58,015 nt of DNA from a virus: IMG/VR virus record IMGVR_UViG_3300032241_001687, positions 1 to 58,015 of that record. One strand, 5' to 3'. Under the pieces are notes generated by a model. That model searched no databases, was not told where the DNA came from, and worked only from the letters and a program-made list of their open reading frames with translations. Numbering within the stretch: position 1 is the stretch's first letter; every line of letters starts with the position of its first letter. Below are positions 1 to 58,015 of this stretch, piece after piece. The translations under genes were made by a program, and so were the position numbers.

Positions 1-239
1 GTAACAGTTCCTGTAGTTAAATTTTGCCAACTTAACGTACCAGAACCATTACTTACTAATGCTTGTGTTCCTGTACTATCTGTTGAGGGAAGAGTCCATA
101 TTACATTTGATGTAGGTGAACCTGCTTTAAAAGCAGTATAAAAAGTATTTCCTGAATTATAAAATTGTAAATTACTTGCGCCTTGAATCGATAAGGTTTG
201 TGTGATTAAACCGTTTTTTGTTTTAAATTCATTTGTCAT
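1..239 (-). CDS. Fibre-like virion protein, partial (C-terminus off window)
   Basis: This reading frame starts with ATG at 239-237 and stays open to the left window edge, giving 79 residues of an unfinished protein. It begins MTNEFKTKNGLITQTLSIQG and contains the Thr/Ser/Gly-rich stretch WTLPSTDSTGTQALVSNGSG, a phrase typical of phage fibre and spike proteins with repeated short beta-strands. An AGGG ribosome-binding site lies a few bases before the ATG. It follows the larger fibre gene at 283-2337 after a 43-base gap that holds a hairpin. I infer a fibre or head/tail decoration role; the rest of the protein is needed to go further. Confidence 0.7.
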   Translation of the reverse strand, partial: MTNEFKTKNGLITQTLSIQGASNLQFYNSGNTFYTAFKAGSPTSNVIWTLPSTDSTGTQALVSNGSGTLSWQNLTTGTV

Positions 240-259
240 TTCGTTTCCCTATCCACGAA

Positions 260-281
260 ATGAAGATTATTAAATCTTCAT
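260..281 (-). terminator. Intergenic hairpin, terminator-like
   Basis: A perfect inverted repeat with 9-base arms (ATGAAGATT and AATCTTCAT) and a 4-base loop lies directly after the stop codon of the fibre gene at 283-2337. On the transcribed strand it is followed by only a short T run (TTTCG), so it may slow or partly terminate transcription, or protect the mRNA end, rather than be a full intrinsic terminator. Confidence 0.4.
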
Positions 282-282
282 A

Positions 283-2337
283 TTAAACAACTATTAATGT
301 TCTAGTAATATTTATAGTTGCCGAAGTTGCAGTTCCCATTGTTACAGTTAATACAGCATTTGCACCAGATATACTACTTGTAAATGTAGCTAAACTTCCA
401 TTTGTTTCTAACACAGCATATTCAGTCATATATGTAGATGTTCCATCTTGTGTCATCATAATTTCACTTACTTGATAATTTGTTCCTTGAGTAATTTGAA
501 TAACATATTTTGCTGAACGGTAAGTTGCTTTTGCCCAAGAATCTACAGTTGTTGCAGAAGTAGTAGTAACAGTAGTTTGTATTACATTTTCACTTGCAAT
601 TGTAGTTGCACTTGTTTTATAATCAATTGAACTATTGAATGATTTATTTGTAAGTGTATCTGTTGTATTTCTTCCTACTAATGTATCAGTAGATGTAGGT
701 AAAGTTAAAGTACCTGTATTAACAATACTAGAAATTACAGGTGATGTTAAAGTTTTATTTGCAAGTGTTTCATTTCCACTTAAGGTAGATAAAGTTCCTG
801 TTGTAGGTAATGTAACATTTGTTGTATTAGTAGTAGTTAATGTTAATGCGTAATTACCATTTGTACTAAAAGAATTTGCAGTGCTAATATTACCACCTAA
901 AGTGATTGTATTAGAACCATTATTAACACCTGTTCCTCCATATGTAGAACCAATTATGTTTGCGTTCCAAGTACCACCAGTTAATGTTCCAACTGAAGTT
1001 AAAGAAGAATTTATTACACCTGAACCTAAAGTATTATAAGATAATACACTATTGTTATTAATATAAAAAGATTTTCCAGTTGCTAAATTAACATGTTCTG
1101 AAAAATTCCAAGCATTATTAGAAGTATTCCATAAAATAGTTTTATTTGTTGTTCCATCTAATTGAATTCCACCACCATCTGCAGTTACATCACTTGGAGT
1201 TGTCGAATAACCTAATATAATAACTTTATCTACAGTTTGTACTGTAGTTGATTCAATTGTAGTTGTTGTACCTTTTACATCCAAATTACCTAAAATATAT
1301 GTTGTTCCACCACTTTTACCAATGTTTAATGTAGTTGCTGCACCTCCAAAATTAATTGTAGTTGCATTGGTATTTAATAAATCAAATGATGAACCTGAAG
1401 TAGTTATAGAAGTTGAAATATTTGGACTAGTATCTAATACTACTTTACCAGATCCAGTTGTATCTGTAATTGATGTTCCATTAATTTTAAATACATTTCC
1501 TGTACCAGCTGTATCAAAAGTTTTATTTGTAAATATATCTGTTGTTGCTTTACCAACTAATGTATCGTTTGAACTTGCAGGTAAAGTTAATGTATTGCTT
1601 CCTGCAGAAGATGATGCTTGTAATATTGTTGTACCTGATACACTACCATTTAAATAAACTCCACTATTAACTGTAGGTGAACTTATTGTAGGTGAAGTAT
1701 CTAATACAACTTTATTTGATCCCGTTTTATCACTTATAGTTGTTCCATTAATTTTTAATATGTTACCTGTTGCAGCAGTATCAAATGTTTTATTTGTAAA
1801 TGTGTCAGTTGTTGCACGACCTACTAAAGTATCAGTAGATGTAGGTAGAGTTAATGTTCCCGTATTTACAATTGTAGAAATAACAGGACTTGTTAAAGTT
1901 TTATTTGTTAAAGTATCTGTAGTTGCTTTACCTACTAGTGTATCTGTTGTTGCAGGTAAAGTTAAAGTTCCTGAAGCAGTTGTATATGCTTGAAGTGTTG
2001 TAGTACCTGAAGAAGAACCTGATAATAAAATACTAGTAGTAAAAGTAGGACTAGTACCAAATACTAATTGACCTGTTCCTGTAGCATCTGTAACTGCATT
2101 TAATAAATTTGCTGAAGTAGGAGTTGTTAAAAATGTTGCAACACCTGTACCTAATCCAGTAATACCTGATGTGGGTACAGTAATATTAATATTTGCACTA
2201 CCATCAAAACCTACGCCATTAATTGTTCTGGAGTATTGTAGTGTTGTAGCTGTTGGTGCGTTTACTTGTAAAACACCTGAGTTATTGAATACATCTACGG
2301 TTCCTATACGGAGTCCGTCTTTTATTTTAAATGCCAT
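283..2337 (-). CDS. Repeat-rich fibre-like virion protein (684 aa)
   Basis: Low-complexity Thr/Ser/Gly/Asn-rich protein built of repeated beta-strand phrases. The unit TDTLVGRATTDTLTNKT with small changes occurs four times, often followed by DTAATGN or LTSPVIS, and a shorter form occurs once. The N-terminus (MAFKIKDGLRIGTVDVFNN) and the non-repeated C-terminal ~95 residues look like attachment and tip domains of marine phage fibre proteins. The same repeat family appears in the 442-residue protein at 49352-50680. An exact late-promoter box lies 23 bases before the ATG. It sits downstream of the portal gene, where T4 would have prohead core genes, so it is an insertion relative to T4. A fibre or virion decoration role is inferred from composition; no catalytic motif is seen. 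Confidence 0.75.
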   Translation of the reverse strand: MAFKIKDGLRIGTVDVFNNSGVLQVNAPTATTLQYSRTINGVGFDGSANINITVPTSGITGLGTGVATFLTTPTSANLLNAVTDATGTGQLVFGTSPTFTTSILLSGSSSGTTTLQAYTTASGTLTLPATTDTLVGKATTDTLTNKTLTSPVISTIVNTGTLTLPTSTDTLVGRATTDTFTNKTFDTAATGNILKINGTTISDKTGSNKVVLDTSPTISSPTVNSGVYLNGSVSGTTILQASSSAGSNTLTLPASSNDTLVGKATTDIFTNKTFDTAGTGNVFKINGTSITDTTGSGKVVLDTSPNISTSITTSGSSFDLLNTNATTINFGGAATTLNIGKSGGTTYILGNLDVKGTTTTIESTTVQTVDKVIILGYSTTPSDVTADGGGIQLDGTTNKTILWNTSNNAWNFSEHVNLATGKSFYINNNSVLSYNTLGSGVINSSLTSVGTLTGGTWNANIIGSTYGGTGVNNGSNTITLGGNISTANSFSTNGNYALTLTTTNTTNVTLPTTGTLSTLSGNETLANKTLTSPVISSIVNTGTLTLPTSTDTLVGRNTTDTLTNKSFNSSIDYKTSATTIASENVIQTTVTTTSATTVDSWAKATYRSAKYVIQITQGTNYQVSEIMMTQDGTSTYMTEYAVLETNGSLATFTSSISGANAVLTVTMGTATSATINITRTLIVV

Positions 2338-2360
2338 TTAAATCCCTCTATGAACTGTAA

Positions 2361-2368
2361 TATTTATA
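2361..2368 (-). promoter_or_regulatory. T4-type late promoter box
   Basis: Exact TATAAATA on the minus strand, 23 bases before the ATG of the 684-residue fibre gene and just after the stop of the preceding gene. Sequence and spacing match the -10 element of T4 late promoters. Confidence 0.6.
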
Positions 2369-3532
2369 TCAAATTAATCGTCTAAAATTAAATACATAGT
2401 TTGATGAAGATGCGTTATTTACGTTAGAATATATTTGTAATTTTAAATTTGTTCCTTGTATTGTAGGTGACCTAAACGTTCTTAAATATAAATTACCATC
2501 ATTTTGAGCACCTGCCCTATGTAATTGAATTTCGTCAGTAGGAAGTACTTGTGATGAACTTGTTGTACTTGAATACCAACTCATTATACCTGAATAATAC
2601 TCATTTAAGTTTGTTCCTCCTGAAGCATAATCGTTTGCAAATAATTGTATAACATAAGTTCCAGTTGCTAAATTATTACTTTGAATTCCTGTGTCTTGCC
2701 AATTAGTAGTTAAAGTTAATGTTTTAGTTATAGTAGTAACTAAATCTTGTGCAGCTGCAAGAGGTACATTTGTTAAATCATTATAACTACCAGAAAAGGC
2801 AACAGGTGCTAAACTAGATGTATTTGCTTTTTGAGATAAACTTGTAAATATATTTCCTATAGATGTTTCATCACCCGTTATTGCATCTGCTAATTCTTTT
2901 AAAGTATTTAAAGTATTAGGAGCACCACCTATTAAATTATTAATTGATGTATCTACATAACTAATAGTTGCATAATTGCCAGATGCAATATTGTCTGCAG
3001 CTATCCATTTTTTTAATGCACCATCAAATTTTAATATTTGATTATTACTAGCATTTTTTATTGAAGATAAATCTGTATCACCTAAATCATACAGCCAGTA
3101 TGAACCAGAACCAGTTCCTCCTCTACCTACATTTGCAAGAGAACCTGTAATTCTTGATACTCTTTTTTGTATATTATCAGATAATTCATTTAAGTTTTGA
3201 ATTAAAGGTTCTATGTTTGGAGTTTCTCCGGGATCTCCTTTATCACCCTTATCCCCTCTATCTCCTTTATCACCTTTATCTCCCTTATCACCTTTAATAG
3301 AATTTTCTTCTAAAAAATTAATTTTTGCTTTAACTAATTTAATTTCATCTTTTGATTTTTCAGTAAGAGAAAGAAATAGTTCCTTATTTTCTTGTTCTAA
3401 TAGAACAGTATCTTTAACGTTATTTTTTACTATGTTTAATTGATTTTTTAATACTTTTATTTCGTCTTTTGTTTTTTCAGTTAAAGATAATAAAAGTTTT
3501 TTTTCAACAAGTAATTTAGACTTGTCTTTCAT
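2369..3532 (-). CDS. Collagen-like fibre protein with coiled-coil N-terminus
   Basis: Residues 1-78 form a charged predicted coiled coil that contains an internal duplication: LLLSLTEKTKDEIKVLK at 13-29 and LFLSLTEKSKDEIKLVK at 52-68. Residues 81-104 are eight Gly-x-y triplets (GDKGDKGDKG, then DRG and GDPG), a short collagen-like triple-helix segment. After it come phrases common in phage tail fibres, including GGAPNTLNTLKELADAI. The C-terminal ~120 residues are likely a folded tip. Together this predicts a trimeric rod with a head domain. The gene lies six bases after the portal gene and so is probably co-transcribed with it. No enzyme motif is visible; receptor binding or capsid fibre are both possible. 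Confidence 0.75.
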   Translation of the reverse strand: MKDKSKLLVEKKLLLSLTEKTKDEIKVLKNQLNIVKNNVKDTVLLEQENKELFLSLTEKSKDEIKLVKAKINFLEENSIKGDKGDKGDKGDRGDKGDKGDPGETPNIEPLIQNLNELSDNIQKRVSRITGSLANVGRGGTGSGSYWLYDLGDTDLSSIKNASNNQILKFDGALKKWIAADNIASGNYATISYVDTSINNLIGGAPNTLNTLKELADAITGDETSIGNIFTSLSQKANTSSLAPVAFSGSYNDLTNVPLAAAQDLVTTITKTLTLTTNWQDTGIQSNNLATGTYVIQLFANDYASGGTNLNEYYSGIMSWYSSTTSSSQVLPTDEIQLHRAGAQNDGNLYLRTFRSPTIQGTNLKLQIYSNVNNASSSNYVFNFRRLI

Positions 3533-3538
3533 AAATCA

Positions 3539-5119
3539 TTACCATTTTCCATCAATAATTTCTTTTGTAGTATTAATCAATTCTTCACTCTTAGTCAAAT
3601 TAGCACTTACTGCTGCATCTATTTTTTCATCTGCTTCAGGTCCAAATTTAGCATCATGTTCTTTATCAGAACCTTCTTTTTTAATTTGTGTATTAAGTTC
3701 ATCAATTTCTGCTTGTGATTGTTGAAGAATAGATTTTCTAACATATTCATGTGAAAAATATCTACCTACAAATTTTTCCATTATATCTGCTAAACCAATA
3801 CGTTCTTTTAACATTTCACTATTTTTTAACTCAGCAAAATGTCCATCTTGTAAAAAGTCATATTGTAATTTAGATCCTATTAATGCCCAATCTTCTTCTG
3901 CAATAACACCTTTAAGGATTAATTGAGTTTTTAAAATGTCATTAAACATTTCAGTAAATTTTTTTCTAAGTCTTTGAACAAATTTAGTAAATTTTAATTC
4001 GTCTCTTGTAATTTCAGTTGAACGTCCCATATTAAAACCACTATTTGATTCTAATCTACTTACAGGAACATTTAATGATCTATAAAGTTTCTTTTGAAAA
4101 TATTCTATGTCTGCAATTTGGTCTAAATTTCCACCACCAGGTAAAGTAGTAATATCAGTTCCTCGACCACCTTCTCTCGTAGGTAACCAATAATCTTCTA
4201 ACATATTCATATAATTTCTGTCATCTCGAATTTCACCTGTACTAGCATCATACACAAGTTTATTTCGATAACGAGCCATAACATCTCTCAAATATTGTTC
4301 TGCTTTTTGTTTAGGTAAATTTCCTACGTCAATTTTAAATATTCTTCTTTCAGGTGCTCGTGCAATACGATAAATTACAACTGCATCTTCAATCATTCTT
4401 AATTGATTAACAGGTTTAATTGCTTTATGTAAATATGATAACATCATATTTTTATTTTGATCTACTAATCCTGAAGAACAAAATGTAATTGTATCAGCAG
4501 CAATTCTTATTCCAGAACCTGAGGTCGATCCTGCAACTCCTTTTTCATTAAACATGTAATATTCTTCATATTCACTTATAATTGCTAAATCTACATTGTT
4601 TCTACTTTTTTTAACTTCTCTAACTTTTTTAATTTTTCTAGGATCAATGTATCTTAATTCTGTAATACCTTCTTTTGGATTTTCTCTATTAATTACTTTT
4701 TGATAATATATTCTTCCATCAACATACCATCTTTTAAAAATTTCAAAACCTTTTGTACTGAAATTTAATAAATGTAATATGGTTTTAAATTCTTCGTCTA
4801 TTTTCTTTTTAACAGGATCTTTAAAAGGAATGGTATCACATAATATTCTTACCGCATCTTTTTCTTCATTAGATACAATTGCTTCGTTGCAAATATCTTC
4901 TATTGCTTGATCACATTCGGGATGTAATGAAATTTCTCTATATCGTCTTATAAGGTCTGCTTCATTTTTTGCTGTACCTTCTAAGTCTAAGTATTGTCCA
5001 AAAAAACCTCCAGAAGCAACGACCGTAGTGCCGTCATCTGCTTGTGGAGTAGTAAAAAATTGTTTTGGATCTTCTGGTTTCTTTTTTCTCGTAATCGAGA
5101 ATCCGAATAAATCAGCCAT
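3539..5119 (-). CDS. gp20: Portal vertex protein, T4 gp20 family
   Basis: The 526-residue product matches the length of T4 gp20 (524) and has the family's features: an N-terminal region with a short Gly-rich segment, then ADLIRRYREISLHPECDQAI and DICNEAIVSNEEKDAVRI, which are characteristic of gp20 portals. Twelve copies form the ring at the unique capsid vertex through which DNA is packaged and ejected, and which initiates head assembly. It follows the tail tube gene, as in T4, after a 74-base gap that holds a strong hairpin. The acidic and Lys-rich C-terminal ~40 residues are likely flexible. In T4 the next genes would be the prohead core and protease; here a collagen-like fibre gene follows instead. 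Confidence 0.96.
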   Translation of the reverse strand: MADLFGFSITRKKKPEDPKQFFTTPQADDGTTVVASGGFFGQYLDLEGTAKNEADLIRRYREISLHPECDQAIEDICNEAIVSNEEKDAVRILCDTIPFKDPVKKKIDEEFKTILHLLNFSTKGFEIFKRWYVDGRIYYQKVINRENPKEGITELRYIDPRKIKKVREVKKSRNNVDLAIISEYEEYYMFNEKGVAGSTSGSGIRIAADTITFCSSGLVDQNKNMMLSYLHKAIKPVNQLRMIEDAVVIYRIARAPERRIFKIDVGNLPKQKAEQYLRDVMARYRNKLVYDASTGEIRDDRNYMNMLEDYWLPTREGGRGTDITTLPGGGNLDQIADIEYFQKKLYRSLNVPVSRLESNSGFNMGRSTEITRDELKFTKFVQRLRKKFTEMFNDILKTQLILKGVIAEEDWALIGSKLQYDFLQDGHFAELKNSEMLKERIGLADIMEKFVGRYFSHEYVRKSILQQSQAEIDELNTQIKKEGSDKEHDAKFGPEADEKIDAAVSANLTKSEELINTTKEIIDGKW

Positions 5120-5153
5120 TATGTATTCCTTATCATAGTATATTTAGTAATCT

Positions 5154-5184
5154 AAAAGGAGCCGTTTTTAATGCGGCCCCTTTT
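5154..5184 (-). terminator. Strong stem-loop between gp19 and gp20
   Basis: Arms AAAAGGAGCCG and CGGCCCCTTTT pair over ten of eleven positions (one A/C mismatch) around a nine-base loop. It starts ten bases after the tail tube stop codon. The 3' arm on the transcribed strand ends in TTTT, so it can act as an intrinsic terminator or as an mRNA-stabilising hairpin that separates the abundant sheath/tube mRNA from the portal message. Confidence 0.6.
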
Positions 5185-5193
5185 AATTAACTA

Positions 5194-5721
5194 CTAAGTT
5201 GTAGTTGAAGTTTCAAAATATTGATATGCAAAAGTAACAACAAATTGTTCAATTTGAGTTTGTTCGTCATAATTCAATTCAATCGCAGCGATGTCTTTTG
5301 GAAAAGCACCTCTAAGAGTGTATGATTTAATTGTATTACCATTTCTATCTAAATGGTCAACAAACGCATCTACTTGATAATCCGCAGGATTTGTTAATCC
5401 TTCGTTATCTGTCATATTGTTGATACCGTTTTGCCATCTTTCAAAAGCATTTCTTAATAAGAAATCTGAATCGTTGTAAACAGTAACGTTCCAATCTGCA
5501 AATGATCTATCACCTGCAATCTTAATTGATCTACCTCTGAATTTAACATCAACTTCACCCAATGTCATAGCGGGAATTGCTGAAGCTCTACATAAAAATG
5601 CAAGAGTTTCGATTTCTCCACCAACTTGAGCATATCCAGGGAAAGGCATAGTTACCTTAAACTGGTTAGCACGAGCGCCACCGCCGGATAGTTTAGATTT
5701 GAAGTCATTTATATTAGCCAT
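5194..5721 (-). CDS. gp19: Tail tube protein, T4 gp19 family
   Basis: The 175-residue product is slightly longer than T4 gp19 (163). The N-terminus MANINDFKSKLSGGGARANQ and the segments ANQFKVTMPFPGY, RGRSIKIAGDRSFADWNVTV and NDSDFLLRNAFERW are typical of gp19-type tube proteins, which stack as hexameric rings to form the rigid tube inside the contractile sheath. It lies 22 bases after the sheath gene and is followed by a stable hairpin, as expected for a highly expressed structural gene. It is probably transcribed with the sheath gene from the late promoter at 7765-7772. I see no unusual features. Confidence 0.96.
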   Translation of the reverse strand: MANINDFKSKLSGGGARANQFKVTMPFPGYAQVGGEIETLAFLCRASAIPAMTLGEVDVKFRGRSIKIAGDRSFADWNVTVYNDSDFLLRNAFERWQNGINNMTDNEGLTNPADYQVDAFVDHLDRNGNTIKSYTLRGAFPKDIAAIELNYDEQTQIEQFVVTFAYQYFETSTTT

Positions 5722-5743
5722 TGTTTTGTTCTCCTATTCTAAA

Positions 5744-7672
5744 TTAACCACCAGCCACTTCCGAGAAGGAAACGCCAGTTCGGGTTGCTATAAATGATAA
5801 TGTGATAAAGTTGATACTTCTAGCAGGTTTAATATATATTTCTGCTACAAATTCATTTCTATCAATTACATCGCCTGTATTATTAGTTGCGTCACAAACT
5901 ACTAAGAAGTCTGTTATACCACGTCTTCCTTGTACCTCTCGTAAGAATGGTTCAACGATGTTTCTAAAGTTTGCTCTAGTAAACTCATCGTTAAATTCAA
6001 ACAATTGGAATTTAGAAGCAGTAGATATTGCTTTTTCTAAAACAATAAACAATCTTCTTACGTTGATTCTATCAAACGCAGATGGAGAACTCAATCCTGT
6101 TTTATCTCCAAACAAAACAGTTCCTTGTCCAGGAAAAGTTACTACTGGATTGATTCTGTTTCTGTATAGATCGTCTCTTTGAGTTTTATTAGGATTATAT
6201 GCAAGTTTAACTGCACCTCTAATAACACCTCTATTAAGACCAGCAGGTGAATACCACGCATCAGCAACTAAATCTGTTCTTGCTGCTAATCCTGCGATAT
6301 CTCCATTCAATGGTACATATCTATATACGTCATTATATCTATCGTATTGATACTTGTAACCACTATCAATTACAACATAAGACGATGATCTAATCGAACT
6401 TGCAGTATTGATAATGTTTGATGTTTGTGTTTCAGAATTTGTAATATTAACAACGTCTGATCTATAAGGTGATACAAATGCAACGGTATCAGCTCTGTTT
6501 TCAGCAATTGTTATAGTACTATCAATTGATACATTAGAAGAAGGTCCTCCAATTAATAATCCTATATCCACTGTTTCTGAATCTAAGAATTTTTGTAGAC
6601 CTGTTACTCTTTGAGCATCAGTTGCATTAGAACCATCATTACCATTTGATAACAAAGTAGTTACTGGTGCAGTTATTGATGTAAATGTTGTTCCAGCAGC
6701 AGTATTACCCCAATTTGATCCACCAGCAGTATGATCCATCCAATAAATGTAATTTGATTTATTAAATATTACTGTTGGATAATAGTTTGTATCTCCTTGT
6801 GGTGATTTAGCATCAGAAGCTAATGATACACGAGAATAAGTTTCTAAAACTGTATTTGCTGTTCCAGAAATTGATCCTGTTGCATCATAAACTACTACAT
6901 GTATTTCGTCATTTGATCCACTTAAATTAGAAACAAATGGTGAAGTTCCAGGAGCACCGTTTACGAAATCGAAAAATGCCCATCTTCTTCTAACTGTACT
7001 TCCAGTTAAAACTGCTCTTTGTAAACCACCATTACCTGATGGATATCTTACAAATGTAATTGTATTTGTTGATACGTTAGTTACTTTATATTGATACCCG
7101 TCATTAAAATCAGTTCCAGAAGCAGTTGTCGAAAATGCTATAATGTCTCCTACTTTAACATTTGCAGCACTAGTAAGAGTGATAGTTGTATCACCTACAG
7201 CAGGGGTTGCTGTTGCTACAGTTGTTACGTTTGTATTTTCATATGCAGTTGCAGAAGGACAAATTGAAACACCAATATTGTTACCCCATGCACCAGCAGT
7301 ATTTGCTGCCCATTCTCCGACAGATCCCTGTCCAGCAGCATAATTGTTTGTATAATCTACATCATTTTTTATAACAATAGCTGATCCTGAAGCTACTGCG
7401 TTTAAAATACCAGTATTTTGTGTTCGTACTACTCTTAGTGAATTAGAATATTGTAAAAAGTTTGCTGCGCTAAAAAAATACTCAAAATTATTTGAGTCTG
7501 GTTTTCCAAAAGTTTCAACTAACTCTTGTTCGCTAGATACTGTTACAACTTCATCTAAAGGTCCTTGTCTAAAATCACCCACGATTGCACCCACCGAAGT
7601 AGATACTGCTGGTATAATTCTAGTTAAGTCTTTTTCTTGTACGAGAACACCTGGTGATACTTGAAATGCCAT
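5744..7672 (-). CDS. gp18: Contractile tail sheath protein, T4 gp18 family
   Basis: The 642-residue product is close to T4 gp18 (659). The start AFQVSPGVLVQEKDLTRIIP and the following STSVGAIVGDFRQGP are hallmarks of myovirus sheath proteins, and the C-terminal third (TFPGQGTVLFGDKTGLSS, then VRRLFIVLEKAI) is the conserved sheath core that hexamerises and contracts. The variable Thr/Ser-rich middle (about residues 130-380) is the surface-exposed insertion region. The ATG has an AGGAG site nine bases upstream. A late-promoter box lies 92 bases upstream within a 123-base leader that also holds a small perfect inverted repeat. With the tube gene it forms the contractile machine. Confidence 0.97.
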   Translation of the reverse strand: MAFQVSPGVLVQEKDLTRIIPAVSTSVGAIVGDFRQGPLDEVVTVSSEQELVETFGKPDSNNFEYFFSAANFLQYSNSLRVVRTQNTGILNAVASGSAIVIKNDVDYTNNYAAGQGSVGEWAANTAGAWGNNIGVSICPSATAYENTNVTTVATATPAVGDTTITLTSAANVKVGDIIAFSTTASGTDFNDGYQYKVTNVSTNTITFVRYPSGNGGLQRAVLTGSTVRRRWAFFDFVNGAPGTSPFVSNLSGSNDEIHVVVYDATGSISGTANTVLETYSRVSLASDAKSPQGDTNYYPTVIFNKSNYIYWMDHTAGGSNWGNTAAGTTFTSITAPVTTLLSNGNDGSNATDAQRVTGLQKFLDSETVDIGLLIGGPSSNVSIDSTITIAENRADTVAFVSPYRSDVVNITNSETQTSNIINTASSIRSSSYVVIDSGYKYQYDRYNDVYRYVPLNGDIAGLAARTDLVADAWYSPAGLNRGVIRGAVKLAYNPNKTQRDDLYRNRINPVVTFPGQGTVLFGDKTGLSSPSAFDRINVRRLFIVLEKAISTASKFQLFEFNDEFTRANFRNIVEPFLREVQGRRGITDFLVVCDATNNTGDVIDRNEFVAEIYIKPARSINFITLSFIATRTGVSFSEVAGG

Positions 7673-7723
7673 TCGGTTTATCTCCTATTAAAAATTAACT
7701 CTATATACATATATTTCAACACT

Positions 7724-7738
7724 CGTATTATTAATACG
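7724..7738 (-). promoter_or_regulatory. Perfect inverted repeat in the tail sheath leader
   Basis: CGTATTA, one T, TAATACG: seven-base perfect arms within the 123-base gap between terminase and sheath genes, between the late-promoter box (7765-7772) and the sheath start. It could form a short 5' leader hairpin or be a protein-binding palindrome; nothing further distinguishes these. Confidence 0.3.
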
Positions 7739-7764
7739 CCCATAGTCAAAACTTCAACTATACC

Positions 7765-7772
7765 TATTTATA
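7765..7772 (-). promoter_or_regulatory. T4-type late promoter box upstream of gp18
   Basis: Exact TATAAATA on the minus strand, 92 bases before the sheath ATG and just past the terminase stop codon. It is well placed to drive the sheath/tube transcript, which must be strong and late. Confidence 0.6.
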
Positions 7773-7795
7773 AAATGATAAATTTTGACGTTTTT

Positions 7796-9442
7796 TTAAT
7801 AGTTTTCGCCCCCCTCACCTCTATGTACTACAGGATTCCAAACCTCTCCATATTCATCTTTAAACGGTTGATCTTCTTCTTTTGTAATACCATCATCTAT
7901 AAAACCAAAAGGTGCCATATCTTGTTCTATTATTTTAGATTGATCTTCGTATAATTTTGAACGTACATCTGAATTACTTAATTCTTTAAAATATGGTTGA
8001 TTTGATAACCATCCAAATAAAATAAGACAAGTCATTAAATCATCATTACAACCTTCTTCTGCTTTCCATGAATTATGTCTTCTTGCAAACGTTGACATTT
8101 CTTCAATAATATTAAAATCATTTATCATTAGTTTATCAGTTTCTATAATTGTCTTTAAATTTGAACAACCTATTTTTTTAATTTGTTTAGTCATACGAAT
8201 TCCTAATTGACTACCACGACCACTAAATCCAGTTCCTAATACTTGACCAGCACGACCTCTTTGTGTAGTCATTAATAAATTATCATATTCTAAATCAAAT
8301 TGTAATGCATCAGATATTTGTCCTCCTAAATCATTTACTTCTACAAGTGTATGAGCACGATTATATCCTTTAATAGTTTGTTCTATAATATTTGGAAATA
8401 CCAAAGGTTTAACTTCATTATTTCTATACTTTGCAACCACTCTATATGGCATTTTGGTTACATCAAATATAATAAATGCAGAATAATCTTTTGTAATTCC
8501 TCTTGCAACGTCAACTGTACAAACATAAATTTTTTCTTTATCAGGTCTTTCAAATATATCTAATCCGCCTTGTGATTGTATAGGTTTTAAATAAGGTATA
8601 ACTTTTATTTTACTTGAAGAAATTAAAGTGTCTATAGATCCTAAAAATTCACACTCAAACTCTTGTTGAAACTGTTCTGGACTTGTATTTCGTATTGTAT
8701 CTTCTTTCCATTTTTCATCACGACCTGGTACTTCTGACCAGTGAACTTCTATAGGTACATAATCATTTTGTTTATTAATTGCATCAGTCCATAGTTTATA
8801 ATACATATTCATACCATGAGGTGTAGATACAATAATCATTTTTGTATTTTTACCTGATGAAATTGTAGGAAACACTGAACTAAAAAATTGTTCTGCAATT
8901 GTAGCAGGTACGAAAGCAAACTCGTCTAAGAATATAATGTTATAAGAACCTCCTCGAATTGCAGAAGAAGATGTTGCCGCTGCTACTATTTTACTACCAT
9001 TTTCTAATTCAATACTACCTTTATTCCAATTTAATACGCCTTGTTGTAAAAACTTTGGTATATTTTCATATGCAAGTTGTAAACGACCTAATATATCTCT
9101 TGCAGTAGATGACTTGTTTGCAAGTATGGCAACATTACTATTTGGATTAAAAATAACATAATGTAAAAGATAAGATACAATAGTGGTTGATTTTCCTGAT
9201 TGTCTAGGTAACTTACAAATTGTAAAACGATTACTATGCATGGTACCTACCATATCTTTTTGAAAATCATACATTTTAAAAGGTACTAACCCTTCATCTA
9301 AAGAAACAATTTTTACATAATTTTGAATAAAATGTAAAGGATCATTTGAACATTTATCAAATTCTTGTATTTGTTCTTGTGTAAATTCTACTGAAACGTT
9401 TGCTTTTTTAAGATTAGGATTGCCAAGATATACTTCGTTCAT
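7796..9442 (-). CDS. gp17: Terminase large subunit, T4 gp17 family
   Basis: ATP-driven DNA packaging motor and headful nuclease. The 548-residue protein (T4 gp17 is 610) has a Walker A motif PRQSGKST at 79-86, a Walker B strand NIIFLDEF at 168-175 with catalytic Asp173-Glu174, and the coupling motif STPHG at 206-210. The C-terminal RNase H-like nuclease shows the expected acidic residues in VDVARG (Asp311), LVEVNDLGG (368-371) and CNDDLM (467-468). The protein docks on the portal ring. It follows the small terminase gene with a three-base gap. The acidic C-terminal tail (about 500-548) is typical of the family. No intein or frameshift is visible. Confidence 0.98.
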   Translation of the reverse strand: MNEVYLGNPNLKKANVSVEFTQEQIQEFDKCSNDPLHFIQNYVKIVSLDEGLVPFKMYDFQKDMVGTMHSNRFTICKLPRQSGKSTTIVSYLLHYVIFNPNSNVAILANKSSTARDILGRLQLAYENIPKFLQQGVLNWNKGSIELENGSKIVAAATSSSAIRGGSYNIIFLDEFAFVPATIAEQFFSSVFPTISSGKNTKMIIVSTPHGMNMYYKLWTDAINKQNDYVPIEVHWSEVPGRDEKWKEDTIRNTSPEQFQQEFECEFLGSIDTLISSSKIKVIPYLKPIQSQGGLDIFERPDKEKIYVCTVDVARGITKDYSAFIIFDVTKMPYRVVAKYRNNEVKPLVFPNIIEQTIKGYNRAHTLVEVNDLGGQISDALQFDLEYDNLLMTTQRGRAGQVLGTGFSGRGSQLGIRMTKQIKKIGCSNLKTIIETDKLMINDFNIIEEMSTFARRHNSWKAEEGCNDDLMTCLILFGWLSNQPYFKELSNSDVRSKLYEDQSKIIEQDMAPFGFIDDGITKEEDQPFKDEYGEVWNPVVHRGEGGENY

Positions 9443-9445
9443 TTA

Positions 9446-9889
9446 TCATTTGCTTTCATTATCTTCATTTTTGTTTTTTAACATTTTTTGCAATTCAGCC
9501 GTAGAACCTACAAACAGTGCATTTTTAATTTGAGGTGATGCTGATTTGGTTGCTGCTTTTAAATCTTTTAATTTTTTTTGTAAATCTTGAAGTTTATCTA
9601 CAGTTTGTGCAACATTTGCAATTAATGCACCTGCAACTTCATATGCTCTTGGGTGTTGACCTTCTTTTGCAATTTCTAATATACCTTCAATTGCTTCTTG
9701 ACCTTTTTCAATTAAATTATAGTAGTTGTCTCTACTATATTTGTAATCATTATCAATATCTGATTTACTTGTATCTTGTACTCTAGGTACAGATGGATTA
9801 GAAATTTTAATTACAGATTCTAATGTAGGTTTTTCATCTTTAGGTGTAATACCTAAAATATCATTTACTTTATCTTCTAATTTTGTCAT
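9446..9889 (-). CDS. gp16: Terminase small subunit, T4 gp16 family
   Basis: The 147-residue product (T4 gp16 is 164) lies directly before the large terminase gene. It is strongly helical, with the phrase YNLIEKGQEAIEGILEIAKE followed by HPRAYEVAGALIANVAQT, matching the central helical hairpin by which gp16-type subunits oligomerise. Lys-rich ends fit DNA or partner contact. It recognises the concatemeric DNA and stimulates the ATPase and nuclease of the large subunit. Assignment rests on these helix phrases plus its place between gp15 and gp17, the same as in T4. Confidence 0.9.
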   Translation of the reverse strand: MTKLEDKVNDILGITPKDEKPTLESVIKISNPSVPRVQDTSKSDIDNDYKYSRDNYYNLIEKGQEAIEGILEIAKEGQHPRAYEVAGALIANVAQTVDKLQDLQKKLKDLKAATKSASPQIKNALFVGSTAELQKMLKNKNEDNESK

Positions 9890-9891
9890 AA

Positions 9892-10701
9892 TTAAACATC
9901 AGTATCAGTTGCCGGATTATATTTTTTACCATCTTGGTAATTTGTTATTGTTGTTGTAAATCCAAAATCACTATCAGGATTTGCATTAAGTGGATTAGGT
10001 ACTACTATAATTCTATCATCTCTTGCATGATCAGGAACAATATTTTCTTTAGCAGATAAATCTGTTTGTACTTTTGTAATTACATTTTGTGACGACATAG
10101 GGCCATACAGGTAAGTTTTTGCAGTAAAGTTTAAATTATATATAACAGCTCTACGAGTTGAAAAATCACCACTATAATTATCTTCGTAATTTATTGTATT
10201 TAATACAACCGGAACATCTCTAACAATATTCATATCTGGCAGTATGTTTAATGATATTGTATAGTCAGGTTGAAAGAAAGGTAATATTTGTTCTATAATT
10301 TGTAAACCATTTTCTGCAGTAGCAGTAAATGTATGAAGATTGTAACTTATATTATAAGGTACAGGAACATAATTAACATTGTAAGTTTTACCGTTTGAAC
10401 CAGGTTGTACTTGTTTATATTTTATAACTCTTGTTAATTTTCTTACAGGATCATAAGTAATTCCAGAAATTTCAAATCCCATTCTCGGTAATGTAATTGC
10501 AAATTGTCTTTGATTTAAATCTGGTTTTTGTTCTAATCTCACAAGAAATTTTTCTTTAGGTGCATATGAAAGAGGAACTAATATTCTTTTAGTTAATGAA
10601 CCAGTTGCACTATGAGATTCAATAACGATGTTATTAAATAATGTTCCAAAGGCAACTGTCATTTTTCTTAAAGATTCATTATAAAAATAATTTCCAAACA
10701 T
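9892..10701 (-). CDS. gp15: Tail sheath stabiliser and completion protein, T4 gp15 family
   Basis: The 269-residue product is nearly the length of T4 gp15 (272), and the N-terminus MFGNYFYNESLRKM closely parallels the T4 start MFGYFYNSSFRR. The segment RILVPLSYAPKEKFLVRL followed by LPRMGFEISG is also typical. gp15 forms the hexameric terminator ring on top of the tube and sheath and joins the tail to the neck. The gene sits two bases before the small terminase gene and two bases after gp14, so it is part of one tightly packed neck/packaging operon. Confidence 0.95.
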   Translation of the reverse strand: MFGNYFYNESLRKMTVAFGTLFNNIVIESHSATGSLTKRILVPLSYAPKEKFLVRLEQKPDLNQRQFAITLPRMGFEISGITYDPVRKLTRVIKYKQVQPGSNGKTYNVNYVPVPYNISYNLHTFTATAENGLQIIEQILPFFQPDYTISLNILPDMNIVRDVPVVLNTINYEDNYSGDFSTRRAVIYNLNFTAKTYLYGPMSSQNVITKVQTDLSAKENIVPDHARDDRIIVVPNPLNANPDSDFGFTTTITNYQDGKKYNPATDTDV

Positions 10702-10703
10702 TT

Positions 10704-11510
10704 TTATATTTCTCCTGGTTGACCAAAAGGATTTGTTTCAGAAAAATCTAATAATTGATTTGCAGAATGAGGATCAAATCCTGCTGCTGTATCTAAATCT
10801 AAATTTTCTGCATAAGGTGATTGTACTTCAATATTAGTTGCAACTGCATCTTCTCCAATTAAAAAAACTGGATCTCCATAAATTGGTGATTCTTCTAATA
10901 TAACAGAACCATCACCTTCTATCCAATCTCCACCTTCTAGTAACATATTATATTTAATATTATTAAGTGAAAATGTGTTTTCATTTTGATCAATTACAGG
11001 AACACCTGTTTCAAGAGGTTCTGAATTGTATTGCCATCTTTGTACTCTAAGTTTATATACTGGCAAATTACCCAATTGAAAAAACGGTTCTTGGTCTTCT
11101 ACAAATAATATTTCAAAAAAACTATTCATTAAAGGCAAAAATATAATATCTCCTTCATTAGGTCTTCCTAAAACTATTTGATTTCTAGGTATAATCATTT
11201 GTTGCCATGTTCTTTTTGCAACAACAAATGTTGTATCTTCTCTAATTTCTAATCCAAATTTACTTACTAATTCTTTTTGACCTGCAAATCCTTCAGTAGT
11301 TTCAAAATACATTTCAATATTATAAGCCTGATCAAATTTACTTGAACTATCTTCGCCTAGAATTAAATCGTGATTGACGAGTGTACGAGGCATGTAATAT
11401 ACATCTAATCCGTATATCTTAATACCCTCAATAATTAAATTTTCAAATAAAGTTTTTTCTGATTGGCTTCCAATACCTTGACCTCCTTGGAAATAATGAT
11501 TGACAGGCAT
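10704..11510 (-). CDS. gp14: Neck protein, T4 gp14 family
   Basis: The 268-residue product (T4 gp14 is 256) has the family pattern near its start: NLIIEGIKIYGLDVYYMPRT, followed by a GEDSSSKFDQAYNIEMYF segment, and a middle RTWQQMIIPRNQ. gp14 with gp13 forms the neck that caps the filled head and allows tail joining. It has a typical place between gp13 and gp15. The acidic C-terminal region ends DFSETNPFGQPGEI, a common end for this family in marine T4-like phages. No anomalies are seen. Confidence 0.95.
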   Translation of the reverse strand: MPVNHYFQGGQGIGSQSEKTLFENLIIEGIKIYGLDVYYMPRTLVNHDLILGEDSSSKFDQAYNIEMYFETTEGFAGQKELVSKFGLEIREDTTFVVAKRTWQQMIIPRNQIVLGRPNEGDIIFLPLMNSFFEILFVEDQEPFFQLGNLPVYKLRVQRWQYNSEPLETGVPVIDQNENTFSLNNIKYNMLLEGGDWIEGDGSVILEESPIYGDPVFLIGEDAVATNIEVQSPYAENLDLDTAAGFDPHSANQLLDFSETNPFGQPGEI

Positions 11511-11514
11511 AGTT

Positions 11515-12330
11515 TTAACCTACTAAAAATGCTGGTGGATTTTCGTATGTTTCTCTTAATTCTTTTTCTAATTTTTCTATGTCAGAAAGGGAATCGTTAA
11601 ATATTTTTTCTCCATTCAACTTAACACCTCCTAACATGACAACACCATCAAATTTTATTAAATTTGCACCCCATTGTTGTTTAAATTTTGCTATTGTATA
11701 TCTTTTTAACCATATATCATTAAAAACATCAGGAAATGTACTTGGATCTAATTTACGATAACAATCAATAACAAAAAATTCATTTACTTGTATATCATTA
11801 ACCCAATCCATATCAACATACAATCTATTATCATGTTGTTGAAATCTAATTGGTTTCATACCTACTAATATTTGATCTAAAAAATCTAAATGTCTTAATA
11901 CCATATCATAACTAATAATAGATGTTGAGGCAAAATCATAAAGATCGTTTAATCGTAATTGATATCTTACGTCAAAAAAATTCATTGTCTGTTTATTTGA
12001 AAACGGAAATATATTTACAACTGATATAACAGTAGGAGGTACAACTAAAAAATTTTGTGCTTCATACCAAGTTGAACTAAACCCATCAGCACTAGTTGCA
12101 GTTTCTGATGATGCAGTTGAACTGGTTAATCTAATTCTATCTGCATCTGTTAATTGATATTTTAAATACGTTCTACGAATACCGTCAACGTGATACTGTG
12201 CATATAATTGTAATGCTTCATCAATTCTATCTTCTAATTGATCATCATCAACGTTAATTTCTATAACAGGTTGTCCTAATGCTCTTAAAGCATATTGTTT
12301 TAAATCTTCTCTTGTTGCTGGAAGTGCCAT
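11515..12330 (-). CDS. gp13: Neck protein, T4 gp13 family
   Basis: The 271-residue product (T4 gp13 is 309) begins ALPATREDLKQYALRALGQP, followed by IEINVDDDQLEDRIDEAL and QLYAQYHVDG, the conserved start of gp13 neck proteins. It forms the head completion ring on the portal with gp14. It is the first gene of the conserved neck-packaging block after the large accessory island. Its start is unusual: TAGAGATT directly before the ATG is the 3' arm of a perfect inverted repeat (12331-12364) with a late-promoter box in the loop, so translation from readthrough mRNA may be blocked. Confidence 0.95.
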   Translation of the reverse strand: MALPATREDLKQYALRALGQPVIEINVDDDQLEDRIDEALQLYAQYHVDGIRRTYLKYQLTDADRIRLTSSTASSETATSADGFSSTWYEAQNFLVVPPTVISVVNIFPFSNKQTMNFFDVRYQLRLNDLYDFASTSIISYDMVLRHLDFLDQILVGMKPIRFQQHDNRLYVDMDWVNDIQVNEFFVIDCYRKLDPSTFPDVFNDIWLKRYTIAKFKQQWGANLIKFDGVVMLGGVKLNGEKIFNDSLSDIEKLEKELRETYENPPAFLVG

Positions 12331-12364
12331 AATCTCTACTATTTATAATATTATAATAGAGATT
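12331..12364 (-). promoter_or_regulatory. Hairpin with internal late-promoter box at the gp13 start
   Basis: Arms AATCTCTA and TAGAGATT are perfect complements flanking an 18-base AT-rich loop that itself contains TTATAAT/ATTATAA and the exact late box TATAAATA (12340-12347). The 3' arm, which carries the only purine-rich site (AGAGA) for gp13, abuts the ATG. Long transcripts from upstream would fold this up, as T4 does for some late genes. A transcript starting from the box would have a leader of only about four bases. Confidence 0.45.
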
Positions 12365-12372
12365 ATATATCT

Positions 12373-13473
12373 TTAAAACTTATATGATGCAGATAGTACT
12401 ATTTGTTGACCATCTTTAACATATGCATTTGTATAAGGGTTTCTTTGCGTTTGATCATACAAATATGCTCCTACTTCAGCACCACGTCTTTGATCAGGTC
12501 TTTTATTTACATCAGCGGGATTTGTATAAAACTCACGCACTAAAGCATAGTAATTTCCAGTATAACCTAAATCATCATGTTCTGTTCTATGAAAACTTGT
12601 AAACCATTCTTTGTTAATCATATAAAATACTTCATAGTCATATCTGTTTTGTTTAACAGAATAGTAACCTGTATTATGATTGTTCCACATTTCTGCACCC
12701 CAAAATACTGGTATACCATATTGAAATAAAGGTCCACCAATAGAATAACCTTCTTGATTTTTCTTTTTACCAGAGTAATCTGTTACATTATCTTCTGCCT
12801 GACTATTTGGTGTTGCAATTTGCATATATGATAAATCAAAGTATTTTACATTTGCAGTAACACTTCGATATTGAGTATGTGTATCTTTATCGTAACCTAT
12901 CATTGCACCTATAGGAAAATCTTTTTTTAAACGATATTCATTATAATCAAATTTATCGTCCCATTGAAATCCACCAACTGCCAAAACTACTTTTTCATTT
13001 TGATCAATTCGAGAATTATGTGTAGTTATAATTAAAGGTATACCTACTTTTGCTGTTTTTGCAAAACCTATTCTTTGCATATCAGTTTCACCTAACGCAA
13101 GTCTATAGTAATCACCACCAAACCCTAATTGTTTTGCAGTAAACGTATTATCTTGTGTGTGATCTAATTCGTGATATGTATCATAAACTGCAGATGCACC
13201 AATCCAATTAAAATATGAATTGCCATTTTCTACGTTATGACTTGCACCAACTTGAACTTGACCTGTTGTATGTAATCCACTATTATAAGTTTTATCATCG
13301 TAAATGGATTGTATTTGACCTTTGATATATAAATCTTTTGAAATTTCTGGTCCTTGTTTACTTTCAAGCGCTTGCACTCTTTTTTGTAAATCAGAAACAG
13401 TTGCGTTATCGTCCGCAAACGACAATGACGACCATAATAACGCCATTGCAAATATTAAATACTTCATTTTCAC
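12373..13473 (-). CDS. Phage-encoded outer-membrane porin
   Basis: The 366-residue product has a clear signal peptide: Lys-flanked hydrophobic MKMKYLIFAMALLWSSLSFA with an S-F-A cleavage site after residue 20. A short coiled coil (SDLQKRVQALESK, 27-39) follows, then amphipathic strands rich in Tyr/Trp/Asn and a final strand ending ASYKF with C-terminal Phe, the signal recognised by the BAM machinery. Signal, coiled coil, then beta-barrel resembles OprP-type and related trimeric porins. It has its own late-promoter box 19 bases before the ATG and an AAGGAG site. It lies between neck and heme oxygenase genes. Porins are not T4 virion parts, so this is an accessory gene probably taken from a host. 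Substrate is unknown; altered receptor display or nutrient uptake are options. Confidence 0.8.
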   Translation of the reverse strand: MKMKYLIFAMALLWSSLSFADDNATVSDLQKRVQALESKQGPEISKDLYIKGQIQSIYDDKTYNSGLHTTGQVQVGASHNVENGNSYFNWIGASAVYDTYHELDHTQDNTFTAKQLGFGGDYYRLALGETDMQRIGFAKTAKVGIPLIITTHNSRIDQNEKVVLAVGGFQWDDKFDYNEYRLKKDFPIGAMIGYDKDTHTQYRSVTANVKYFDLSYMQIATPNSQAEDNVTDYSGKKKNQEGYSIGGPLFQYGIPVFWGAEMWNNHNTGYYSVKQNRYDYEVFYMINKEWFTSFHRTEHDDLGYTGNYYALVREFYTNPADVNKRPDQRRGAEVGAYLYDQTQRNPYTNAYVKDGQQIVLSASYKF

Positions 13474-13487
13474 TCCTTAATTGTATA

Positions 13488-14171
13488 TTAGTTATTTATA
13501 TCAGGAAACAAATGGTGTTTATTAAAAACCTCTACATCTTGTTCATTTAATCCCAAAGACAACATAACTCTTGGTGTATGAGGATTTTTTCGTTGATGTT
13601 CACAGTAATAATTTTGTGCTTTTATAACATCTTCTTTATTTGCTTCATCTTTATGATTAACTATTTTATCTAAGTAATTGTTTAAATTACTTTCTGCCAT
13701 AGTAGTAATTTGTTTTAATTCTTTTTCTTCTTGTATATTACCAGCGGCAATCATTCCTTTACTGAAGATTGCCTTAGCCCAATCTGGTAATTCTCTCTCT
13801 TTACTAGGTTTAAACCATTTGGTTTCGTGAATAAACCAATTTGTTAAATCGTGATTTTTATTTAATAGTGGAGAAAAATCGTGAAAAGCGCCTGTAACTT
13901 TATTTTTACCTGCAATAATATCAAATCCATAAATTGGTCCACTATTTGTTAAACCCGGAAATAAACAAACATGCATCATATAAAGACCTTTTGTATTTCT
14001 TGCATCTACAACATCTATATGAGCTCGTCTTACATAATCATTTTTCCATGTACGATTGACCCAACCTTCTTTATTAAATCGTGTCATACCTTCTTCAAAG
14101 TATTCTACACAATTTTTATTTAATATATTAATTATATTATCTTTACACTGTATAAGATTTTCCCAAATCAT
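13488..14171 (-). CDS. pcyX: Ferredoxin-dependent bilin reductase, PcyA/PcyX type
   Basis: The 227-residue product shows the core pattern of PcyA-family bilin reductases: RRAHIDVV (48-55), LYMMHVCLFPG (63-73) and GPIYGFDIIAG (78-88), then FHDFSPLL. His67 and Asp84 align by eye with the catalytic His88 and Asp105 of cyanobacterial PcyA. The position of PcyA Glu76 is Asp53 here. The family reduces biliverdin with electrons from ferredoxin; PcyX from non-cyanophage marine phages makes phycoerythrobilin, whereas PcyA makes phycocyanobilin. The gene overlaps the heme oxygenase gene by 29 bases, so the pair forms a heme-to-bilin pathway. Its last codons contain the late box of the porin. I favour PcyX over PcyA because of the phage context, but product identity cannot be read from sequence. 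Confidence 0.82.
   Translation of the reverse strand: MIWENLIQCKDNIINILNKNCVEYFEEGMTRFNKEGWVNRTWKNDYVRRAHIDVVDARNTKGLYMMHVCLFPGLTNSGPIYGFDIIAGKNKVTGAFHDFSPLLNKNHDLTNWFIHETKWFKPSKERELPDWAKAIFSKGMIAAGNIQEEKELKQITTMAESNLNNYLDKIVNHKDEANKEDVIKAQNYYCEHQRKNPHTPRVMLSLGLNEQDVEVFNKHHLFPDINN
13493..13500 (-). promoter_or_regulatory. T4-type late promoter box upstream of the porin
   Basis: Exact TATAAATA on the minus strand overlapping the last codons of the bilin reductase (Asp-Ile-Asn), 19 bases before the porin ATG, which has AAGGAG at good spacing. This points to separate late expression of the porin. Confidence 0.6.
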
Positions 14172-14712
14172 TCATTTCCTTAAATAATTCTGTTGCATAA
14201 TCAAAACATAATTTGGCTTCTGCAACTACATTTATTTGATAAGTTTTATAATATTCATTTATAGATTCTCTAATTGATCTTTTTAAATGTTCAGGTTCTA
14301 CAAAAATAAGATAAGAATTTTGTCCTGGGGTTTTTCTTCTTATCATTTGTCCACCATATAAATCACCCATGTGTCTAACATAAACATGAGAAAATAGTTT
14401 TTCTGGATCGTTTTTTATATCGTCTAAATGGTAAAGATAACGTAATGTACTATCAGTAATGTATGGTAATTCGTTTTTTTTCCATAAAGTTTTATAATCA
14501 GATTCTAATTTAGATGTTCGTTCTATATTTGGAAGTTGATTAAAAAGACCATTCTCAATACAATATTTTTCTAATCTAGCGTAACATTGATAAAGATTAA
14601 AAAGATAAATTGAATATAATTCTGGATTTATTGATCCAGACATTAAAACTTTTACAAATTCTTGATTTTCTGCGTTACGATGTTGTTCAAGCGTTTCTGT
14701 TTTGATATCCAT
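14143..14712 (-). CDS. ho: Heme oxygenase
   Basis: Heme oxygenase opens the heme ring to biliverdin, iron and CO using reductant such as ferredoxin. The 189-residue product is a little shorter than cyanobacterial HO1 (about 240). It has the proximal heme ligand region TLEQHRNAEN with His11 and the distal helix signature HVYVRHMGDLYGGQ (109-122) with the conserved Gly pair. Tyr/Lys residues around 35-50 fit the heme pocket. It is followed by the overlapping bilin reductase gene, which uses its product. It is preceded by the RCC1 fibre gene with a 24-base gap and no obvious own promoter, suggesting late expression with fibre genes or a weak internal promoter. Confidence 0.92.
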   Translation of the reverse strand: MDIKTETLEQHRNAENQEFVKVLMSGSINPELYSIYLFNLYQCYARLEKYCIENGLFNQLPNIERTSKLESDYKTLWKKNELPYITDSTLRYLYHLDDIKNDPEKLFSHVYVRHMGDLYGGQMIRRKTPGQNSYLIFVEPEHLKRSIRESINEYYKTYQINVVAEAKLCFDYATELFKEMNDLGKSYTV

Positions 14713-14736
14713 AATATAAAATTTTCATAAAAATTA

Positions 14737-16914
14737 TTAGTCAGTAGGCCCGCTGTGCATCATATATCTAGGGCCTGTAGTTGTTGCAGAATATGGATAT
14801 TTACTATAGTTAAATGTTTGTTGATTAGTACCATCATAACCGACCCATAATATTTTACCATTTTCATCTCTAAATGCCATTAACGGAGTTGAACCAAATC
14901 CAAATGCGTGTGCATCAACAATAGAAGTTCCTGAAGGAACAAATAGTTTACGTTTTCTTTCGTAATTCATTTCATTATCAAATAAATCTTGATCAGGTGA
15001 GTTAGGACCTTGGTTACTCCAGTTAGTGTTATTACCTGCTGCTGAAGCACCTGGATCAAATCCTTGTGATTGATATCCATAGATATTTCTTCCACCTGCC
15101 CACATTACACCTTCATCATCAAATATAATAGGATCAGCATATTGATATGATCCATCGTTTCTGGAAATACTATGACCTGCAACAAATTTACAACCTTTAG
15201 GCCCTTCAATAAATGTAAATACATTTGATTCACCTCCAGTTGTAAACCAATAGTTTTGTTTAACTCCTGAACCTCTAGAACCTGCAGCATAGTTACCATT
15301 AAATGACCATACCATGTCTGTATTTTTTTGTCTAATAACAGCCCATTGTGCATCTGAACCGCCTACCCAAAATTCATCAATATCACCATTCATAAAGAAA
15401 TCTAATCTTCTAAATGCACCCCATTGAATAGTATCTGTAGCACCTTCAGCACCTACTCCAGGAACTGATCCGTTAGTAGCATATCCTGCTGCCCACAACC
15501 AACCTTCATTATCTAAAATCCATGCAGTTGTATTAGTTTCGTTGTTAGATGTAAGCATGAATTTTTTAATTCCTCCATACAATCTAAAATCTACTGTTAT
15601 AGGATGTGGATAATATTGAATATAAGTACCTGATCCATGTCCTTGACCTAATTCACCGTATTGGTTTTTACCCCAAGACCACATAATACCTTCTTCATCT
15701 AAGGCATAAAATCTTGATTGTCCACAACCTGTACTCCACATATCTACAATTGCTTTACCATCAAAATAATCTTGTGGTAATCTTCTTGGTCTTAATACGC
15801 TTGTAGAATAAAAACCTGATTGGTCAACAACGTTGTTTATAGAAGGATTACCTAATCCTAATTGACCTTGATTGTTATATCCCCATACCCAAACTGTTCC
15901 GTCAGCACCTAATGCAAAACAATTTGTGTTTGTACCAGATTGTTGCATAGATGATACACCAACTTTTACAATTTGAGTTTGATTAAATGTATTTGCAATA
16001 TTGTTACCAACCCAATCTGTAGTATCTGTAGCAGTAACTCTAGTAGTCCATGTTCTTTGAGTTGTATCATTTACACCCATAGCACCTTGTGCGTTATCAC
16101 CGCATGAATATACTTCACCATTATTCATAAGATATAATGCAACTTGATAACCTGCAGCAATTTGAATTACTTTTGGTGCTTTACCATCTGGAGTATTTAA
16201 TTTTCCTGTTTGATCTGCTGTATTCCATGCAGATGTATCTGTTGATGAAATCCAATCAACAAATGTAAACGCTGTTTGTTGATGTTTACCTAATCCTGTT
16301 TGTGTTGCTAATCCAGAACCTAATCCATTTCTTCCTAAAACGTCATATCCACCAAAATTTTGTACTGTTCCATCTGAACAAATAGCTTGAGATTTATATT
16401 GAGCATCACCTTTAGCATAACAATTTTCACCCATGTTATATTTCCAACCTAAAGGAGCAGCATTATTAAATATAATTGCTTCATGTCTATATTTTCCTCT
16501 ACGTGGTGATTGATAAACTTGTGTCCAATATAAAGTTTCAGTTACAAATGTATTTTTATTTCTTGTAGTTTGAACACAAAGATATACTGCACCATGATAT
16601 CTAACCATTTCACCTGGAAAATATTGTTGTGCCCAGTTCCATAATTTAACTCTATCTGTTGAACGAATGAATAACACCCAATATCTTTGATTATCAGGTC
16701 TATGACTTCTTCTAATTAATGTAGGAGTTTCTATAGAATAGTTGTTTGTATTAACTATACCAGTAGTTTTAATAATAAATTCTACAGGAATATCTCTAAT
16801 ACATTTATAAGATTTACCCTTCCAAACAATAACATCGTTTTTAAAATATTGTGTTCTTGTTCTCCATTGACCTTTCCATTGAAGTTTTATAGGGGTAATT
16901 GGAATTGCAACCAT
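14737..16914 (-). CDS. RCC1-repeat fibre/adhesin protein A (725 aa)
   Basis: The N-terminus has two aromatic modules of the type seen in carbohydrate-binding CBM5/12-like domains: WKGQWRTRTQYFKNDVIVWK at 13-32 and a second near 90-117 (QYFPGEMVRYHGAVYLC). The rest is dominated by RCC1-like blades, with phrases such as NGEVYSCGDNAQGAMG, GTVWVWGYNNQGQLGLG and GIMWSWGKNQYGELGQG, predicting a beta-propeller. Such domains are suited to binding surface glycans or proteins. It is one of three RCC1 paralogues at 14.7-22.7 kb, the block being separated by one small unknown gene. It is directly upstream of heme oxygenase. Fibre-tip or receptor-binding role is inferred from architecture and from lying where T4 has its fibre genes. 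Confidence 0.72.
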   Translation of the reverse strand: MVAIPITPIKLQWKGQWRTRTQYFKNDVIVWKGKSYKCIRDIPVEFIIKTTGIVNTNNYSIETPTLIRRSHRPDNQRYWVLFIRSTDRVKLWNWAQQYFPGEMVRYHGAVYLCVQTTRNKNTFVTETLYWTQVYQSPRRGKYRHEAIIFNNAAPLGWKYNMGENCYAKGDAQYKSQAICSDGTVQNFGGYDVLGRNGLGSGLATQTGLGKHQQTAFTFVDWISSTDTSAWNTADQTGKLNTPDGKAPKVIQIAAGYQVALYLMNNGEVYSCGDNAQGAMGVNDTTQRTWTTRVTATDTTDWVGNNIANTFNQTQIVKVGVSSMQQSGTNTNCFALGADGTVWVWGYNNQGQLGLGNPSINNVVDQSGFYSTSVLRPRRLPQDYFDGKAIVDMWSTGCGQSRFYALDEEGIMWSWGKNQYGELGQGHGSGTYIQYYPHPITVDFRLYGGIKKFMLTSNNETNTTAWILDNEGWLWAAGYATNGSVPGVGAEGATDTIQWGAFRRLDFFMNGDIDEFWVGGSDAQWAVIRQKNTDMVWSFNGNYAAGSRGSGVKQNYWFTTGGESNVFTFIEGPKGCKFVAGHSISRNDGSYQYADPIIFDDEGVMWAGGRNIYGYQSQGFDPGASAAGNNTNWSNQGPNSPDQDLFDNEMNYERKRKLFVPSGTSIVDAHAFGFGSTPLMAFRDENGKILWVGYDGTNQQTFNYSKYPYSATTTGPRYMMHSGPTD

Positions 16915-16917
16915 TTT

Positions 16918-17331
16918 TTAAAATCCTAAACTTGTTAAATATTCTTGTTTTTTATTTTCAATTTCTGTTAAATCTGCAATTACATTTTTATCACCTGCTG
17001 CCATTAAACTTAAAATATGTAATATAGATTTATATTTTTGATATATTGTTTGTTCAATATTTGTAAATTCTGTTTTAATATTAAAACTATTTTCTTTTAA
17101 AAATTCTAATGTTTTAGCATCATCTTCATTAGAGTTATCTAAAATTCTAACATCTAAATCACCTTGTCCTTCTGTAATTTCTGTTGTTTCTGGATTAAAA
17201 GAAATATAAACATGAGTTTCTGTATTTCCTATAAAAATTAATTTTTGTTCAGAATTTGGATCAATTTGTTTTGGAGATATATAACTATCACCCAATGCTA
17301 TGTTTTTTAATTGAAATATTTTATTTGCCAT
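16918..17331 (-). CDS. Unknown protein between RCC1 adhesins (137 aa)
   Basis: Not recognised. The N-terminal half (to about residue 70) alternates hydrophobic and polar residues as in a small beta domain (IALGDSYISP, KLIFIGNTETHVYISF). The C-terminal half is acidic and helical, ending KKQEYLTSLGF. A good AAGGAG site lies nine bases before the ATG, and a near-consensus late box (GATAAATA, 17348-17355) precedes it. Its position between two adhesin genes, three bases from the downstream one, suggests a fibre-assembly chaperone or small virion part; this is only positional inference. Confidence 0.7.
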   Translation of the reverse strand: MANKIFQLKNIALGDSYISPKQIDPNSEQKLIFIGNTETHVYISFNPETTEITEGQGDLDVRILDNSNEDDAKTLEFLKENSFNIKTEFTNIEQTIYQKYKSILHILSLMAAGDKNVIADLTEIENKKQEYLTSLGF

Positions 17332-17350
17332 AATTTTGTTCTCCTTATAT

Positions 17351-20008
17351 TTATCTTCCTATTCCACCATTAGTCATAATTCCACCATTATTACTACTAT
17401 TATTCCATATACTATGACCTAATGTGTATGTATCTGAATATCCCCAACCAAATATTTGACCATTTTCAGTTGCAAGAAAATTAATTAAACCAAAGTAGTT
17501 TGGTGATACAATTGCTGAATATCTCCATAATCCTTGTCCAGTAATAGATACAACTCTTGTTCCTGCTGGTACATAACAATTATAAGGAATATAAGTTCCA
17601 TCTTGACCGTTATAAGGAGCATTACTTCCTGCTAAAGGATTTGGTGAACTACCACTTGTATTAAAACCTTGAGTTAACATCATACCATTATCCATTAAAT
17701 AATATGCCACAGCTGTATCAGCAGAAGCACCTCCAGTTCCTATAATATGAACTTCTTTTAAATTGTTTAATCTTGAATTTAATTGTACGGCAGGATATAT
17801 ACCGCCACTTGTAGTATTGTTACCAGCAAGATACTGAGCACCAGAATATCCTGCTACCCATGTTGTACCATCATTTTTACGAGCAAAAATAGTAGTATAG
17901 TTATTATAGTTTACACACCACATGTCAACTAAAGTTCCACTTGGTGCAGTAGTTGATATAGTCCATGTAGTTACAGCTGTGTTTGTTGCAGCAAAACCTT
18001 GACCATAACCATTGTAACCTGATCTCCAAATATAACCATTACCGTCTAATATAAAACAACAAGCATTTGTGTCCCAACCAACGCACTGAAATACTTGAAT
18101 ACCGTTGTTAGCAACAGGATCCCATCCAGTCATTTTAAATGGACGATATCTATCTGTAGTATCTCCAGTAGCTAATAAGCCACTTGAATTTCTTCCCCAA
18201 CCATAAAGCCAATCATCTCTTGTTCTTGCAAATGCAGTAATGTAACCAGATGGACCTCCTGTAATTGCAATATCAATAACTTTTTTATTATCAAAATAAA
18301 ATCTTGGTATTTTTTTAGCAGCTGCCCAGTTTTCTAATCGACCTGTAGCCAATTGTCCAACTGTGTTGTTACCCCAAGTATAAACATCACCTTTATCTGA
18401 TAATGCCATACAAGTATGAAAGTTATTTTCGCCCGAAATGTTTGCCGCAACTTTTATAATTCTTACATCTTCAAGACCATTTACGTTAACAGCCTGAGAG
18501 TAACTAGTAAAGTTACCATTACCACCTTGTCCTTCAGTACCGTAACCACTATGTTTAACTTCTCCGTTATCAAATAGATATAAAGAATATCCATAACCTT
18601 GTTCTATTTGAGTACATTTTGGAACGTTACCATGTCTTGTATATTTAAATCCTCTTCTACTTTGTGTACCACTTCTATTTCTATCTTCTGAAGAATCCCA
18701 TTCTCTAAATTTAAAACAAATTTCTTGGAAATATGATATAACGTTACCGTCTCCAGTTGCTATATCACCGTTAGAACCTGCTCCTCTTGTCCATACAGTT
18801 CCATTTTTATCTATAAATTTTTGGTTAGCATAAATGTTTCCACCTGAATTAGTATGATGTTTATAAGACCAACCAATAGGGCCTTGATTTGGAAACCATG
18901 CTCCTGCTTGGTTATCACCATCACCTGAAAAGTTTTCCCATTTAGTTTGTCTACTATTAATGTTAGTTGTTAAACGTCCTGAAGTGTTTGTTGATGATGT
19001 CATCAATGGTGATCTTGTTTTTTCCATTGCACCAAATACTGGAGGAGTATTAATATTATCAACTGTACATCTATAAATTTCTTTACCCATTGTTACATAT
19101 CTATTAGGAGAAGGAATAGTAACTAATTGATGACTTGTATAGTTTTTATATGTTACTAAATCGTTATGATAATATTGTGTTGTAGGATTCCACTCTCCTC
19201 TAAAATTTAATTTAGTATTAAGTTCGTCCCAATACAAATATCCTTCCCAAGATTTTGTAACTGGTACACCAACACTACCTGTAAATACAGCAGATGTTGC
19301 ATTACAATATGGATAAATGTTTGTTGCTCCTATTGGAACAGTTAATTCAACACGTCTGCTATTATATTTGTTAAATAAATTTGAATTTAAAAATGTTGAA
19401 AAATATGTAGATTCAGTTACAACTTGATTATTTAAATAATATTGAACATAACCAGCAGCATATAAACTTACTGCTGATGGTTCTGCAGTTAAACTAAAAC
19501 TAATAGCATAATTTAAATTAGAAACATCATGTTGTTCAAAAGCATAAGTTTCATCTTCATTTAATTGCAACCATGTATTTGCAAGACCAGCAGTTGATCC
19601 GTCAATTTGAAATTTAGTTGAAGCAATTTTAACTGTATAAACGTTTTTATATTGTCTATAGTTATAAGAAAAATTAGGGTTAGCGTTTATGTAACCATAT
19701 TCATCATTAATTCCAGGTTCAGCATTTTGTTCACCTATGTACTGTTGAGTATTTTGTCCTACGTTTAATAAATCGTAATCAGTATAAGATAAACGAGTTT
19801 TAAAGTCATCTCTACTTATTATATCATTATAACCAGTAGTTTTTTTACCAGGTGCATAATTGTTTACACTATTAGGAACATAAGCTCTTTTCATTATCCA
19901 TAATTTATTTTTATGAATAACAACATCACCTACAGTATACACTTGCGATGATGTCCAGTCACCTTGTAGTGTAAATTTAATTCGTCCTAAATCTATTGTT
20001 GCTGACAT
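17351..20008 (-). CDS. RCC1-repeat fibre/adhesin protein B (885 aa)
   Basis: Starts with the family N-terminus LGRIKFTLQGDWTSSQVYTV (7-26) followed by GDVVIHKNKLWIM, a CBM5/12-like aromatic module, with a second module in the first third (WNPTTQYYHNDLVTYKNY). From about residue 400 there are RCC1-type blades, for example GDVYTWGNNTVGQLATG, DWLYGWGRNSSGLLATG and GQIFGWGYSDTYTLGHS. It is a paralogue of the proteins at 14737-16914 and 20018-22741, sharing the same order of modules, but the sequences have diverged strongly. A near-consensus late box (GATAAATA) lies close upstream of the ATG. Likely a receptor-binding or host-surface-binding virion protein; there is no enzymatic motif. Confidence 0.72.
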   Translation of the reverse strand: MSATIDLGRIKFTLQGDWTSSQVYTVGDVVIHKNKLWIMKRAYVPNSVNNYAPGKKTTGYNDIISRDDFKTRLSYTDYDLLNVGQNTQQYIGEQNAEPGINDEYGYINANPNFSYNYRQYKNVYTVKIASTKFQIDGSTAGLANTWLQLNEDETYAFEQHDVSNLNYAISFSLTAEPSAVSLYAAGYVQYYLNNQVVTESTYFSTFLNSNLFNKYNSRRVELTVPIGATNIYPYCNATSAVFTGSVGVPVTKSWEGYLYWDELNTKLNFRGEWNPTTQYYHNDLVTYKNYTSHQLVTIPSPNRYVTMGKEIYRCTVDNINTPPVFGAMEKTRSPLMTSSTNTSGRLTTNINSRQTKWENFSGDGDNQAGAWFPNQGPIGWSYKHHTNSGGNIYANQKFIDKNGTVWTRGAGSNGDIATGDGNVISYFQEICFKFREWDSSEDRNRSGTQSRRGFKYTRHGNVPKCTQIEQGYGYSLYLFDNGEVKHSGYGTEGQGGNGNFTSYSQAVNVNGLEDVRIIKVAANISGENNFHTCMALSDKGDVYTWGNNTVGQLATGRLENWAAAKKIPRFYFDNKKVIDIAITGGPSGYITAFARTRDDWLYGWGRNSSGLLATGDTTDRYRPFKMTGWDPVANNGIQVFQCVGWDTNACCFILDGNGYIWRSGYNGYGQGFAATNTAVTTWTISTTAPSGTLVDMWCVNYNNYTTIFARKNDGTTWVAGYSGAQYLAGNNTTSGGIYPAVQLNSRLNNLKEVHIIGTGGASADTAVAYYLMDNGMMLTQGFNTSGSSPNPLAGSNAPYNGQDGTYIPYNCYVPAGTRVVSITGQGLWRYSAIVSPNYFGLINFLATENGQIFGWGYSDTYTLGHSIWNNSSNNGGIMTNGGIGR

Positions 20009-20017
20009 TTGTTATAT

Positions 20018-22741
20018 TTATCCTAATGCTGGTACTTGAAATTGAGATTCAGTAGGAGATGAGTGATGTGAACTCAACTGACTTCCTGAATATCCTGAAC
20101 TTTGATATCTATAATCATTTGTTCTTAATTCAAGTCTATAATAATAGTTAGTTGTACCGTAACCAAATGATTGTAATTCAGCTACGTTTCCTTGTGCATC
20201 ATTTAACATTCTTGGTAATTGAAATACAATTTGTGTACTTTCTTCAATGTTGTTAGCAGATGCGTTTGAATAAGTGTTTGCAGACGTAAATCCCATAGAA
20301 GAACAACCATTGTTATTAGAACCTGCAACTAAAACAAATCCATTATTTGTTAATACGTGTGTTCTGTGGTTATCAGCAGAAGAATGACCTCCAATAAATT
20401 TTACGTCAAGTAAGTTATAGTTATTTGATCTAAGTCTCCATAGTGGTGTTACTACAGACGATCTATCAGTTGTAGAGTTATCACCTAGTTGACCATTTAC
20501 ATTTCTTCCAGCAGCAGTAATTGCTCCATTAATATCTTGCATAAAAATACTATGATATTGACCATTACCAGTAAACCACATATTTGTTGAAGTATTACTT
20601 GCCGCTGCACCTGGGCCACTGCCCATTTGTGTAAATGTAGATAAGTTTGTTGTATTACCATTACCCATCCAACCATAACCATTATAACCAGTTGTAAATA
20701 TTTTACCTTTATCTGTTAAAATTGCTGTTCTTCCATAATTAGTATATTGATCACATAATAATTTTGCAATTGCACCATTTGTTGCAGCAGTAAATGTTGG
20801 AGTTGTAATTTGTGTTGGAACGTTAATAGGAGTTGTTGTATTTCCTAATCCCAATTGACCATAAGTATTTTCACCCCAAGCATATAAGTTACCTGCAGAA
20901 TCTAAAGCATGACATGATACGTTTGCAGCACCTGTACACCAAAAAGCAACAATAGCATTATTGTTAAAATAAGTTGCTTTAGGAATAATTGTAGGTTTTT
21001 GTAATTGAGTTGTAGTGTTATTGCCCAATGAACCAGATGAATTGTTTCCCCATGCCCATAAGTTTCCGCTGTCATCTAAAGCATAACAACTATGAGTACC
21101 AGAATCATCGGCATTTTTATTTGAAATCCAACATTTTACAATTCTAGTATTTAATAAAGCGTGTGTAGAAGCGTTGTTTCCTGCATATACGTTAGCATAA
21201 GAACCGCCAACACGTACAGGATAGTTTTGAGTAGCAGTACCGTCGTTTCCGCCTTCACCTTCTGTACCTTGACCCCAATGGTATAATTCTCCATTATTAA
21301 ATAATGCCATTCCGGAGTTATAACCAGTTTCTAATTGAATACATTTTGGAATTTGGTTATCTGGAGTTGAATGTACACCTGTTCCACCATTATCTGTACT
21401 TCTATACCAATCTAAAAAATGAAACACCATGTTTGTTGCAACACCTGAATCACTTACTGCTCCATTATTTGAACCAGCACCCCATGTTTTAATTCCACCT
21501 GATCCATCAATAAATGTAGCATAGTTAACACATTCTCTACCTGCATAGTGACCATACTTTCTATAATATCTATTATATTCTCCTATAACACCATCTCTAT
21601 TTGCTAATGCAATACAATCTTTATTATTTCCTGAATACATTGAAGTTTGACCTTTAACATATTTTCCTATAGAAGCAACTTGGAATGTAATCGCAGGAGC
21701 ACCACCAGCACCTAACTGTGCATCTGTAATTGTAAGTGTATCTCCTACAACATAACCAGAACCAGGATAATCAACAATAATTTTATTAACTGTTCCACCA
21801 GAAGTTATAACTACGTTAAATATTGCACCAGAACCAGTTCCACCGGAAGCTGTACAACCTAAATAATTTCCTACAGTTCGTAAAGCATTTGCAGCACTAA
21901 ATGTACCTACAGTTAAAATATCTCCATAATTTGTAAAAGATGTATCATCATAATCAATTTCAGATTCTAATAATTGCCATTTTGAAGCAACACTTTGATT
22001 ATAAGGTAAAGTAGCGTCAAGACCTGCATTAGTATGAGTTTGTATGCAAATATAATATGCATCAGTAGTTACATATTGTCCTGTAATATAATTTGAATTA
22101 TTATTGTTTACTCTTACAGAAACGTAAACAACATCTCCTACGTTATAAGTTTGACCTGAATTATTAAATGTTCCTCTAAATGTAGTAGCATTTGTAATTG
22201 TTCTCCAATAAGGTAAAGAAGAAGTTGTTATTGAACTACCATAAGTACCACCTCCTGCATAAGAAAAATAATATAATGTTGTAGGTGTTAAGTTATCAGT
22301 TTGTAATTCTATTCTTCTTGCAGTTGCTGCGTTAAAAGTTGTAACGTTTTGAAATGTTGCAGCAGTTACGCTTACGTTATTTAAAAAATATGATACACCA
22401 GTTGTGTATAAATTTGATGTTTGACTAGTTCCAGTTGTTGCAAATTGCAATACTTGATTATTATTAGTAGTGCTATTTAAATTAAATATATATTTGTCGC
22501 CTCTGTTTAATGATAAAACAGGTTGAGCAACACCATCAATGTTAAATACGCTTGATACTGTGGTTACTATTGAGTTTATAATTTTAGGTGCAATAGGTGT
22601 TTGTGCTGTATTTGCAGCAATAGCAACGTAATCAACATTGTTATATGTTGCAACATCATCAACAATATATGATGTACCTGAATTCCAAGTCCCTTTATAT
22701 CTAAAATTTATATTACCTAAGGTTGTTGTTGTGATAGCCAT
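20018..22741 (-). CDS. RCC1-repeat fibre/adhesin protein C (907 aa)
   Basis: The third RCC1 paralogue. The N-terminus LGNINFRYKGTWNSGTSYIV followed by DDVATYNNVDYVAIA is the shared aromatic module. A region around 290-345 has the phrase GSGAIFNVVITSGGTVNKI, a motif common in virion beta proteins. Blades follow: GNLWAWGNNSSGSLGNN, GNLYAWGENTYGQLGLG, KIFTTGYNGYGWMGNG and AAGRNVNGQLGDNST. The start is preceded by an exact late box 13 bases upstream. The predicted seven-bladed propeller at the C-terminus would be an exposed binding head. The three paralogues in a row suggest either mixed fibres or alternative tips for different receptors. Confidence 0.72.
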   Translation of the reverse strand: MAITTTTLGNINFRYKGTWNSGTSYIVDDVATYNNVDYVAIAANTAQTPIAPKIINSIVTTVSSVFNIDGVAQPVLSLNRGDKYIFNLNSTTNNNQVLQFATTGTSQTSNLYTTGVSYFLNNVSVTAATFQNVTTFNAATARRIELQTDNLTPTTLYYFSYAGGGTYGSSITTSSLPYWRTITNATTFRGTFNNSGQTYNVGDVVYVSVRVNNNNSNYITGQYVTTDAYYICIQTHTNAGLDATLPYNQSVASKWQLLESEIDYDDTSFTNYGDILTVGTFSAANALRTVGNYLGCTASGGTGSGAIFNVVITSGGTVNKIIVDYPGSGYVVGDTLTITDAQLGAGGAPAITFQVASIGKYVKGQTSMYSGNNKDCIALANRDGVIGEYNRYYRKYGHYAGRECVNYATFIDGSGGIKTWGAGSNNGAVSDSGVATNMVFHFLDWYRSTDNGGTGVHSTPDNQIPKCIQLETGYNSGMALFNNGELYHWGQGTEGEGGNDGTATQNYPVRVGGSYANVYAGNNASTHALLNTRIVKCWISNKNADDSGTHSCYALDDSGNLWAWGNNSSGSLGNNTTTQLQKPTIIPKATYFNNNAIVAFWCTGAANVSCHALDSAGNLYAWGENTYGQLGLGNTTTPINVPTQITTPTFTAATNGAIAKLLCDQYTNYGRTAILTDKGKIFTTGYNGYGWMGNGNTTNLSTFTQMGSGPGAAASNTSTNMWFTGNGQYHSIFMQDINGAITAAGRNVNGQLGDNSTTDRSSVVTPLWRLRSNNYNLLDVKFIGGHSSADNHRTHVLTNNGFVLVAGSNNNGCSSMGFTSANTYSNASANNIEESTQIVFQLPRMLNDAQGNVAELQSFGYGTTNYYYRLELRTNDYRYQSSGYSGSQLSSHHSSPTESQFQVPALG

Positions 22742-22754
22742 AATATTTCTTTAT

Positions 22755-22762
22755 TATTTATA
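22755..22762 (-). promoter_or_regulatory. T4-type late promoter box upstream of adhesin C
   Basis: Exact TATAAATA on the minus strand, 13 bases before the ATG of the 907-residue protein and inside the 29-base gap after the spike gene. Confidence 0.5.
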
Positions 22763-22770
22763 ATCCATTA

Positions 22771-25700
22771 TTAAGGTGTATATGTTAATATTAATCTTCC
22801 GCTTGAATTTATACTCATTGATACTTCATTATTTACCAACATGTGAGATAACACACCAGTATTCACAATTGGATCTAATGATACTGATTGAGAACCAGCA
22901 TTATAGTTTGTATATAATGCAGAAGTAAGTGAAGCAGTATTTAAAGTAGATTGTCCTGTAATATTATTATCAGTATTAATACTAATAAGTTGTAAAGTAT
23001 CAGCATCACCTGCATCTACATATGTTTTAGGTGTAAGATCAGTTAAACTTGAAGGTGTATAAGAAGCTTGTATTTTTGTTCCTAATACAATTGCTGAACT
23101 ATCAGTTGTAGTTATTGCAGAATTGCTAATTGATATGTTAGATATAGTTGCAGTATTAACTGTTAAACTATTTTTACCACTACCTAATTGTGTATCAACA
23201 TATGTTTTAACAGCACCTTGCGTTGGCAATTTACTATTTGATGCACCTGATAAAGTACTATCAGAAGAAAATTCTGTAATTGTACTAGAAAAACCTGATA
23301 TCGGTGTTAATGAAATACTTGATAATCCTGCAAGTGAGAAATATTGAGAAGATAAAGTAGCTATACCTGTTGCTTGTTGTACGACAAACAAGTTACCTAC
23401 GTTAAAATTACCGTCTTGGTCAGTACTTGTAAAAAATACTCTTCCTAAATTTTGATTTACAGTTTGATTACTAGAATTTGCTGATTGTGTAGGAGTACCT
23501 GGATAATTTGTGGTTGATATACCTCCAGTACCAATACTTAAAAAATCATGTCCTGTTAATCTAACGTTTGAGTAATTTTTTCTAAATGTAGCAACTGTTC
23601 CTTGTGTAGGAGCATTTGCAGTTGTAATATTTGGATAAACTCTTAAAGTTGCATTTCCACTTCCTAAATCTGTAACTGTAACTATATAATAATTTGTTAC
23701 ACTATCGTTTGCAAATTGAAAAGAATTACCTGCAATTGGAAGACTTGAATAACTACTTACATTAACGTATGAACCTATAGGTAATATTTCTGCATAACCA
23801 TTTCCTGAAATTGTTGCAGCAGCAGAAGTTTGAATCCAACCAGTACCTACGTTTGAAATTGTCCAATAACGAATAACACCATTTGCTTGAATAGGAGAAG
23901 CAGTAGCTAAAACTGAAGCATTAGGATCTGTAATTGTAATAGTTGGAGATCCAGAATATCCTGTACCAGTATCTGTAATATAATAAGCTACAATTGTACC
24001 ACTTTGTACAACTGCTCTTGCAAAAGCTTGATTTGTATATGTTCCACCAACAATTTGAACTCTAGGTTCAATTTCATATTTTGTTGTTGAATCTAAAGTA
24101 GTTGAAGGAGTTACTGTAGGCCCAAATACGTTCCAACCCGCAGAACCAGTTTCTGTAACAACTGTAGCAATTTTTGTTCCTGCGTTGTATGTAGAAATAA
24201 TTCCTGTTTGACCAGAACCTGTTCCATCTGTAATAGTAATTCTCATACCATTGTATGATGATGTTGCAGCAGAATCTGATGCAGATAAAGTAATTTGTGT
24301 AGAAGTTCCAGTTTGTGCATAACCTGTTTTATAAATGTGTCCAACGCCACCTGTAAGAGCAGTAATTGTTGTTATACCACCATTTGCAAATGTAGGAGAT
24401 GCAATTACTCCAGAACCTGTTCCTGAAAAAGTAATAGAGGCAGATGAATAACTTATACCTGCATATTGTTGTTCAACTCTATATACTCCTGCTTGAGAAA
24501 TTAAAACTCTTCCAACTTGTGCTTGATTGTTTCTGTTATTAACAGTTGCAGTATAAGGAGTTTCAGTAGAATCATATCCTGACGCTAAAGAACCATAGTC
24601 TCCGTATGAGTTATTACCATTTGTTGCTCTAATTTTTGCACCTGAATCAGCAAGATAACCAATGTGAGCATAATAAGTAAATACAGAAACTAATTCTGTT
24701 TTACCTCTGTTTAAACACCATACACCAATACCTGAATCAATTACTTGTGTAAAATCGTTTGCAACAACAGTTGAATATCCACCACTTTGAACACTTCCAT
24801 CTACTTTTAATCCTACTGCTCTAGTTCCAAATGTTGAAACGTTTTGAATGTAGGGTGATTTAGATGAAATAGAACCTGCAGGATCTAATGCACAAAATAT
24901 ACCACCTGTTACTCTTGTTAAACCGTAAGTATCAGCAGAAGTTGCTGTTCCTACCATATTTTGTAAAGTAGCATTTCTTAAACTACAACCATTGTTTAAT
25001 AAAAACATTGTTGATTGATTATTTGAAGTAACTCCATCTTTTGAAATACCTACACCATAACCTTTATTATTTGTAGTATCTGGACTTATTCTTGTACTTC
25101 TTAAATCTTCACCAACAATTGCCCAGTTTGCAGGAATTTTAATAGGTAATAATTCAGTAAAACTACCAGCAGTAACTCTAATTGTACCTGTTCCACCTAG
25201 TGCTAAAGCTTGTGTAGCTGCGTATTGAATTGTTAAATAAGCTGTTTCTCTTGATGTACCATAACCCGCTGCATCTGTTCCGTTTGGTGATACCCAAATT
25301 ACGTTAGTAGTACCAATATCAAAACTCCAAACAGGATCTGTTCCGTTAGACTTTAATTTTGCATTTGCAGCACCAATAGGTAAAGCAACATTTGTTAATG
25401 ATGAACGTGTTAATAAATCTCCACGATTTGTTAATACTGAATTTGAATCTCCTTGTGCAACTAATGACCAATAAGTAGCAGATACATCTAAATCAGGTCT
25501 TGTTGTTGTATTATTTCCAACATGTTGAATATTTGCTCTATAAGTTGAAGAAGAATATCTTACAGTATCTCCCGGATAATATGTTGTACCATTTGTCCAA
25601 CCTGAAGAAATAAAATTAAATGCAGTTACTAATAATTGCCAGTTACTATCACCAGAAGCTGCAGGAGGTGTATTTGCAGCAACGTTTGCCAAAGCAACAT

Positions 25701-26442
25701 AAACGTTACCTCCATAAGAAATTACTTGACCTATTTTATAAGTGCTTGAATTGTTCCATCTTCCAGCATTTGAATAACCAGTTGTAAATATTGCCCAATT
25801 ACCTGAATTTGTAGGTGGTACAGAATTTGTATTTGTAGTAATAGCATTATACAAATAACCACCATAACTTACAGTATCACCTGGATCGTATTGAGTAGAA
25901 GAACTCCATGTATTTACATAATCTAATCCTGCAACAAATAAAGCAAATTTTGTTAAGTCAATTGAATTTGTAGAAGACGTAAATGGTAAGGCACTTGTAC
26001 AAATATAAAGAGAAGGTCCATATTTTACTACATCGTTTAATTTATAAGTTGCACCATTTGTATATCCTCCTGAAATATAATTAAATCCTGGAACGTAAAC
26101 ATTAAATTTTGTTGGATCAAATGTTGAAGTAGAAAAATGTGATGTAGTACAAATGTAAGAAATTCCTCCATAAGTAACTATATCATTTAATTTATAAAAA
26201 AATGAAGTTGTACCGTCGCCTGCTGTCCATGAACCTTTATAATCGGTTCCTGAAGTCATTATTGACCACAATGGAGTTGACGCATTTAAATCGGTATAAA
26301 AATTTGCTGAAGCTGTGTGATTGACTAAACAAGTATAAGATTGTCCACCATATTTTACAACGTCATCTTTAATATATGCTGTGCCGGTTACCCATGAACC
26401 TTGAAACTGGAACTTTATACGACCTAAAATAAAATCTGCCAT
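22771..26442 (-). CDS. Tail spike/fibre with six binding modules and beta-helix (1223 aa)
   Basis: The first 310 residues hold six copies of an aromatic module about 50-55 residues long, with the pattern W-x-G-x-x-Y-x-x-x-D-x-V-x-Y-G-G-x-x-Y (copies near 15, 70, 124, 178, 228 and 280), resembling carbohydrate-binding CBM5/12 domains. After about residue 385, WVSPNGTDAAGYGTSRETAY begins a right-handed beta-helix of the pectin-lyase type, the common fold of phage tailspikes that bind or cut surface glycans. The last third has virion phrases (FFTSTDQDGNFNVGNLFVVQ). No clear catalytic acid cluster can be assigned by eye. It starts with the same LGRIKF N-terminus as the RCC1 proteins, suggesting they attach to the same virion site. 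It may bind sugar chains on the host or on marine polysaccharide. Confidence 0.75.
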   Translation of the reverse strand: MADFILGRIKFQFQGSWVTGTAYIKDDVVKYGGQSYTCLVNHTASANFYTDLNASTPLWSIMTSGTDYKGSWTAGDGTTSFFYKLNDIVTYGGISYICTTSHFSTSTFDPTKFNVYVPGFNYISGGYTNGATYKLNDVVKYGPSLYICTSALPFTSSTNSIDLTKFALFVAGLDYVNTWSSSTQYDPGDTVSYGGYLYNAITTNTNSVPPTNSGNWAIFTTGYSNAGRWNNSSTYKIGQVISYGGNVYVALANVAANTPPAASGDSNWQLLVTAFNFISSGWTNGTTYYPGDTVRYSSSTYRANIQHVGNNTTTRPDLDVSATYWSLVAQGDSNSVLTNRGDLLTRSSLTNVALPIGAANAKLKSNGTDPVWSFDIGTTNVIWVSPNGTDAAGYGTSRETAYLTIQYAATQALALGGTGTIRVTAGSFTELLPIKIPANWAIVGEDLRSTRISPDTTNNKGYGVGISKDGVTSNNQSTMFLLNNGCSLRNATLQNMVGTATSADTYGLTRVTGGIFCALDPAGSISSKSPYIQNVSTFGTRAVGLKVDGSVQSGGYSTVVANDFTQVIDSGIGVWCLNRGKTELVSVFTYYAHIGYLADSGAKIRATNGNNSYGDYGSLASGYDSTETPYTATVNNRNNQAQVGRVLISQAGVYRVEQQYAGISYSSASITFSGTGSGVIASPTFANGGITTITALTGGVGHIYKTGYAQTGTSTQITLSASDSAATSSYNGMRITITDGTGSGQTGIISTYNAGTKIATVVTETGSAGWNVFGPTVTPSTTLDSTTKYEIEPRVQIVGGTYTNQAFARAVVQSGTIVAYYITDTGTGYSGSPTITITDPNASVLATASPIQANGVIRYWTISNVGTGWIQTSAAATISGNGYAEILPIGSYVNVSSYSSLPIAGNSFQFANDSVTNYYIVTVTDLGSGNATLRVYPNITTANAPTQGTVATFRKNYSNVRLTGHDFLSIGTGGISTTNYPGTPTQSANSSNQTVNQNLGRVFFTSTDQDGNFNVGNLFVVQQATGIATLSSQYFSLAGLSSISLTPISGFSSTITEFSSDSTLSGASNSKLPTQGAVKTYVDTQLGSGKNSLTVNTATISNISISNSAITTTDSSAIVLGTKIQASYTPSSLTDLTPKTYVDAGDADTLQLISINTDNNITGQSTLNTASLTSALYTNYNAGSQSVSLDPIVNTGVLSHMLVNNEVSMSINSSGRLILTYTP
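25528..26400 (-). repeat. Six tandem aromatic binding modules (coding repeat)
   Basis: These bases encode residues 15-305 of the 1223-residue spike. Each unit has a Trp near the start, then Tyr, Asp-x-Val, Tyr-Gly-Gly and Tyr, spaced about 50-55 residues apart. The copies have diverged at DNA level, so the expansion is not recent. Confidence 0.7.
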
Positions 26443-26456
26443 TTATTCTCTCTATG

Positions 26457-26888
26457 TTATAATGGTGTTACAGTAGTTTGCCAATTTCCTGTAACTCCAT
26501 TTTGTGTAACTGCATAAGGATAACTTTTGTCAAACCTTGCAACTAAAAATCCATTATTGTCAATATAGTACGTTACTTTTCTATGATCAATTTTTACTTG
26601 ATCATTAAATCGAGAATTGTAATTGTACTGTCTTACATCATTATCTTCACTTACACCTTTTTGTGTATCATTAATTAAAGTTTGTCCATCTGTAGCAAAT
26701 CCACTTTCAATTTGATCTAATGAATAAGCAAAACCAGAACCATCACTTAAATTTATACTACCTTCATCACCATAAAAATTTACTTTTGAATAATACAAAA
26801 TTCCTGTATTATCTTTTCTTAAAGTATGTATAGCTGACTCGTTATTATATCCTGTTGCTGTTTTTGATTTATTAACTAAGTAAGCCAT
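26457..26888 (-). CDS. Unknown virion-type protein (143 aa)
   Basis: Not recognised. Rich in Asn, Tyr, Gly and Ser, with phrases such as GFAYSLDQIESGFATDG and VKIDHRKVTYYIDNNGFLVA that predict beta structure; no signal peptide or cysteines. It is 14 bases ahead of the large spike gene and follows two tandem late-promoter boxes (26905-26921), so it heads a late transcript of small virion protein plus spike and adhesins. A role as a small fibre or adaptor protein is inferred from place and composition. Confidence 0.7.
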   Translation of the reverse strand: MAYLVNKSKTATGYNNESAIHTLRKDNTGILYYSKVNFYGDEGSINLSDGSGFAYSLDQIESGFATDGQTLINDTQKGVSEDNDVRQYNYNSRFNDQVKIDHRKVTYYIDNNGFLVARFDKSYPYAVTQNGVTGNWQTTVTPL

Positions 26889-26904
26889 TAATTATTTTCC
26901 TAAT

Positions 26905-26912
26905 TATTTATA
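26905..26912 (-). promoter_or_regulatory. T4-type late promoter box, copy 1
   Basis: Exact TATAAATA on the minus strand, 16 bases before the ATG of the 143-residue gene. A second exact copy lies one base further upstream. Confidence 0.55.
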
Positions 26913-26913
26913 C

Positions 26914-26921
26914 TATTTATA
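26914..26921 (-). promoter_or_regulatory. T4-type late promoter box, copy 2
   Basis: Exact TATAAATA on the minus strand, 25 bases before the ATG of the 143-residue gene. Two boxes nine bases apart may give two start sites or one strong promoter at the head of the spike/adhesin transcript. Confidence 0.5.
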
Positions 26922-26928
26922 AAAAATA

Positions 26929-27258
26929 TTATGTTATTTGTAATATACTCAGATATACACTTCCACCTGCAACGTCTGCCCACACTCTTATTGTATCGTT
27001 TGCTTGTAAATTTATTGGTTTATCTAAAACTAACGTATTTTGCGCCTGAACTTCTAAATTATTACCTATATAATAATAAGTACTACCACCCGCAACAGTA
27101 ACTGCAATATTTACATGTAAAAATAATGTCTCATTTGTATTAGAAACATATAAAGCATGTATTACCGATGATGTATTTGCAGGTACAGTGTAAATATTTG
27201 CACTACTATCATTTGTAGTTCCTAGTGTCTGTGCTGCACTTGTAAATGTACTTGCCAT
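26929..27258 (-). CDS. Small beta-rich virion-type protein (109 aa)
   Basis: The sequence has the pattern of small phage structural beta-sandwich proteins: IYTVPANTSSVIHALYVSN, then HVNIAVTVAGGSTYYYIG and NDTIRVWADVAGGSVYLSI. This arrangement (a short Thr/Ser start, TVPA-type phrase, strands, then a terminal ILQIT) recurs in small phage head or tail decoration proteins. It has no Cys, signal or enzyme motif. It is four bases after the 125-residue gene upstream, and both are in the fibre island. Decoration, adaptor or fibre component is inferred. Confidence 0.7.
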   Translation of the reverse strand: MASTFTSAAQTLGTTNDSSANIYTVPANTSSVIHALYVSNTNETLFLHVNIAVTVAGGSTYYYIGNNLEVQAQNTLVLDKPINLQANDTIRVWADVAGGSVYLSILQIT

Positions 27259-27262
27259 AGTT

Positions 27263-27640
27263 TTAACCGAATATTATAGAATATGCTAAAGCATCTCCAT
27301 CAGTTGCTAACACTCCACTATCATTAGGTAATGATATTGTATTTGTTTTTGTAGGTTCAACAACAGTTAAATTTGTATGAAAAGCATTATCGTAATTTCC
27401 TTCAAATGTTATTACAGAACCATTTAACCAAAGATCATAAGAAGTTTTATTTCCATGAGATAAGACATCTTGAATTGTAACTGATCCTGCGCCTCCGATT
27501 TCTGTTATTACATCTTGTGATGATCTTGTATAAAATTTACCATCGGCAATGTTCATTGCCAATTCACCAACTTGTAAAGTTAATATATCAGGAACAGCAA
27601 ATTGTGTTTCTGAACGTTTAGGTTTAATTACCGTTGTCAT
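27263..27640 (-). CDS. Fibre N-terminal-type protein (125 aa)
   Basis: Begins TVIKPKRSETQFAVPDILTL, then QVGELAMNIADGKFYTRS, a phrase typical of the attachment ends of phage fibre proteins (gene start, LGELA, DGKFY). The second half (VVEPTKTNTISLPNDSGVLA) matches the repeated LPNDSG phrase of fibre shafts. At 125 residues it is far shorter than a full fibre, so it may be a stand-alone adaptor, a shortened fibre or a virion protein. It is next to a 46-residue membrane protein gene and other small virion-type genes. Confidence 0.7.
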   Translation of the reverse strand: MTTVIKPKRSETQFAVPDILTLQVGELAMNIADGKFYTRSSQDVITEIGGAGSVTIQDVLSHGNKTSYDLWLNGSVITFEGNYDNAFHTNLTVVEPTKTNTISLPNDSGVLATDGDALAYSIIFG

Positions 27641-27646
27641 TATAAA

Positions 27647-27787
27647 TTACTTTCTAAAAATATTTTTTATTTTTTCAATAGTAGTAAAATTTTTTCTATC
27701 TTCTTTTTTTGCAACGCTATAACCAATTAAAAATGAACCGGTCATAACTGTTAAAATTGCTAAAATGTGCCAAATTAAAAAAGTCAT
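27647..27787 (-). CDS. Small membrane protein (46 aa)
   Basis: Short gene in the 146-base gap between two fibre-type genes. The ATG at 27787-27785 overlaps the stop codon of the upstream gene by one base (TAATG), which implies translational coupling. The 46-residue product begins MTFLIWHILAILTVMTGSFL and has one hydrophobic helix at about 3-25, followed by a basic tail (AKKEDRKN, then KIKNIFRK). Single-helix proteins with a basic C-terminus include small holins, antiholins and membrane modulators, but length alone does not decide. It is preserved in a compact genome with coupled start and stop, which supports a real gene. Confidence 0.6.
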   Translation of the reverse strand: MTFLIWHILAILTVMTGSFLIGYSVAKKEDRKNFTTIEKIKNIFRK

Positions 27788-29520
27788 TAATATGTTCCTC
27801 CGTCTATTGTTGTAATTGCTACTGAACCTGTTGTAACTGTAAAATTATCTGTTGGAAAAAATGCAACACCTAATGCACTACTTGTAGCAATATTTGCATT
27901 AATTGTTACATTGCCACTTGATATAGTAGGTGTAATTGCTGTTCCATCAGCAAATGTTAAAGTGCTATTTAAATTAGTTATATAAGAATGACTATGAGCA
28001 TCTGCAACTGTAAAATAAGGTGTAGATAATTTTGTATTATCAATACTACCTGCTAACATTGCATTTGTAATACCTAATGCTTTAACTCTTAAAGTATTAG
28101 AAAAACTTTCTATAGAACTATTATCTACTTGGACAGCAAGCGTATTTCCATTTTTAGTTAAACCATTTCCTGCAACAACTTCACCTGCACCTGAAAATTG
28201 TGTTACTGTTAATTCTGTAAAACCTATAGTTAAAGAACCAGTGTATGTAAATACATAACCATTTTTAGCATTTGAAGTTCCTTCAGATACAAAAACAAAA
28301 GAACCAGAAGTTAATTGAGCTGGAGTATTTGCATCTGTGGTTCTTGTTAACACCCATGGTGAAGAAACTGAACCAACACTTGTAACTGAGTAAACACCAT
28401 TATATGCATCTAATGCACCAGCAGCAGGTTCATCTTTTACTAATACTCTATCTCCTACTAAAACTGAAACTCCATCAATTACTAAAGTAGCATACGGAGA
28501 AGATTTTGTTATTGTAGCACCAACACCTGCAGTTCCATTATTATAAGTATATGTTCCTAAAGGTTGAGTTGTAGCAACTCTTGCAGCTTGCTTAATATTT
28601 AAACCTTGAGATACTTGATCAACGTAATCTTTTGTTGCTAAAGATAAAGAAGAAAATCCTGATCGATCTTTATAACCAGATGGAACTTTAATTGTTCCAG
28701 TACCGTTAGGTGATAAATTAATATCTCCATTTGTATTATTAGATTGAATTGTATTTCCAGATATTTCAATATTATTTACAATTAAATCTGTTAAACCTGC
28801 AAGTGTAGTAGAAGTAGATCCTAAACTTATAGAAGTAGAACCAATTGTAACTGATGAATTTTGTAATTTTGCATTTGTAACAGTAGAATCTGCTAACTGA
28901 GTAGTTCCAATAGAACCATTTTTAATAGCAAAATTAACGTTATTACCAGAAACGGTAGTTGAAATTTGATTACTTCCTACAAAATCTAAAGTGCTAGTTG
29001 TTGTAAAACTATTTGTTCCTGTATCACCTGCAATTGTAAATGTTGCAGGGACAGTTGCAAAAGATAAAACTCCATTACCATCAGTTATTAAAGTTTGTCC
29101 ATTTGTACCTGTTGTAGTAGGTAAAGTTAAAGTTACATTGTTAGATAAAGAAGAAGGTGCTTTAACTGTAACTGAATATGTTCCATTTAATGTTGCTTCA
29201 TTAAATTTAATTGCTCCACCTGTACTTGGACTATTTCCAACTATAAGTTGATCAATTGCTTTATTTGCATCAACTAAAATAGCACTTGATGCTGAAAGTG
29301 TTCCAGGAGTTGCACCTAAAAGACCTGTAAAATATTTACCTCCAATAGCAACTTGTTGCGATGCATTTCCGTTTCCATCTACTGGGCCTATACCTATAAA
29401 AAGTCTATCTCCTAATGTGTTGTACGTTCCTGCAGCATATGAATACGAAAGTTCTCCGATTTTTGCTGTTGCCGGGGTACCTACACCACTTGAGGTTTTA
29501 ATTTTAATTATAGTTGCCAT
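27787..29520 (-). CDS. Tail fibre-like protein (577 aa)
   Basis: The N-terminus MATIIKIKTSSGVGTPATAK followed by IGELSYSYAAGTYN is an attachment-domain phrase common to phage fibres. Around residues 300-430 is a domain found in many fibres and spikes: GLNIKQAARVATTQPLGTY, then ATLVIDGVSVLVGDRVLVKD, YNGVYSVTSVG and WVLTRTTDANTP. The last part has the VVAGNGLTKNGNTLAVQVDN phrase and a His-containing end (DAHSHSYI). These predict a trimeric beta-rich fibre. It is preceded by an 86-residue gene three bases away and followed by the 46-residue membrane protein gene with a one-base overlap. Confidence 0.75.
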   Translation of the reverse strand: MATIIKIKTSSGVGTPATAKIGELSYSYAAGTYNTLGDRLFIGIGPVDGNGNASQQVAIGGKYFTGLLGATPGTLSASSAILVDANKAIDQLIVGNSPSTGGAIKFNEATLNGTYSVTVKAPSSLSNNVTLTLPTTTGTNGQTLITDGNGVLSFATVPATFTIAGDTGTNSFTTTSTLDFVGSNQISTTVSGNNVNFAIKNGSIGTTQLADSTVTNAKLQNSSVTIGSTSISLGSTSTTLAGLTDLIVNNIEISGNTIQSNNTNGDINLSPNGTGTIKVPSGYKDRSGFSSLSLATKDYVDQVSQGLNIKQAARVATTQPLGTYTYNNGTAGVGATITKSSPYATLVIDGVSVLVGDRVLVKDEPAAGALDAYNGVYSVTSVGSVSSPWVLTRTTDANTPAQLTSGSFVFVSEGTSNAKNGYVFTYTGSLTIGFTELTVTQFSGAGEVVAGNGLTKNGNTLAVQVDNSSIESFSNTLRVKALGITNAMLAGSIDNTKLSTPYFTVADAHSHSYITNLNSTLTFADGTAITPTISSGNVTINANIATSSALGVAFFPTDNFTVTTGSVAITTIDGGTY

Positions 29521-29523
29521 TTA

Positions 29524-29784
29524 TTAATACTCTCCTCCATTGAGTGTTAGATTTCCAGTAGTAGTAATAACATTAGTTGTAGTAAAAAATTTTTGATCGC
29601 TTGCTCTATATTGTAATATAGCGCCATCTGCGATACCAGAAATATCTACATCATTTAAAAGAGAAAGTTTTAATGCCGAATTTTGTGCAGTTAAATTATT
29701 TAAACTGCCTGTAGAAGGTAGTGTTACAGATACCTGTTGTGGTTGTAATGGACTTCCTTGAATATTTGCAACAATATAAGACAA
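29524..29784 (-). CDS. Small fibre-associated protein with TTG start (86 aa)
   Basis: The 86-residue product begins SYIVANIQGSPLQPQQVSVT after the start and is Leu/Ser/Thr-rich with the phrase GAILQYRASDQKFFTTTN, typical of phage fibre proteins. There is no ATG in frame near the beginning. The TTG at 29784-29782 has a strong GGGAG site six bases upstream and a late-promoter box 22 bases upstream, so TTG initiation is well supported. It lies three bases before the 577-residue fibre gene; the pair may be a split fibre or a small partner. Confidence 0.68.
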   Translation of the reverse strand: MSYIVANIQGSPLQPQQVSVTLPSTGSLNNLTAQNSALKLSLLNDVDISGIADGAILQYRASDQKFFTTTNVITTTGNLTLNGGEY

Positions 29785-29806
29785 TGATTTCTCCCTATTT
29801 ACTGTA

Positions 29807-29814
29807 TATTTATA
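29807..29814 (-). promoter_or_regulatory. T4-type late promoter box upstream of the TTG-start gene
   Basis: Exact TATAAATA on the minus strand, 22 bases before the TTG start of the 86-residue gene. It overlaps the 3' arm of an AT-only inverted repeat (29810-29818 with 29829-29837; nine-base perfect arms, ten-base loop). Confidence 0.55.
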
Positions 29815-29841
29815 ATATTTTTTAGTTTATATTATAATATA

Positions 29842-30177
29842 TTATGATGTACTTACTTGAGGTCTAACAGTCATTATTCCTTCAACAATTCTTGTTGATT
29901 GATTAAAGGAATCAGTTATTTTTACATCATATACATAACGTGCAGCGTCCAAAGCCGCAGTTTGTGAAGCAGTTAAAGAAAGAGAAACCATTCCCGTAGA
30001 AGTATTTATAGATGCGGTTATAGGTGTTTTAGTTGCAGTAGATGAATAACTTTTTGCCATATTAGCAGTAACAGTATATCCTGTTAGATTTAAAGCATTA
30101 CCTACTAAATCTTTTACTGAAATATCCGAGGAAAAAGTTGCACCTTGGTCAATATTTAAGTTTGCTATTGCACCCAT
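29842..30177 (-). CDS. BppU-N-like small baseplate/fibre protein (111 aa)
   Basis: The pattern is that of the N-terminal domain of phage upper baseplate proteins (BppU-like): a start NLNIDQGATFSSDISVKD, then LTGYTVTANMAK, ITASINTSTGMVSLSLTASQ, and DAARYVYDVKITDS, VEGIMTVRP. This small immunoglobulin-like sandwich attaches fibres to baseplates in other phages. Here it is a stand-alone 111-residue protein. It follows the DUF6447-type gene with an eight-base gap and sits in the fibre island, so an adaptor role is plausible. Family call is by pattern only. Confidence 0.65.
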   Translation of the reverse strand: MGAIANLNIDQGATFSSDISVKDLVGNALNLTGYTVTANMAKSYSSTATKTPITASINTSTGMVSLSLTASQTAALDAARYVYDVKITDSFNQSTRIVEGIMTVRPQVSTS

Positions 30178-30185
30178 TTACTTAT

Positions 30186-30410
30186 TTATTTTTTTTCCGT
30201 TGTTTCTGTTTCTTGTACTATTGGTTGTTGATCTGCTAATTTTTCAACAATTTTTCCGTTATAGTATTCTGTCAATACATCAATTTTTTCAATCTCAATT
30301 ACTAATCGAGTTTTATTTTGTTGTATTTCTTGTCTAGCGATGATGTAATTTTTTAGTTCATCACTAAATTTTGTTTCATCGTAGTTTTGTCCGTTAATTG
30401 TAATTGCCAT
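30186..30410 (-). CDS. DUF6447-type small protein (74 aa)
   Basis: The 74-residue product begins AITINGQNYDETKFSDELKN and continues with a charged helix (IIARQEIQQNKTRLVIEIEK), matching the pattern of the DUF6447 family of small phage proteins: an Ile-rich beta hairpin with the DETK phrase followed by a long helix. Function is unknown. It is the first gene after the full-consensus sigma-70 promoter at 30433-30461, and its ATG has AAAGGAG nine bases upstream. It therefore heads the transcript that runs through the small fibre genes. Confidence 0.7.
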   Translation of the reverse strand: MAITINGQNYDETKFSDELKNYIIARQEIQQNKTRLVIEIEKIDVLTEYYNGKIVEKLADQQPIVQETETTEKK

Positions 30411-30432
30411 AATTATTCACTCCTTTTAAGTT

Positions 30433-30461
30433 ATTATACATTATTATATAAAAAATGTCAA
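30433..30461 (-). promoter_or_regulatory. Consensus sigma-70 promoter (TTGACA-17-TATAAT)
   Basis: On the minus strand, TTGACA (30461-30456), exactly 17 bases, then TATAAT (30438-30433): both elements match the full bacterial consensus. The predicted start is about 23 bases before the AUG of the DUF6447-type gene, and the leader holds AAAGGAG. A strong host-type promoter within an otherwise late virion region is unusual. Confidence 0.75.
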
Positions 30462-30464
30462 TCA

Positions 30465-30472
30465 TATTTATA
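30465..30472 (-). promoter_or_regulatory. T4-type late promoter box just upstream of the sigma-70 promoter
   Basis: Exact TATAAATA on the minus strand, three bases upstream of the TTGACA of the sigma-70 promoter and 54 bases before the DUF6447-type ATG. If active, the same genes would be driven both by host-type and by late transcription. Confidence 0.5.
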
Positions 30473-30477
30473 TAAAA

Positions 30478-30885
30478 TTAAATATCATTTTTGTATAAAA
30501 ATTCTTTTTTGTAGTATTCTTTTATATCTGGAACTATACCTTTTGTTTCATCTAAAGGCATTATTTTATTTAATATATCATCATAAGTTTTTGTATCAGT
30601 ATCATAAGTTTTAAAATATGGATCATTTCCATATAATAAATCTTTATCGTTTAAAAGTTCAAAAAAATCTTCATTAAAATCTTTTGATAACCAATAAGCA
30701 TAACAAATAGCCACAACATAACTTTTAGAAGGATATATAAAAGGCATATCTTTATTATAAAAATATCTAATAGCATTTTCGACTACATCATTAGAAAATT
30801 CCACTGGTAATTTATTAAGATCATCACCATGTTCTGTAATAATTCTATGATATAGCTCTTGTCTGATTTTCCATTCTTTGTGCAT
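30478..30885 (-). CDS. Unknown protein, end of the modification operon (135 aa)
   Basis: Not recognised. A 135-residue, aromatic and acidic protein, predicted largely helical, with phrases RQELYHRIITEHGDD, SYVVAICYAYWLSKDF and EDFFELLNDKDLLYGND. It starts within the radical SAM gene at 30845-31789 (41-base overlap), so it belongs to the same translationally coupled operon and is its last gene. It could be a partner, immunity or carrier protein of the modification system; no motif decides. The promoter for the next genes begins right after its stop. Confidence 0.65.
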   Translation of the reverse strand: MHKEWKIRQELYHRIITEHGDDLNKLPVEFSNDVVENAIRYFYNKDMPFIYPSKSYVVAICYAYWLSKDFNEDFFELLNDKDLLYGNDPYFKTYDTDTKTYDDILNKIMPLDETKGIVPDIKEYYKKEFLYKNDI

Positions 30886-31789
30886 AGTAATCTAATAATC
30901 CTTTATATCCATTACAACCATTATTCAAATTTTTTACATAACGATAATGTTCTGTTAAACAATGACCAAAATATTTACATTGTTTACATATATCAGAAAC
31001 ATTTTTTATAGGTTCGTTGTTTGCCCATTTTACATATTCTCTAAAACTATTTAATTCTAAAAAATATTCTTTATCTTCTTTATCAAATTCTAATACTGCA
31101 AAATTGCCATTAGGTGTTATATAAACATGATTATTTGAAAATGCATTATATTGTTTATTTAAACTTTTAATTATTTTACTTTCATTTATAAAATCAAATT
31201 TTTTTTCTATTTTACTATCTAACCAACGTTGAACAAATATTTCAAAATCTTTATGAGTAACGTTATAAGAGTTTGATTGATTTATAGAATACGGTTTAAT
31301 CTCTACACTTTCTATACTTGAACATAAATTTAATTTTTGTATCATATCATCTACATTCATCTGAATAACTTTTTGACTTGCAAGAATTAATACTGCAATA
31401 GGCACTTTACTTTGTAACATATTATTAAAAACTAAATCAGATTTTTCTCTTGCTTCAAAATCATAACTGACACTTAAATAACAATCTTTTTCAAAAAAAC
31501 CTTCATGTAACATTGAAAAATTTGTTATAATATTAATTTTACCAGTATAATATTTTTTAATTACATTTTTTAAATTTAAAAAATAATCTTTTTTTAATGC
31601 ACCTATTTCACCTCCATATAAATCAATCCATTCTATATTTCTAACTTTACTAACTTCTTGCAATCGTATATCTAATATAGGTATTGGTATTTTTTTTGTA
31701 TCACTTAATTGATTATCAGTAAGATAACAAAAGTTACATCTAAAGTTACAAAAGTAACTTGGATTAATTGAAAGAGTTATATTATTCAT
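30845..31789 (-). CDS. Radical SAM protein D
   Basis: Radical SAM enzymes bind an iron-sulfur cluster and split S-adenosylmethionine to make a radical that alters peptides, RNA or small molecules. Here the cluster motif is PSYFCNFRCNFCYLTDNQ with Cys14, Cys18 and Cys21 in CxxxCxxC spacing, counting from the ATG at 31789. An upstream TTG that would add 11 residues is less likely. IDLYGGEIGAL holds the SAM-binding GGE. The C-terminal ~60 residues have further cysteines in a SPASM-like set (ICKQCKYFGHC, later NNGCNGYK) that could hold auxiliary clusters. Most relatives act on peptides. The start overlaps the upstream oxygenase by eight bases. Confidence 0.82.
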   Translation of the reverse strand: MNNITLSINPSYFCNFRCNFCYLTDNQLSDTKKIPIPILDIRLQEVSKVRNIEWIDLYGGEIGALKKDYFLNLKNVIKKYYTGKINIITNFSMLHEGFFEKDCYLSVSYDFEAREKSDLVFNNMLQSKVPIAVLILASQKVIQMNVDDMIQKLNLCSSIESVEIKPYSINQSNSYNVTHKDFEIFVQRWLDSKIEKKFDFINESKIIKSLNKQYNAFSNNHVYITPNGNFAVLEFDKEDKEYFLELNSFREYVKWANNEPIKNVSDICKQCKYFGHCLTEHYRYVKNLNNGCNGYKGLLDYYAQRMENQTRAIS

Positions 31790-32363
31790 CTTTATATAAA
31801 AATAAATCAACAGGCATTGCAAGTCTTAATTTACCATAGTAAATATCTACACTGTGATAAACAAAACTTGGAAATATAATTATATCACCTGTTTGAGGAG
31901 TAAAATGTAATGATGAAAACCAGTTTTTAAATCTATCTTTTTCATAACCTCTATTTGCATTAAATCTAGGATCTTGCATAATTAATGCACCTCCTGAAGT
32001 TTTTTCTTCTGCCATTAGATAAAATACTGCACTTATTTGAGAACCAGAATGATTATGTTTTGCCATAGAATAACCTGTACCCCAACCTGTTATCCATGCT
32101 TTAAGTTTATATTTACAAGAACTTATATCAAAATTTAAACTTGAATTTAAATAATTATTAAAAGAGGGTAAAACAATTTTATTTTTAAAATCATCTAAAT
32201 TTTTATCGTCAAATAAATTTAAAACAATAGATTGATCAGACTGTTTATTTGCATCACTACAATTTGCAATTAAATATTCTGTAGTTTTATTTAATAAATT
32301 TATATCTTTAATTGTGTCTTTAAGTATATCTGTAGACCAATAATGATTTAAACCTTCTTTCAT
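31782..32363 (-). CDS. 2-oxoglutarate/Fe(II) oxygenase-like protein C
   Basis: The double-stranded beta-helix core is visible: AKHNHSGSQISAVFYL (101-116) with candidate iron ligands His103 or His105, GGALIMQDPR (124-133), the turn TGDIIIFPSFVYHSV (158-172) with distal ligand His170, and KLRLAMPVD with Arg180 at the place for 2-oxoglutarate. This arrangement matches the PF13759-type oxygenases frequent in marine T4-like phages. Such enzymes hydroxylate proteins, peptides or small molecules. The gene overlaps both neighbours (four bases upstream, eight downstream), placing it in the operon with the radical SAM genes. Substrate is unknown; the CHxS protein nearby is a candidate. Confidence 0.8.
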   Translation of the reverse strand: MKEGLNHYWSTDILKDTIKDINLLNKTTEYLIANCSDANKQSDQSIVLNLFDDKNLDDFKNKIVLPSFNNYLNSSLNFDISSCKYKLKAWITGWGTGYSMAKHNHSGSQISAVFYLMAEEKTSGGALIMQDPRFNANRGYEKDRFKNWFSSLHFTPQTGDIIIFPSFVYHSVDIYYGKLRLAMPVDLFLYKDE

Positions 32364-32881
32364 TGTGTTAAGCTTTCATTTATATAATAATTAAAACTTG
32401 CAACACGTCTAGGTAATTTAAAATTTAATGGTGTTACAATATGTTCAAATTTTAAACTTTGATTCATAATAATAATATCGTGTTGTTGTGGATAATAAGA
32501 ATTAATTAATTCTTTTGTTTGAGTATTTCTAAATTGAATTGCACCACCAATATCTTTATCCATTGTATCAAAATAAACAAGAATACAAAGATTTGGGCCT
32601 TCAACTAAATCATTATGCCAAACTAATGTTGCATCGTCCATACCATTAACTAAATCAATTTTGTCTACACTTTTATAATTTGGATCTATTTGTTTAACAT
32701 AAGTATTACTTAAATATTCTTGTACTAGTTTTAGTTGATCAATAAGTTTATTGTCTTTAATTGCAAGTTGCAAACCCATATGACATGCATCATACCATTT
32801 AACTCTATAGATATCTATAAAATTTAAAGGTACAACATCATTTATTTTATAATGACCATTTGTCAAAAATTCATTTAACAT
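32360..32881 (-). CDS. 2-oxoglutarate/Fe(II) oxygenase-like protein B
   Basis: Contains the classic facial triad: LVWHNDLVEGPN with His89 and Asp91 (H-x-D), then the sheet GGAIQFRN (112-119), HDIIIMNQSLKFEHIVTP with distal His147, and Arg158/159 (LPRRVASFNYYI) for the 2-oxoglutarate carboxylate. At 173 residues it is a compact core without extra domains, like prolyl-hydroxylase-like enzymes. It hydroxylates an unknown target. It overlaps the upstream radical SAM gene by seven bases and the next oxygenase by four (ATGA), typical of coupled translation. Confidence 0.83.
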   Translation of the reverse strand: MLNEFLTNGHYKINDVVPLNFIDIYRVKWYDACHMGLQLAIKDNKLIDQLKLVQEYLSNTYVKQIDPNYKSVDKIDLVNGMDDATLVWHNDLVEGPNLCILVYFDTMDKDIGGAIQFRNTQTKELINSYYPQQHDIIIMNQSLKFEHIVTPLNFKLPRRVASFNYYINESLTQ

Positions 32882-33969
32882 AATACACTTTCATCTATAT
32901 AAGGTGTTACTTCAATATTTAGTTCGTTTGCTTTAAGTATATCTGGAGCTATAGTTTTCATCAATTTACAATGTTCTTCTACTACATTATGTTTTTTAAA
33001 ATCTTTTATAGTTTTTCTGCACCCATTACATATTTGAAACATAGGACAAGTCCAACATGCATTTTTCATAGATGTTATATTTAAATCTTCTCTTAATGGT
33101 GTAAAAAATTCACCTTTCATTTCTCTTTCAAAATCTATTGATTTATCTTTATCGTCACCAAATGCACCACAAGAATAATAATCACCACTAGGATTTAATG
33201 CACGAATACCTGCATCACAATTACGATTTTGAGGACAAGTAGTTCCATTACCTCGCAATCTTTGTATCATTTGTTTTGTATTAAATTCCCATGATGTAAG
33301 ACCACGTTTCCATATTTCTACATAAATTTTATATATTTTACTTAAAAGATAAGGTTTATCTTGATCGCCACTTGACATAGCATAATTTAATTTACATTCT
33401 ACACCTGTTTTATTATTTCTTGCAAAATTGTGTAAAGTGCCTTCGGGTATAACATCTTCACTCATACGTTTTGCCAACTCTACGTTTTTTATTGCATCTT
33501 TTTCATTTTCAGGTACGATGACCGATATAAAATCTGGTCTATATCCACAATATTCTAACATTGCATCAGAACATTTCCAAAAATCTTTTTCCGTAAATTC
33601 AGTATAATCACCTTTTAATCTACCACCACCATATTGAAAAGAAGTTGTAACTCCAACTCTTTCATTGTTAAATAAATCACTCCACATTTCTGGTTTTTTA
33701 TAAAAAGGCCAAAGATTAGTTGTCAATGCAATAGAAGTATCATAATCATGTTCATCTAACCATCTAATTATAGTCCAATAATATTCTGGATCCATCATTA
33801 AAGGATCTCCACCATTTACAATAATTGTTTTTGTATTTGGAAATCTTTTTAAAAATGTAAATATTTGTTCATGTTCTAATAAGTCTTTTTTATGTTTTGC
33901 AATTTTTGTAGAAGAACAAAACGTACATTTAAAATTACACAATTCAGTAGGTTTTATAATTAAGTCCAT
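32875..33969 (-). CDS. Radical SAM/SPASM protein C
   Basis: Starts at the ATG 33969; a TTG nine bases upstream is unlikely. The motif KPTELCNFKCTFCSSTK carries the cluster-binding Cys11, Cys15 and Cys18. The SAM-binding NGGDPLM follows. The C-terminal part has two cysteine groups: CPQNRNCDAGIRAL and YYSCGAFGDD, then CWTCPMFQICNGCRK and a final His-Cys (EEHCKL), a SPASM-type arrangement for two auxiliary iron-sulfur clusters. Members act as peptide maturases, e.g. thioether or epimerisation enzymes. This is the longest of the four radical SAM proteins here. It overlaps the unknown 191-residue gene (33960-34532) by ten bases. Confidence 0.85.
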   Translation of the reverse strand: MDLIIKPTELCNFKCTFCSSTKIAKHKKDLLEHEQIFTFLKRFPNTKTIIVNGGDPLMMDPEYYWTIIRWLDEHDYDTSIALTTNLWPFYKKPEMWSDLFNNERVGVTTSFQYGGGRLKGDYTEFTEKDFWKCSDAMLEYCGYRPDFISVIVPENEKDAIKNVELAKRMSEDVIPEGTLHNFARNNKTGVECKLNYAMSSGDQDKPYLLSKIYKIYVEIWKRGLTSWEFNTKQMIQRLRGNGTTCPQNRNCDAGIRALNPSGDYYSCGAFGDDKDKSIDFEREMKGEFFTPLREDLNITSMKNACWTCPMFQICNGCRKTIKDFKKHNVVEEHCKLMKTIAPDILKANELNIEVTPYIDESVLC

Positions 33970-34532
33970 CTTATCCAATAGTTACCATTTCTTTTAAAAC
34001 CAAATTGTTGCATCAATTCTTTATGATAAGGTTCATGTTGTATTTTTTTTTGATTCATAATTAAATGTAAATGTTCAAAATAAGAACCTGCAGGGACTAT
34101 AATTTTTTTATTACCAAACAGTTTAATTATATCACTCCACATTTTTCTAAGTAATTGACGTATTTTTATTTTACTCCTTGACTTTAATACACCAGAATAT
34201 TTAACACTTCCTATTATAATTTCATTATCATAGATATGTATCATTGCAACACCTTTTTCTAATTTCCAATCATCGTCACAATTAATCCACATATCTTCAC
34301 CTTTTGTTTTTTTTACTTTTTCATATATATCAGGATCAGTTTCTTTTGTACCCCACCATATAAACATATGTGCTTGTTTATCGCATATTCTAGGCACAAA
34401 TGGTGATCTAAGTGGTAATGTGTCTAATTTAACATCTACCCCATAAGGCAATTCAAGTTTAGCGAGCGATGTAGTTTTTTTGTACTCGTACATCTTCGAT
34501 ATATTTGTGCGTAAGTTTATAGACACACTCAT
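33960..34532 (-). CDS. Unknown protein, possibly GNAT-like, in the modification operon
   Basis: I chose the ATG at 34532 because GAGAGG lies six bases before it; an earlier ATG at 34559 and a later one at 34493 are also possible. The product (190 residues) has the phrases VAMIHIYDNEIIIGSVKYSG, RQLLRKMWSDIIKLFGNKKI and a final LMQQFGFKRNGNYWIRW. The end, with Phe-Gly-Phe then Gly and Trp-x-Arg, recalls the C-terminal part of GNAT acetyltransferases, but no clear acetyl-CoA pyrophosphate loop is visible. The gene starts 74 bases inside the preceding radical SAM gene, an unusually long overlap. A tailoring or carrier role is possible. Confidence 0.6.
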   Translation of the reverse strand: MSVSINLRTNISKMYEYKKTTSLAKLELPYGVDVKLDTLPLRSPFVPRICDKQAHMFIWWGTKETDPDIYEKVKKTKGEDMWINCDDDWKLEKGVAMIHIYDNEIIIGSVKYSGVLKSRSKIKIRQLLRKMWSDIIKLFGNKKIIVPAGSYFEHLHLIMNQKKIQHEPYHKELMQQFGFKRNGNYWIRWT

Positions 34533-35511
34533 CGAGTTCCTCTCTATATTTGTAATCATGGTTCATAAAACAACCTAGTGTACATCTATCTAAAAACTCA
34601 CACGATGCACAGTTGTATTTTTCTAAAAAACTATTTTCAATAATACTATTATCTTTTTTCTTTATAGGAGATTTATACATACTTAAAGATTTTTTATCTT
34701 GTACAAGATTACCACACTGACATAATGTACCATCTGCAAGAACTAATTTACTTACTCTACATGATGCATAATTGCGTTTATTAAATATCCAGTCTTTTAT
34801 AGGGTGTACATTTGGATATTTGTCAACACATAATTTAAAAAATTTTAATAATAATTCGTCTGATGGCATATTATGTTCTGCATGTTCATCTGGCATATAA
34901 TAATCAAAAAAAATATATTTACCTTTATTGTAAAGATAATCAAAATATTCATCACCATGTTTTAAGTAATATTCTATATTTGGTTTTGTAAGTAAACATG
35001 AAAAACATGTAATACGATTATCAAAATAATCAACATTCATTTTAAATATTTCAAATTGTGATTTATTAAAACGACCTCTAGGATCATATGAAGTAGTTAA
35101 TCTTGCAGATATATTATTGTCTTTTGAATACTGTAACAAATCTTCTATTTGTTCAATACCATTTCTATCAGTAACTAAGTTTGTGACCCAATTCAAAGAA
35201 TATTTTTTATTATATTTTTTTGCTATTTTTGATATACCTAAAGATAATTGTTTGTATGCTTCGTTGATTTCTTTTGTATAGATTGCAGGTGCAAAAACTT
35301 CACCACCCATTAAATTTAAAGTAATTGAATTTTTATTTTCTTTACTTACAAATTTATCAATAGGTTCTAGTTTATTTAATATTGTATCTAAACCTATTTT
35401 ATCTGAATGATTTTGCCAACAAAAAGAGCAACTTAAATTGCAGTATTCAAATAAATGAATTGTATATTCTTGTTCAGGATCACGTTTAGGATCAATCAAA
35501 AATTCACGCAT
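34459..35511 (-). CDS. Radical SAM protein B
   Basis: The 350-residue product has the cluster motif HLFEYCNLSCSFCWQNHS with Cys24, Cys28 and Cys31, and NLMGGEVFAP as the SAM-binding glycine segment. The C-terminal 90 residues hold a Cys-rich set: YASCRVSKLVLADGTLCQCG and CASCEFLDRCTLGC, likely two auxiliary clusters as in SPASM or Twitch enzymes. The N-terminal Arg/Asp/Pro stretch (REFLIDPKRDPEQEY) is not part of the core. It is followed by the overlapping 190-residue gene and preceded by the 369-residue unknown with an 11-base gap, the only real gap in the operon. Confidence 0.84.
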   Translation of the reverse strand: MREFLIDPKRDPEQEYTIHLFEYCNLSCSFCWQNHSDKIGLDTILNKLEPIDKFVSKENKNSITLNLMGGEVFAPAIYTKEINEAYKQLSLGISKIAKKYNKKYSLNWVTNLVTDRNGIEQIEDLLQYSKDNNISARLTTSYDPRGRFNKSQFEIFKMNVDYFDNRITCFSCLLTKPNIEYYLKHGDEYFDYLYNKGKYIFFDYYMPDEHAEHNMPSDELLLKFFKLCVDKYPNVHPIKDWIFNKRNYASCRVSKLVLADGTLCQCGNLVQDKKSLSMYKSPIKKKDNSIIENSFLEKYNCASCEFLDRCTLGCFMNHDYKYREELDECVYKLTHKYIEDVRVQKNYIAR

Positions 35512-35522
35512 AAAATAAAATC

Positions 35523-36632
35523 CTATAATAATTTAAATTTGGAAAGCGTGTCTATATCGTTATTTCTTTTAAAATTTAAAACGTTTTGTATAAAAACATA
35601 ATTTACATTTTCACTATCAGATTTAGGAACTAAACAAGTATCAAATGGATTTGCAATAACAAAATATAAAAAATTATCTAAATCAGTATCTGAAAGAGAT
35701 GTTTGTGCAGCTAATGGTAAATAATCAAATAGTTTAAATATATTTCTATCTATTTCCATAGCTTCAACATTTGCAAAAATGTTTATAATTGTATTTTTTA
35801 ATCCATTTAATTTATCTGCAGATAAACCTACTAAATTTGGTAATGTTAATATACCAGTAGAAAATTTAGATGTCCAAATAGAAGGATCTGCGTATGATGC
35901 CAATGATGCAACATTTTTAATTGGATTTACGTCTGTTAAATCCAAATCTGCATCAGTAAAATTTAATGCAGATTGAAATAATTTATTATTTAAATTATAT
36001 AAAACCATTTCTTTATTTTCTGCAAAAATATCTTTAAACCATCTATATAAAAACAAATGAACTGTAGATTTTAATTGTGTTTTATAATTTGTAGAACCAC
36101 TAAAATAATCACTTAACATATATTCAAATGATAACGATAATGATAAATTTTTAATAGTTTGTCTATCATCTGCAGAAATTGTAATTGCATTAAATGCGGC
36201 AGCAATAATATCACTTGAAATATTTGTATTAATTTGAACTGGATTTGTAGGTTGTACAGTTTGTTCAACACTATTTCTTAGTAGTCTTTCTTTATATATT
36301 GTTATGTTAAATAAATTTTGAAATCCAGATAAATCTAAATTAGGTAATATTATTTTAAACCATTTTGTAAAAAATTTTAAATATGCATCTGTATCACAAT
36401 AAATTATTATTTTTTTATTACTATTTTTATTATAAGTATTTAAAGAAGTAATTAATGTTAAAAAATCAATATCTTCAATTTTTTTTGCAAATTGTATTAA
36501 TTTGCCGCTTGTAACTTTTTGTAAATTGTCTAATATATCAACACCATTTATATTAGATATAACAACTCTATCAAAATTTAAAGATATTTTATCATCAAAA
36601 TCTAAATATGTTTTGTTAAAAAGATGCAACAT
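35523..36632 (-). CDS. Unknown protein in the modification operon (369 aa)
   Basis: Not recognised. The 369-residue product has an N-terminal alpha/beta-like half (KKIIIYCDTDAYLKFFTKWF) and a mostly helical C-terminal half rich in Leu, Asn and Asp (KNLSLSLSFEYMLSDYFSGS, YRWFKDIFAENKEMVLYNLN). No Cys cluster or known catalytic motif is seen, and no signal peptide. It overlaps the preceding 230-residue unknown gene by 17 bases, so both are co-translated with the candidate substrate. Possible roles are a recognition or scaffolding protein, or a large second substrate; neither is supported by motif. Confidence 0.65.
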   Translation of the reverse strand: MLHLFNKTYLDFDDKISLNFDRVVISNINGVDILDNLQKVTSGKLIQFAKKIEDIDFLTLITSLNTYNKNSNKKIIIYCDTDAYLKFFTKWFKIILPNLDLSGFQNLFNITIYKERLLRNSVEQTVQPTNPVQINTNISSDIIAAAFNAITISADDRQTIKNLSLSLSFEYMLSDYFSGSTNYKTQLKSTVHLFLYRWFKDIFAENKEMVLYNLNNKLFQSALNFTDADLDLTDVNPIKNVASLASYADPSIWTSKFSTGILTLPNLVGLSADKLNGLKNTIINIFANVEAMEIDRNIFKLFDYLPLAAQTSLSDTDLDNFLYFVIANPFDTCLVPKSDSENVNYVFIQNVLNFKRNNDIDTLSKFKLL

Positions 36633-37308
36633 TTTCTATAAATTCCTTATTTTTTATTTTAGCTTCTATAAATTCATTACCTTTTCCAGCTGCAATTGCC
36701 CAAGTTATTAAAAACATAGGATTTTTATCAACCGCCCAATAACTATACATATTTTTACCTTTAAACATATAATCATCAAAATAATGTGTATAAAATTTTA
36801 ATTTACTAATTATTTTATTATAAAATAAATAAAATCTTTCATTTTTTAATAAACTTATAAAATTAATACCAAAAATTTCATTTGTGTCATTTTTTTCAAA
36901 ACTTTTTGCATAATTTCTAAATTCTTCACTATTAATCATATACATATTATAAACTATTAAACTTTCTAATTTATTACACCATTTATCAATAATTTTTTTA
37001 TTATTATCTATAAAATCATCAAAAATTTTTATTTCATTTAATTTTTTATAACGTAATAAAATATCTATTGCAATATTTTCTAATGCTGATATATTAACCA
37101 ATGATGTAGAATTAAAATATTCGTTTATTAAATCTATATCAATATTTATAACATCACAAGGTAAATCTAAATTGCTTAAATAAGTAATAAAATTTTTTCC
37201 TTTTAATTCACTTTTTTCATAATCAATTTTATAAAATATATTTTTATCTGTAAAATATTTTTTTAAATTATCTACTGAAATAGGTACTGTTGTTTCTATT
37301 ATATTCAT
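36616..37308 (-). CDS. Unknown protein next to the CHxS protein (230 aa)
   Basis: Not recognised. Very Ile/Asn/Lys-rich (INIDIDLINEYFNSTSLVNI and LKFYTHYFDDYMFKGKNMY), predicted mostly helical. Its ATG overlaps the stop codon of the CHxS protein gene by one base (TAATG), so translation is coupled to that of the candidate substrate. A Trp-rich patch MYSYWAVDKNPMFLITWAIA could be a hydrophobic surface or membrane-associated helix. It may be a chaperone or recognition partner for the substrate; there is no motif evidence for an enzyme. Confidence 0.65.
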   Translation of the reverse strand: MNIIETTVPISVDNLKKYFTDKNIFYKIDYEKSELKGKNFITYLSNLDLPCDVINIDIDLINEYFNSTSLVNISALENIAIDILLRYKKLNEIKIFDDFIDNNKKIIDKWCNKLESLIVYNMYMINSEEFRNYAKSFEKNDTNEIFGINFISLLKNERFYLFYNKIISKLKFYTHYFDDYMFKGKNMYSYWAVDKNPMFLITWAIAAGKGNEFIEAKIKNKEFIENVASF

Positions 37309-37883
37309 TATCTTCTACCTCTCGAATTATGACAAGAACTATGACAACTTGCATGACATATGTTAACTGTTATAGTAGTTATATTAGCTCTTTGATTATT
37401 ATATTCGGTTTGCATATTTGTAAAAAATGTTTCTAAACCCGAAGCAGTTATTGTATTACCACTACTTACATTAGAATTATTTACCGAATTTAAAGTTTGT
37501 CTGTAACTTGTATTCATATACGCAACAGATGTGCTATTAAATATTATTCCAGGTGAACCATAACTTCCTGTATTACCTCCACCACCTGTAACGTTTAATA
37601 TTGCATTTAAATTTCTTATATTTGTATAAAGTTGAGTTTCCGCAAGTAAAGCAGATACTATATTTGCAGCAGTTATATTAGGAAGTCCTGGTTGTTGTAT
37701 AGAAGAACCTGTTGCCGTTACTGTTGTTCCTGAAGTAGTGCCTCCAAATTGAGATGAATCAAATTGTGAAAAAGGAAGAACATCTGTACCCCATACAATA
37801 TTTGCATTTGCAGTAGCAGTTACAAAATCTGCAAATCTGTTCACAATATTTTGCGAAGTAATAGGATTATTTAACGTTGTCAT
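37308..37883 (-). CDS. Candidate modified protein with C-terminal (Cys-His-x-Ser)x3
   Basis: The 191-residue product has a folded-looking N-terminal ~170 residues (NIVNRFADFVTATANANIVW, then ILNVTGGGGNTGSYGSPGII) and a short tail CHASCHSSCHNSRGRR. The tail is three tandem Cys-His-x-Ser units at 176-187 plus Arg-Gly-Arg-Arg. All three Cys and all three His of the whole protein are in this tail. A modifying-enzyme-rich operon with a short, strongly patterned C-terminal Cys/His/Ser segment is the layout of a ribosomally made peptide or a protein activated by a radical SAM maturase. The start overlaps the radical SAM/SPASM gene upstream by 17 bases. It resembles His-Xaa-Ser repeat substrates but has Cys before each His. 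Function is unknown; metal binding or virion display are options. Confidence 0.75.
   Translation of the reverse strand: MTTLNNPITSQNIVNRFADFVTATANANIVWGTDVLPFSQFDSSQFGGTTSGTTVTATGSSIQQPGLPNITAANIVSALLAETQLYTNIRNLNAILNVTGGGGNTGSYGSPGIIFNSTSVAYMNTSYRQTLNSVNNSNVSSGNTITASGLETFFTNMQTEYNNQRANITTITVNICHASCHSSCHNSRGRR
37323..37358 (-). repeat. 12-base coding repeat for the Cys-His-x-Ser tail
   Basis: Three 12-base units on the minus strand, each TGTCAT followed by six bases (GCAAGT, AGTTCT, AATTCG), encode Cys-His-Ala-Ser, Cys-His-Ser-Ser and Cys-His-Asn-Ser. The variable base choice in the third and fourth codons with fixed Cys-His codons shows constraint on the protein level. Confidence 0.85.
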
Positions 37884-38904
37884 ATTTTATATTACTTTTT
37901 AATTCCTTCATTAAACTTTTTGGTGCGCCACATATATTATCTTGCCAAGCAAGTTGATGACAATCACCTCCACAAAACTCAAAAACTTCGCAAGAAAAAC
38001 ATAAAGGATTTCTTGCACTTTCACAAGCAATGTTTTCTAATCTTATAGGACTATTTATAACTGTTTGTATATCATCATTTATAGTACCAAAAGAAAACTC
38101 GGGTGCAGAATTAGGACAACCTGATATAGTACCATCTGCGTTTATTGTAAATATTTTCTGTTCACAGTCTCTACAAAATGTACCACCTTTTAAAAAACCT
38201 GTTTCAAATTTATTGTATATTACTTCTAACGTTTCATTTTCAAACCAATTTCTACAATTAAATTCTTTAGATTGATGGTGCATTTTTAAAAACCATTTGT
38301 CTTGTTCAATATTATTAGGAAATATTTCAGGATGTAATTTTGCATTACCATTACCGGTTAATCGTTCAAATGATATTTCTTGTACACCTAATTCTTTAAT
38401 CCATTTTAATAAATCAATAGGTTCCATGGCAATAGTATCTTTAGTAACACTTATAAACAATTTGATTGTAACGCCTTTATTTAATAAATCTTTTACATTT
38501 TTTTCCCATAAATTATATTGTGCATCATTTTCAAAACGTATTTTTGGATCCCAACTTGTACCCATACGATTGTTTAATGGCCCTTTTATAAATTCGTAAT
38601 GTTCGTCTTTTAATTTAAAAACAAGATTTGAAGTTATACCCCATGACATATTAGGCCATAAATCTTTACATTCTTCATATACTTTATTCATATGAGATAC
38701 AGGCGCTAAGAATGGTTCGCCACCATGAAATTCTAAATGAATAGTATCTTCATCTTTATTAAAATATTGTCTAAATTTTTTTATAAAATCTATTGTTTTA
38801 AAATGATCAAAGTAAATTTTTTTACCATTGATACCATTTGTAAAACAATGTTTACAATTTAGTTGACAAGTTTCAGTTGTTTTTAAATAAAATATCCAGT
38901 TCAT
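37867..38904 (-). CDS. Radical SAM/SPASM peptide maturase A
   Basis: The best match to a classical peptide-modifying radical SAM enzyme in the cluster. The motif KTTETCQLNCKHCFTN carries Cys13, Cys17 and Cys20; FHGGEPFLAP at 59-68 is the SAM-binding site. The C-terminal SPASM domain starts at CRDCEQKIFTINADGTISGC (244-263), with further Cys at 294, 302, 305, 311, 315 and 325 (CFSCEVFEFCGGDC), enough for two auxiliary [4Fe-4S] clusters as in anSME-type maturases. Its stop overlaps the start of the CHxS protein by 17 bases, so enzyme and candidate substrate are made together. I infer it acts on that protein, for example by oxidising or cross-linking Cys or Ser; direct evidence is lacking. Confidence 0.9.
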   Translation of the reverse strand: MNWIFYLKTTETCQLNCKHCFTNGINGKKIYFDHFKTIDFIKKFRQYFNKDEDTIHLEFHGGEPFLAPVSHMNKVYEECKDLWPNMSWGITSNLVFKLKDEHYEFIKGPLNNRMGTSWDPKIRFENDAQYNLWEKNVKDLLNKGVTIKLFISVTKDTIAMEPIDLLKWIKELGVQEISFERLTGNGNAKLHPEIFPNNIEQDKWFLKMHHQSKEFNCRNWFENETLEVIYNKFETGFLKGGTFCRDCEQKIFTINADGTISGCPNSAPEFSFGTINDDIQTVINSPIRLENIACESARNPLCFSCEVFEFCGGDCHQLAWQDNICGAPKSLMKELKSNIKYDNVK

Positions 38905-39350
38905 TCATCATATCCTATACTTAATGCCCAGGTATCAGGTAAACTATTTACTTGATGTGGAGTTCCTTTAGGTATTGATATACCTTGACATTCTTTAATT
39001 AAAATTGGTTCATCATCTATAAAAACATTTTTTGCACCTTTTATTACATATAAAAAAACATTTACATCATCAGTATGTTTTGGAAAAGAAAAACCACCTA
39101 ATTGATTAAAAAATAATTGTACACTATTTACTTTAATTTGTAACTGTATATCTTTTAATAAAGATTTATGATAATTTTTATTATCTAAACCTTCAACTTT
39201 TATATTATTATATTTTTTAAAATTTTCAAGCCACTTACGATAAGACATAACATCTTTAACTCGAAAATCTTTTAAATTTTCATCTATATAAACAAGATCA
39301 TTATTTTCGTATCGTTCAACTGAAAAAATTTCATCAAATAAATTAGACAT
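38901..39350 (-). CDS. Cupin-type protein with iron-binding motif
   Basis: The 149-residue product has a C-terminal cupin barrel: FSFPKHTDDVNVFLYVIKG (88-105) with His92-x-Asp94, then KNVFIDDEPILIKECQGISI and PKGTPHQVNSL with His132, ending WALSIGYD. The H-x-D...H set is what non-heme iron cupins and JmjC-like hydroxylases use; the N-terminal ~85 residues are less clear and may dock a partner. It overlaps the radical SAM A gene by four bases (ATGA) and the upstream oxygenase by eight. I infer an oxidative tailoring enzyme or metal-binding helper. Confidence 0.75.
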   Translation of the reverse strand: MSNLFDEIFSVERYENNDLVYIDENLKDFRVKDVMSYRKWLENFKKYNNIKVEGLDNKNYHKSLLKDIQLQIKVNSVQLFFNQLGGFSFPKHTDDVNVFLYVIKGAKNVFIDDEPILIKECQGISIPKGTPHQVNSLPDTWALSIGYDE

Positions 39351-39963
39351 TTATATTAATTGTATGTAACTGTAGATTTACTACTAACGTTATTCTTTCT
39401 TCATCTCCACTGTAAGGAGTTACTTCGTGCCATACAATATTAGGACATACAATTAATCTATTTTTTTTAGTTTCTACTTTAAAGTATTTTGGATTAGAAT
39501 ATTCTTCTGTATAATCAAATGTAGGATCTATTAAAACTAACTGACCACCATTTTTTTTGTTATCTATATCATTTAAATAAAATATAGAAAATGCAGTAAT
39601 ATATGCATGAGTATGAGCACCTTTATAATCACCTTTTCTCATAAAAGGAAATTTACCAAAAGATAAAGCTAAATTTTTTGATATTTCATCTTTTGTTAAT
39701 TTATTATTATCATAAGATTGTGCCAATTCATAAAATCCATCAATAAACATATCTTTTAATTGTTTAATTTCAGAATATTTTGAAATATTTTCTTGTGTAA
39801 AAAAAGGTTTTGTTTGATTGCCTGCCTCAGAATAATTACCATCAACTTCTAAAAGTCTTGAAGAAAAATGAGAACGTACTATTGATTGGACAGTGTTATT
39901 CCAATCATCAGATAAATTAAAATCTTTTATTAATACATTTGTTTTGAAGGGTGTATAAATCAT
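39343..39963 (-). CDS. 2-oxoglutarate/Fe(II) oxygenase-like protein A
   Basis: The catalytic core is KGAHTHAYITAFSIFYLND (114-132) with candidate ligands His117/His119, GGQLVLIDPTF (139-149), CPNIVWHEVTPYSG (173-186) with distal His179, and Arg190 (EERITLVVN) for 2-oxoglutarate. It resembles the oxygenase at 31782-32363 in layout but is divergent in sequence. It is the first gene of the coupled operon, following the fibre-like gene by 20 bases. Those 20 bases hold a near-consensus late box (AATAAATA, 39969-39976) only five bases from the ATG; no strong ribosome-binding site is seen. Substrate unknown, likely protein or peptide. Confidence 0.8.
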   Translation of the reverse strand: MIYTPFKTNVLIKDFNLSDDWNNTVQSIVRSHFSSRLLEVDGNYSEAGNQTKPFFTQENISKYSEIKQLKDMFIDGFYELAQSYDNNKLTKDEISKNLALSFGKFPFMRKGDYKGAHTHAYITAFSIFYLNDIDNKKNGGQLVLIDPTFDYTEEYSNPKYFKVETKKNRLIVCPNIVWHEVTPYSGDEERITLVVNLQLHTININV

Positions 39964-39983
39964 AATTATATTTATTAATCAAA

Positions 39984-41381
39984 TTAAAGTATGATTGCTT
40001 GTATAATATTTGATGTACCTGTTGATGTATTACTATCTTCTAATGCAATTGCAAATATTTTTTCTTTCCAAACTTCACCTACTTTACATGCAAGTCCATT
40101 ATTATCTGCGATTAATTCATCACCTTTTGAAATAAATCCATTTACTTTAACTTTTACTTTACCTTTTAATGCAATTGGTTGACCTGTACCTTTGGCGTTC
40201 ATTAAATATGCAGGATTTTCTGAAATAACACCTATTGCTCTTTTACCAATGGAACTTGCAGTTACTTCTGCAGAACCACCTACCATCATTACTGTTCCAA
40301 CTTCATATTGTTGATCGGTAGCATAAATTTCAGCTAAATCGGCATAATCTGCACTTAATGATGTTGTATTTAAAATATTTAAATTTGGATTATAAGTTAA
40401 ATCTATATCTGTTCTTAATGCTTGATTTCCTGAATTACTAGCAACAAAAGGAACATAATAATTATTGTTATCTATATTTTGAGGTGTTACTGTTACCGTT
40501 GAAGCAATACTTGCAGTTCCAGTAAAACTAGTTGCAGTTACACTATTAAATGTAATAGAATCTCCTGCTACATTTAATTTTGAAGCTCTTATAGTATTAT
40601 CAGCAATATTACTATTTGTAATTGTACTAACTGCTATCATATTACCAGTAACAGTTCCACCATCAGAATTAGTTATAAGTGTACCTGTTATATTTGGTAT
40701 TGTAATTGTTCTATTTGCAGTAGGATCAGCAACTGTTAATGTTGTTTTATAAGCATCGTTTGTCGCACCTTCAAATTGAATATTTCCTGCAGTAGACAAA
40801 TATAAATTACCACCTAATGTAGTTAATCCTGTAACTCCCAAAGTTCCTGCAATAGATGTGTTACCAGTTGAACCTGCAACTGTAAATTTATTTGTATTAA
40901 TAGTTATATTTCCAATAGATGTATAAGAAGTTGCAGTTAGAGCACCTACGCCTAAAGTACCTGATGTAATTAAATTATTATTAGAAAATGAAATATTTCC
41001 ACCAGAAGAAGAAATACTTCCGCTAGATAAAGATAAATTAGAAACATTTAATTGCGTAGTAAGTGTAACTGTATTAGGTAAACCTATTGTTACAGTAGGC
41101 CCTGAACCAATAGAAACGGTAGTTTGATTATTAGTTCCATTAATAACAAGATTTGTTCCTGGGCCAATTAATTGAGTGTTATTTAAAGAATCTTTAATAT
41201 TAAAAGCAAAAGTACGTGCAACAAATTGAGAAATTTGAACAATAGCACCCATAACAGAGGTTGCATTTAATCCAGTTGTTGTTAATAAAGCGGGATCTCC
41301 AAAATCATTTGCTGTTAAGCTATTAAGCTTAATTCGCATTACATCTAGTGTATCTGTTGTATTAATTACTGTGACTGCCAT
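39984..41381 (-). CDS. Fibre-like virion protein with YADLAE-type C-terminal domain (465 aa)
   Basis: The N-terminal ~330 residues are repetitive Ser/Thr/Asn/Gly-rich beta phrases (NLSLSSGSISSSGGNISFSN, GNIQFEGATNDAYKTTLTVA). The C-terminal ~125 residues form a separate domain that begins SADYADLAEIYATDQQYEVG, then GTVMMVGGSAEVTASSIGKR and VKVKVNGFISKGDELIAD. This domain is found at the end of many marine phage virion and fibre proteins, where it may serve in trimerisation or as an intramolecular chaperone. It is three bases after the 73-residue coiled-coil gene and just before the modification operon, so its transcript may read through into it. Confidence 0.75.
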   Translation of the reverse strand: MAVTVINTTDTLDVMRIKLNSLTANDFGDPALLTTTGLNATSVMGAIVQISQFVARTFAFNIKDSLNNTQLIGPGTNLVINGTNNQTTVSIGSGPTVTIGLPNTVTLTTQLNVSNLSLSSGSISSSGGNISFSNNNLITSGTLGVGALTATSYTSIGNITINTNKFTVAGSTGNTSIAGTLGVTGLTTLGGNLYLSTAGNIQFEGATNDAYKTTLTVADPTANRTITIPNITGTLITNSDGGTVTGNMIAVSTITNSNIADNTIRASKLNVAGDSITFNSVTATSFTGTASIASTVTVTPQNIDNNNYYVPFVASNSGNQALRTDIDLTYNPNLNILNTTSLSADYADLAEIYATDQQYEVGTVMMVGGSAEVTASSIGKRAIGVISENPAYLMNAKGTGQPIALKGKVKVKVNGFISKGDELIADNNGLACKVGEVWKEKIFAIALEDSNTSTGTSNIIQAIIL

Positions 41382-41383
41382 AA

Positions 41384-41602
41384 TTATTTTTTAATAACCT
41401 CTTTTAATAATGATTTAATTTCAAACAATTCTGCTTTTAAAGTATTTATTTCTTTAACAGCATTTCTTATTTCATCACTTTGTTGTTGTCTTTTAGCGAT
41501 TCTTTCTTTATATAATTCAAATTCAGTTTTATTATTGTTTATAATAGCATTACTATTAGTATCTCTTACTAAAGATGAATATCCTTCTACTTTTAATTTC
41601 AT
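41384..41602 (-). CDS. Small coiled-coil protein (72 aa)
   Basis: Starts at ATG 41602, one base after the stop of the large gene upstream; an upstream TTG would overlap that gene and lacks a properly spaced site. The product begins MKLKVEGYSSLVRDTNSNAI, a phrase that recurs in small proteins of marine T4-like phages, and the second half is a predicted coiled coil (EIRNAVKEINTLKAELFEIK). It sits between the largest virion protein and a fibre protein. A role in fibre trimerisation, assembly or capsid is possible; none is shown. Confidence 0.7.
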   Translation of the reverse strand: MKLKVEGYSSLVRDTNSNAIINNNKTEFELYKERIAKRQQQSDEIRNAVKEINTLKAELFEIKSLLKEVIKK

Positions 41603-41603
41603 A

Positions 41604-44600
41604 TTATGCAAATGCAATTCCTCTTAAATCCTGGAATACTGGAGGATAAGAAGAATTGGTTCCTTTTGATACAATTTTAATTTGAAATGCTGAAAATTGT
41701 GTTAGTCCACTTGCTGTATATTGATATTCAGTAAATGTAGCATTTGTTGCAGGTGTAACTGTAATATCTTCATTACCATCTGTATTAAATGGAATCCAAG
41801 ATAAATTAGTTATATTTCTAACTTCAGTTGCACTTGTTGTTCTGTAGTAAACTTTTACAATAGATGATGATCTAACGTTTGCTGTTAATCTAACTTGTAA
41901 AGTTGTAGATGGATTAGCTAATGTAATAGGACGATTTACATATATTGCTTTCGATGAACTTCCATAAGGTGCAAGATCATTAACATAATTTGGTGTATTT
42001 GCTGAAGTAGGATAATTTAATCTATTTTGTACTACTACCATACTCATTCTTGTTGTATCAATTACTGGAGATACTTTTGATGTTCCATCAACATCTATAT
42101 TATTTGTAGATAAATTTAATGTTAAAAATGCAGAACTATTTCCTAATGCAATTAAAGAAGTTTGTAAATTTTCATTTACTGCACTAGCAATCATTTGTGG
42201 AGCGGTAAAATAGATATTATCGCCTGGGTGTACATTAATAGCTGTAGAATTATAAACAAATTCTGTTTCAGAACCCTGAATTGATTTACCAGAAACAGTA
42301 TTTAATGAATAGTCAATTTCTGTTCCACTTACTGTTAATGTTTGTAAATTTAAATTTGCAACATCAAATTGTCTATTTTGTGTTGCGGTTATAGCAGTTC
42401 CTCCTATATCACCAGAAGCACTTGCAGTAATTGTTGTAGTAATATCATAACTATCTAAAGTTATATTTTGTAAATTTGTAAACGTTCCGTTTAATGCTGT
42501 TGATGCAATACCATTATAAGTTCCTGTAGGTATTCCAGCAATTGTAACTTGATCTGTTGAACTGTGCATACCGTGATTTCTATGGAATACTCTAACAATA
42601 TTTGAACCTAGAGTTGTTTGAAGAGCATTTGTTGCTAGTGTTTTAACAGATAAATCTTTGTTTACAAAATTAACACTTCCTTCTACGTTTGTAAAAGCAG
42701 CTCTGTATAGTGTAAACATAATATCTGTTGTTTGATCTGCTGTCCAAGTAGATCCATTTTGTGATTTAAAAAATACACCAGCATACGGATTAACAGAAAT
42801 TGTTCTATTTGTATCTACTTGTGTTTCTCCTATAGTTCCAACCCATGCATTGTAATTATTACACATTGATAATAAACAGAAACAATATTCTGTTTTTTCT
42901 TGTAAATAAACTGGTGAAGTAAATTTAAAATTAGTAGCTACACTTGCATCATCACTAATATTTACTGAACTTGGATTTAATACTACTTCGCTAAAAGGAA
43001 CTAAATTACGAGAAGGATATCCATTTACAACTTCTCTAATTTGCAATGTTACAGGAATGTTATTATCTTTTGATTGAAAATAAATGTCTATAGATGTTGC
43101 AAATATACCACCTGCATCATCTACTAAAAATGTTTCTGCGATAGGATCTATCCATTGTATTACCTGTTGAGTTGTTCTAGTAGAAGTTTGAGTTATAACT
43201 TGATTATCAGTTACATCTTGTCTTACAACACTAGCAACTCTTGTTGATACTATTGTGTTTTGTACTGTATCTATTGAACCAGAAGCAATATAATCACCTT
43301 CTGCTGATGTTTCAACATCATCTAAAGAATTTGTAATTGAACTTGTTAATCTAAATATTCTTGTACCTGTTCTCCATCTAGGATTAGCATCTACTTTAGG
43401 ATCAGGTATAACAAACGTTCCTGATACTGCACCATTTGCATCTGTAACTAAATTACCAGCTAAAGAACCACCTGTCGGAGTTACATAAGAAGTAACACTA
43501 ATTCCATCAAAGAAAGGATAAACTACTGTATTAGGTTTTAATCTAGTTCCAGTAAAACTAATTGTATTTTGTCTAATAAATGGAATAAATGCAATACTTA
43601 AAGTTTTATCTCCTAAAGATGTTTGAACAATTTGTGGAACAATTGCTGTTCTAATTCCTGTTCTTGTCTGTCCAATTTGTTGAGTAGTTGTAGTAGTAAC
43701 GTCTTGTGCTAATACTGTCCATCCACCTGCACCTCTACCATTTGCAGCTACGTTATTTCTTCCAACATAACTTCCTGAGGTTGTTGTTGTTTCTGTAGGT
43801 GTTCCTATCCATGAATCTTGCCACTCGTTCCATACAGTACTTAATTCAACACTTGTTAAATTAGGATTACCTAAATTGGCAACCATTGTATCATAAGAAC
43901 CTTGTTGATTTATAATAAGATCAGGAACTCTATTTGTTTCTTTCCAATCATCACCTGCAGGACTTAAATTTACAGAACCTGCCCAAGTAAATATACTAAA
44001 TGGATTTACGTTTTCATAATGACTTGCATATGGTTGAGTAATAACAGCTGTTTCTGAATAAGGTAAAGTAATTAAATCTCCAGTTTTTTGATAATTATTT
44101 GCACTACGAAGAGCATCAGTTGTATTTTTTTCAATAAAATTAACAGAATCAGAATTATATGTAGGTCTCATTAAACCATTTGCCATATCCATCGATACAC
44201 TATAGTCTAAATTTGTAGGATCACCTACTCCATGACCTGTAAAATTATCTACAAAAAAACCATTTTTATATCTGTCTAATCCATTAGCATCTTGTACTTG
44301 TAAAGATTGCGTTTGTGTTTCTAATAAAGATAATTGCGTATAATATTCTACATTTGCAATTCGTGTTTCTAAACGACCAATATCTCTCATAGTATAACGT
44401 TTATTATCTTGTTTATCTATGATTAAATCTTTTTCATTAAATGTATAAGGATTTAATGTTAATGTGTACAATTGCATTGCACTATCAATTCCTTTTGGAA
44501 TTGGAGGATTTGTTGAACTTGCACCTTCTACTAATTTAAATGTTCCATCTTTATCTAAAAATAATTTATCAATTCTAGGTAAATAATATTCTAAATCTTG

Positions 44601-47600
44601 ATGTGTTTGAGAATTAAATTGAATTACATCTACAGTTGAAGCACCTGTTCCTAAAGATGTTGAAGTAGCTTGATATGCTCTGTCTGAACTGCTACCATTT
44701 ATAGTAGAAGCATCTTGAACTCTAGGTCTAAAATCCAAACAGTCTCTTAATTGATAAACTATTCCAGTAGTATCAGATGTATAAGTGTAAATATTTTGAT
44801 AAGTTGTTACATCATTAGGATAAGAATCTACGCTAAAATAATCACCTGTACTATGAGTATAATAATTAAAAACAATTAATATTCTTCCTGTTGGTGCTTG
44901 AGAACCTGAATTTAATGTAAGTCTTCCAATATCGTAAAAATTATCTCTTTGTCCATTATCAAAAGTATAGCTTGATGTAATATTTGTATCATTTGTTGTT
45001 GCATTAGTATTAAAACTAGCATCACTAGACATATAAACATTTGCTGATATTATATCTGCATGACCTAAAGATATAAGAGATTGTTGTGCTGTTGTTTGTG
45101 TTGTTAAATTTAATGTAGCATTACTAACTAACGTTTTTGTTTTTTGATATGCAACCGATTTAAATATAGTTGCTATAATTTTTATTGTAGCAGTACCATA
45201 ATTAGCACCATAATTTAATGTTAAAGATTTTCCTGTTGGAGTTCCCGATAATGTAAATATTTGTGCTCCTAAATAATTATTTCCTGTTACTGCCAATACA
45301 TCACCAACACTTACTCCTGTTGAAGAACCAATACTTGTTACAGAAACAGCAAAATCTTTTTCTACTGCAGATGAAAATACTTCATTAGTACCTGTAGTTA
45401 AAGTTGCAGTACCATTAGTTAATGTAACTGAATATGCTCTTCTTATATAATAATTTGTATCTGACTGACTATTATTAGTTTGTGTATTTAAAGTTGCTAT
45501 TGTACTGTAAGGTAATTTAAATATACTTATGTTATCTTGTGCATCTTGTATAGCTGCTCTTCCTATATAACCAGTTGTTTTTGTACTTACATCGCTCGAT
45601 CCAACTGCTGTAGTAAATGTTAATTGCGTATCTGAAATAACTGCAGATACTATTCTTGTAATACTATTTCCAGCATCAGATGTAAAAGTAAATGAATCTC
45701 CAAATCTAACTTCTTGTGTAAATAATGTACCATATCCTTGTACTGGCGAAGATGCAGTATTACCACCTGAGTTTGCAATTGATATATTACCTGTAAGTTG
45801 ATTAAAACTTCCATAGGTATCTAAAGCACAGTCAGCTGTATATGGAGGACTTCCTACCATTCCAATTTGTTTTACATAACTAAAATCAAATTTTTGTGCT
45901 GCTAAATAACCTACTGCATTAGCTTGTAATGATGCACTTGTATTTGATGCTGCTATACCGTTAGTAGTATTACCTATACCTGTTATAGTTTCTCCAGATA
46001 TAAATGTACCTGTTACATTATTTAAAACAATAATTCCGTGCGTAGCACTACCACCAGAAGCATATGGTGTGTATGTAGATGAATTTACAGGAGTAATTCC
46101 ATCAGTTGCATATAAAGAAAATGAATTTGTAGAAACGTTTCTTACGGTATAAACGTTTCCATTTACTTGTGTCATTCCTACAACTCCAGTAATTTTAATT
46201 TGTTGACCTTCTAAAAATCCATGTGCAGTTGCTGTAACTACTGCTGTTGTAGCAACACTAATTCCTGTTATTGTTGCTGTTTGAGTTGCAGAATATAATT
46301 GTACATAACCAATTGCTTTTGATAATTGACCTTGAACAGCTTCACCTGCAGTAAAGCTACCAGAAGCTGGAACCGTAACAACAGTTGTTGCTGTAGGTAA
46401 ATGTAAATGAGTGTACATTTCTATATCAAATAGATAATGTTTATAATAAGCACTTGTTAATGATGAAGTTGAAAATACTCCTAATGTTGATATACCACTA
46501 TTTAATTCAAATCCTTTTGTTTTTGCAATACCAATTTGAGGAACATTTGCACCTACTGTCGATTGTAAAGTTCCTCTAACTGCTGTTGCAGTATTAAATA
46601 AATTAACTCTTTTAAATGCTTCACTAATTCCAGAAATAAAAGTTACATCAGGTGTACCATAAACATTTTTTACATTAACATAATTTCCTACTGTAAAATT
46701 TAAAGAAGAATTGTTTGCAGTAGCATAATCTCTTGCTTTTGGAATATTTACATAACTAGGTCCTAATGTTTGTATTTCATAACCTTTTACATAAGCTTTA
46801 CCAGGAGATATAACTGCAGTTAATAATGAATAATCTGGCAGACCACCTTGAGCAAAACTATAAATTCCTCTATTTGATCCGTCATTATATTGTTCTCGTA
46901 TATCTAAATCAAAATCTTTTACAACATAATCACCTGCTTGATCAAACGTTCTTCTTGCTAATGTATCTTCTAATACTGAATATTGTGATGAACCTATTTT
47001 ATTTTGTCTAATACCATTTTGTAATCTTAATAATTCTACAAAATTTGAATCATCTTGTTCTGTTAAACTTTTTTTAGACAAAGTTAATTGAATTTTAAAT
47101 CTGTCTGCACCAATAGCATTATAATTAGAAACTGTTGTACCATCTAGTTTAATTTGTGCAATATCAAATAAAGAAGAATCTTGCGCTGAATTTACAGTAC
47201 TTTCAGTTACAGTTAAACCAACTCTATAACTTGGTGTGTTAGTATAAGGATCTAAAATAAGAGTTGTATCATCAACTGCAACTTGAAATCCATTAATATA
47301 ATATACACCTGCAGCTATATTTGCTGAAGAACCTGTTGCTGTTGAATTTACAACAGCAGTTGCTAAACTTGTTGTACTAACGGTTTGACCATCTGTTGCA
47401 GTAGCTGTTGCTTTTAATGTTTCTCCATTTGTAAAAGTAATTGTAGCATTATCAGTTCCTGTTTTATTATATTTTACATATAGTGTATCAGGATTTGTTC
47501 CATCTGTTGCAACTGCATTAATACATACAGCAACAACACCAGATGTTTGTCCAGTTAAAGTAAGTCCAACATATGAATTTATATCTGTATATGTTTTTGA

Positions 47601-47840
47601 AGTTAATTTTACTGCATAATAATTTAAATCAAATGTAATTTCGCCAGGTATAACCATAGCGCCTTTTTCAAAAAGATAATCAGATACTCTTTCTACTTGA
47701 TTTTGTAATATAGATTGAGATTGTGTTAATTCTCTGGATTGAACTGCATATCCTGGTTTAAAAAGGATTCTATGAAATTTTTTTGTTGGATCGTAATCAT
47801 CATAATATGGAAACGAATTAAAATTTGTTTTTGCAGGCAT
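41604..47840 (-). CDS. Giant virion protein, DUF4815-type (2078 aa)
   Basis: The N-terminus has the DUF4815 pattern: YYDDYDPTKKFHRILFKPGY at 12-31, followed by QSRELTQSQSILQNQVERVS and DYLFEKGAMVIPGEI. This domain starts very long baseplate or tail-associated proteins in marine T4-like phages. The remaining ~1900 residues are beta-rich and Thr/Ser/Asn-rich, with phrases such as SFTFTSDAGNSITRIVSAVI, and no enzyme motif is visible. It is by far the largest gene of the window and follows gp8 by eight bases, where T4 has gp9/gp10. I infer that it takes the baseplate or fibre-connector role of those T4 proteins. No frameshift is visible. Confidence 0.82.
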   Translation of the reverse strand: MPAKTNFNSFPYYDDYDPTKKFHRILFKPGYAVQSRELTQSQSILQNQVERVSDYLFEKGAMVIPGEITFDLNYYAVKLTSKTYTDINSYVGLTLTGQTSGVVAVCINAVATDGTNPDTLYVKYNKTGTDNATITFTNGETLKATATATDGQTVSTTSLATAVVNSTATGSSANIAAGVYYINGFQVAVDDTTLILDPYTNTPSYRVGLTVTESTVNSAQDSSLFDIAQIKLDGTTVSNYNAIGADRFKIQLTLSKKSLTEQDDSNFVELLRLQNGIRQNKIGSSQYSVLEDTLARRTFDQAGDYVVKDFDLDIREQYNDGSNRGIYSFAQGGLPDYSLLTAVISPGKAYVKGYEIQTLGPSYVNIPKARDYATANNSSLNFTVGNYVNVKNVYGTPDVTFISGISEAFKRVNLFNTATAVRGTLQSTVGANVPQIGIAKTKGFELNSGISTLGVFSTSSLTSAYYKHYLFDIEMYTHLHLPTATTVVTVPASGSFTAGEAVQGQLSKAIGYVQLYSATQTATITGISVATTAVVTATAHGFLEGQQIKITGVVGMTQVNGNVYTVRNVSTNSFSLYATDGITPVNSSTYTPYASGGSATHGIIVLNNVTGTFISGETITGIGNTTNGIAASNTSASLQANAVGYLAAQKFDFSYVKQIGMVGSPPYTADCALDTYGSFNQLTGNISIANSGGNTASSPVQGYGTLFTQEVRFGDSFTFTSDAGNSITRIVSAVISDTQLTFTTAVGSSDVSTKTTGYIGRAAIQDAQDNISIFKLPYSTIATLNTQTNNSQSDTNYYIRRAYSVTLTNGTATLTTGTNEVFSSAVEKDFAVSVTSIGSSTGVSVGDVLAVTGNNYLGAQIFTLSGTPTGKSLTLNYGANYGTATIKIIATIFKSVAYQKTKTLVSNATLNLTTQTTAQQSLISLGHADIISANVYMSSDASFNTNATTNDTNITSSYTFDNGQRDNFYDIGRLTLNSGSQAPTGRILIVFNYYTHSTGDYFSVDSYPNDVTTYQNIYTYTSDTTGIVYQLRDCLDFRPRVQDASTINGSSSDRAYQATSTSLGTGASTVDVIQFNSQTHQDLEYYLPRIDKLFLDKDGTFKLVEGASSTNPPIPKGIDSAMQLYTLTLNPYTFNEKDLIIDKQDNKRYTMRDIGRLETRIANVEYYTQLSLLETQTQSLQVQDANGLDRYKNGFFVDNFTGHGVGDPTNLDYSVSMDMANGLMRPTYNSDSVNFIEKNTTDALRSANNYQKTGDLITLPYSETAVITQPYASHYENVNPFSIFTWAGSVNLSPAGDDWKETNRVPDLIINQQGSYDTMVANLGNPNLTSVELSTVWNEWQDSWIGTPTETTTTSGSYVGRNNVAANGRGAGGWTVLAQDVTTTTTQQIGQTRTGIRTAIVPQIVQTSLGDKTLSIAFIPFIRQNTISFTGTRLKPNTVVYPFFDGISVTSYVTPTGGSLAGNLVTDANGAVSGTFVIPDPKVDANPRWRTGTRIFRLTSSITNSLDDVETSAEGDYIASGSIDTVQNTIVSTRVASVVRQDVTDNQVITQTSTRTTQQVIQWIDPIAETFLVDDAGGIFATSIDIYFQSKDNNIPVTLQIREVVNGYPSRNLVPFSEVVLNPSSVNISDDASVATNFKFTSPVYLQEKTEYCFCLLSMCNNYNAWVGTIGETQVDTNRTISVNPYAGVFFKSQNGSTWTADQTTDIMFTLYRAAFTNVEGSVNFVNKDLSVKTLATNALQTTLGSNIVRVFHRNHGMHSSTDQVTIAGIPTGTYNGIASTALNGTFTNLQNITLDSYDITTTITASASGDIGGTAITATQNRQFDVANLNLQTLTVSGTEIDYSLNTVSGKSIQGSETEFVYNSTAINVHPGDNIYFTAPQMIASAVNENLQTSLIALGNSSAFLTLNLSTNNIDVDGTSKVSPVIDTTRMSMVVVQNRLNYPTSANTPNYVNDLAPYGSSSKAIYVNRPITLANPSTTLQVRLTANVRSSSIVKVYYRTTSATEVRNITNLSWIPFNTDGNEDITVTPATNATFTEYQYTASGLTQFSAFQIKIVSKGTNSSYPPVFQDLRGIAFA

Positions 47841-47848
47841 GTTTCACC

Positions 47849-49309
47849 TTAAAATTCTATTACTAATTTTATATTCTCCGTTTGGTCAGCAGCTCTAGCA
47901 ATTGGAGCTCTGTTTTCCGCATATATAATATCTCCACTTTTTTGATCAAGTTCCGGAGAAGAATATCCAGAAACAAATACAACATTGTTTATTGTTGAAT
48001 TAGTTGTTGAAGGTGTTCCCGTGGCACCAGATGAAGAACCTGTGACTATATTTACACCACTAAATTGAGTTTGATTTCCATTATTATCTATACCCTCATT
48101 AGTAAATCTTGTTTGTATGTAATATAAAATATTATTTGTTGAATCCCATTCTACTACTTTACCAACCGCACCTGTTGACGCTTGCGTAATAACCTCATCT
48201 GCAACAAATGTTCCAGGTGTAGGAGTATTAGCAAAATTTATTGCTTTGGTAGCTCTTAATGTATTTGCTGTAGCTAATGAACCACTTGATGTTGGATTTT
48301 TAATTAATATTATTCTTCTAAAATCGTTTGCAACTGTAAAGTCTCCTGAATTTGCTATTTCATTTCCATTTAATACAACATTTACTAAAACAAAATAACC
48401 TCCTAATTCTTTTACAGCATCATAACCATGCCCACCTGTTGGTTCTATAATACAATCTAATTCTGAACCTACTAAATTTGTAGCACCTGCAGCAACAATA
48501 TCAGAATTTTTAATATATGCAAAACTATAACCTGTACCTATATTGGTAACTGATACAGCATAAACTCCACCACCTGCTACTACTACAGATACTTTTCCAT
48601 TTTGACCATCACCACGAATTGGAATATTAGTATATGTTCCATTTAAACCATTTGTTCCAGCTGTTTTAATTTTTACAATATTAATTGCACCTGCAATAGC
48701 TGCAGATGATACAGTTGAATTAGTAGCAACAGCCATAAAGTCTGTTGATAAAAAATTTGATTGTTGTGATGCTGATAAAGTGTACATATATTTCCATTTA
48801 TAAAAATCAGAGGTTTGTATAATAGAAGTTGATGTTCCGGTTGGCATTACAGTAGAAGGAGAATTATTATAATTGTCTAAACATTTGTAAACATTAAAAT
48901 CTGAAGTTAAAATATAAAATGTAGAATCCCACAAAGTATATGCACCACTATATGAAGTTATTTGAGTTGTAGTTCCTGTGATATATTCACCATAATCGTG
49001 TCTATAGATATCATATACAGTTCCTGTTGTCCAATTATTTCTTGGAATAGAATAAGTTATATCTGTTGATTGAATTTTTTTAACAGCCAACACATCACTA
49101 TAATTATTATATTCAGATGAAACACTATCAATAGGTGTCAATGGTGCTGCATCAGTTCCTTCATTAACTGTTCTACCATCACCTCTTGTTTCTGATATAC
49201 TAAATGCTTGTGGTCTTCCAATTCCTAAATAATAATTTGTTGAACTAAAAGAATTGTAAAATTGTTGACTATTATTAATTCTAAATTTGTTTGTTATAAT
49301 TGCTGGCAT
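47849..49309 (-). CDS. gp8: Baseplate wedge protein, T4 gp8 family
   Basis: gp8 is a wedge subunit that links gp10, gp7 and gp6 in the T4 baseplate. The ends match T4 gp8: IITNKFRINNSQQFYNS near the N-terminus (T4 IVTSKFRTEKMLNFYNS) and GDIIYAENRAPIARAADQTE near the C-terminus (T4 GEMIYMENRPPIIMAMDQTE). Within, IPRNNWTTG, VYKCLDNYNN and FYKWKYMYTL parallel T4 segments. At 486 residues it is longer than T4 gp8 (334), the extra length being a Thr/Gly-rich insertion in the middle. It lies downstream of gp25, gp6 and the gp7-position gene, as in T4. An exact late-promoter box is 21 bases before the ATG. Confidence 0.92.
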   Translation of the reverse strand: MPAIITNKFRINNSQQFYNSFSSTNYYLGIGRPQAFSISETRGDGRTVNEGTDAAPLTPIDSVSSEYNNYSDVLAVKKIQSTDITYSIPRNNWTTGTVYDIYRHDYGEYITGTTTQITSYSGAYTLWDSTFYILTSDFNVYKCLDNYNNSPSTVMPTGTSTSIIQTSDFYKWKYMYTLSASQQSNFLSTDFMAVATNSTVSSAAIAGAINIVKIKTAGTNGLNGTYTNIPIRGDGQNGKVSVVVAGGGVYAVSVTNIGTGYSFAYIKNSDIVAAGATNLVGSELDCIIEPTGGHGYDAVKELGGYFVLVNVVLNGNEIANSGDFTVANDFRRIILIKNPTSSGSLATANTLRATKAINFANTPTPGTFVADEVITQASTGAVGKVVEWDSTNNILYYIQTRFTNEGIDNNGNQTQFSGVNIVTGSSSGATGTPSTTNSTINNVVFVSGYSSPELDQKSGDIIYAENRAPIARAADQTENIKLVIEF

Positions 49310-49330
49310 AATTTTTAGTTTGTTCTGTTA

Positions 49331-49338
49331 TATTTATA
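49331..49338 (-). promoter_or_regulatory. T4-type late promoter box upstream of gp8
   Basis: Exact TATAAATA on the minus strand in the 42-base gap before gp8, 21 bases from the ATG. Confidence 0.6.
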
Positions 49339-49351
49339 CATCATTTTAATA

Positions 49352-50680
49352 TTATCCTAAATATCTTACCATAATTACTGCACCATTAATTGGAGCAACT
49401 GTAAATGTTAAATTTGTTCCTGATAAAGTATATTCTGTAAGAGGAACTTTACATACTCCATTTACAAATACTAATATATTATAAACGTTATAATTTGCAT
49501 TTATAGTAAATACTGTTTGAGAACCTGTTCCTGTAAATGTTGACATTGAACCTAAAGTTACATTTACAAATTTTGCATTTGTTCCTACCCAACTTAAAGT
49601 TTGTTTATTAGTAGGTGGTGTTGATGATATATCAACATCAGGAAATATATCTATACTAGTGTTTGCAGAAGCAATTTGAACCCATCCACCAGAATCTGCA
49701 AAATATAAAGTTGCTAATCCCGTAATAATTCCTATTGCACCTTGATATGCAATTGCGTTTGGTAATGAACCAAAATTTGTAAAATTAAATCTTACTTTAT
49801 TTCCTGAACTTGTAACGTCTAAAATATTTGTAACTCCCGATAATGTTTTATTAGTTAACGTGTCTGTTGTTGCTCTTCCAACTAAAGTATCTGTTGTAGT
49901 AGGTAATGTTAAAGTTCCAGAATTTACAATCGTTGAAATATTTGGACTTGAAATTGTAGGACTAGTATCTAATACAACTTTTCCTGTTCCTGTTTTATCC
50001 GTAAGTTGTGTACCATTTATTTCAAATACGTTACCTGTAGCAGCAGTATCAAATGTTTTATTAGTAAGAATATCTGTTGTTGCTTTACCTATTAAAGTAT
50101 CTGTAGTAGTAGGAAGTGTTAATGTTCCTGTGTTTACAATACTTGAAAAAATTGGTGTAGTTAATGTAGGTGATGTTGCTAAAACATTATTTCCAGTACC
50201 TGTATTTGCAGTAATTGAAGTTCCGTTAATTTTAAATACGTTACCTGTAGCAGCAGTATCAAAAGTTTTATTTGTAAGTGTATCGGTTGTTGCTCTTCCT
50301 AATATAGTATCTGTAGTTGTAGGTAAAGTTAAAACAGAATTTCCACTATTAGTTAAAATTTGTGGAATCGTAGGAGAAGTTAAAGTTTTGTTTGTAAATG
50401 TTTCTACACCATTTAATGTAGCAAGAGTTGCAGGGCCATTTGGAATAACTATAGTTCCGTTATTTAAAATTGCTGATATTGTAGGATTATTTAATGTTTT
50501 ATTAAAAAGAGTTACAGTATTTAAAGTAGTAACAAAAACACCAGACGCAAGAGTTGTGCCATCTCCCATTGCAGAATAAAGCTCAGAAAAATTTGCATTA
50601 ATTTTTGTACCTGCATTACGGAGTGTATCACCCGTTCCATCATTTGCAAACGAACCTATATTTACTGATTGTCTAGTCAT
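49352..50680 (-). CDS. Repeat-rich fibre-like protein inserted in the baseplate block (442 aa)
   Basis: Starts TRQSVNIGSFANDGTGDTLR followed by NAGTKINANFSELYSAMGDG, a widespread N-terminal phrase of phage fibre and virion proteins. Residues about 95-290 contain repeats of the same family as the 684-residue protein at 283-2337: TDTILGRATTDTLTNKTFD, TDTLIGKATTDILTNKTFD and TDTLVGRATTDTLTNKTLS. The C-terminal 110 residues (FTGTGSQTVFTINANYNVYN, then VPLTEYTLSGTNLTFTVAP) form a tip domain. It lies between the gp7-position gene and gp8, a position without a fibre gene in T4. It has its own late box 19 bases upstream. Fibre role inferred. Confidence 0.75.
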   Translation of the reverse strand: MTRQSVNIGSFANDGTGDTLRNAGTKINANFSELYSAMGDGTTLASGVFVTTLNTVTLFNKTLNNPTISAILNNGTIVIPNGPATLATLNGVETFTNKTLTSPTIPQILTNSGNSVLTLPTTTDTILGRATTDTLTNKTFDTAATGNVFKINGTSITANTGTGNNVLATSPTLTTPIFSSIVNTGTLTLPTTTDTLIGKATTDILTNKTFDTAATGNVFEINGTQLTDKTGTGKVVLDTSPTISSPNISTIVNSGTLTLPTTTDTLVGRATTDTLTNKTLSGVTNILDVTSSGNKVRFNFTNFGSLPNAIAYQGAIGIITGLATLYFADSGGWVQIASANTSIDIFPDVDISSTPPTNKQTLSWVGTNAKFVNVTLGSMSTFTGTGSQTVFTINANYNVYNILVFVNGVCKVPLTEYTLSGTNLTFTVAPINGAVIMVRYLG

Positions 50681-50699
50681 TTTTTAAATTTGTTTCTTA

Positions 50700-50707
50700 T
50701 ATTTATA
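50700..50707 (-). promoter_or_regulatory. T4-type late promoter box upstream of the fibre-like gene
   Basis: Exact TATAAATA on the minus strand, 19 bases before the ATG of the 442-residue gene. Confidence 0.6.
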
Positions 50708-50714
50708 CTCATTT

Positions 50715-53321
50715 TTATGGTCTTGTGCTATCAAATGTTATTGGGCCACTTTGATAAGTAGTTTGATCCATTGTAACTTTTGTACTATCAAATTCTAATT
50801 GAGGAACTTGAATTATTATTTCAGAAGGCATTGCTAATTGAGTTTTTATTTTTCTACCTTGTAAACTATTTACTAACAACAAATCGTTTTCATTTCCATC
50901 TAAACTTGTTCCTGTTCCCGAAGTTTTAATATTTGTTAAATTAAATATACTATAATTTGTTTGCGATTGTTGTCTTGCAAACGTTCTAAAAACTTCTCTA
51001 TTAATAGTACCATAATTTGAACCTGCATAAGCATATCCTCTTACTACATAAACACTGTTGAAAAAATTTCTAATTCTTGATAAGTAAAATAATTGAATTG
51101 GAGCTCTTCTAAATGTTATGTCTCTTGTTCTTATTGAAAATTGAGTACGTCCATCTTGTATAAAATCTTGTCCTTCACCTAATAAAGGTGTTAAATTTAA
51201 AGTAGTACCATCATCAATTGTACCTAGTTTTCTTCTAAAATGAGTTAAAAATAAAGTATTAAGTATTTCAAAAATAGGAGATTGAATAACTTTAGATATT
51301 TCTCCAACTACTGGAACTCTTATAGAAGAATTTAATTTTGTTTGAATATCAATCTCGGATTCAAAATAAAATCCCGATGGGTGTATTGCTTTTATAAAAT
51401 CTTCTCTCCATTCATTAATAGAACGTGCAACTTTTAAAACGTAAGAATAATCTTGATATTTTTTATTATCTTGAATTACCATCGTACTTTCAGAAATTAA
51501 TCCTGTATTTCCAGAATACTCTCCTGTAGATGATCGTATAGAACCTATAGTAATATTTCCTTGAGCTTGACTAGAAAAACTTATATTTGCTGTAGCAAAA
51601 GATGTATTTCCAATTATTGATGATGAATTTGTAAAAGCATTAGAAACATTTTTTAAAATTAATAATCCAGTTGTTGAACTAAAACTTACAACAGTACCTG
51701 TAGGCCCATCATTTGCAGTTACTGTTTCTCCTACTATAAAATTAGATGTGACTGTTGTTAAAATTAAATTTGTTTTAAACGTTAATGGTACTTGCGTTTG
51801 CGTATAACCTGAACCTAATTCTAATATTTTTGTAGTTAAAACAGATCCAATATTTTTTCCATAACATTTTAATTTTGCTCCTACGCCTGATGAAGAAGAA
51901 ATTGTAATAGAAGGTAAACTTGTATAATTTAATCCGGGATTTGCTATGAAAATATCTGTTATGTCGCCTGATCCGCTTGCTGTTTCTTGAACTATAACAT
52001 TTCCAGCATAGTTATCGCCATCTGTAGTAGCATCTTCTAAAATAATTCTAGTTCCTGAATTATCTTGATTTGCAATTCCTCCATTTACAATTCTTACAAA
52101 TCCTGCTGCAGAATTACCTGTTGAATTGATATTATTAAAAATTAATTGATCACCAATTTTGTAATTTATTCCTGAATTATCTATTATTATTGTGTCAATA
52201 CTTCCTGAACTTAATATATCTGTTTCAATTAAAGCGTTATTTCCTGTATTAACATCAATTAATTCATTTAAATTATATAATGAACCAGAATCTGTAATTG
52301 TTACTTGTGTAGGAATTCCTTGTACAGTTGCAAAAATATAATTATCATCTGTATCTGTTGCCGTTCCTCTTACGGTTTCTCCCACAATAAATGTACCATT
52401 TATATTATTAGAATCTAATACTAATTCTGTTATTATTTGGCCAGCAACTATAATTTTTGTAATTGATTCTACAATTGCTGTTGCAAAAGAATCTATACCA
52501 TATATTTGTCTATTAATTAAATTATAGGTATCACCTATGTTATCTAATACTCGTATAATATTATTTTGCTTCCATATACCATCTGATGCTCTTAATATAT
52601 TATCTCTAGGATATGTTGTTTCTGCTTTTTCGTTAAATAATATTCTAAAAAATATATCATTACCAACTGATGTTCCTTTTAGATTATAAAGATAATAGGC
52701 ATTTTTTAATAATGATCTTTTATTAACATTTGATTGTAATCCTTCAGGTAAAGTGTTTAATAATTCATATCTAAAATGAGTTAAAAAACTATCTAACGTA
52801 TTATCTACATCTCTAAGATTTAAAAGTTGTTGAATGTTTGTAACTGGATTTGGTTTATAAGTGTTTATTACTGCAGAAGCATTTGATGATAGTCCTAATA
52901 TAATTTCGTTTTGCAAAAATTTATCTTGTGCTAATATAAAAATTTTACCTGTGTTTGTTGAAAGATTAATATCTACTGATAAAACTGTAGAAGTAGCACC
53001 TGATGTTTGACCTTGTATAATTTCACCTATTGTAAATTTTCCATATGAAGAACTTTCATAAATTAATTTTTCTCCAGCATCTTTTAAAGTAACTTCTGAT
53101 TGTACTCCAGAGGCATCTAATAATAATAAATTTGATTGTCCTGTTTGAGATTCTAATTGTATACCATCTGTTGTTTGAACATCTGTAACTTCTAATAAAG
53201 AAGCCTCCATAAACGTATAATACGCTTTTAAAAATTCTACAAATTTTGGGTGATCTTCTACTACAAATTCAGGTAATTGAGTAGTAACTAAATTTGATAT
53301 TTTTTGATTAAAAAATGCCAT
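50715..53321 (-). CDS. Baseplate wedge protein in the gp7 position (868 aa)
   Basis: The gene follows gp6 by two bases, which is the place of gp7 in T4, but the sequence is not obviously like T4 gp7. It begins AFFNQKISNLVTTQLPEFVV, then EDHPKFVEFLKAYYTFMEAS, a phrase of marine T4-like baseplate/tail proteins. The middle contains repeated short beta motifs of the type FTIGEIIQGQTSGATSTVLS and GETVRGTATDTDDN, and the C-terminal part is helical/beta (SINEWREDFIKAIHPSGFYF). It probably contributes to the wedge assembled from gp6, gp8 and gp25. The assignment to the gp7 role is positional; structural prediction is the check. Confidence 0.7.
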   Translation of the reverse strand: MAFFNQKISNLVTTQLPEFVVEDHPKFVEFLKAYYTFMEASLLEVTDVQTTDGIQLESQTGQSNLLLLDASGVQSEVTLKDAGEKLIYESSSYGKFTIGEIIQGQTSGATSTVLSVDINLSTNTGKIFILAQDKFLQNEIILGLSSNASAVINTYKPNPVTNIQQLLNLRDVDNTLDSFLTHFRYELLNTLPEGLQSNVNKRSLLKNAYYLYNLKGTSVGNDIFFRILFNEKAETTYPRDNILRASDGIWKQNNIIRVLDNIGDTYNLINRQIYGIDSFATAIVESITKIIVAGQIITELVLDSNNINGTFIVGETVRGTATDTDDNYIFATVQGIPTQVTITDSGSLYNLNELIDVNTGNNALIETDILSSGSIDTIIIDNSGINYKIGDQLIFNNINSTGNSAAGFVRIVNGGIANQDNSGTRIILEDATTDGDNYAGNVIVQETASGSGDITDIFIANPGLNYTSLPSITISSSSGVGAKLKCYGKNIGSVLTTKILELGSGYTQTQVPLTFKTNLILTTVTSNFIVGETVTANDGPTGTVVSFSSTTGLLILKNVSNAFTNSSSIIGNTSFATANISFSSQAQGNITIGSIRSSTGEYSGNTGLISESTMVIQDNKKYQDYSYVLKVARSINEWREDFIKAIHPSGFYFESEIDIQTKLNSSIRVPVVGEISKVIQSPIFEILNTLFLTHFRRKLGTIDDGTTLNLTPLLGEGQDFIQDGRTQFSIRTRDITFRRAPIQLFYLSRIRNFFNSVYVVRGYAYAGSNYGTINREVFRTFARQQSQTNYSIFNLTNIKTSGTGTSLDGNENDLLLVNSLQGRKIKTQLAMPSEIIIQVPQLEFDSTKVTMDQTTYQSGPITFDSTRP

Positions 53322-53323
53322 GA

Positions 53324-55231
53324 CTAATTACTTCTGGACGTTGTAACTACTCCTGTAGTAGTAACAGATGAACCTCCAACATAAGTATTTTTTTCAACAG
53401 TTATATTTGAATTTACAAAATCTATTTCAACTACTTGATCTCTAACCGGAACTATATCATTTGAATAAGGTTTAACAGTAACTTCAAAGTAATCATTACT
53501 TAAATTGTTTATAGAAGAAACACTTGTAACATTTAAATTATTAATTTGAACTGTACCAGTTGTATAATCAATTGTACCTTGAGTTAAATTTTTATAACTA
53601 ATTGCAGATGTTGAACCTGATGATGCTACTAAAGTATATAATCTAATATTTCCATTACCATCATCATTTAAATAATATGTATTAGTAGTATCGCCATTAA
53701 TCATAAATCCAGTAGAAGATAATATTCCACCATTTATTGAATTATAACCAACAACAGGATTATATAAAGTATTTCTAAAATAACATGTATAAGATGAAGT
53801 ATTTCCTAAAGAAGGAGTTACCCTTTGTTTTATAAGAAGTGTTGTTATATTTGAATCTATACTCGTATCTGTTTCATCTATTAATCTTGTTACTTTAGAA
53901 TAACGAAATACAGAATCAAATCTTTGTAAAGTATTATCGTTATAATCATTTAAGTTTGAAAGTACCAGAGAAAGAATACTATCAGAAGTTTTAGAAGTTA
54001 ATGCTGCATTATATAATATAGTACTTGTTAAAACTACATATGTTGTTGTAGGTTCTACTATAACTGGTCTGATTGAAGCTATGTTATAATTTTTTAAAGC
54101 ATTTGTGATTAATGTTTGTGCGCCAACTGTTAATGATTGATCATTATCTAATTTGATTGCAATTTTTACAGTTCCATAATTCGGATATTCATCATTTTCT
54201 CCTCCCCATGCTTTTATTGAAATAGCAGCAGGAACTAATTTTTTAGTTAACGCTTCATAATCATAATATGTTACTGCTCTATTTTGAGTTCCATAAAATA
54301 AAGGAGCATTATATCGAACAGATTCTTTTGATTCTGCTAATGCACCACCAAATGAATTTGTAACAGTAGTTACAGTTATATTTGAATAACCTTGAATTGC
54401 ATTATTAATAGTAAATGTAGTTGCACCATTTGATAAGGTAGCATTTGTAACTATATATTGTAAAATAATAATATTTCCATCATCTAAACTTTTTCCAATT
54501 ACATTATCACCAAAATAAATTCTAAATCTACCATCTTCCGTTTCTTCTTTTAAATAAATTAAACTATCTGGCCCTACATCTGTATCAGGATAAAAAATTG
54601 TGCTTGCTTGAATTGCATTAACATCTAATTCTGAAAAAATTCTTACTGTTGTATCAGTAGCACTGGTTTGTACAGCTACATTTAAAGTTGACATATCAGC
54701 ATATATGCTTGGAATGATAAATTTTTGATCAGGATCTGTAGAATTTACAATATAACGATATGTTACTAGTGTACCTTCGTAAATATTTACATTATTAAAA
54801 GAATAAACTCCATTTACAATTGTTGCATCAATATCTTCTATAGTTAGATATTGAAAATTTACACCATTTACTGTAGTTGAAAAAGATGTTCCAGCGGGCA
54901 TAGTTAAAGAAGAACCTGTTGCTCCATTAACTACTACATTAATTTGAGCAGTAGGTGCAGTAACCGATGAAGGAACATATCCTAAACCTTTTGCAATTGA
55001 AACAATATTTTTTCTTATATCTGCACTATCCAAATACATTTCATTTGCTAACATGTTAGCGTTATAACCAAGATAGTGTGTATTGTAAGCTAATATATCT
55101 AAAAGAACTGACATACCAGAACCTTCAAAATTATAATCTGAAAATTCTGTTTGATTTTGTAAAAATGTTTTAAGATTTGCTCTTATTGCATCAAAATCAA
55201 AATCTGATACTTCTAATTTAGTACTTGCCAT
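53324..55231 (-). CDS. gp6: Baseplate wedge protein, T4 gp6 family
   Basis: The 635-residue product (T4 gp6 is 660) has the baseplate J-like pattern near its N-terminus: VSDFDFDAIRANLKTFLQNQ, SGMSVLLDILAYNTHYLGYN and ANMLANEMYLDSADIRKNIV, the helical start shared with T4 gp6 and related wedge proteins. gp6 forms the inner ring that connects wedges. The middle and C-terminal parts are beta-rich with a long acceptor domain (FGDNVIGKSLDDGNIIILQY, TVKIAIKLDNDQSLTVGAQT). It follows gp25 with one base between and precedes the gp7-position gene by two bases, the usual T4-like order. No anomalies are visible. Confidence 0.95.
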   Translation of the reverse strand: MASTKLEVSDFDFDAIRANLKTFLQNQTEFSDYNFEGSGMSVLLDILAYNTHYLGYNANMLANEMYLDSADIRKNIVSIAKGLGYVPSSVTAPTAQINVVVNGATGSSLTMPAGTSFSTTVNGVNFQYLTIEDIDATIVNGVYSFNNVNIYEGTLVTYRYIVNSTDPDQKFIIPSIYADMSTLNVAVQTSATDTTVRIFSELDVNAIQASTIFYPDTDVGPDSLIYLKEETEDGRFRIYFGDNVIGKSLDDGNIIILQYIVTNATLSNGATTFTINNAIQGYSNITVTTVTNSFGGALAESKESVRYNAPLFYGTQNRAVTYYDYEALTKKLVPAAISIKAWGGENDEYPNYGTVKIAIKLDNDQSLTVGAQTLITNALKNYNIASIRPVIVEPTTTYVVLTSTILYNAALTSKTSDSILSLVLSNLNDYNDNTLQRFDSVFRYSKVTRLIDETDTSIDSNITTLLIKQRVTPSLGNTSSYTCYFRNTLYNPVVGYNSINGGILSSTGFMINGDTTNTYYLNDDGNGNIRLYTLVASSGSTSAISYKNLTQGTIDYTTGTVQINNLNVTSVSSINNLSNDYFEVTVKPYSNDIVPVRDQVVEIDFVNSNITVEKNTYVGGSSVTTTGVVTTSRSN

Positions 55232-55232
55232 G

Positions 55233-55658
55233 TTATCTTAGTCTTTCTAAAAATGTTTCTACTACTACTGGTTCCGAACTACCTATAATATAAAAGGTGG
55301 TAGTTAAATTATAAGAGTTATTATCAATATCGGGATTTGCTAATATCTGAACTAATTTAATTCTTGGTTCAAAATTAACTAAAACTTCTTGTACTTTTCT
55401 TTGAAGATTTAAAGCAGTTAGTGGAGTTATATTTTCAAATAATAATAATCTAACATCTGAACCAATTTCAGGATGGAACGGTCTATCTAAATGCGATGTG
55501 TTTATTAAATTTCTAACACTTCTTTTAACTGCTTCAACGTCCGTTAATTTATTAATATCATTTGTAACTACATTTCTTCCAAAATCTAAATCCAAATCAA
55601 TATACTGTCTTGTAATACGGTTACTATTATTAGTTAAAGAAGCATCGTAATTTGGCAT
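55233..55658 (-). CDS. gp25: Baseplate wedge protein, T4 gp25 family
   Basis: The 141-residue product (T4 gp25 is 132) has the family core RPFHPEIGSDVRLLLFENIT and TALNLQRKVQEVLVNFEPRI, including the conserved Glu-Pro-Arg at 97-99 that anchors gp25 in the inner baseplate where sheath assembly starts. gp25-type proteins are near universal in contractile tails. The gene is followed by gp6. An exact late box lies only five bases before the ATG, so a transcript from it would be almost leaderless. Confidence 0.95.
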   Translation of the reverse strand: MPNYDASLTNNSNRITRQYIDLDLDFGRNVVTNDINKLTDVEAVKRSVRNLINTSHLDRPFHPEIGSDVRLLLFENITPLTALNLQRKVQEVLVNFEPRIKLVQILANPDIDNNSYNLTTTFYIIGSSEPVVVETFLERLR

Positions 55659-55663
55659 GTGTA

Positions 55664-55671
55664 TATTTATA
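55664..55671 (-). promoter_or_regulatory. Late-promoter box immediately before gp25
   Basis: Exact TATAAATA on the minus strand, only five bases before the ATG of gp25. At this spacing transcription would begin at or next to the start codon; either the mRNA is leaderless or the box is a chance match. Confidence 0.4.
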
Positions 55672-55691
55672 ATGTTTTTTAAAGTTTAATA

Positions 55692-56129
55692 TTAAGAATT
55701 TAAATTATCTGGATCTTTACCATAAACTTTTTTATATTGCGTAACATAATCAGGAGGAGTTGGTGTTTGAAATGTTGCAGTACTTTCAGTATATTCATTA
55801 TTATGATTACACCATAATTTTATAGTATATGTTAATTTAGGTAATAATTTAACATAAGATATTTGCAAAAATTCTTGATCTTCGTGTGGTTGATAAACAT
55901 GTTTTAATCCTTCAACAATTGGCCATTTTTTTGTTGCAATAATTTTTTCATTAAATATAATATCAAAACCATAAGATAAATCATCAAATTCTACTATACT
56001 ATTTGTTTCTGAATAAAATCCTATTTTAACTGTAATAAAATCCCAATAAGGATCATCAGGATTTAAATTGGGTATACTAATTGACCATTTAGATGTATCT
56101 TCATTAAATTTTGCAACTATACTACTCAT
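55692..56129 (-). CDS. Unknown protein before gp25 (145 aa)
   Basis: Not recognised. The 145-residue product is beta-rich with aromatic residues (WSISIPNLNPDDPYWDFITV, GFDIIFNEKIIATKKWPIVE, KLTYTIKLWCNHNNEYTEST) and a Pro/Tyr-rich C-terminal tail. The pattern suggests one or two immunoglobulin-like sheets. It overlaps the end of the glycine-rich protein gene by one base and is 33 bases ahead of gp25. Position at the start of the baseplate block suggests a small virion or assembly protein. Confidence 0.65.
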   Translation of the reverse strand: MSSIVAKFNEDTSKWSISIPNLNPDDPYWDFITVKIGFYSETNSIVEFDDLSYGFDIIFNEKIIATKKWPIVEGLKHVYQPHEDQEFLQISYVKLLPKLTYTIKLWCNHNNEYTESTATFQTPTPPDYVTQYKKVYGKDPDNLNS

Positions 56130-57016
56130 TATCTTATCCTATATCTTATTATAACTAAACCTTGTTGACTATTTGCATTTCCATAATTTCCACCATTAAA
56201 TGCTTGTATTGTAGAATCACTGGATTGACCACACGAACCTCCATTTGTGCCTGCAACTATTGTAGTTGCATAACTACTTCCGCCGGCACCACCTGTTTGA
56301 CCGCAACTATCATTTCCTGAATTGTTTCCAGCTAACCCTCCCCAAAAACCTCCACCTCCTCCACCGGCACCACTTTCATCTACTGGTGCATAAGCGCCAC
56401 CATCGCCTCCGTTATAATTTCCTGTATTTCCTCCAGGTGATCCTGGTGGGCCATTTCCACAAGATCCTGAACTACCTCCTGAATCTCCGCCTCCACCTGC
56501 GCCGCCTCCTCCGTCTTCTCCTGAACCTGCACCACCTCCTCCTGCGGCACACCAAATACATGTACTACCTCTAAAAAGATGGCAACCACCTCCTCCAGCA
56601 CCTCCGGAACAAGAACAACCACTTCCTCCTGCACCCCAACTATTTCCTCCTCTTCCATATCCGCTTCCACCGCCTGCTTGACCACCATTAATACAACCAC
56701 CGTTTCCGGCTCCACCTCCACCTCCAACATAAACATTTAATGTATCATTTAAACTAACAGGTAAAGCTGCGGTTCTTGCAAAAGAACCTCCACCTCCATT
56801 TCCACCTCTTCCTCCTGCACCACCAGCAGCACCCCAACCAAAAACATCAACTGTTGCTCCTGTTGGAGCAGCTTGTGTAATTGTAAGTGTTGAATTTGAT
56901 GTAAATGTATGAACGTTAAATGTTTGTAATCCTATTGTTTGTGTAGAAAGAGAACCACCAGTAGCATTTACAAAAATTAAACCCCCAGCACCTGCTAATA
57001 AATTATATATTGTCAT
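56129..57016 (-). CDS. Glycine-rich, Cys-containing adhesin-like protein (295 aa)
   Basis: The first ~60 residues (LIFVNATGGSLSTQTIGLQT, TITQAAPTGATVDVFGWGAA) are beta-rich and the rest is a glycine-rich domain of polyGly-type stretches (GGAGGRGGNGGGGSFARTAA, GGGAGNGGCINGGQAGG, GGDGGAYAPVDESGAGG). About nine cysteines are scattered through it, some close together (GCSCSGG, GCHLFRGSTCIWC). Glycine-rich fold proteins of this type act at fibre tips in T-even phages (gp38-like adhesins pack as a Gly-rich sandwich). A paralogue precedes it with an eight-base gap. Cysteine clusters are odd for a virion protein and suggest disulfides or metal binding. Confidence 0.7.
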   Translation of the reverse strand: MTIYNLLAGAGGLIFVNATGGSLSTQTIGLQTFNVHTFTSNSTLTITQAAPTGATVDVFGWGAAGGAGGRGGNGGGGSFARTAALPVSLNDTLNVYVGGGGGAGNGGCINGGQAGGGSGYGRGGNSWGAGGSGCSCSGGAGGGGCHLFRGSTCIWCAAGGGGAGSGEDGGGGAGGGGDSGGSSGSCGNGPPGSPGGNTGNYNGGDGGAYAPVDESGAGGGGGGFWGGLAGNNSGNDSCGQTGGAGGSSYATTIVAGTNGGSCGQSSDSTIQAFNGGNYGNANSQQGLVIIRYRIR

Positions 57017-57024
57017 ATATTATC

Positions 57025-58015
57025 CTAATAATAAAATACTATAACTCCAGGACCACCATAACATGCTTCATCACCTCCATGTCCGTACCAATATAAACCA
57101 TCTTGTGTTAAATCAGGATCGAAAAAAAATGCAGGTTGTCTTGCTGATCCTGTATAAGTTGCTGCCATAATTAAACTTGGGTGCAAATAACCTGATCCTC
57201 CACCTCCTCCGCCCATCGAATTTCCATTTGTATAAGCACCAGAACCTCCACCATAATAACCACCACCTCCACCACCACCATAAGGATTAGCATTTTGAAA
57301 TGTACCACCTTGACCTAGTGATCCTGCTTGACCATTATTTGCACTATTTCCTGTACCTGCAGTACCACCTGAAGATTGTGTACCTCCTTGACCTGCAGGG
57401 CCTGAACCTCCAAAACCAGTTGTATATAGATTTAGTGCTGCTGTTCCTCCTACTAATCCACCACCTGGGCCTCCATTATTTAAAGAATAACCATTACATG
57501 AACCTCCTCCTCCGCCACCTCCTGCATACATACATGGCGAACTACTAATTGATGGAACAATAATACTAGAAGAACCACCTCCTCCAGAAGCATATCTATT
57601 ATCTGCATTACTTGTTGCAGATGAACCTCCATCTGGAAATGAATAATGTGGATTATTATCAGGTGTAAGTCCTCTTTCACCAGGTTTTATTGTAATAGTT
57701 GTTCCAGGAACAACTGGTACAATACCATGACTAAATCCACCTGAACCACCTAAAGAACCTTGCCTCCAACCACCATACATTCCGCCACCTCCACCTGCAC
57801 CCCACATTTTTACAAATATATAATTTACACCTGTAGGAACAATCCAAGTGTTTGTAGTTGCATTAAACCAAGCAACAGATTGTTTATTCATAGGTGTTAT
57901 AATTCCATTTTGTTCTTGAAATTGAAATCCTAATACATTAAAATAAGGTCTAACTGGATATGATATAACTCCTGTTGTACCTGATGCAGTTGTTCCAAGT
58001 CCTATAGAATTAGTA
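57025..58015 (-). CDS. Glycine-rich adhesin-like protein, partial (5' end off window)
   Basis: The frame is open to the right window edge: 41 residues before the first internal Met (57891) read SIGLGTTASGTTGVISYPVR and then PYFNVLGFQFQEQNGIIT, so the real start lies outside. The visible 329 residues hold a spacer beta module (VAWFNATTNTWIVPTGVNYI, then FVKMWGAGGGGG) and long glycine-rich segments (YGGWRQGSLGGSGGFSHG, GGGGGGYYGGGSGAYTNGNS). It is a paralogue of the downstream protein and ends CYGGPGVIVFYY. The domain pattern, binding-module start then Gly-rich head, is that of phage fibre tip adhesins. The Met at 57891 lacks a convincing ribosome-binding site. Confidence 0.7.
   Translation of the reverse strand, partial: TNSIGLGTTASGTTGVISYPVRPYFNVLGFQFQEQNGIITPMNKQSVAWFNATTNTWIVPTGVNYIFVKMWGAGGGGGMYGGWRQGSLGGSGGFSHGIVPVVPGTTITIKPGERGLTPDNNPHYSFPDGGSSATSNADNRYASGGGGSSSIIVPSISSSPCMYAGGGGGGGSCNGYSLNNGGPGGGLVGGTAALNLYTTGFGGSGPAGQGGTQSSGGTAGTGNSANNGQAGSLGQGGTFQNANPYGGGGGGGYYGGGSGAYTNGNSMGGGGGGSGYLHPSLIMAATYTGSARQPAFFFDPDLTQDGLYWYGHGGDEACYGGPGVIVFYY

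Follow-up and report, generated by a model that had tools for sequence, protein, structure and literature searches.

Genes and layout of the cluster

The ORF listing of the 58,015-nt stretch of viral DNA analysed here (the window) contains thirteen packed ORFs at positions 30478-39963, all on the minus strand, and all of the genes that an earlier note on this DNA had reported were thereby recovered (Table 1). They encode four radical SAM (rSAM) proteins, three 2OG/Fe(II) oxygenases, a JmjC-like "cupin", four proteins without assigned function and a 191-aa protein with a Cys-His-rich tail, the CHxS protein. When the longest-ORF starts are used, neighbouring genes overlap by 1-101 nt, and the sole gap measures 11 nt (35512-35522). 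The single gap agrees with the earlier note, while the maximum overlap of 74 nt given there results from taking as the start of g06 an in-frame ATG located 27 nt further downstream. The ATG at codon 12 may be where g02 really starts. PHROG annotation places the locus in the structural region of a T4-like phage, with fibre genes and baseplate genes on either side. No tRNA or Rfam elements were detected in the whole window.

Table 1. Position of the cluster genes, the CHxS tail and the flanking fibre genes in the window
Feature	Position	Strand	Remarks
Flanking fibre-type gene, 577 aa	27787..29520	-	downstream of cluster; PHROG 8745 tail fibre
g01, 135 aa, conserved	30478..30885	-	23 invariant columns among 14 members
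g02, rSAM_D, radical SAM, one extra Cys set	30845..31822	-	PHROG 1802, E 9e-30
g03, 2OG-Fe(II) oxygenase	31782..32363	-	PF13759 49.8 bits; HxH..H..R conserved
g04, 2OG oxygenase-like	32360..32881	-	PF13640 22.4 bits, below cut-off 27; HxD..H..R
g05, rSAM_C, radical SAM/SPASM-like	32875..33978	-	PF04055 35.4 bits; conserved Cys
g06, 199 aa, accessory	33960..34559	-	present in 21 motif-selected loci
g07, rSAM_B, radical SAM with auxiliary Cys	34459..35511	-	profile matches, conserved Cys
g08, 369 aa, conserved	35523..36632	-	downstream of g09 in 73/77 loci
g09, 230 aa, conserved	36616..37308	-	PHROG 20767; candidate substrate-handling partner
g10, CHxS protein, 191 aa	37308..37883	-	folded N-domain (~residues 1-172) and C-terminal tail; proposed substrate
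g10 tail CHASCHSSCHNSRGRR, residues 176-191	37311..37358	-	family consensus (CHxx)3RxRR, exact C-terminus
g11, rSAM_A, radical SAM/SPASM	37867..38904	-	directly upstream of CHxS gene, 17-nt overlap
g12, JmjC-like/cupin Fe(II) oxygenase	38901..39350	-	PF07883 27.3 bits; HxD..H + Lys conserved
g13, 2OG-Fe(II) oxygenase (2OG-FeII_Oxy_5)	39343..39963	-	PF13759 39.2 bits, cut-off 27
Flanking tail-fibre gene, 465 aa	39984..41381	-	upstream of cluster; PHROG tail fibre, weak Peptidase_G2 match

Radical SAM enzymes, oxygenases and accompanying proteins

In the families of rSAM_A, B, C and D (45-116 sequences each), the CxxxCxxC motif is 100% conserved and is accompanied by 4-8 additional conserved Cys; the rSAM_A family has eight auxiliary Cys beside CxxxCxxC, and the rSAM_D family four Cys. 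With respect to the Pfam Radical_SAM profile (PF04055, cut-off 29.5 bits), rSAM_C scored above the cut-off (35.4 bits), whereas rSAM_A (22.7), rSAM_B (25.1) and rSAM_D (19.4) remained below it. rSAM_A surpassed both SPASM cut-offs (TIGR04085, 35.9 vs 27 bits; PF13186, 25.6 vs 21.5 bits). Together with the Pfam, NCBIfam and PHROG matches, the conserved CxxxCxxC and additional Cys confirm the earlier assignment of four radical SAM proteins. The profiles closest to rSAM_A and rSAM_C are those of peptide or protein maturases (PapB, DynA and anSME), and rSAM_C is 51-63% identical to its counterparts in cultured jumbo phages.

The three proposed 2OG-type oxygenases likewise retain their iron ligands, which are HxD..H..R in g04, HxH..H..R in g03 and HxH in g13. 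Although HxH replaces HxD in g03 and g13, both exceed the PF13759 cut-off, whereas g04 stays under its own. For g12, which had been described as an iron-type cupin, the picture is mixed. H92-x-D94..H132 is invariant among 94 family members and K107 is conserved at 98%. The Cupin_2 score (PF07883) was 27.3 bits against a cut-off of 27.2, and JmjC_2 matched at 18.6 bits (E 0.0014), below its cut-off of 22. Judging from the HxD..H and Lys pattern, g12 resembles a 2OG oxygenase of the JmjC type more than it does a classical cupin.

With regard to the proteins without assigned function, a PDB fold comparison gave no match for g09, the profile search returned nothing useful for g06 or g08, and no PDB sequence relative of note was found for g08.

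The CHxS protein, its tail and its distribution

AlphaFold modelled the CHxS protein as a folded domain with a pLDDT above 90, followed by a tail with a pLDDT of 52-57 that is probably disordered. A fold comparison of the N-domain with the PDB revealed no structural relative. In phage records, tblastn with the CHxS protein or with a synthetic peptide of the tail gave no match, nor did a peptide-pattern search reveal relatives on viral contigs; the high divergence of the N-domain and the shortness of the tail account for this. Relatives were instead found with a 47-base DNA pattern of the tail, which occurs in at least 119 viral stretches; the complete ORFs among the matches listed carry the motif at their exact C-terminus. 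In an alignment of this sample every invariant column of the family falls in the tail, which is circular as far as the tail is concerned, since the sample was chosen by the motif. Of 41 family members, 40 match PHROG 35144, to which no function is assigned. Locus counts from the motif-selected sample, such as that for g06, depend on best-seed family assignment, with which the rSAM families are still confused in some divergent loci.

A fair test was provided by loci that were found by g09 and by rSAM_A. All 78 loci gathered via g09, where the motif was not used, encode the tail CHxxCHxxCHxxRxRR. Across 68 distinct genes from these loci the Cys, His and Arg residues of the tail are invariant while their synonymous codons vary, by which a conserved DNA element, as opposed to a protein feature, was rejected. 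Furthermore, the N-domain contains no further Cys in 59 of the 68 genes. The last position of each repeat is mostly Ser, and N, A or Q are also seen. The Cys-His-x-Ser tail of the earlier note is corrected in that Ser is not a fixed residue, and the strict motif, with three Cys-His pairs, is (CHxx)3RxRR. A chance occurrence of the motif was rejected as well; neither of the two matches in isolate genomes (Pseudoclavibacter and Thauera) is accompanied by the enzymes.

The enzymes are strictly linked to this protein. Among the loci collected via g09, rSAM_A and the cupin are located upstream in 73/73 cases each, g08 is present in 73/77, rSAM_B in 69/69, rSAM_C in 67/69, and at least one 2OG gene in 60/69. 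Per cluster, the number of rSAM genes ranges from 4 to ~9 and that of oxygenases from 1 to 4. The absence of a conserved neighbourhood had been set beforehand as a refuting outcome for the earlier proposal; the CHxS gene was found with the enzymes across these loci. In 257 Gb of species genomes the tail pattern was present in just 15 stretches. Genuine clusters account for 11 of these, each of them on a metagenome-assembled contig, and the system occurs almost exclusively on viral contigs. Cultured carriers include the distant jumbo phages Atu_ph07, Phosso, FLC6/FLC8 and DT01; S13 carries the system as well. The cultured hosts (Agrobacterium, Sinorhizobium, Burkholderia and Pseudomonas) show that the distribution extends beyond the marine phages in which the earlier note had proposed to look for it.

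Two observations support a link to the virion, as the earlier note had supposed. The same type of fibre gene lies upstream of rSAM_A in 60 of 67 loci. In addition, a virion cluster of Atu_ph07, CDS 170-215, was defined by mass spectrometry (PMC6102473), and gp170, its lower boundary, is the CHxS protein. The cluster also spans gp171 and gp172, which are not thought to be structural. The boundary position points to a virion location in a circumstantial manner. Since no structural relative of the N-domain is known, a virion role is argued from location.

Probable maturation of a virion protein and comparison with known systems

We consider it likely that the cluster represents a phage-encoded maturation pathway that modifies the C-terminal tail of a tail- or fibre-associated CHxS protein. 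Of the peptide or protein maturation pathway proposed earlier, the conserved multi-enzyme radical-plus-oxygen cluster around this protein was upheld. The gene content, conservation of catalytic residues, strict linkage, tail invariance, near-restriction to phage contigs and fibre-gene setting are observed. The CHxS protein is strongly suggested as the substrate, as is its location in the virion; the order of the steps, the type of bond and the purpose we infer as follows. The substrate would be a small protein of the tail or fibre apparatus that folds independently and bears a flexible (C-H-x-x)3-R-x-R-R tail. Late in infection, rSAM_A and the other radical SAM enzymes would install bonds on the Cys and His residues of the tail, and the JmjC-like and 2OG oxygenases would add hydroxyl groups to His, Arg or the small x residues of the tail, with g09 and g08 probably presenting or shielding the substrate. 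The finished protein would be incorporated in the virion, where the modified tail would most likely help to contact the host surface or to pass through it. More tentatively, and with somewhat less than even confidence, a broad set of bacteriophages may carry a virion protein that ends in a multiply crosslinked, hydroxylated Cys-His structure made by radical chemistry, which would be the first radical-SAM-matured virion component and could function where the host is contacted, as an adhesive tip, a reactive group or a metal site.

Alternatively, the cluster could make a phage-borne RiPP, of which the modified C-terminal peptide is cut off and released during infection as a toxin, signal or metallophore, the N-domain being a mere leader. 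The enzyme types indeed resemble RiPP maturases, a Cys-rich C-terminal core beside a SPASM rSAM is RiPP-like and has a parallel in the His-Xaa-Ser (HxS) system, and, as in RiPP clusters, an encoded candidate precursor is strictly linked to tailoring enzymes. However, a RiPP precursor is short, bears a leader, and is cut and exported, whereas the N-domain is confidently predicted to be a fold of ~170 residues, and ORF and profile searches of the cluster recognised no protease or exporter gene. Moreover, an invariant core next to a variable N-domain is the opposite of the usual RiPP pattern, and the fibre-gene setting and the Atu_ph07 cluster boundary argue for a virion protein, which makes a released peptide unlikely. 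We regard it as similarly improbable that the true substrate is another one, such as the neighbouring fibres or a host-surface molecule, with the CHxS protein serving as carrier, scaffold or donor of a metal or cluster and its tail docking the enzymes. Several fibre genes flank the cluster, the number of rSAM enzymes and oxygenases is large for three repeats, and Ser is not a strict requirement at its position; neighbouring fibres could also be targets of the enzymes, in addition to the CHxS protein or in its place. Yet only the reactive Cys and His plus Arg are invariable in the family, as expected for a modified core, and a non-systematic look at the clusters examined met no other recurrent Cys-rich partner.

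A cassette for host takeover, metabolism or anti-defence, which would have nothing to do with protein maturation and would perform viperin-like nucleotide chemistry or serve auxiliary metabolism, appears very improbable. A metabolic role was proposed for the rSAM genes of Campylobacter phages by the authors of those genomes (PMC2853527), and weak matches to viperin profiles occur. The latter reached 29-32 bits against a cut-off of 180 (NF038283), mostly over the generic rSAM core, and viperin (pVip) defence enzymes were rejected; besides, such a cassette leaves the invariant tail and the fibre-locus position unexplained.

Maturation of a virion protein in this manner was not found described. 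Our search of openly licensed papers yielded no description of the motif or the system, and the excerpts of the papers on phage radical SAM gene groups, namely 332-Vera (PMC12390700), FLC6 (PMC8066314), S13 (PMC11898562), RP12/RP31 (PMC5468394) and CP220/CPt10 (PMC2853527), annotate or comment on the enzymes and name neither the CHxS protein nor its tail, nor do they mention maturation. For 332-Vera, the excerpt reports eight rSAM genes within the structural cluster. FLC6, S13 and DT01, a relative of 332-Vera, carry the CHxS/radical SAM system. If the proposed maturation is correct, phages complete a protein of the particle with a chemistry known until now from peptide natural products and from enzyme cofactors, which would add a new layer to virion assembly and host recognition. 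It would also give a substrate and a purpose to phage rSAM gene groups that phage genome papers have called highly unusual since 2010, and provide new tailoring enzymes together with a tag, (CHxx)3RxRR, that is exceptionally well defined. The system is directly testable in the cultured phages Atu_ph07, Phosso, FLC6/FLC8 and DT01. For this purpose, the unmodified tryptic tails have computed masses M of 3311.375 Da (Atu_ph07 gp170, NMWYQSANVTASIGVDFCHSSCHASCHNSR) and 2510.158 Da (DT01, AQVLTLQNTICHTSCHTSCHSAR).

Among curated profiles, PapB (ranthipeptide) is the best or near-best for rSAM_A, at 49 bits with a cut-off of 340, and DynA (dynobactin) for rSAM_C, at 43 bits with a cut-off of 450; the SPASM-type Cys pattern is shared. 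Unlike in these two systems, the protein proposed as substrate is folded and its tail is invariant. Both enzymes are also similar to anSME at 36-41 bits, below its cut-off of 349. The principle of modifying a residue within a folded protein is shared with anSME, the target motif of which is C/S-x-P/A-x-R, but neither a sulfatase nor such a site is present here. JmjC protein hydroxylases of the YcfD/MINA53/NO66 type act on protein His or Arg, and g12 shares their HxD..H plus Lys and, as proposed here, protein side chains as substrates, with a weak JmjC_2 similarity below the cut-off. The cluster would also work in the manner of the HxS system (HxsA, the radical SAM pair HxsB/HxsC, and HxsD; TIGR03976-TIGR03979), where several radical SAM proteins likewise stand beside a repeated His-containing C-terminal motif, and the product of which is not known according to PMC9062424. 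C-H-x-S contains the H-x-S of that system and is present in most CHxS members, the last position varying to N, A or Q. Membership was nevertheless rejected, as HxsB (TIGR03978) scored 33.1 vs 370 bits and HxsC (TIGR03977) 30.7 vs 267.9 bits, and neither HxsA (TIGR03979) nor HxsD (TIGR03976) matched the CHxS protein, three cultured-phage homologues, g08, g09, g06 or g01 at E<=1. In contrast to HxS, the system described here is phage-borne, resides in a fibre locus, has a Cys in each repeat and an R-x-R-R end, and includes 2OG and JmjC-like oxygenases together with g08 and g09.

Gene content and genomic setting

All 13 open reading frames of the cluster were confirmed on the minus strand within the interval that the earlier note had given (30478-39963), as was the single 11-nt gap between neighbours; the overlaps, put there at 1–74 nt, span 1–101 nt on longest-ORF starts. 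The proposed location among fibre genes also held, with a fibre gene on one side of the cluster and fibre-type genes on the other. The window, a 58,015-base virus record, also encodes the portal, tail sheath, terminase large subunit and baseplate wedge, which places the cluster among the structural genes of a T4-like phage. The G+C content of the cluster is 24.8%, compared to 31.0% for the rest of the window.

Features flanking the cluster
Feature	Positions	Relation
Fibre gene	39984-41381	flanks cluster; adjoins DUF4815 protein
DUF4815 protein	41604-47840	beside fibre gene
Fibre-type genes	27787-30177	other flank of cluster

The four radical SAM proteins belong, as claimed, to separate families, each with an intact CxxxCxxC plus 4 to 8 additional conserved Cys, and two curated models identify rSAM_A (g11) as a SPASM protein. 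Iron ligands are kept in the three 2OG/Fe(II) oxygenase-like proteins, and the four unknown proteins (g01, g06, g08 and g09) indeed lacked a match to any known function. The cupin (g12) is present, but its conserved HxD..H and Lys resemble JmjC oxygenases rather than the plain iron-type cupin envisaged. For g09, a confident predicted fold had no match in the PDB.

The CHxS protein and its tail

A tail pattern scan of viral sequences returned at least 119 stretches, with the motif at exact C-termini among the matches. To avoid the circularity of a motif-selected sample, loci were re-collected by g09. CHxxCHxxCHxxRxRR closed the protein in all 78 of these loci with enough upstream sequence, and rSAM_A-collected loci agreed; those without a nearby tail were either cut by a contig end or belonged to a small group (L299-L304) in which a contig of the tandem-pair architecture occurs. 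The C, H and R of the tail do not vary across 68 distinct genes, whose codons differ by synonymous changes. The final position of the repeat is occupied by Ser in 57-66 of the 68 and by N, A or Q in the others, and 59 of the proteins contain no Cys elsewhere.

AlphaFold2 predicted the CHxS domain confidently (mean pLDDT 90.0) and the tail with low confidence; the tail is therefore probably flexible. The fold had no match in the PDB; in a viral library, besides the family itself, it matched three long proteins (504-660 aa) that all come from a single uncultured myophage, Myoviridae sp. ctijX18 (UniProt A0A8S5USJ8, A0A8S5USJ7 and A0A8S5USV2).

Two variants were observed. At L117:7832-8515 the tail is expanded, with nine or more CHxS/CHSN units arranged in several blocks, and its terminus is still CHSARGRR. 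At L010:4201-5569 (L070 is the same allele) the gene is split into two ORFs: one encodes the first ~58 residues joined to a fibre-like, Gly-rich domain, the other the remainder with the tail.

Distribution and mosaicism of the cluster

The phage system is real and widespread. Conservation of the neighbourhood elsewhere, a check set in the earlier note, was found: g09-collected loci share rSAM_A and the cupin upstream (73/73), g08 downstream (73/77), rSAM_B (69/69), rSAM_C (67/69) and at least one 2OG gene (60/69), and a window-type fibre gene precedes rSAM_A in 60 of 67 loci. In a second architecture, two CHxS proteins (124-140 aa) are encoded in tandem, accompanied by extra radical SAM genes. 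Both types occur ~18 kb apart in a 151-kb phage record (G008), with separate radical SAM gene sets (L142 at 3116-12089, L143 at 2124-14847). Cultured carriers are Atu_ph07, Phosso, FLC6, FLC8, S13 and DT01. In Burkholderia phages, two dihydrofolate-reductase-like genes lie within the cluster (L003:12930-14145; FLC6 gp77-gp78 in L126).

The system is nearly absent from cellular genomes: a scan of 257 Gb gave 15 stretches, 11 of them genuine and all 11 on metagenome-assembled contigs, which may be phage. Clusters binned as Rickettsiales, Bacteroidetes, Halobacteriovoraceae or unclassified MAGs (L129, L132, L137, L140 and other genome contigs) are probably mis-binned phage contigs.

Relatives L226-L234, compared with window positions 37308-39963, are 92-95% identical in rSAM_A, but 48-72% in the CHxS N-domain, 53-55% in the cupin and 28-31% in g08. 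Identity is uneven from gene to gene and the clusters are therefore mosaic, the sharp contrast between rSAM_A and both g08 and the adjacent cupin pointing to recombination inside the cluster.

Virion link, proposed mechanism and comparison

Mass spectrometry of Atu_ph07 delimited three virion-protein clusters, one being CDS 170-215, according to Attai et al. (2018, PMC6102473). RefSeq gp170 is the CHxS protein, so the lower boundary falls exactly at its gene; gp215, the upper boundary, is the major head protein, and the numbering also agrees for gp181 (baseplate), gp198 (portal) and gp204 (prohead core). This boundary suggests, without proving, that the CHxS protein was detected in Atu_ph07 particles. 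Its roles as substrate and virion component are strongly suggested.

In the passages found in the reports on 332-Vera (PMC12390700), FLC6 (PMC8066314), S13 (PMC11898562), RP12/RP31 (PMC5468394) and CP220 (PMC2853527), only radical SAM genes are named or remarked on. No description of the system was found in the open-licence literature; one may exist elsewhere.

We infer the order of steps, the bonds made and the purpose of the modification as follows. The folded CHxS domain would bear an exposed tail, whose Cys/His and nearby residues would be modified by the radical SAM enzymes and oxygenases; the product would then be incorporated in the virion, where it would most likely work at host contact. 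PapB and DynA are related enzymes able to bond Cys or His side chains; similarity to their profiles is far below curated cut-offs. Of the defining His-Xaa-Ser models, HxsB and HxsC scored far below their cut-offs (33.1 against 370 and 30.7 against 267.9 bits), and HxsA and HxsD gave no hit at E<=1 to the CHxS protein, three of its homologues from cultured phages, g08, g09, g06 or g01. We class the system as radical SAM peptide/protein maturation, here set on a probable virion protein, a setting for which we know of no precedent; its nearest analogue is the His-Xaa-Ser system.
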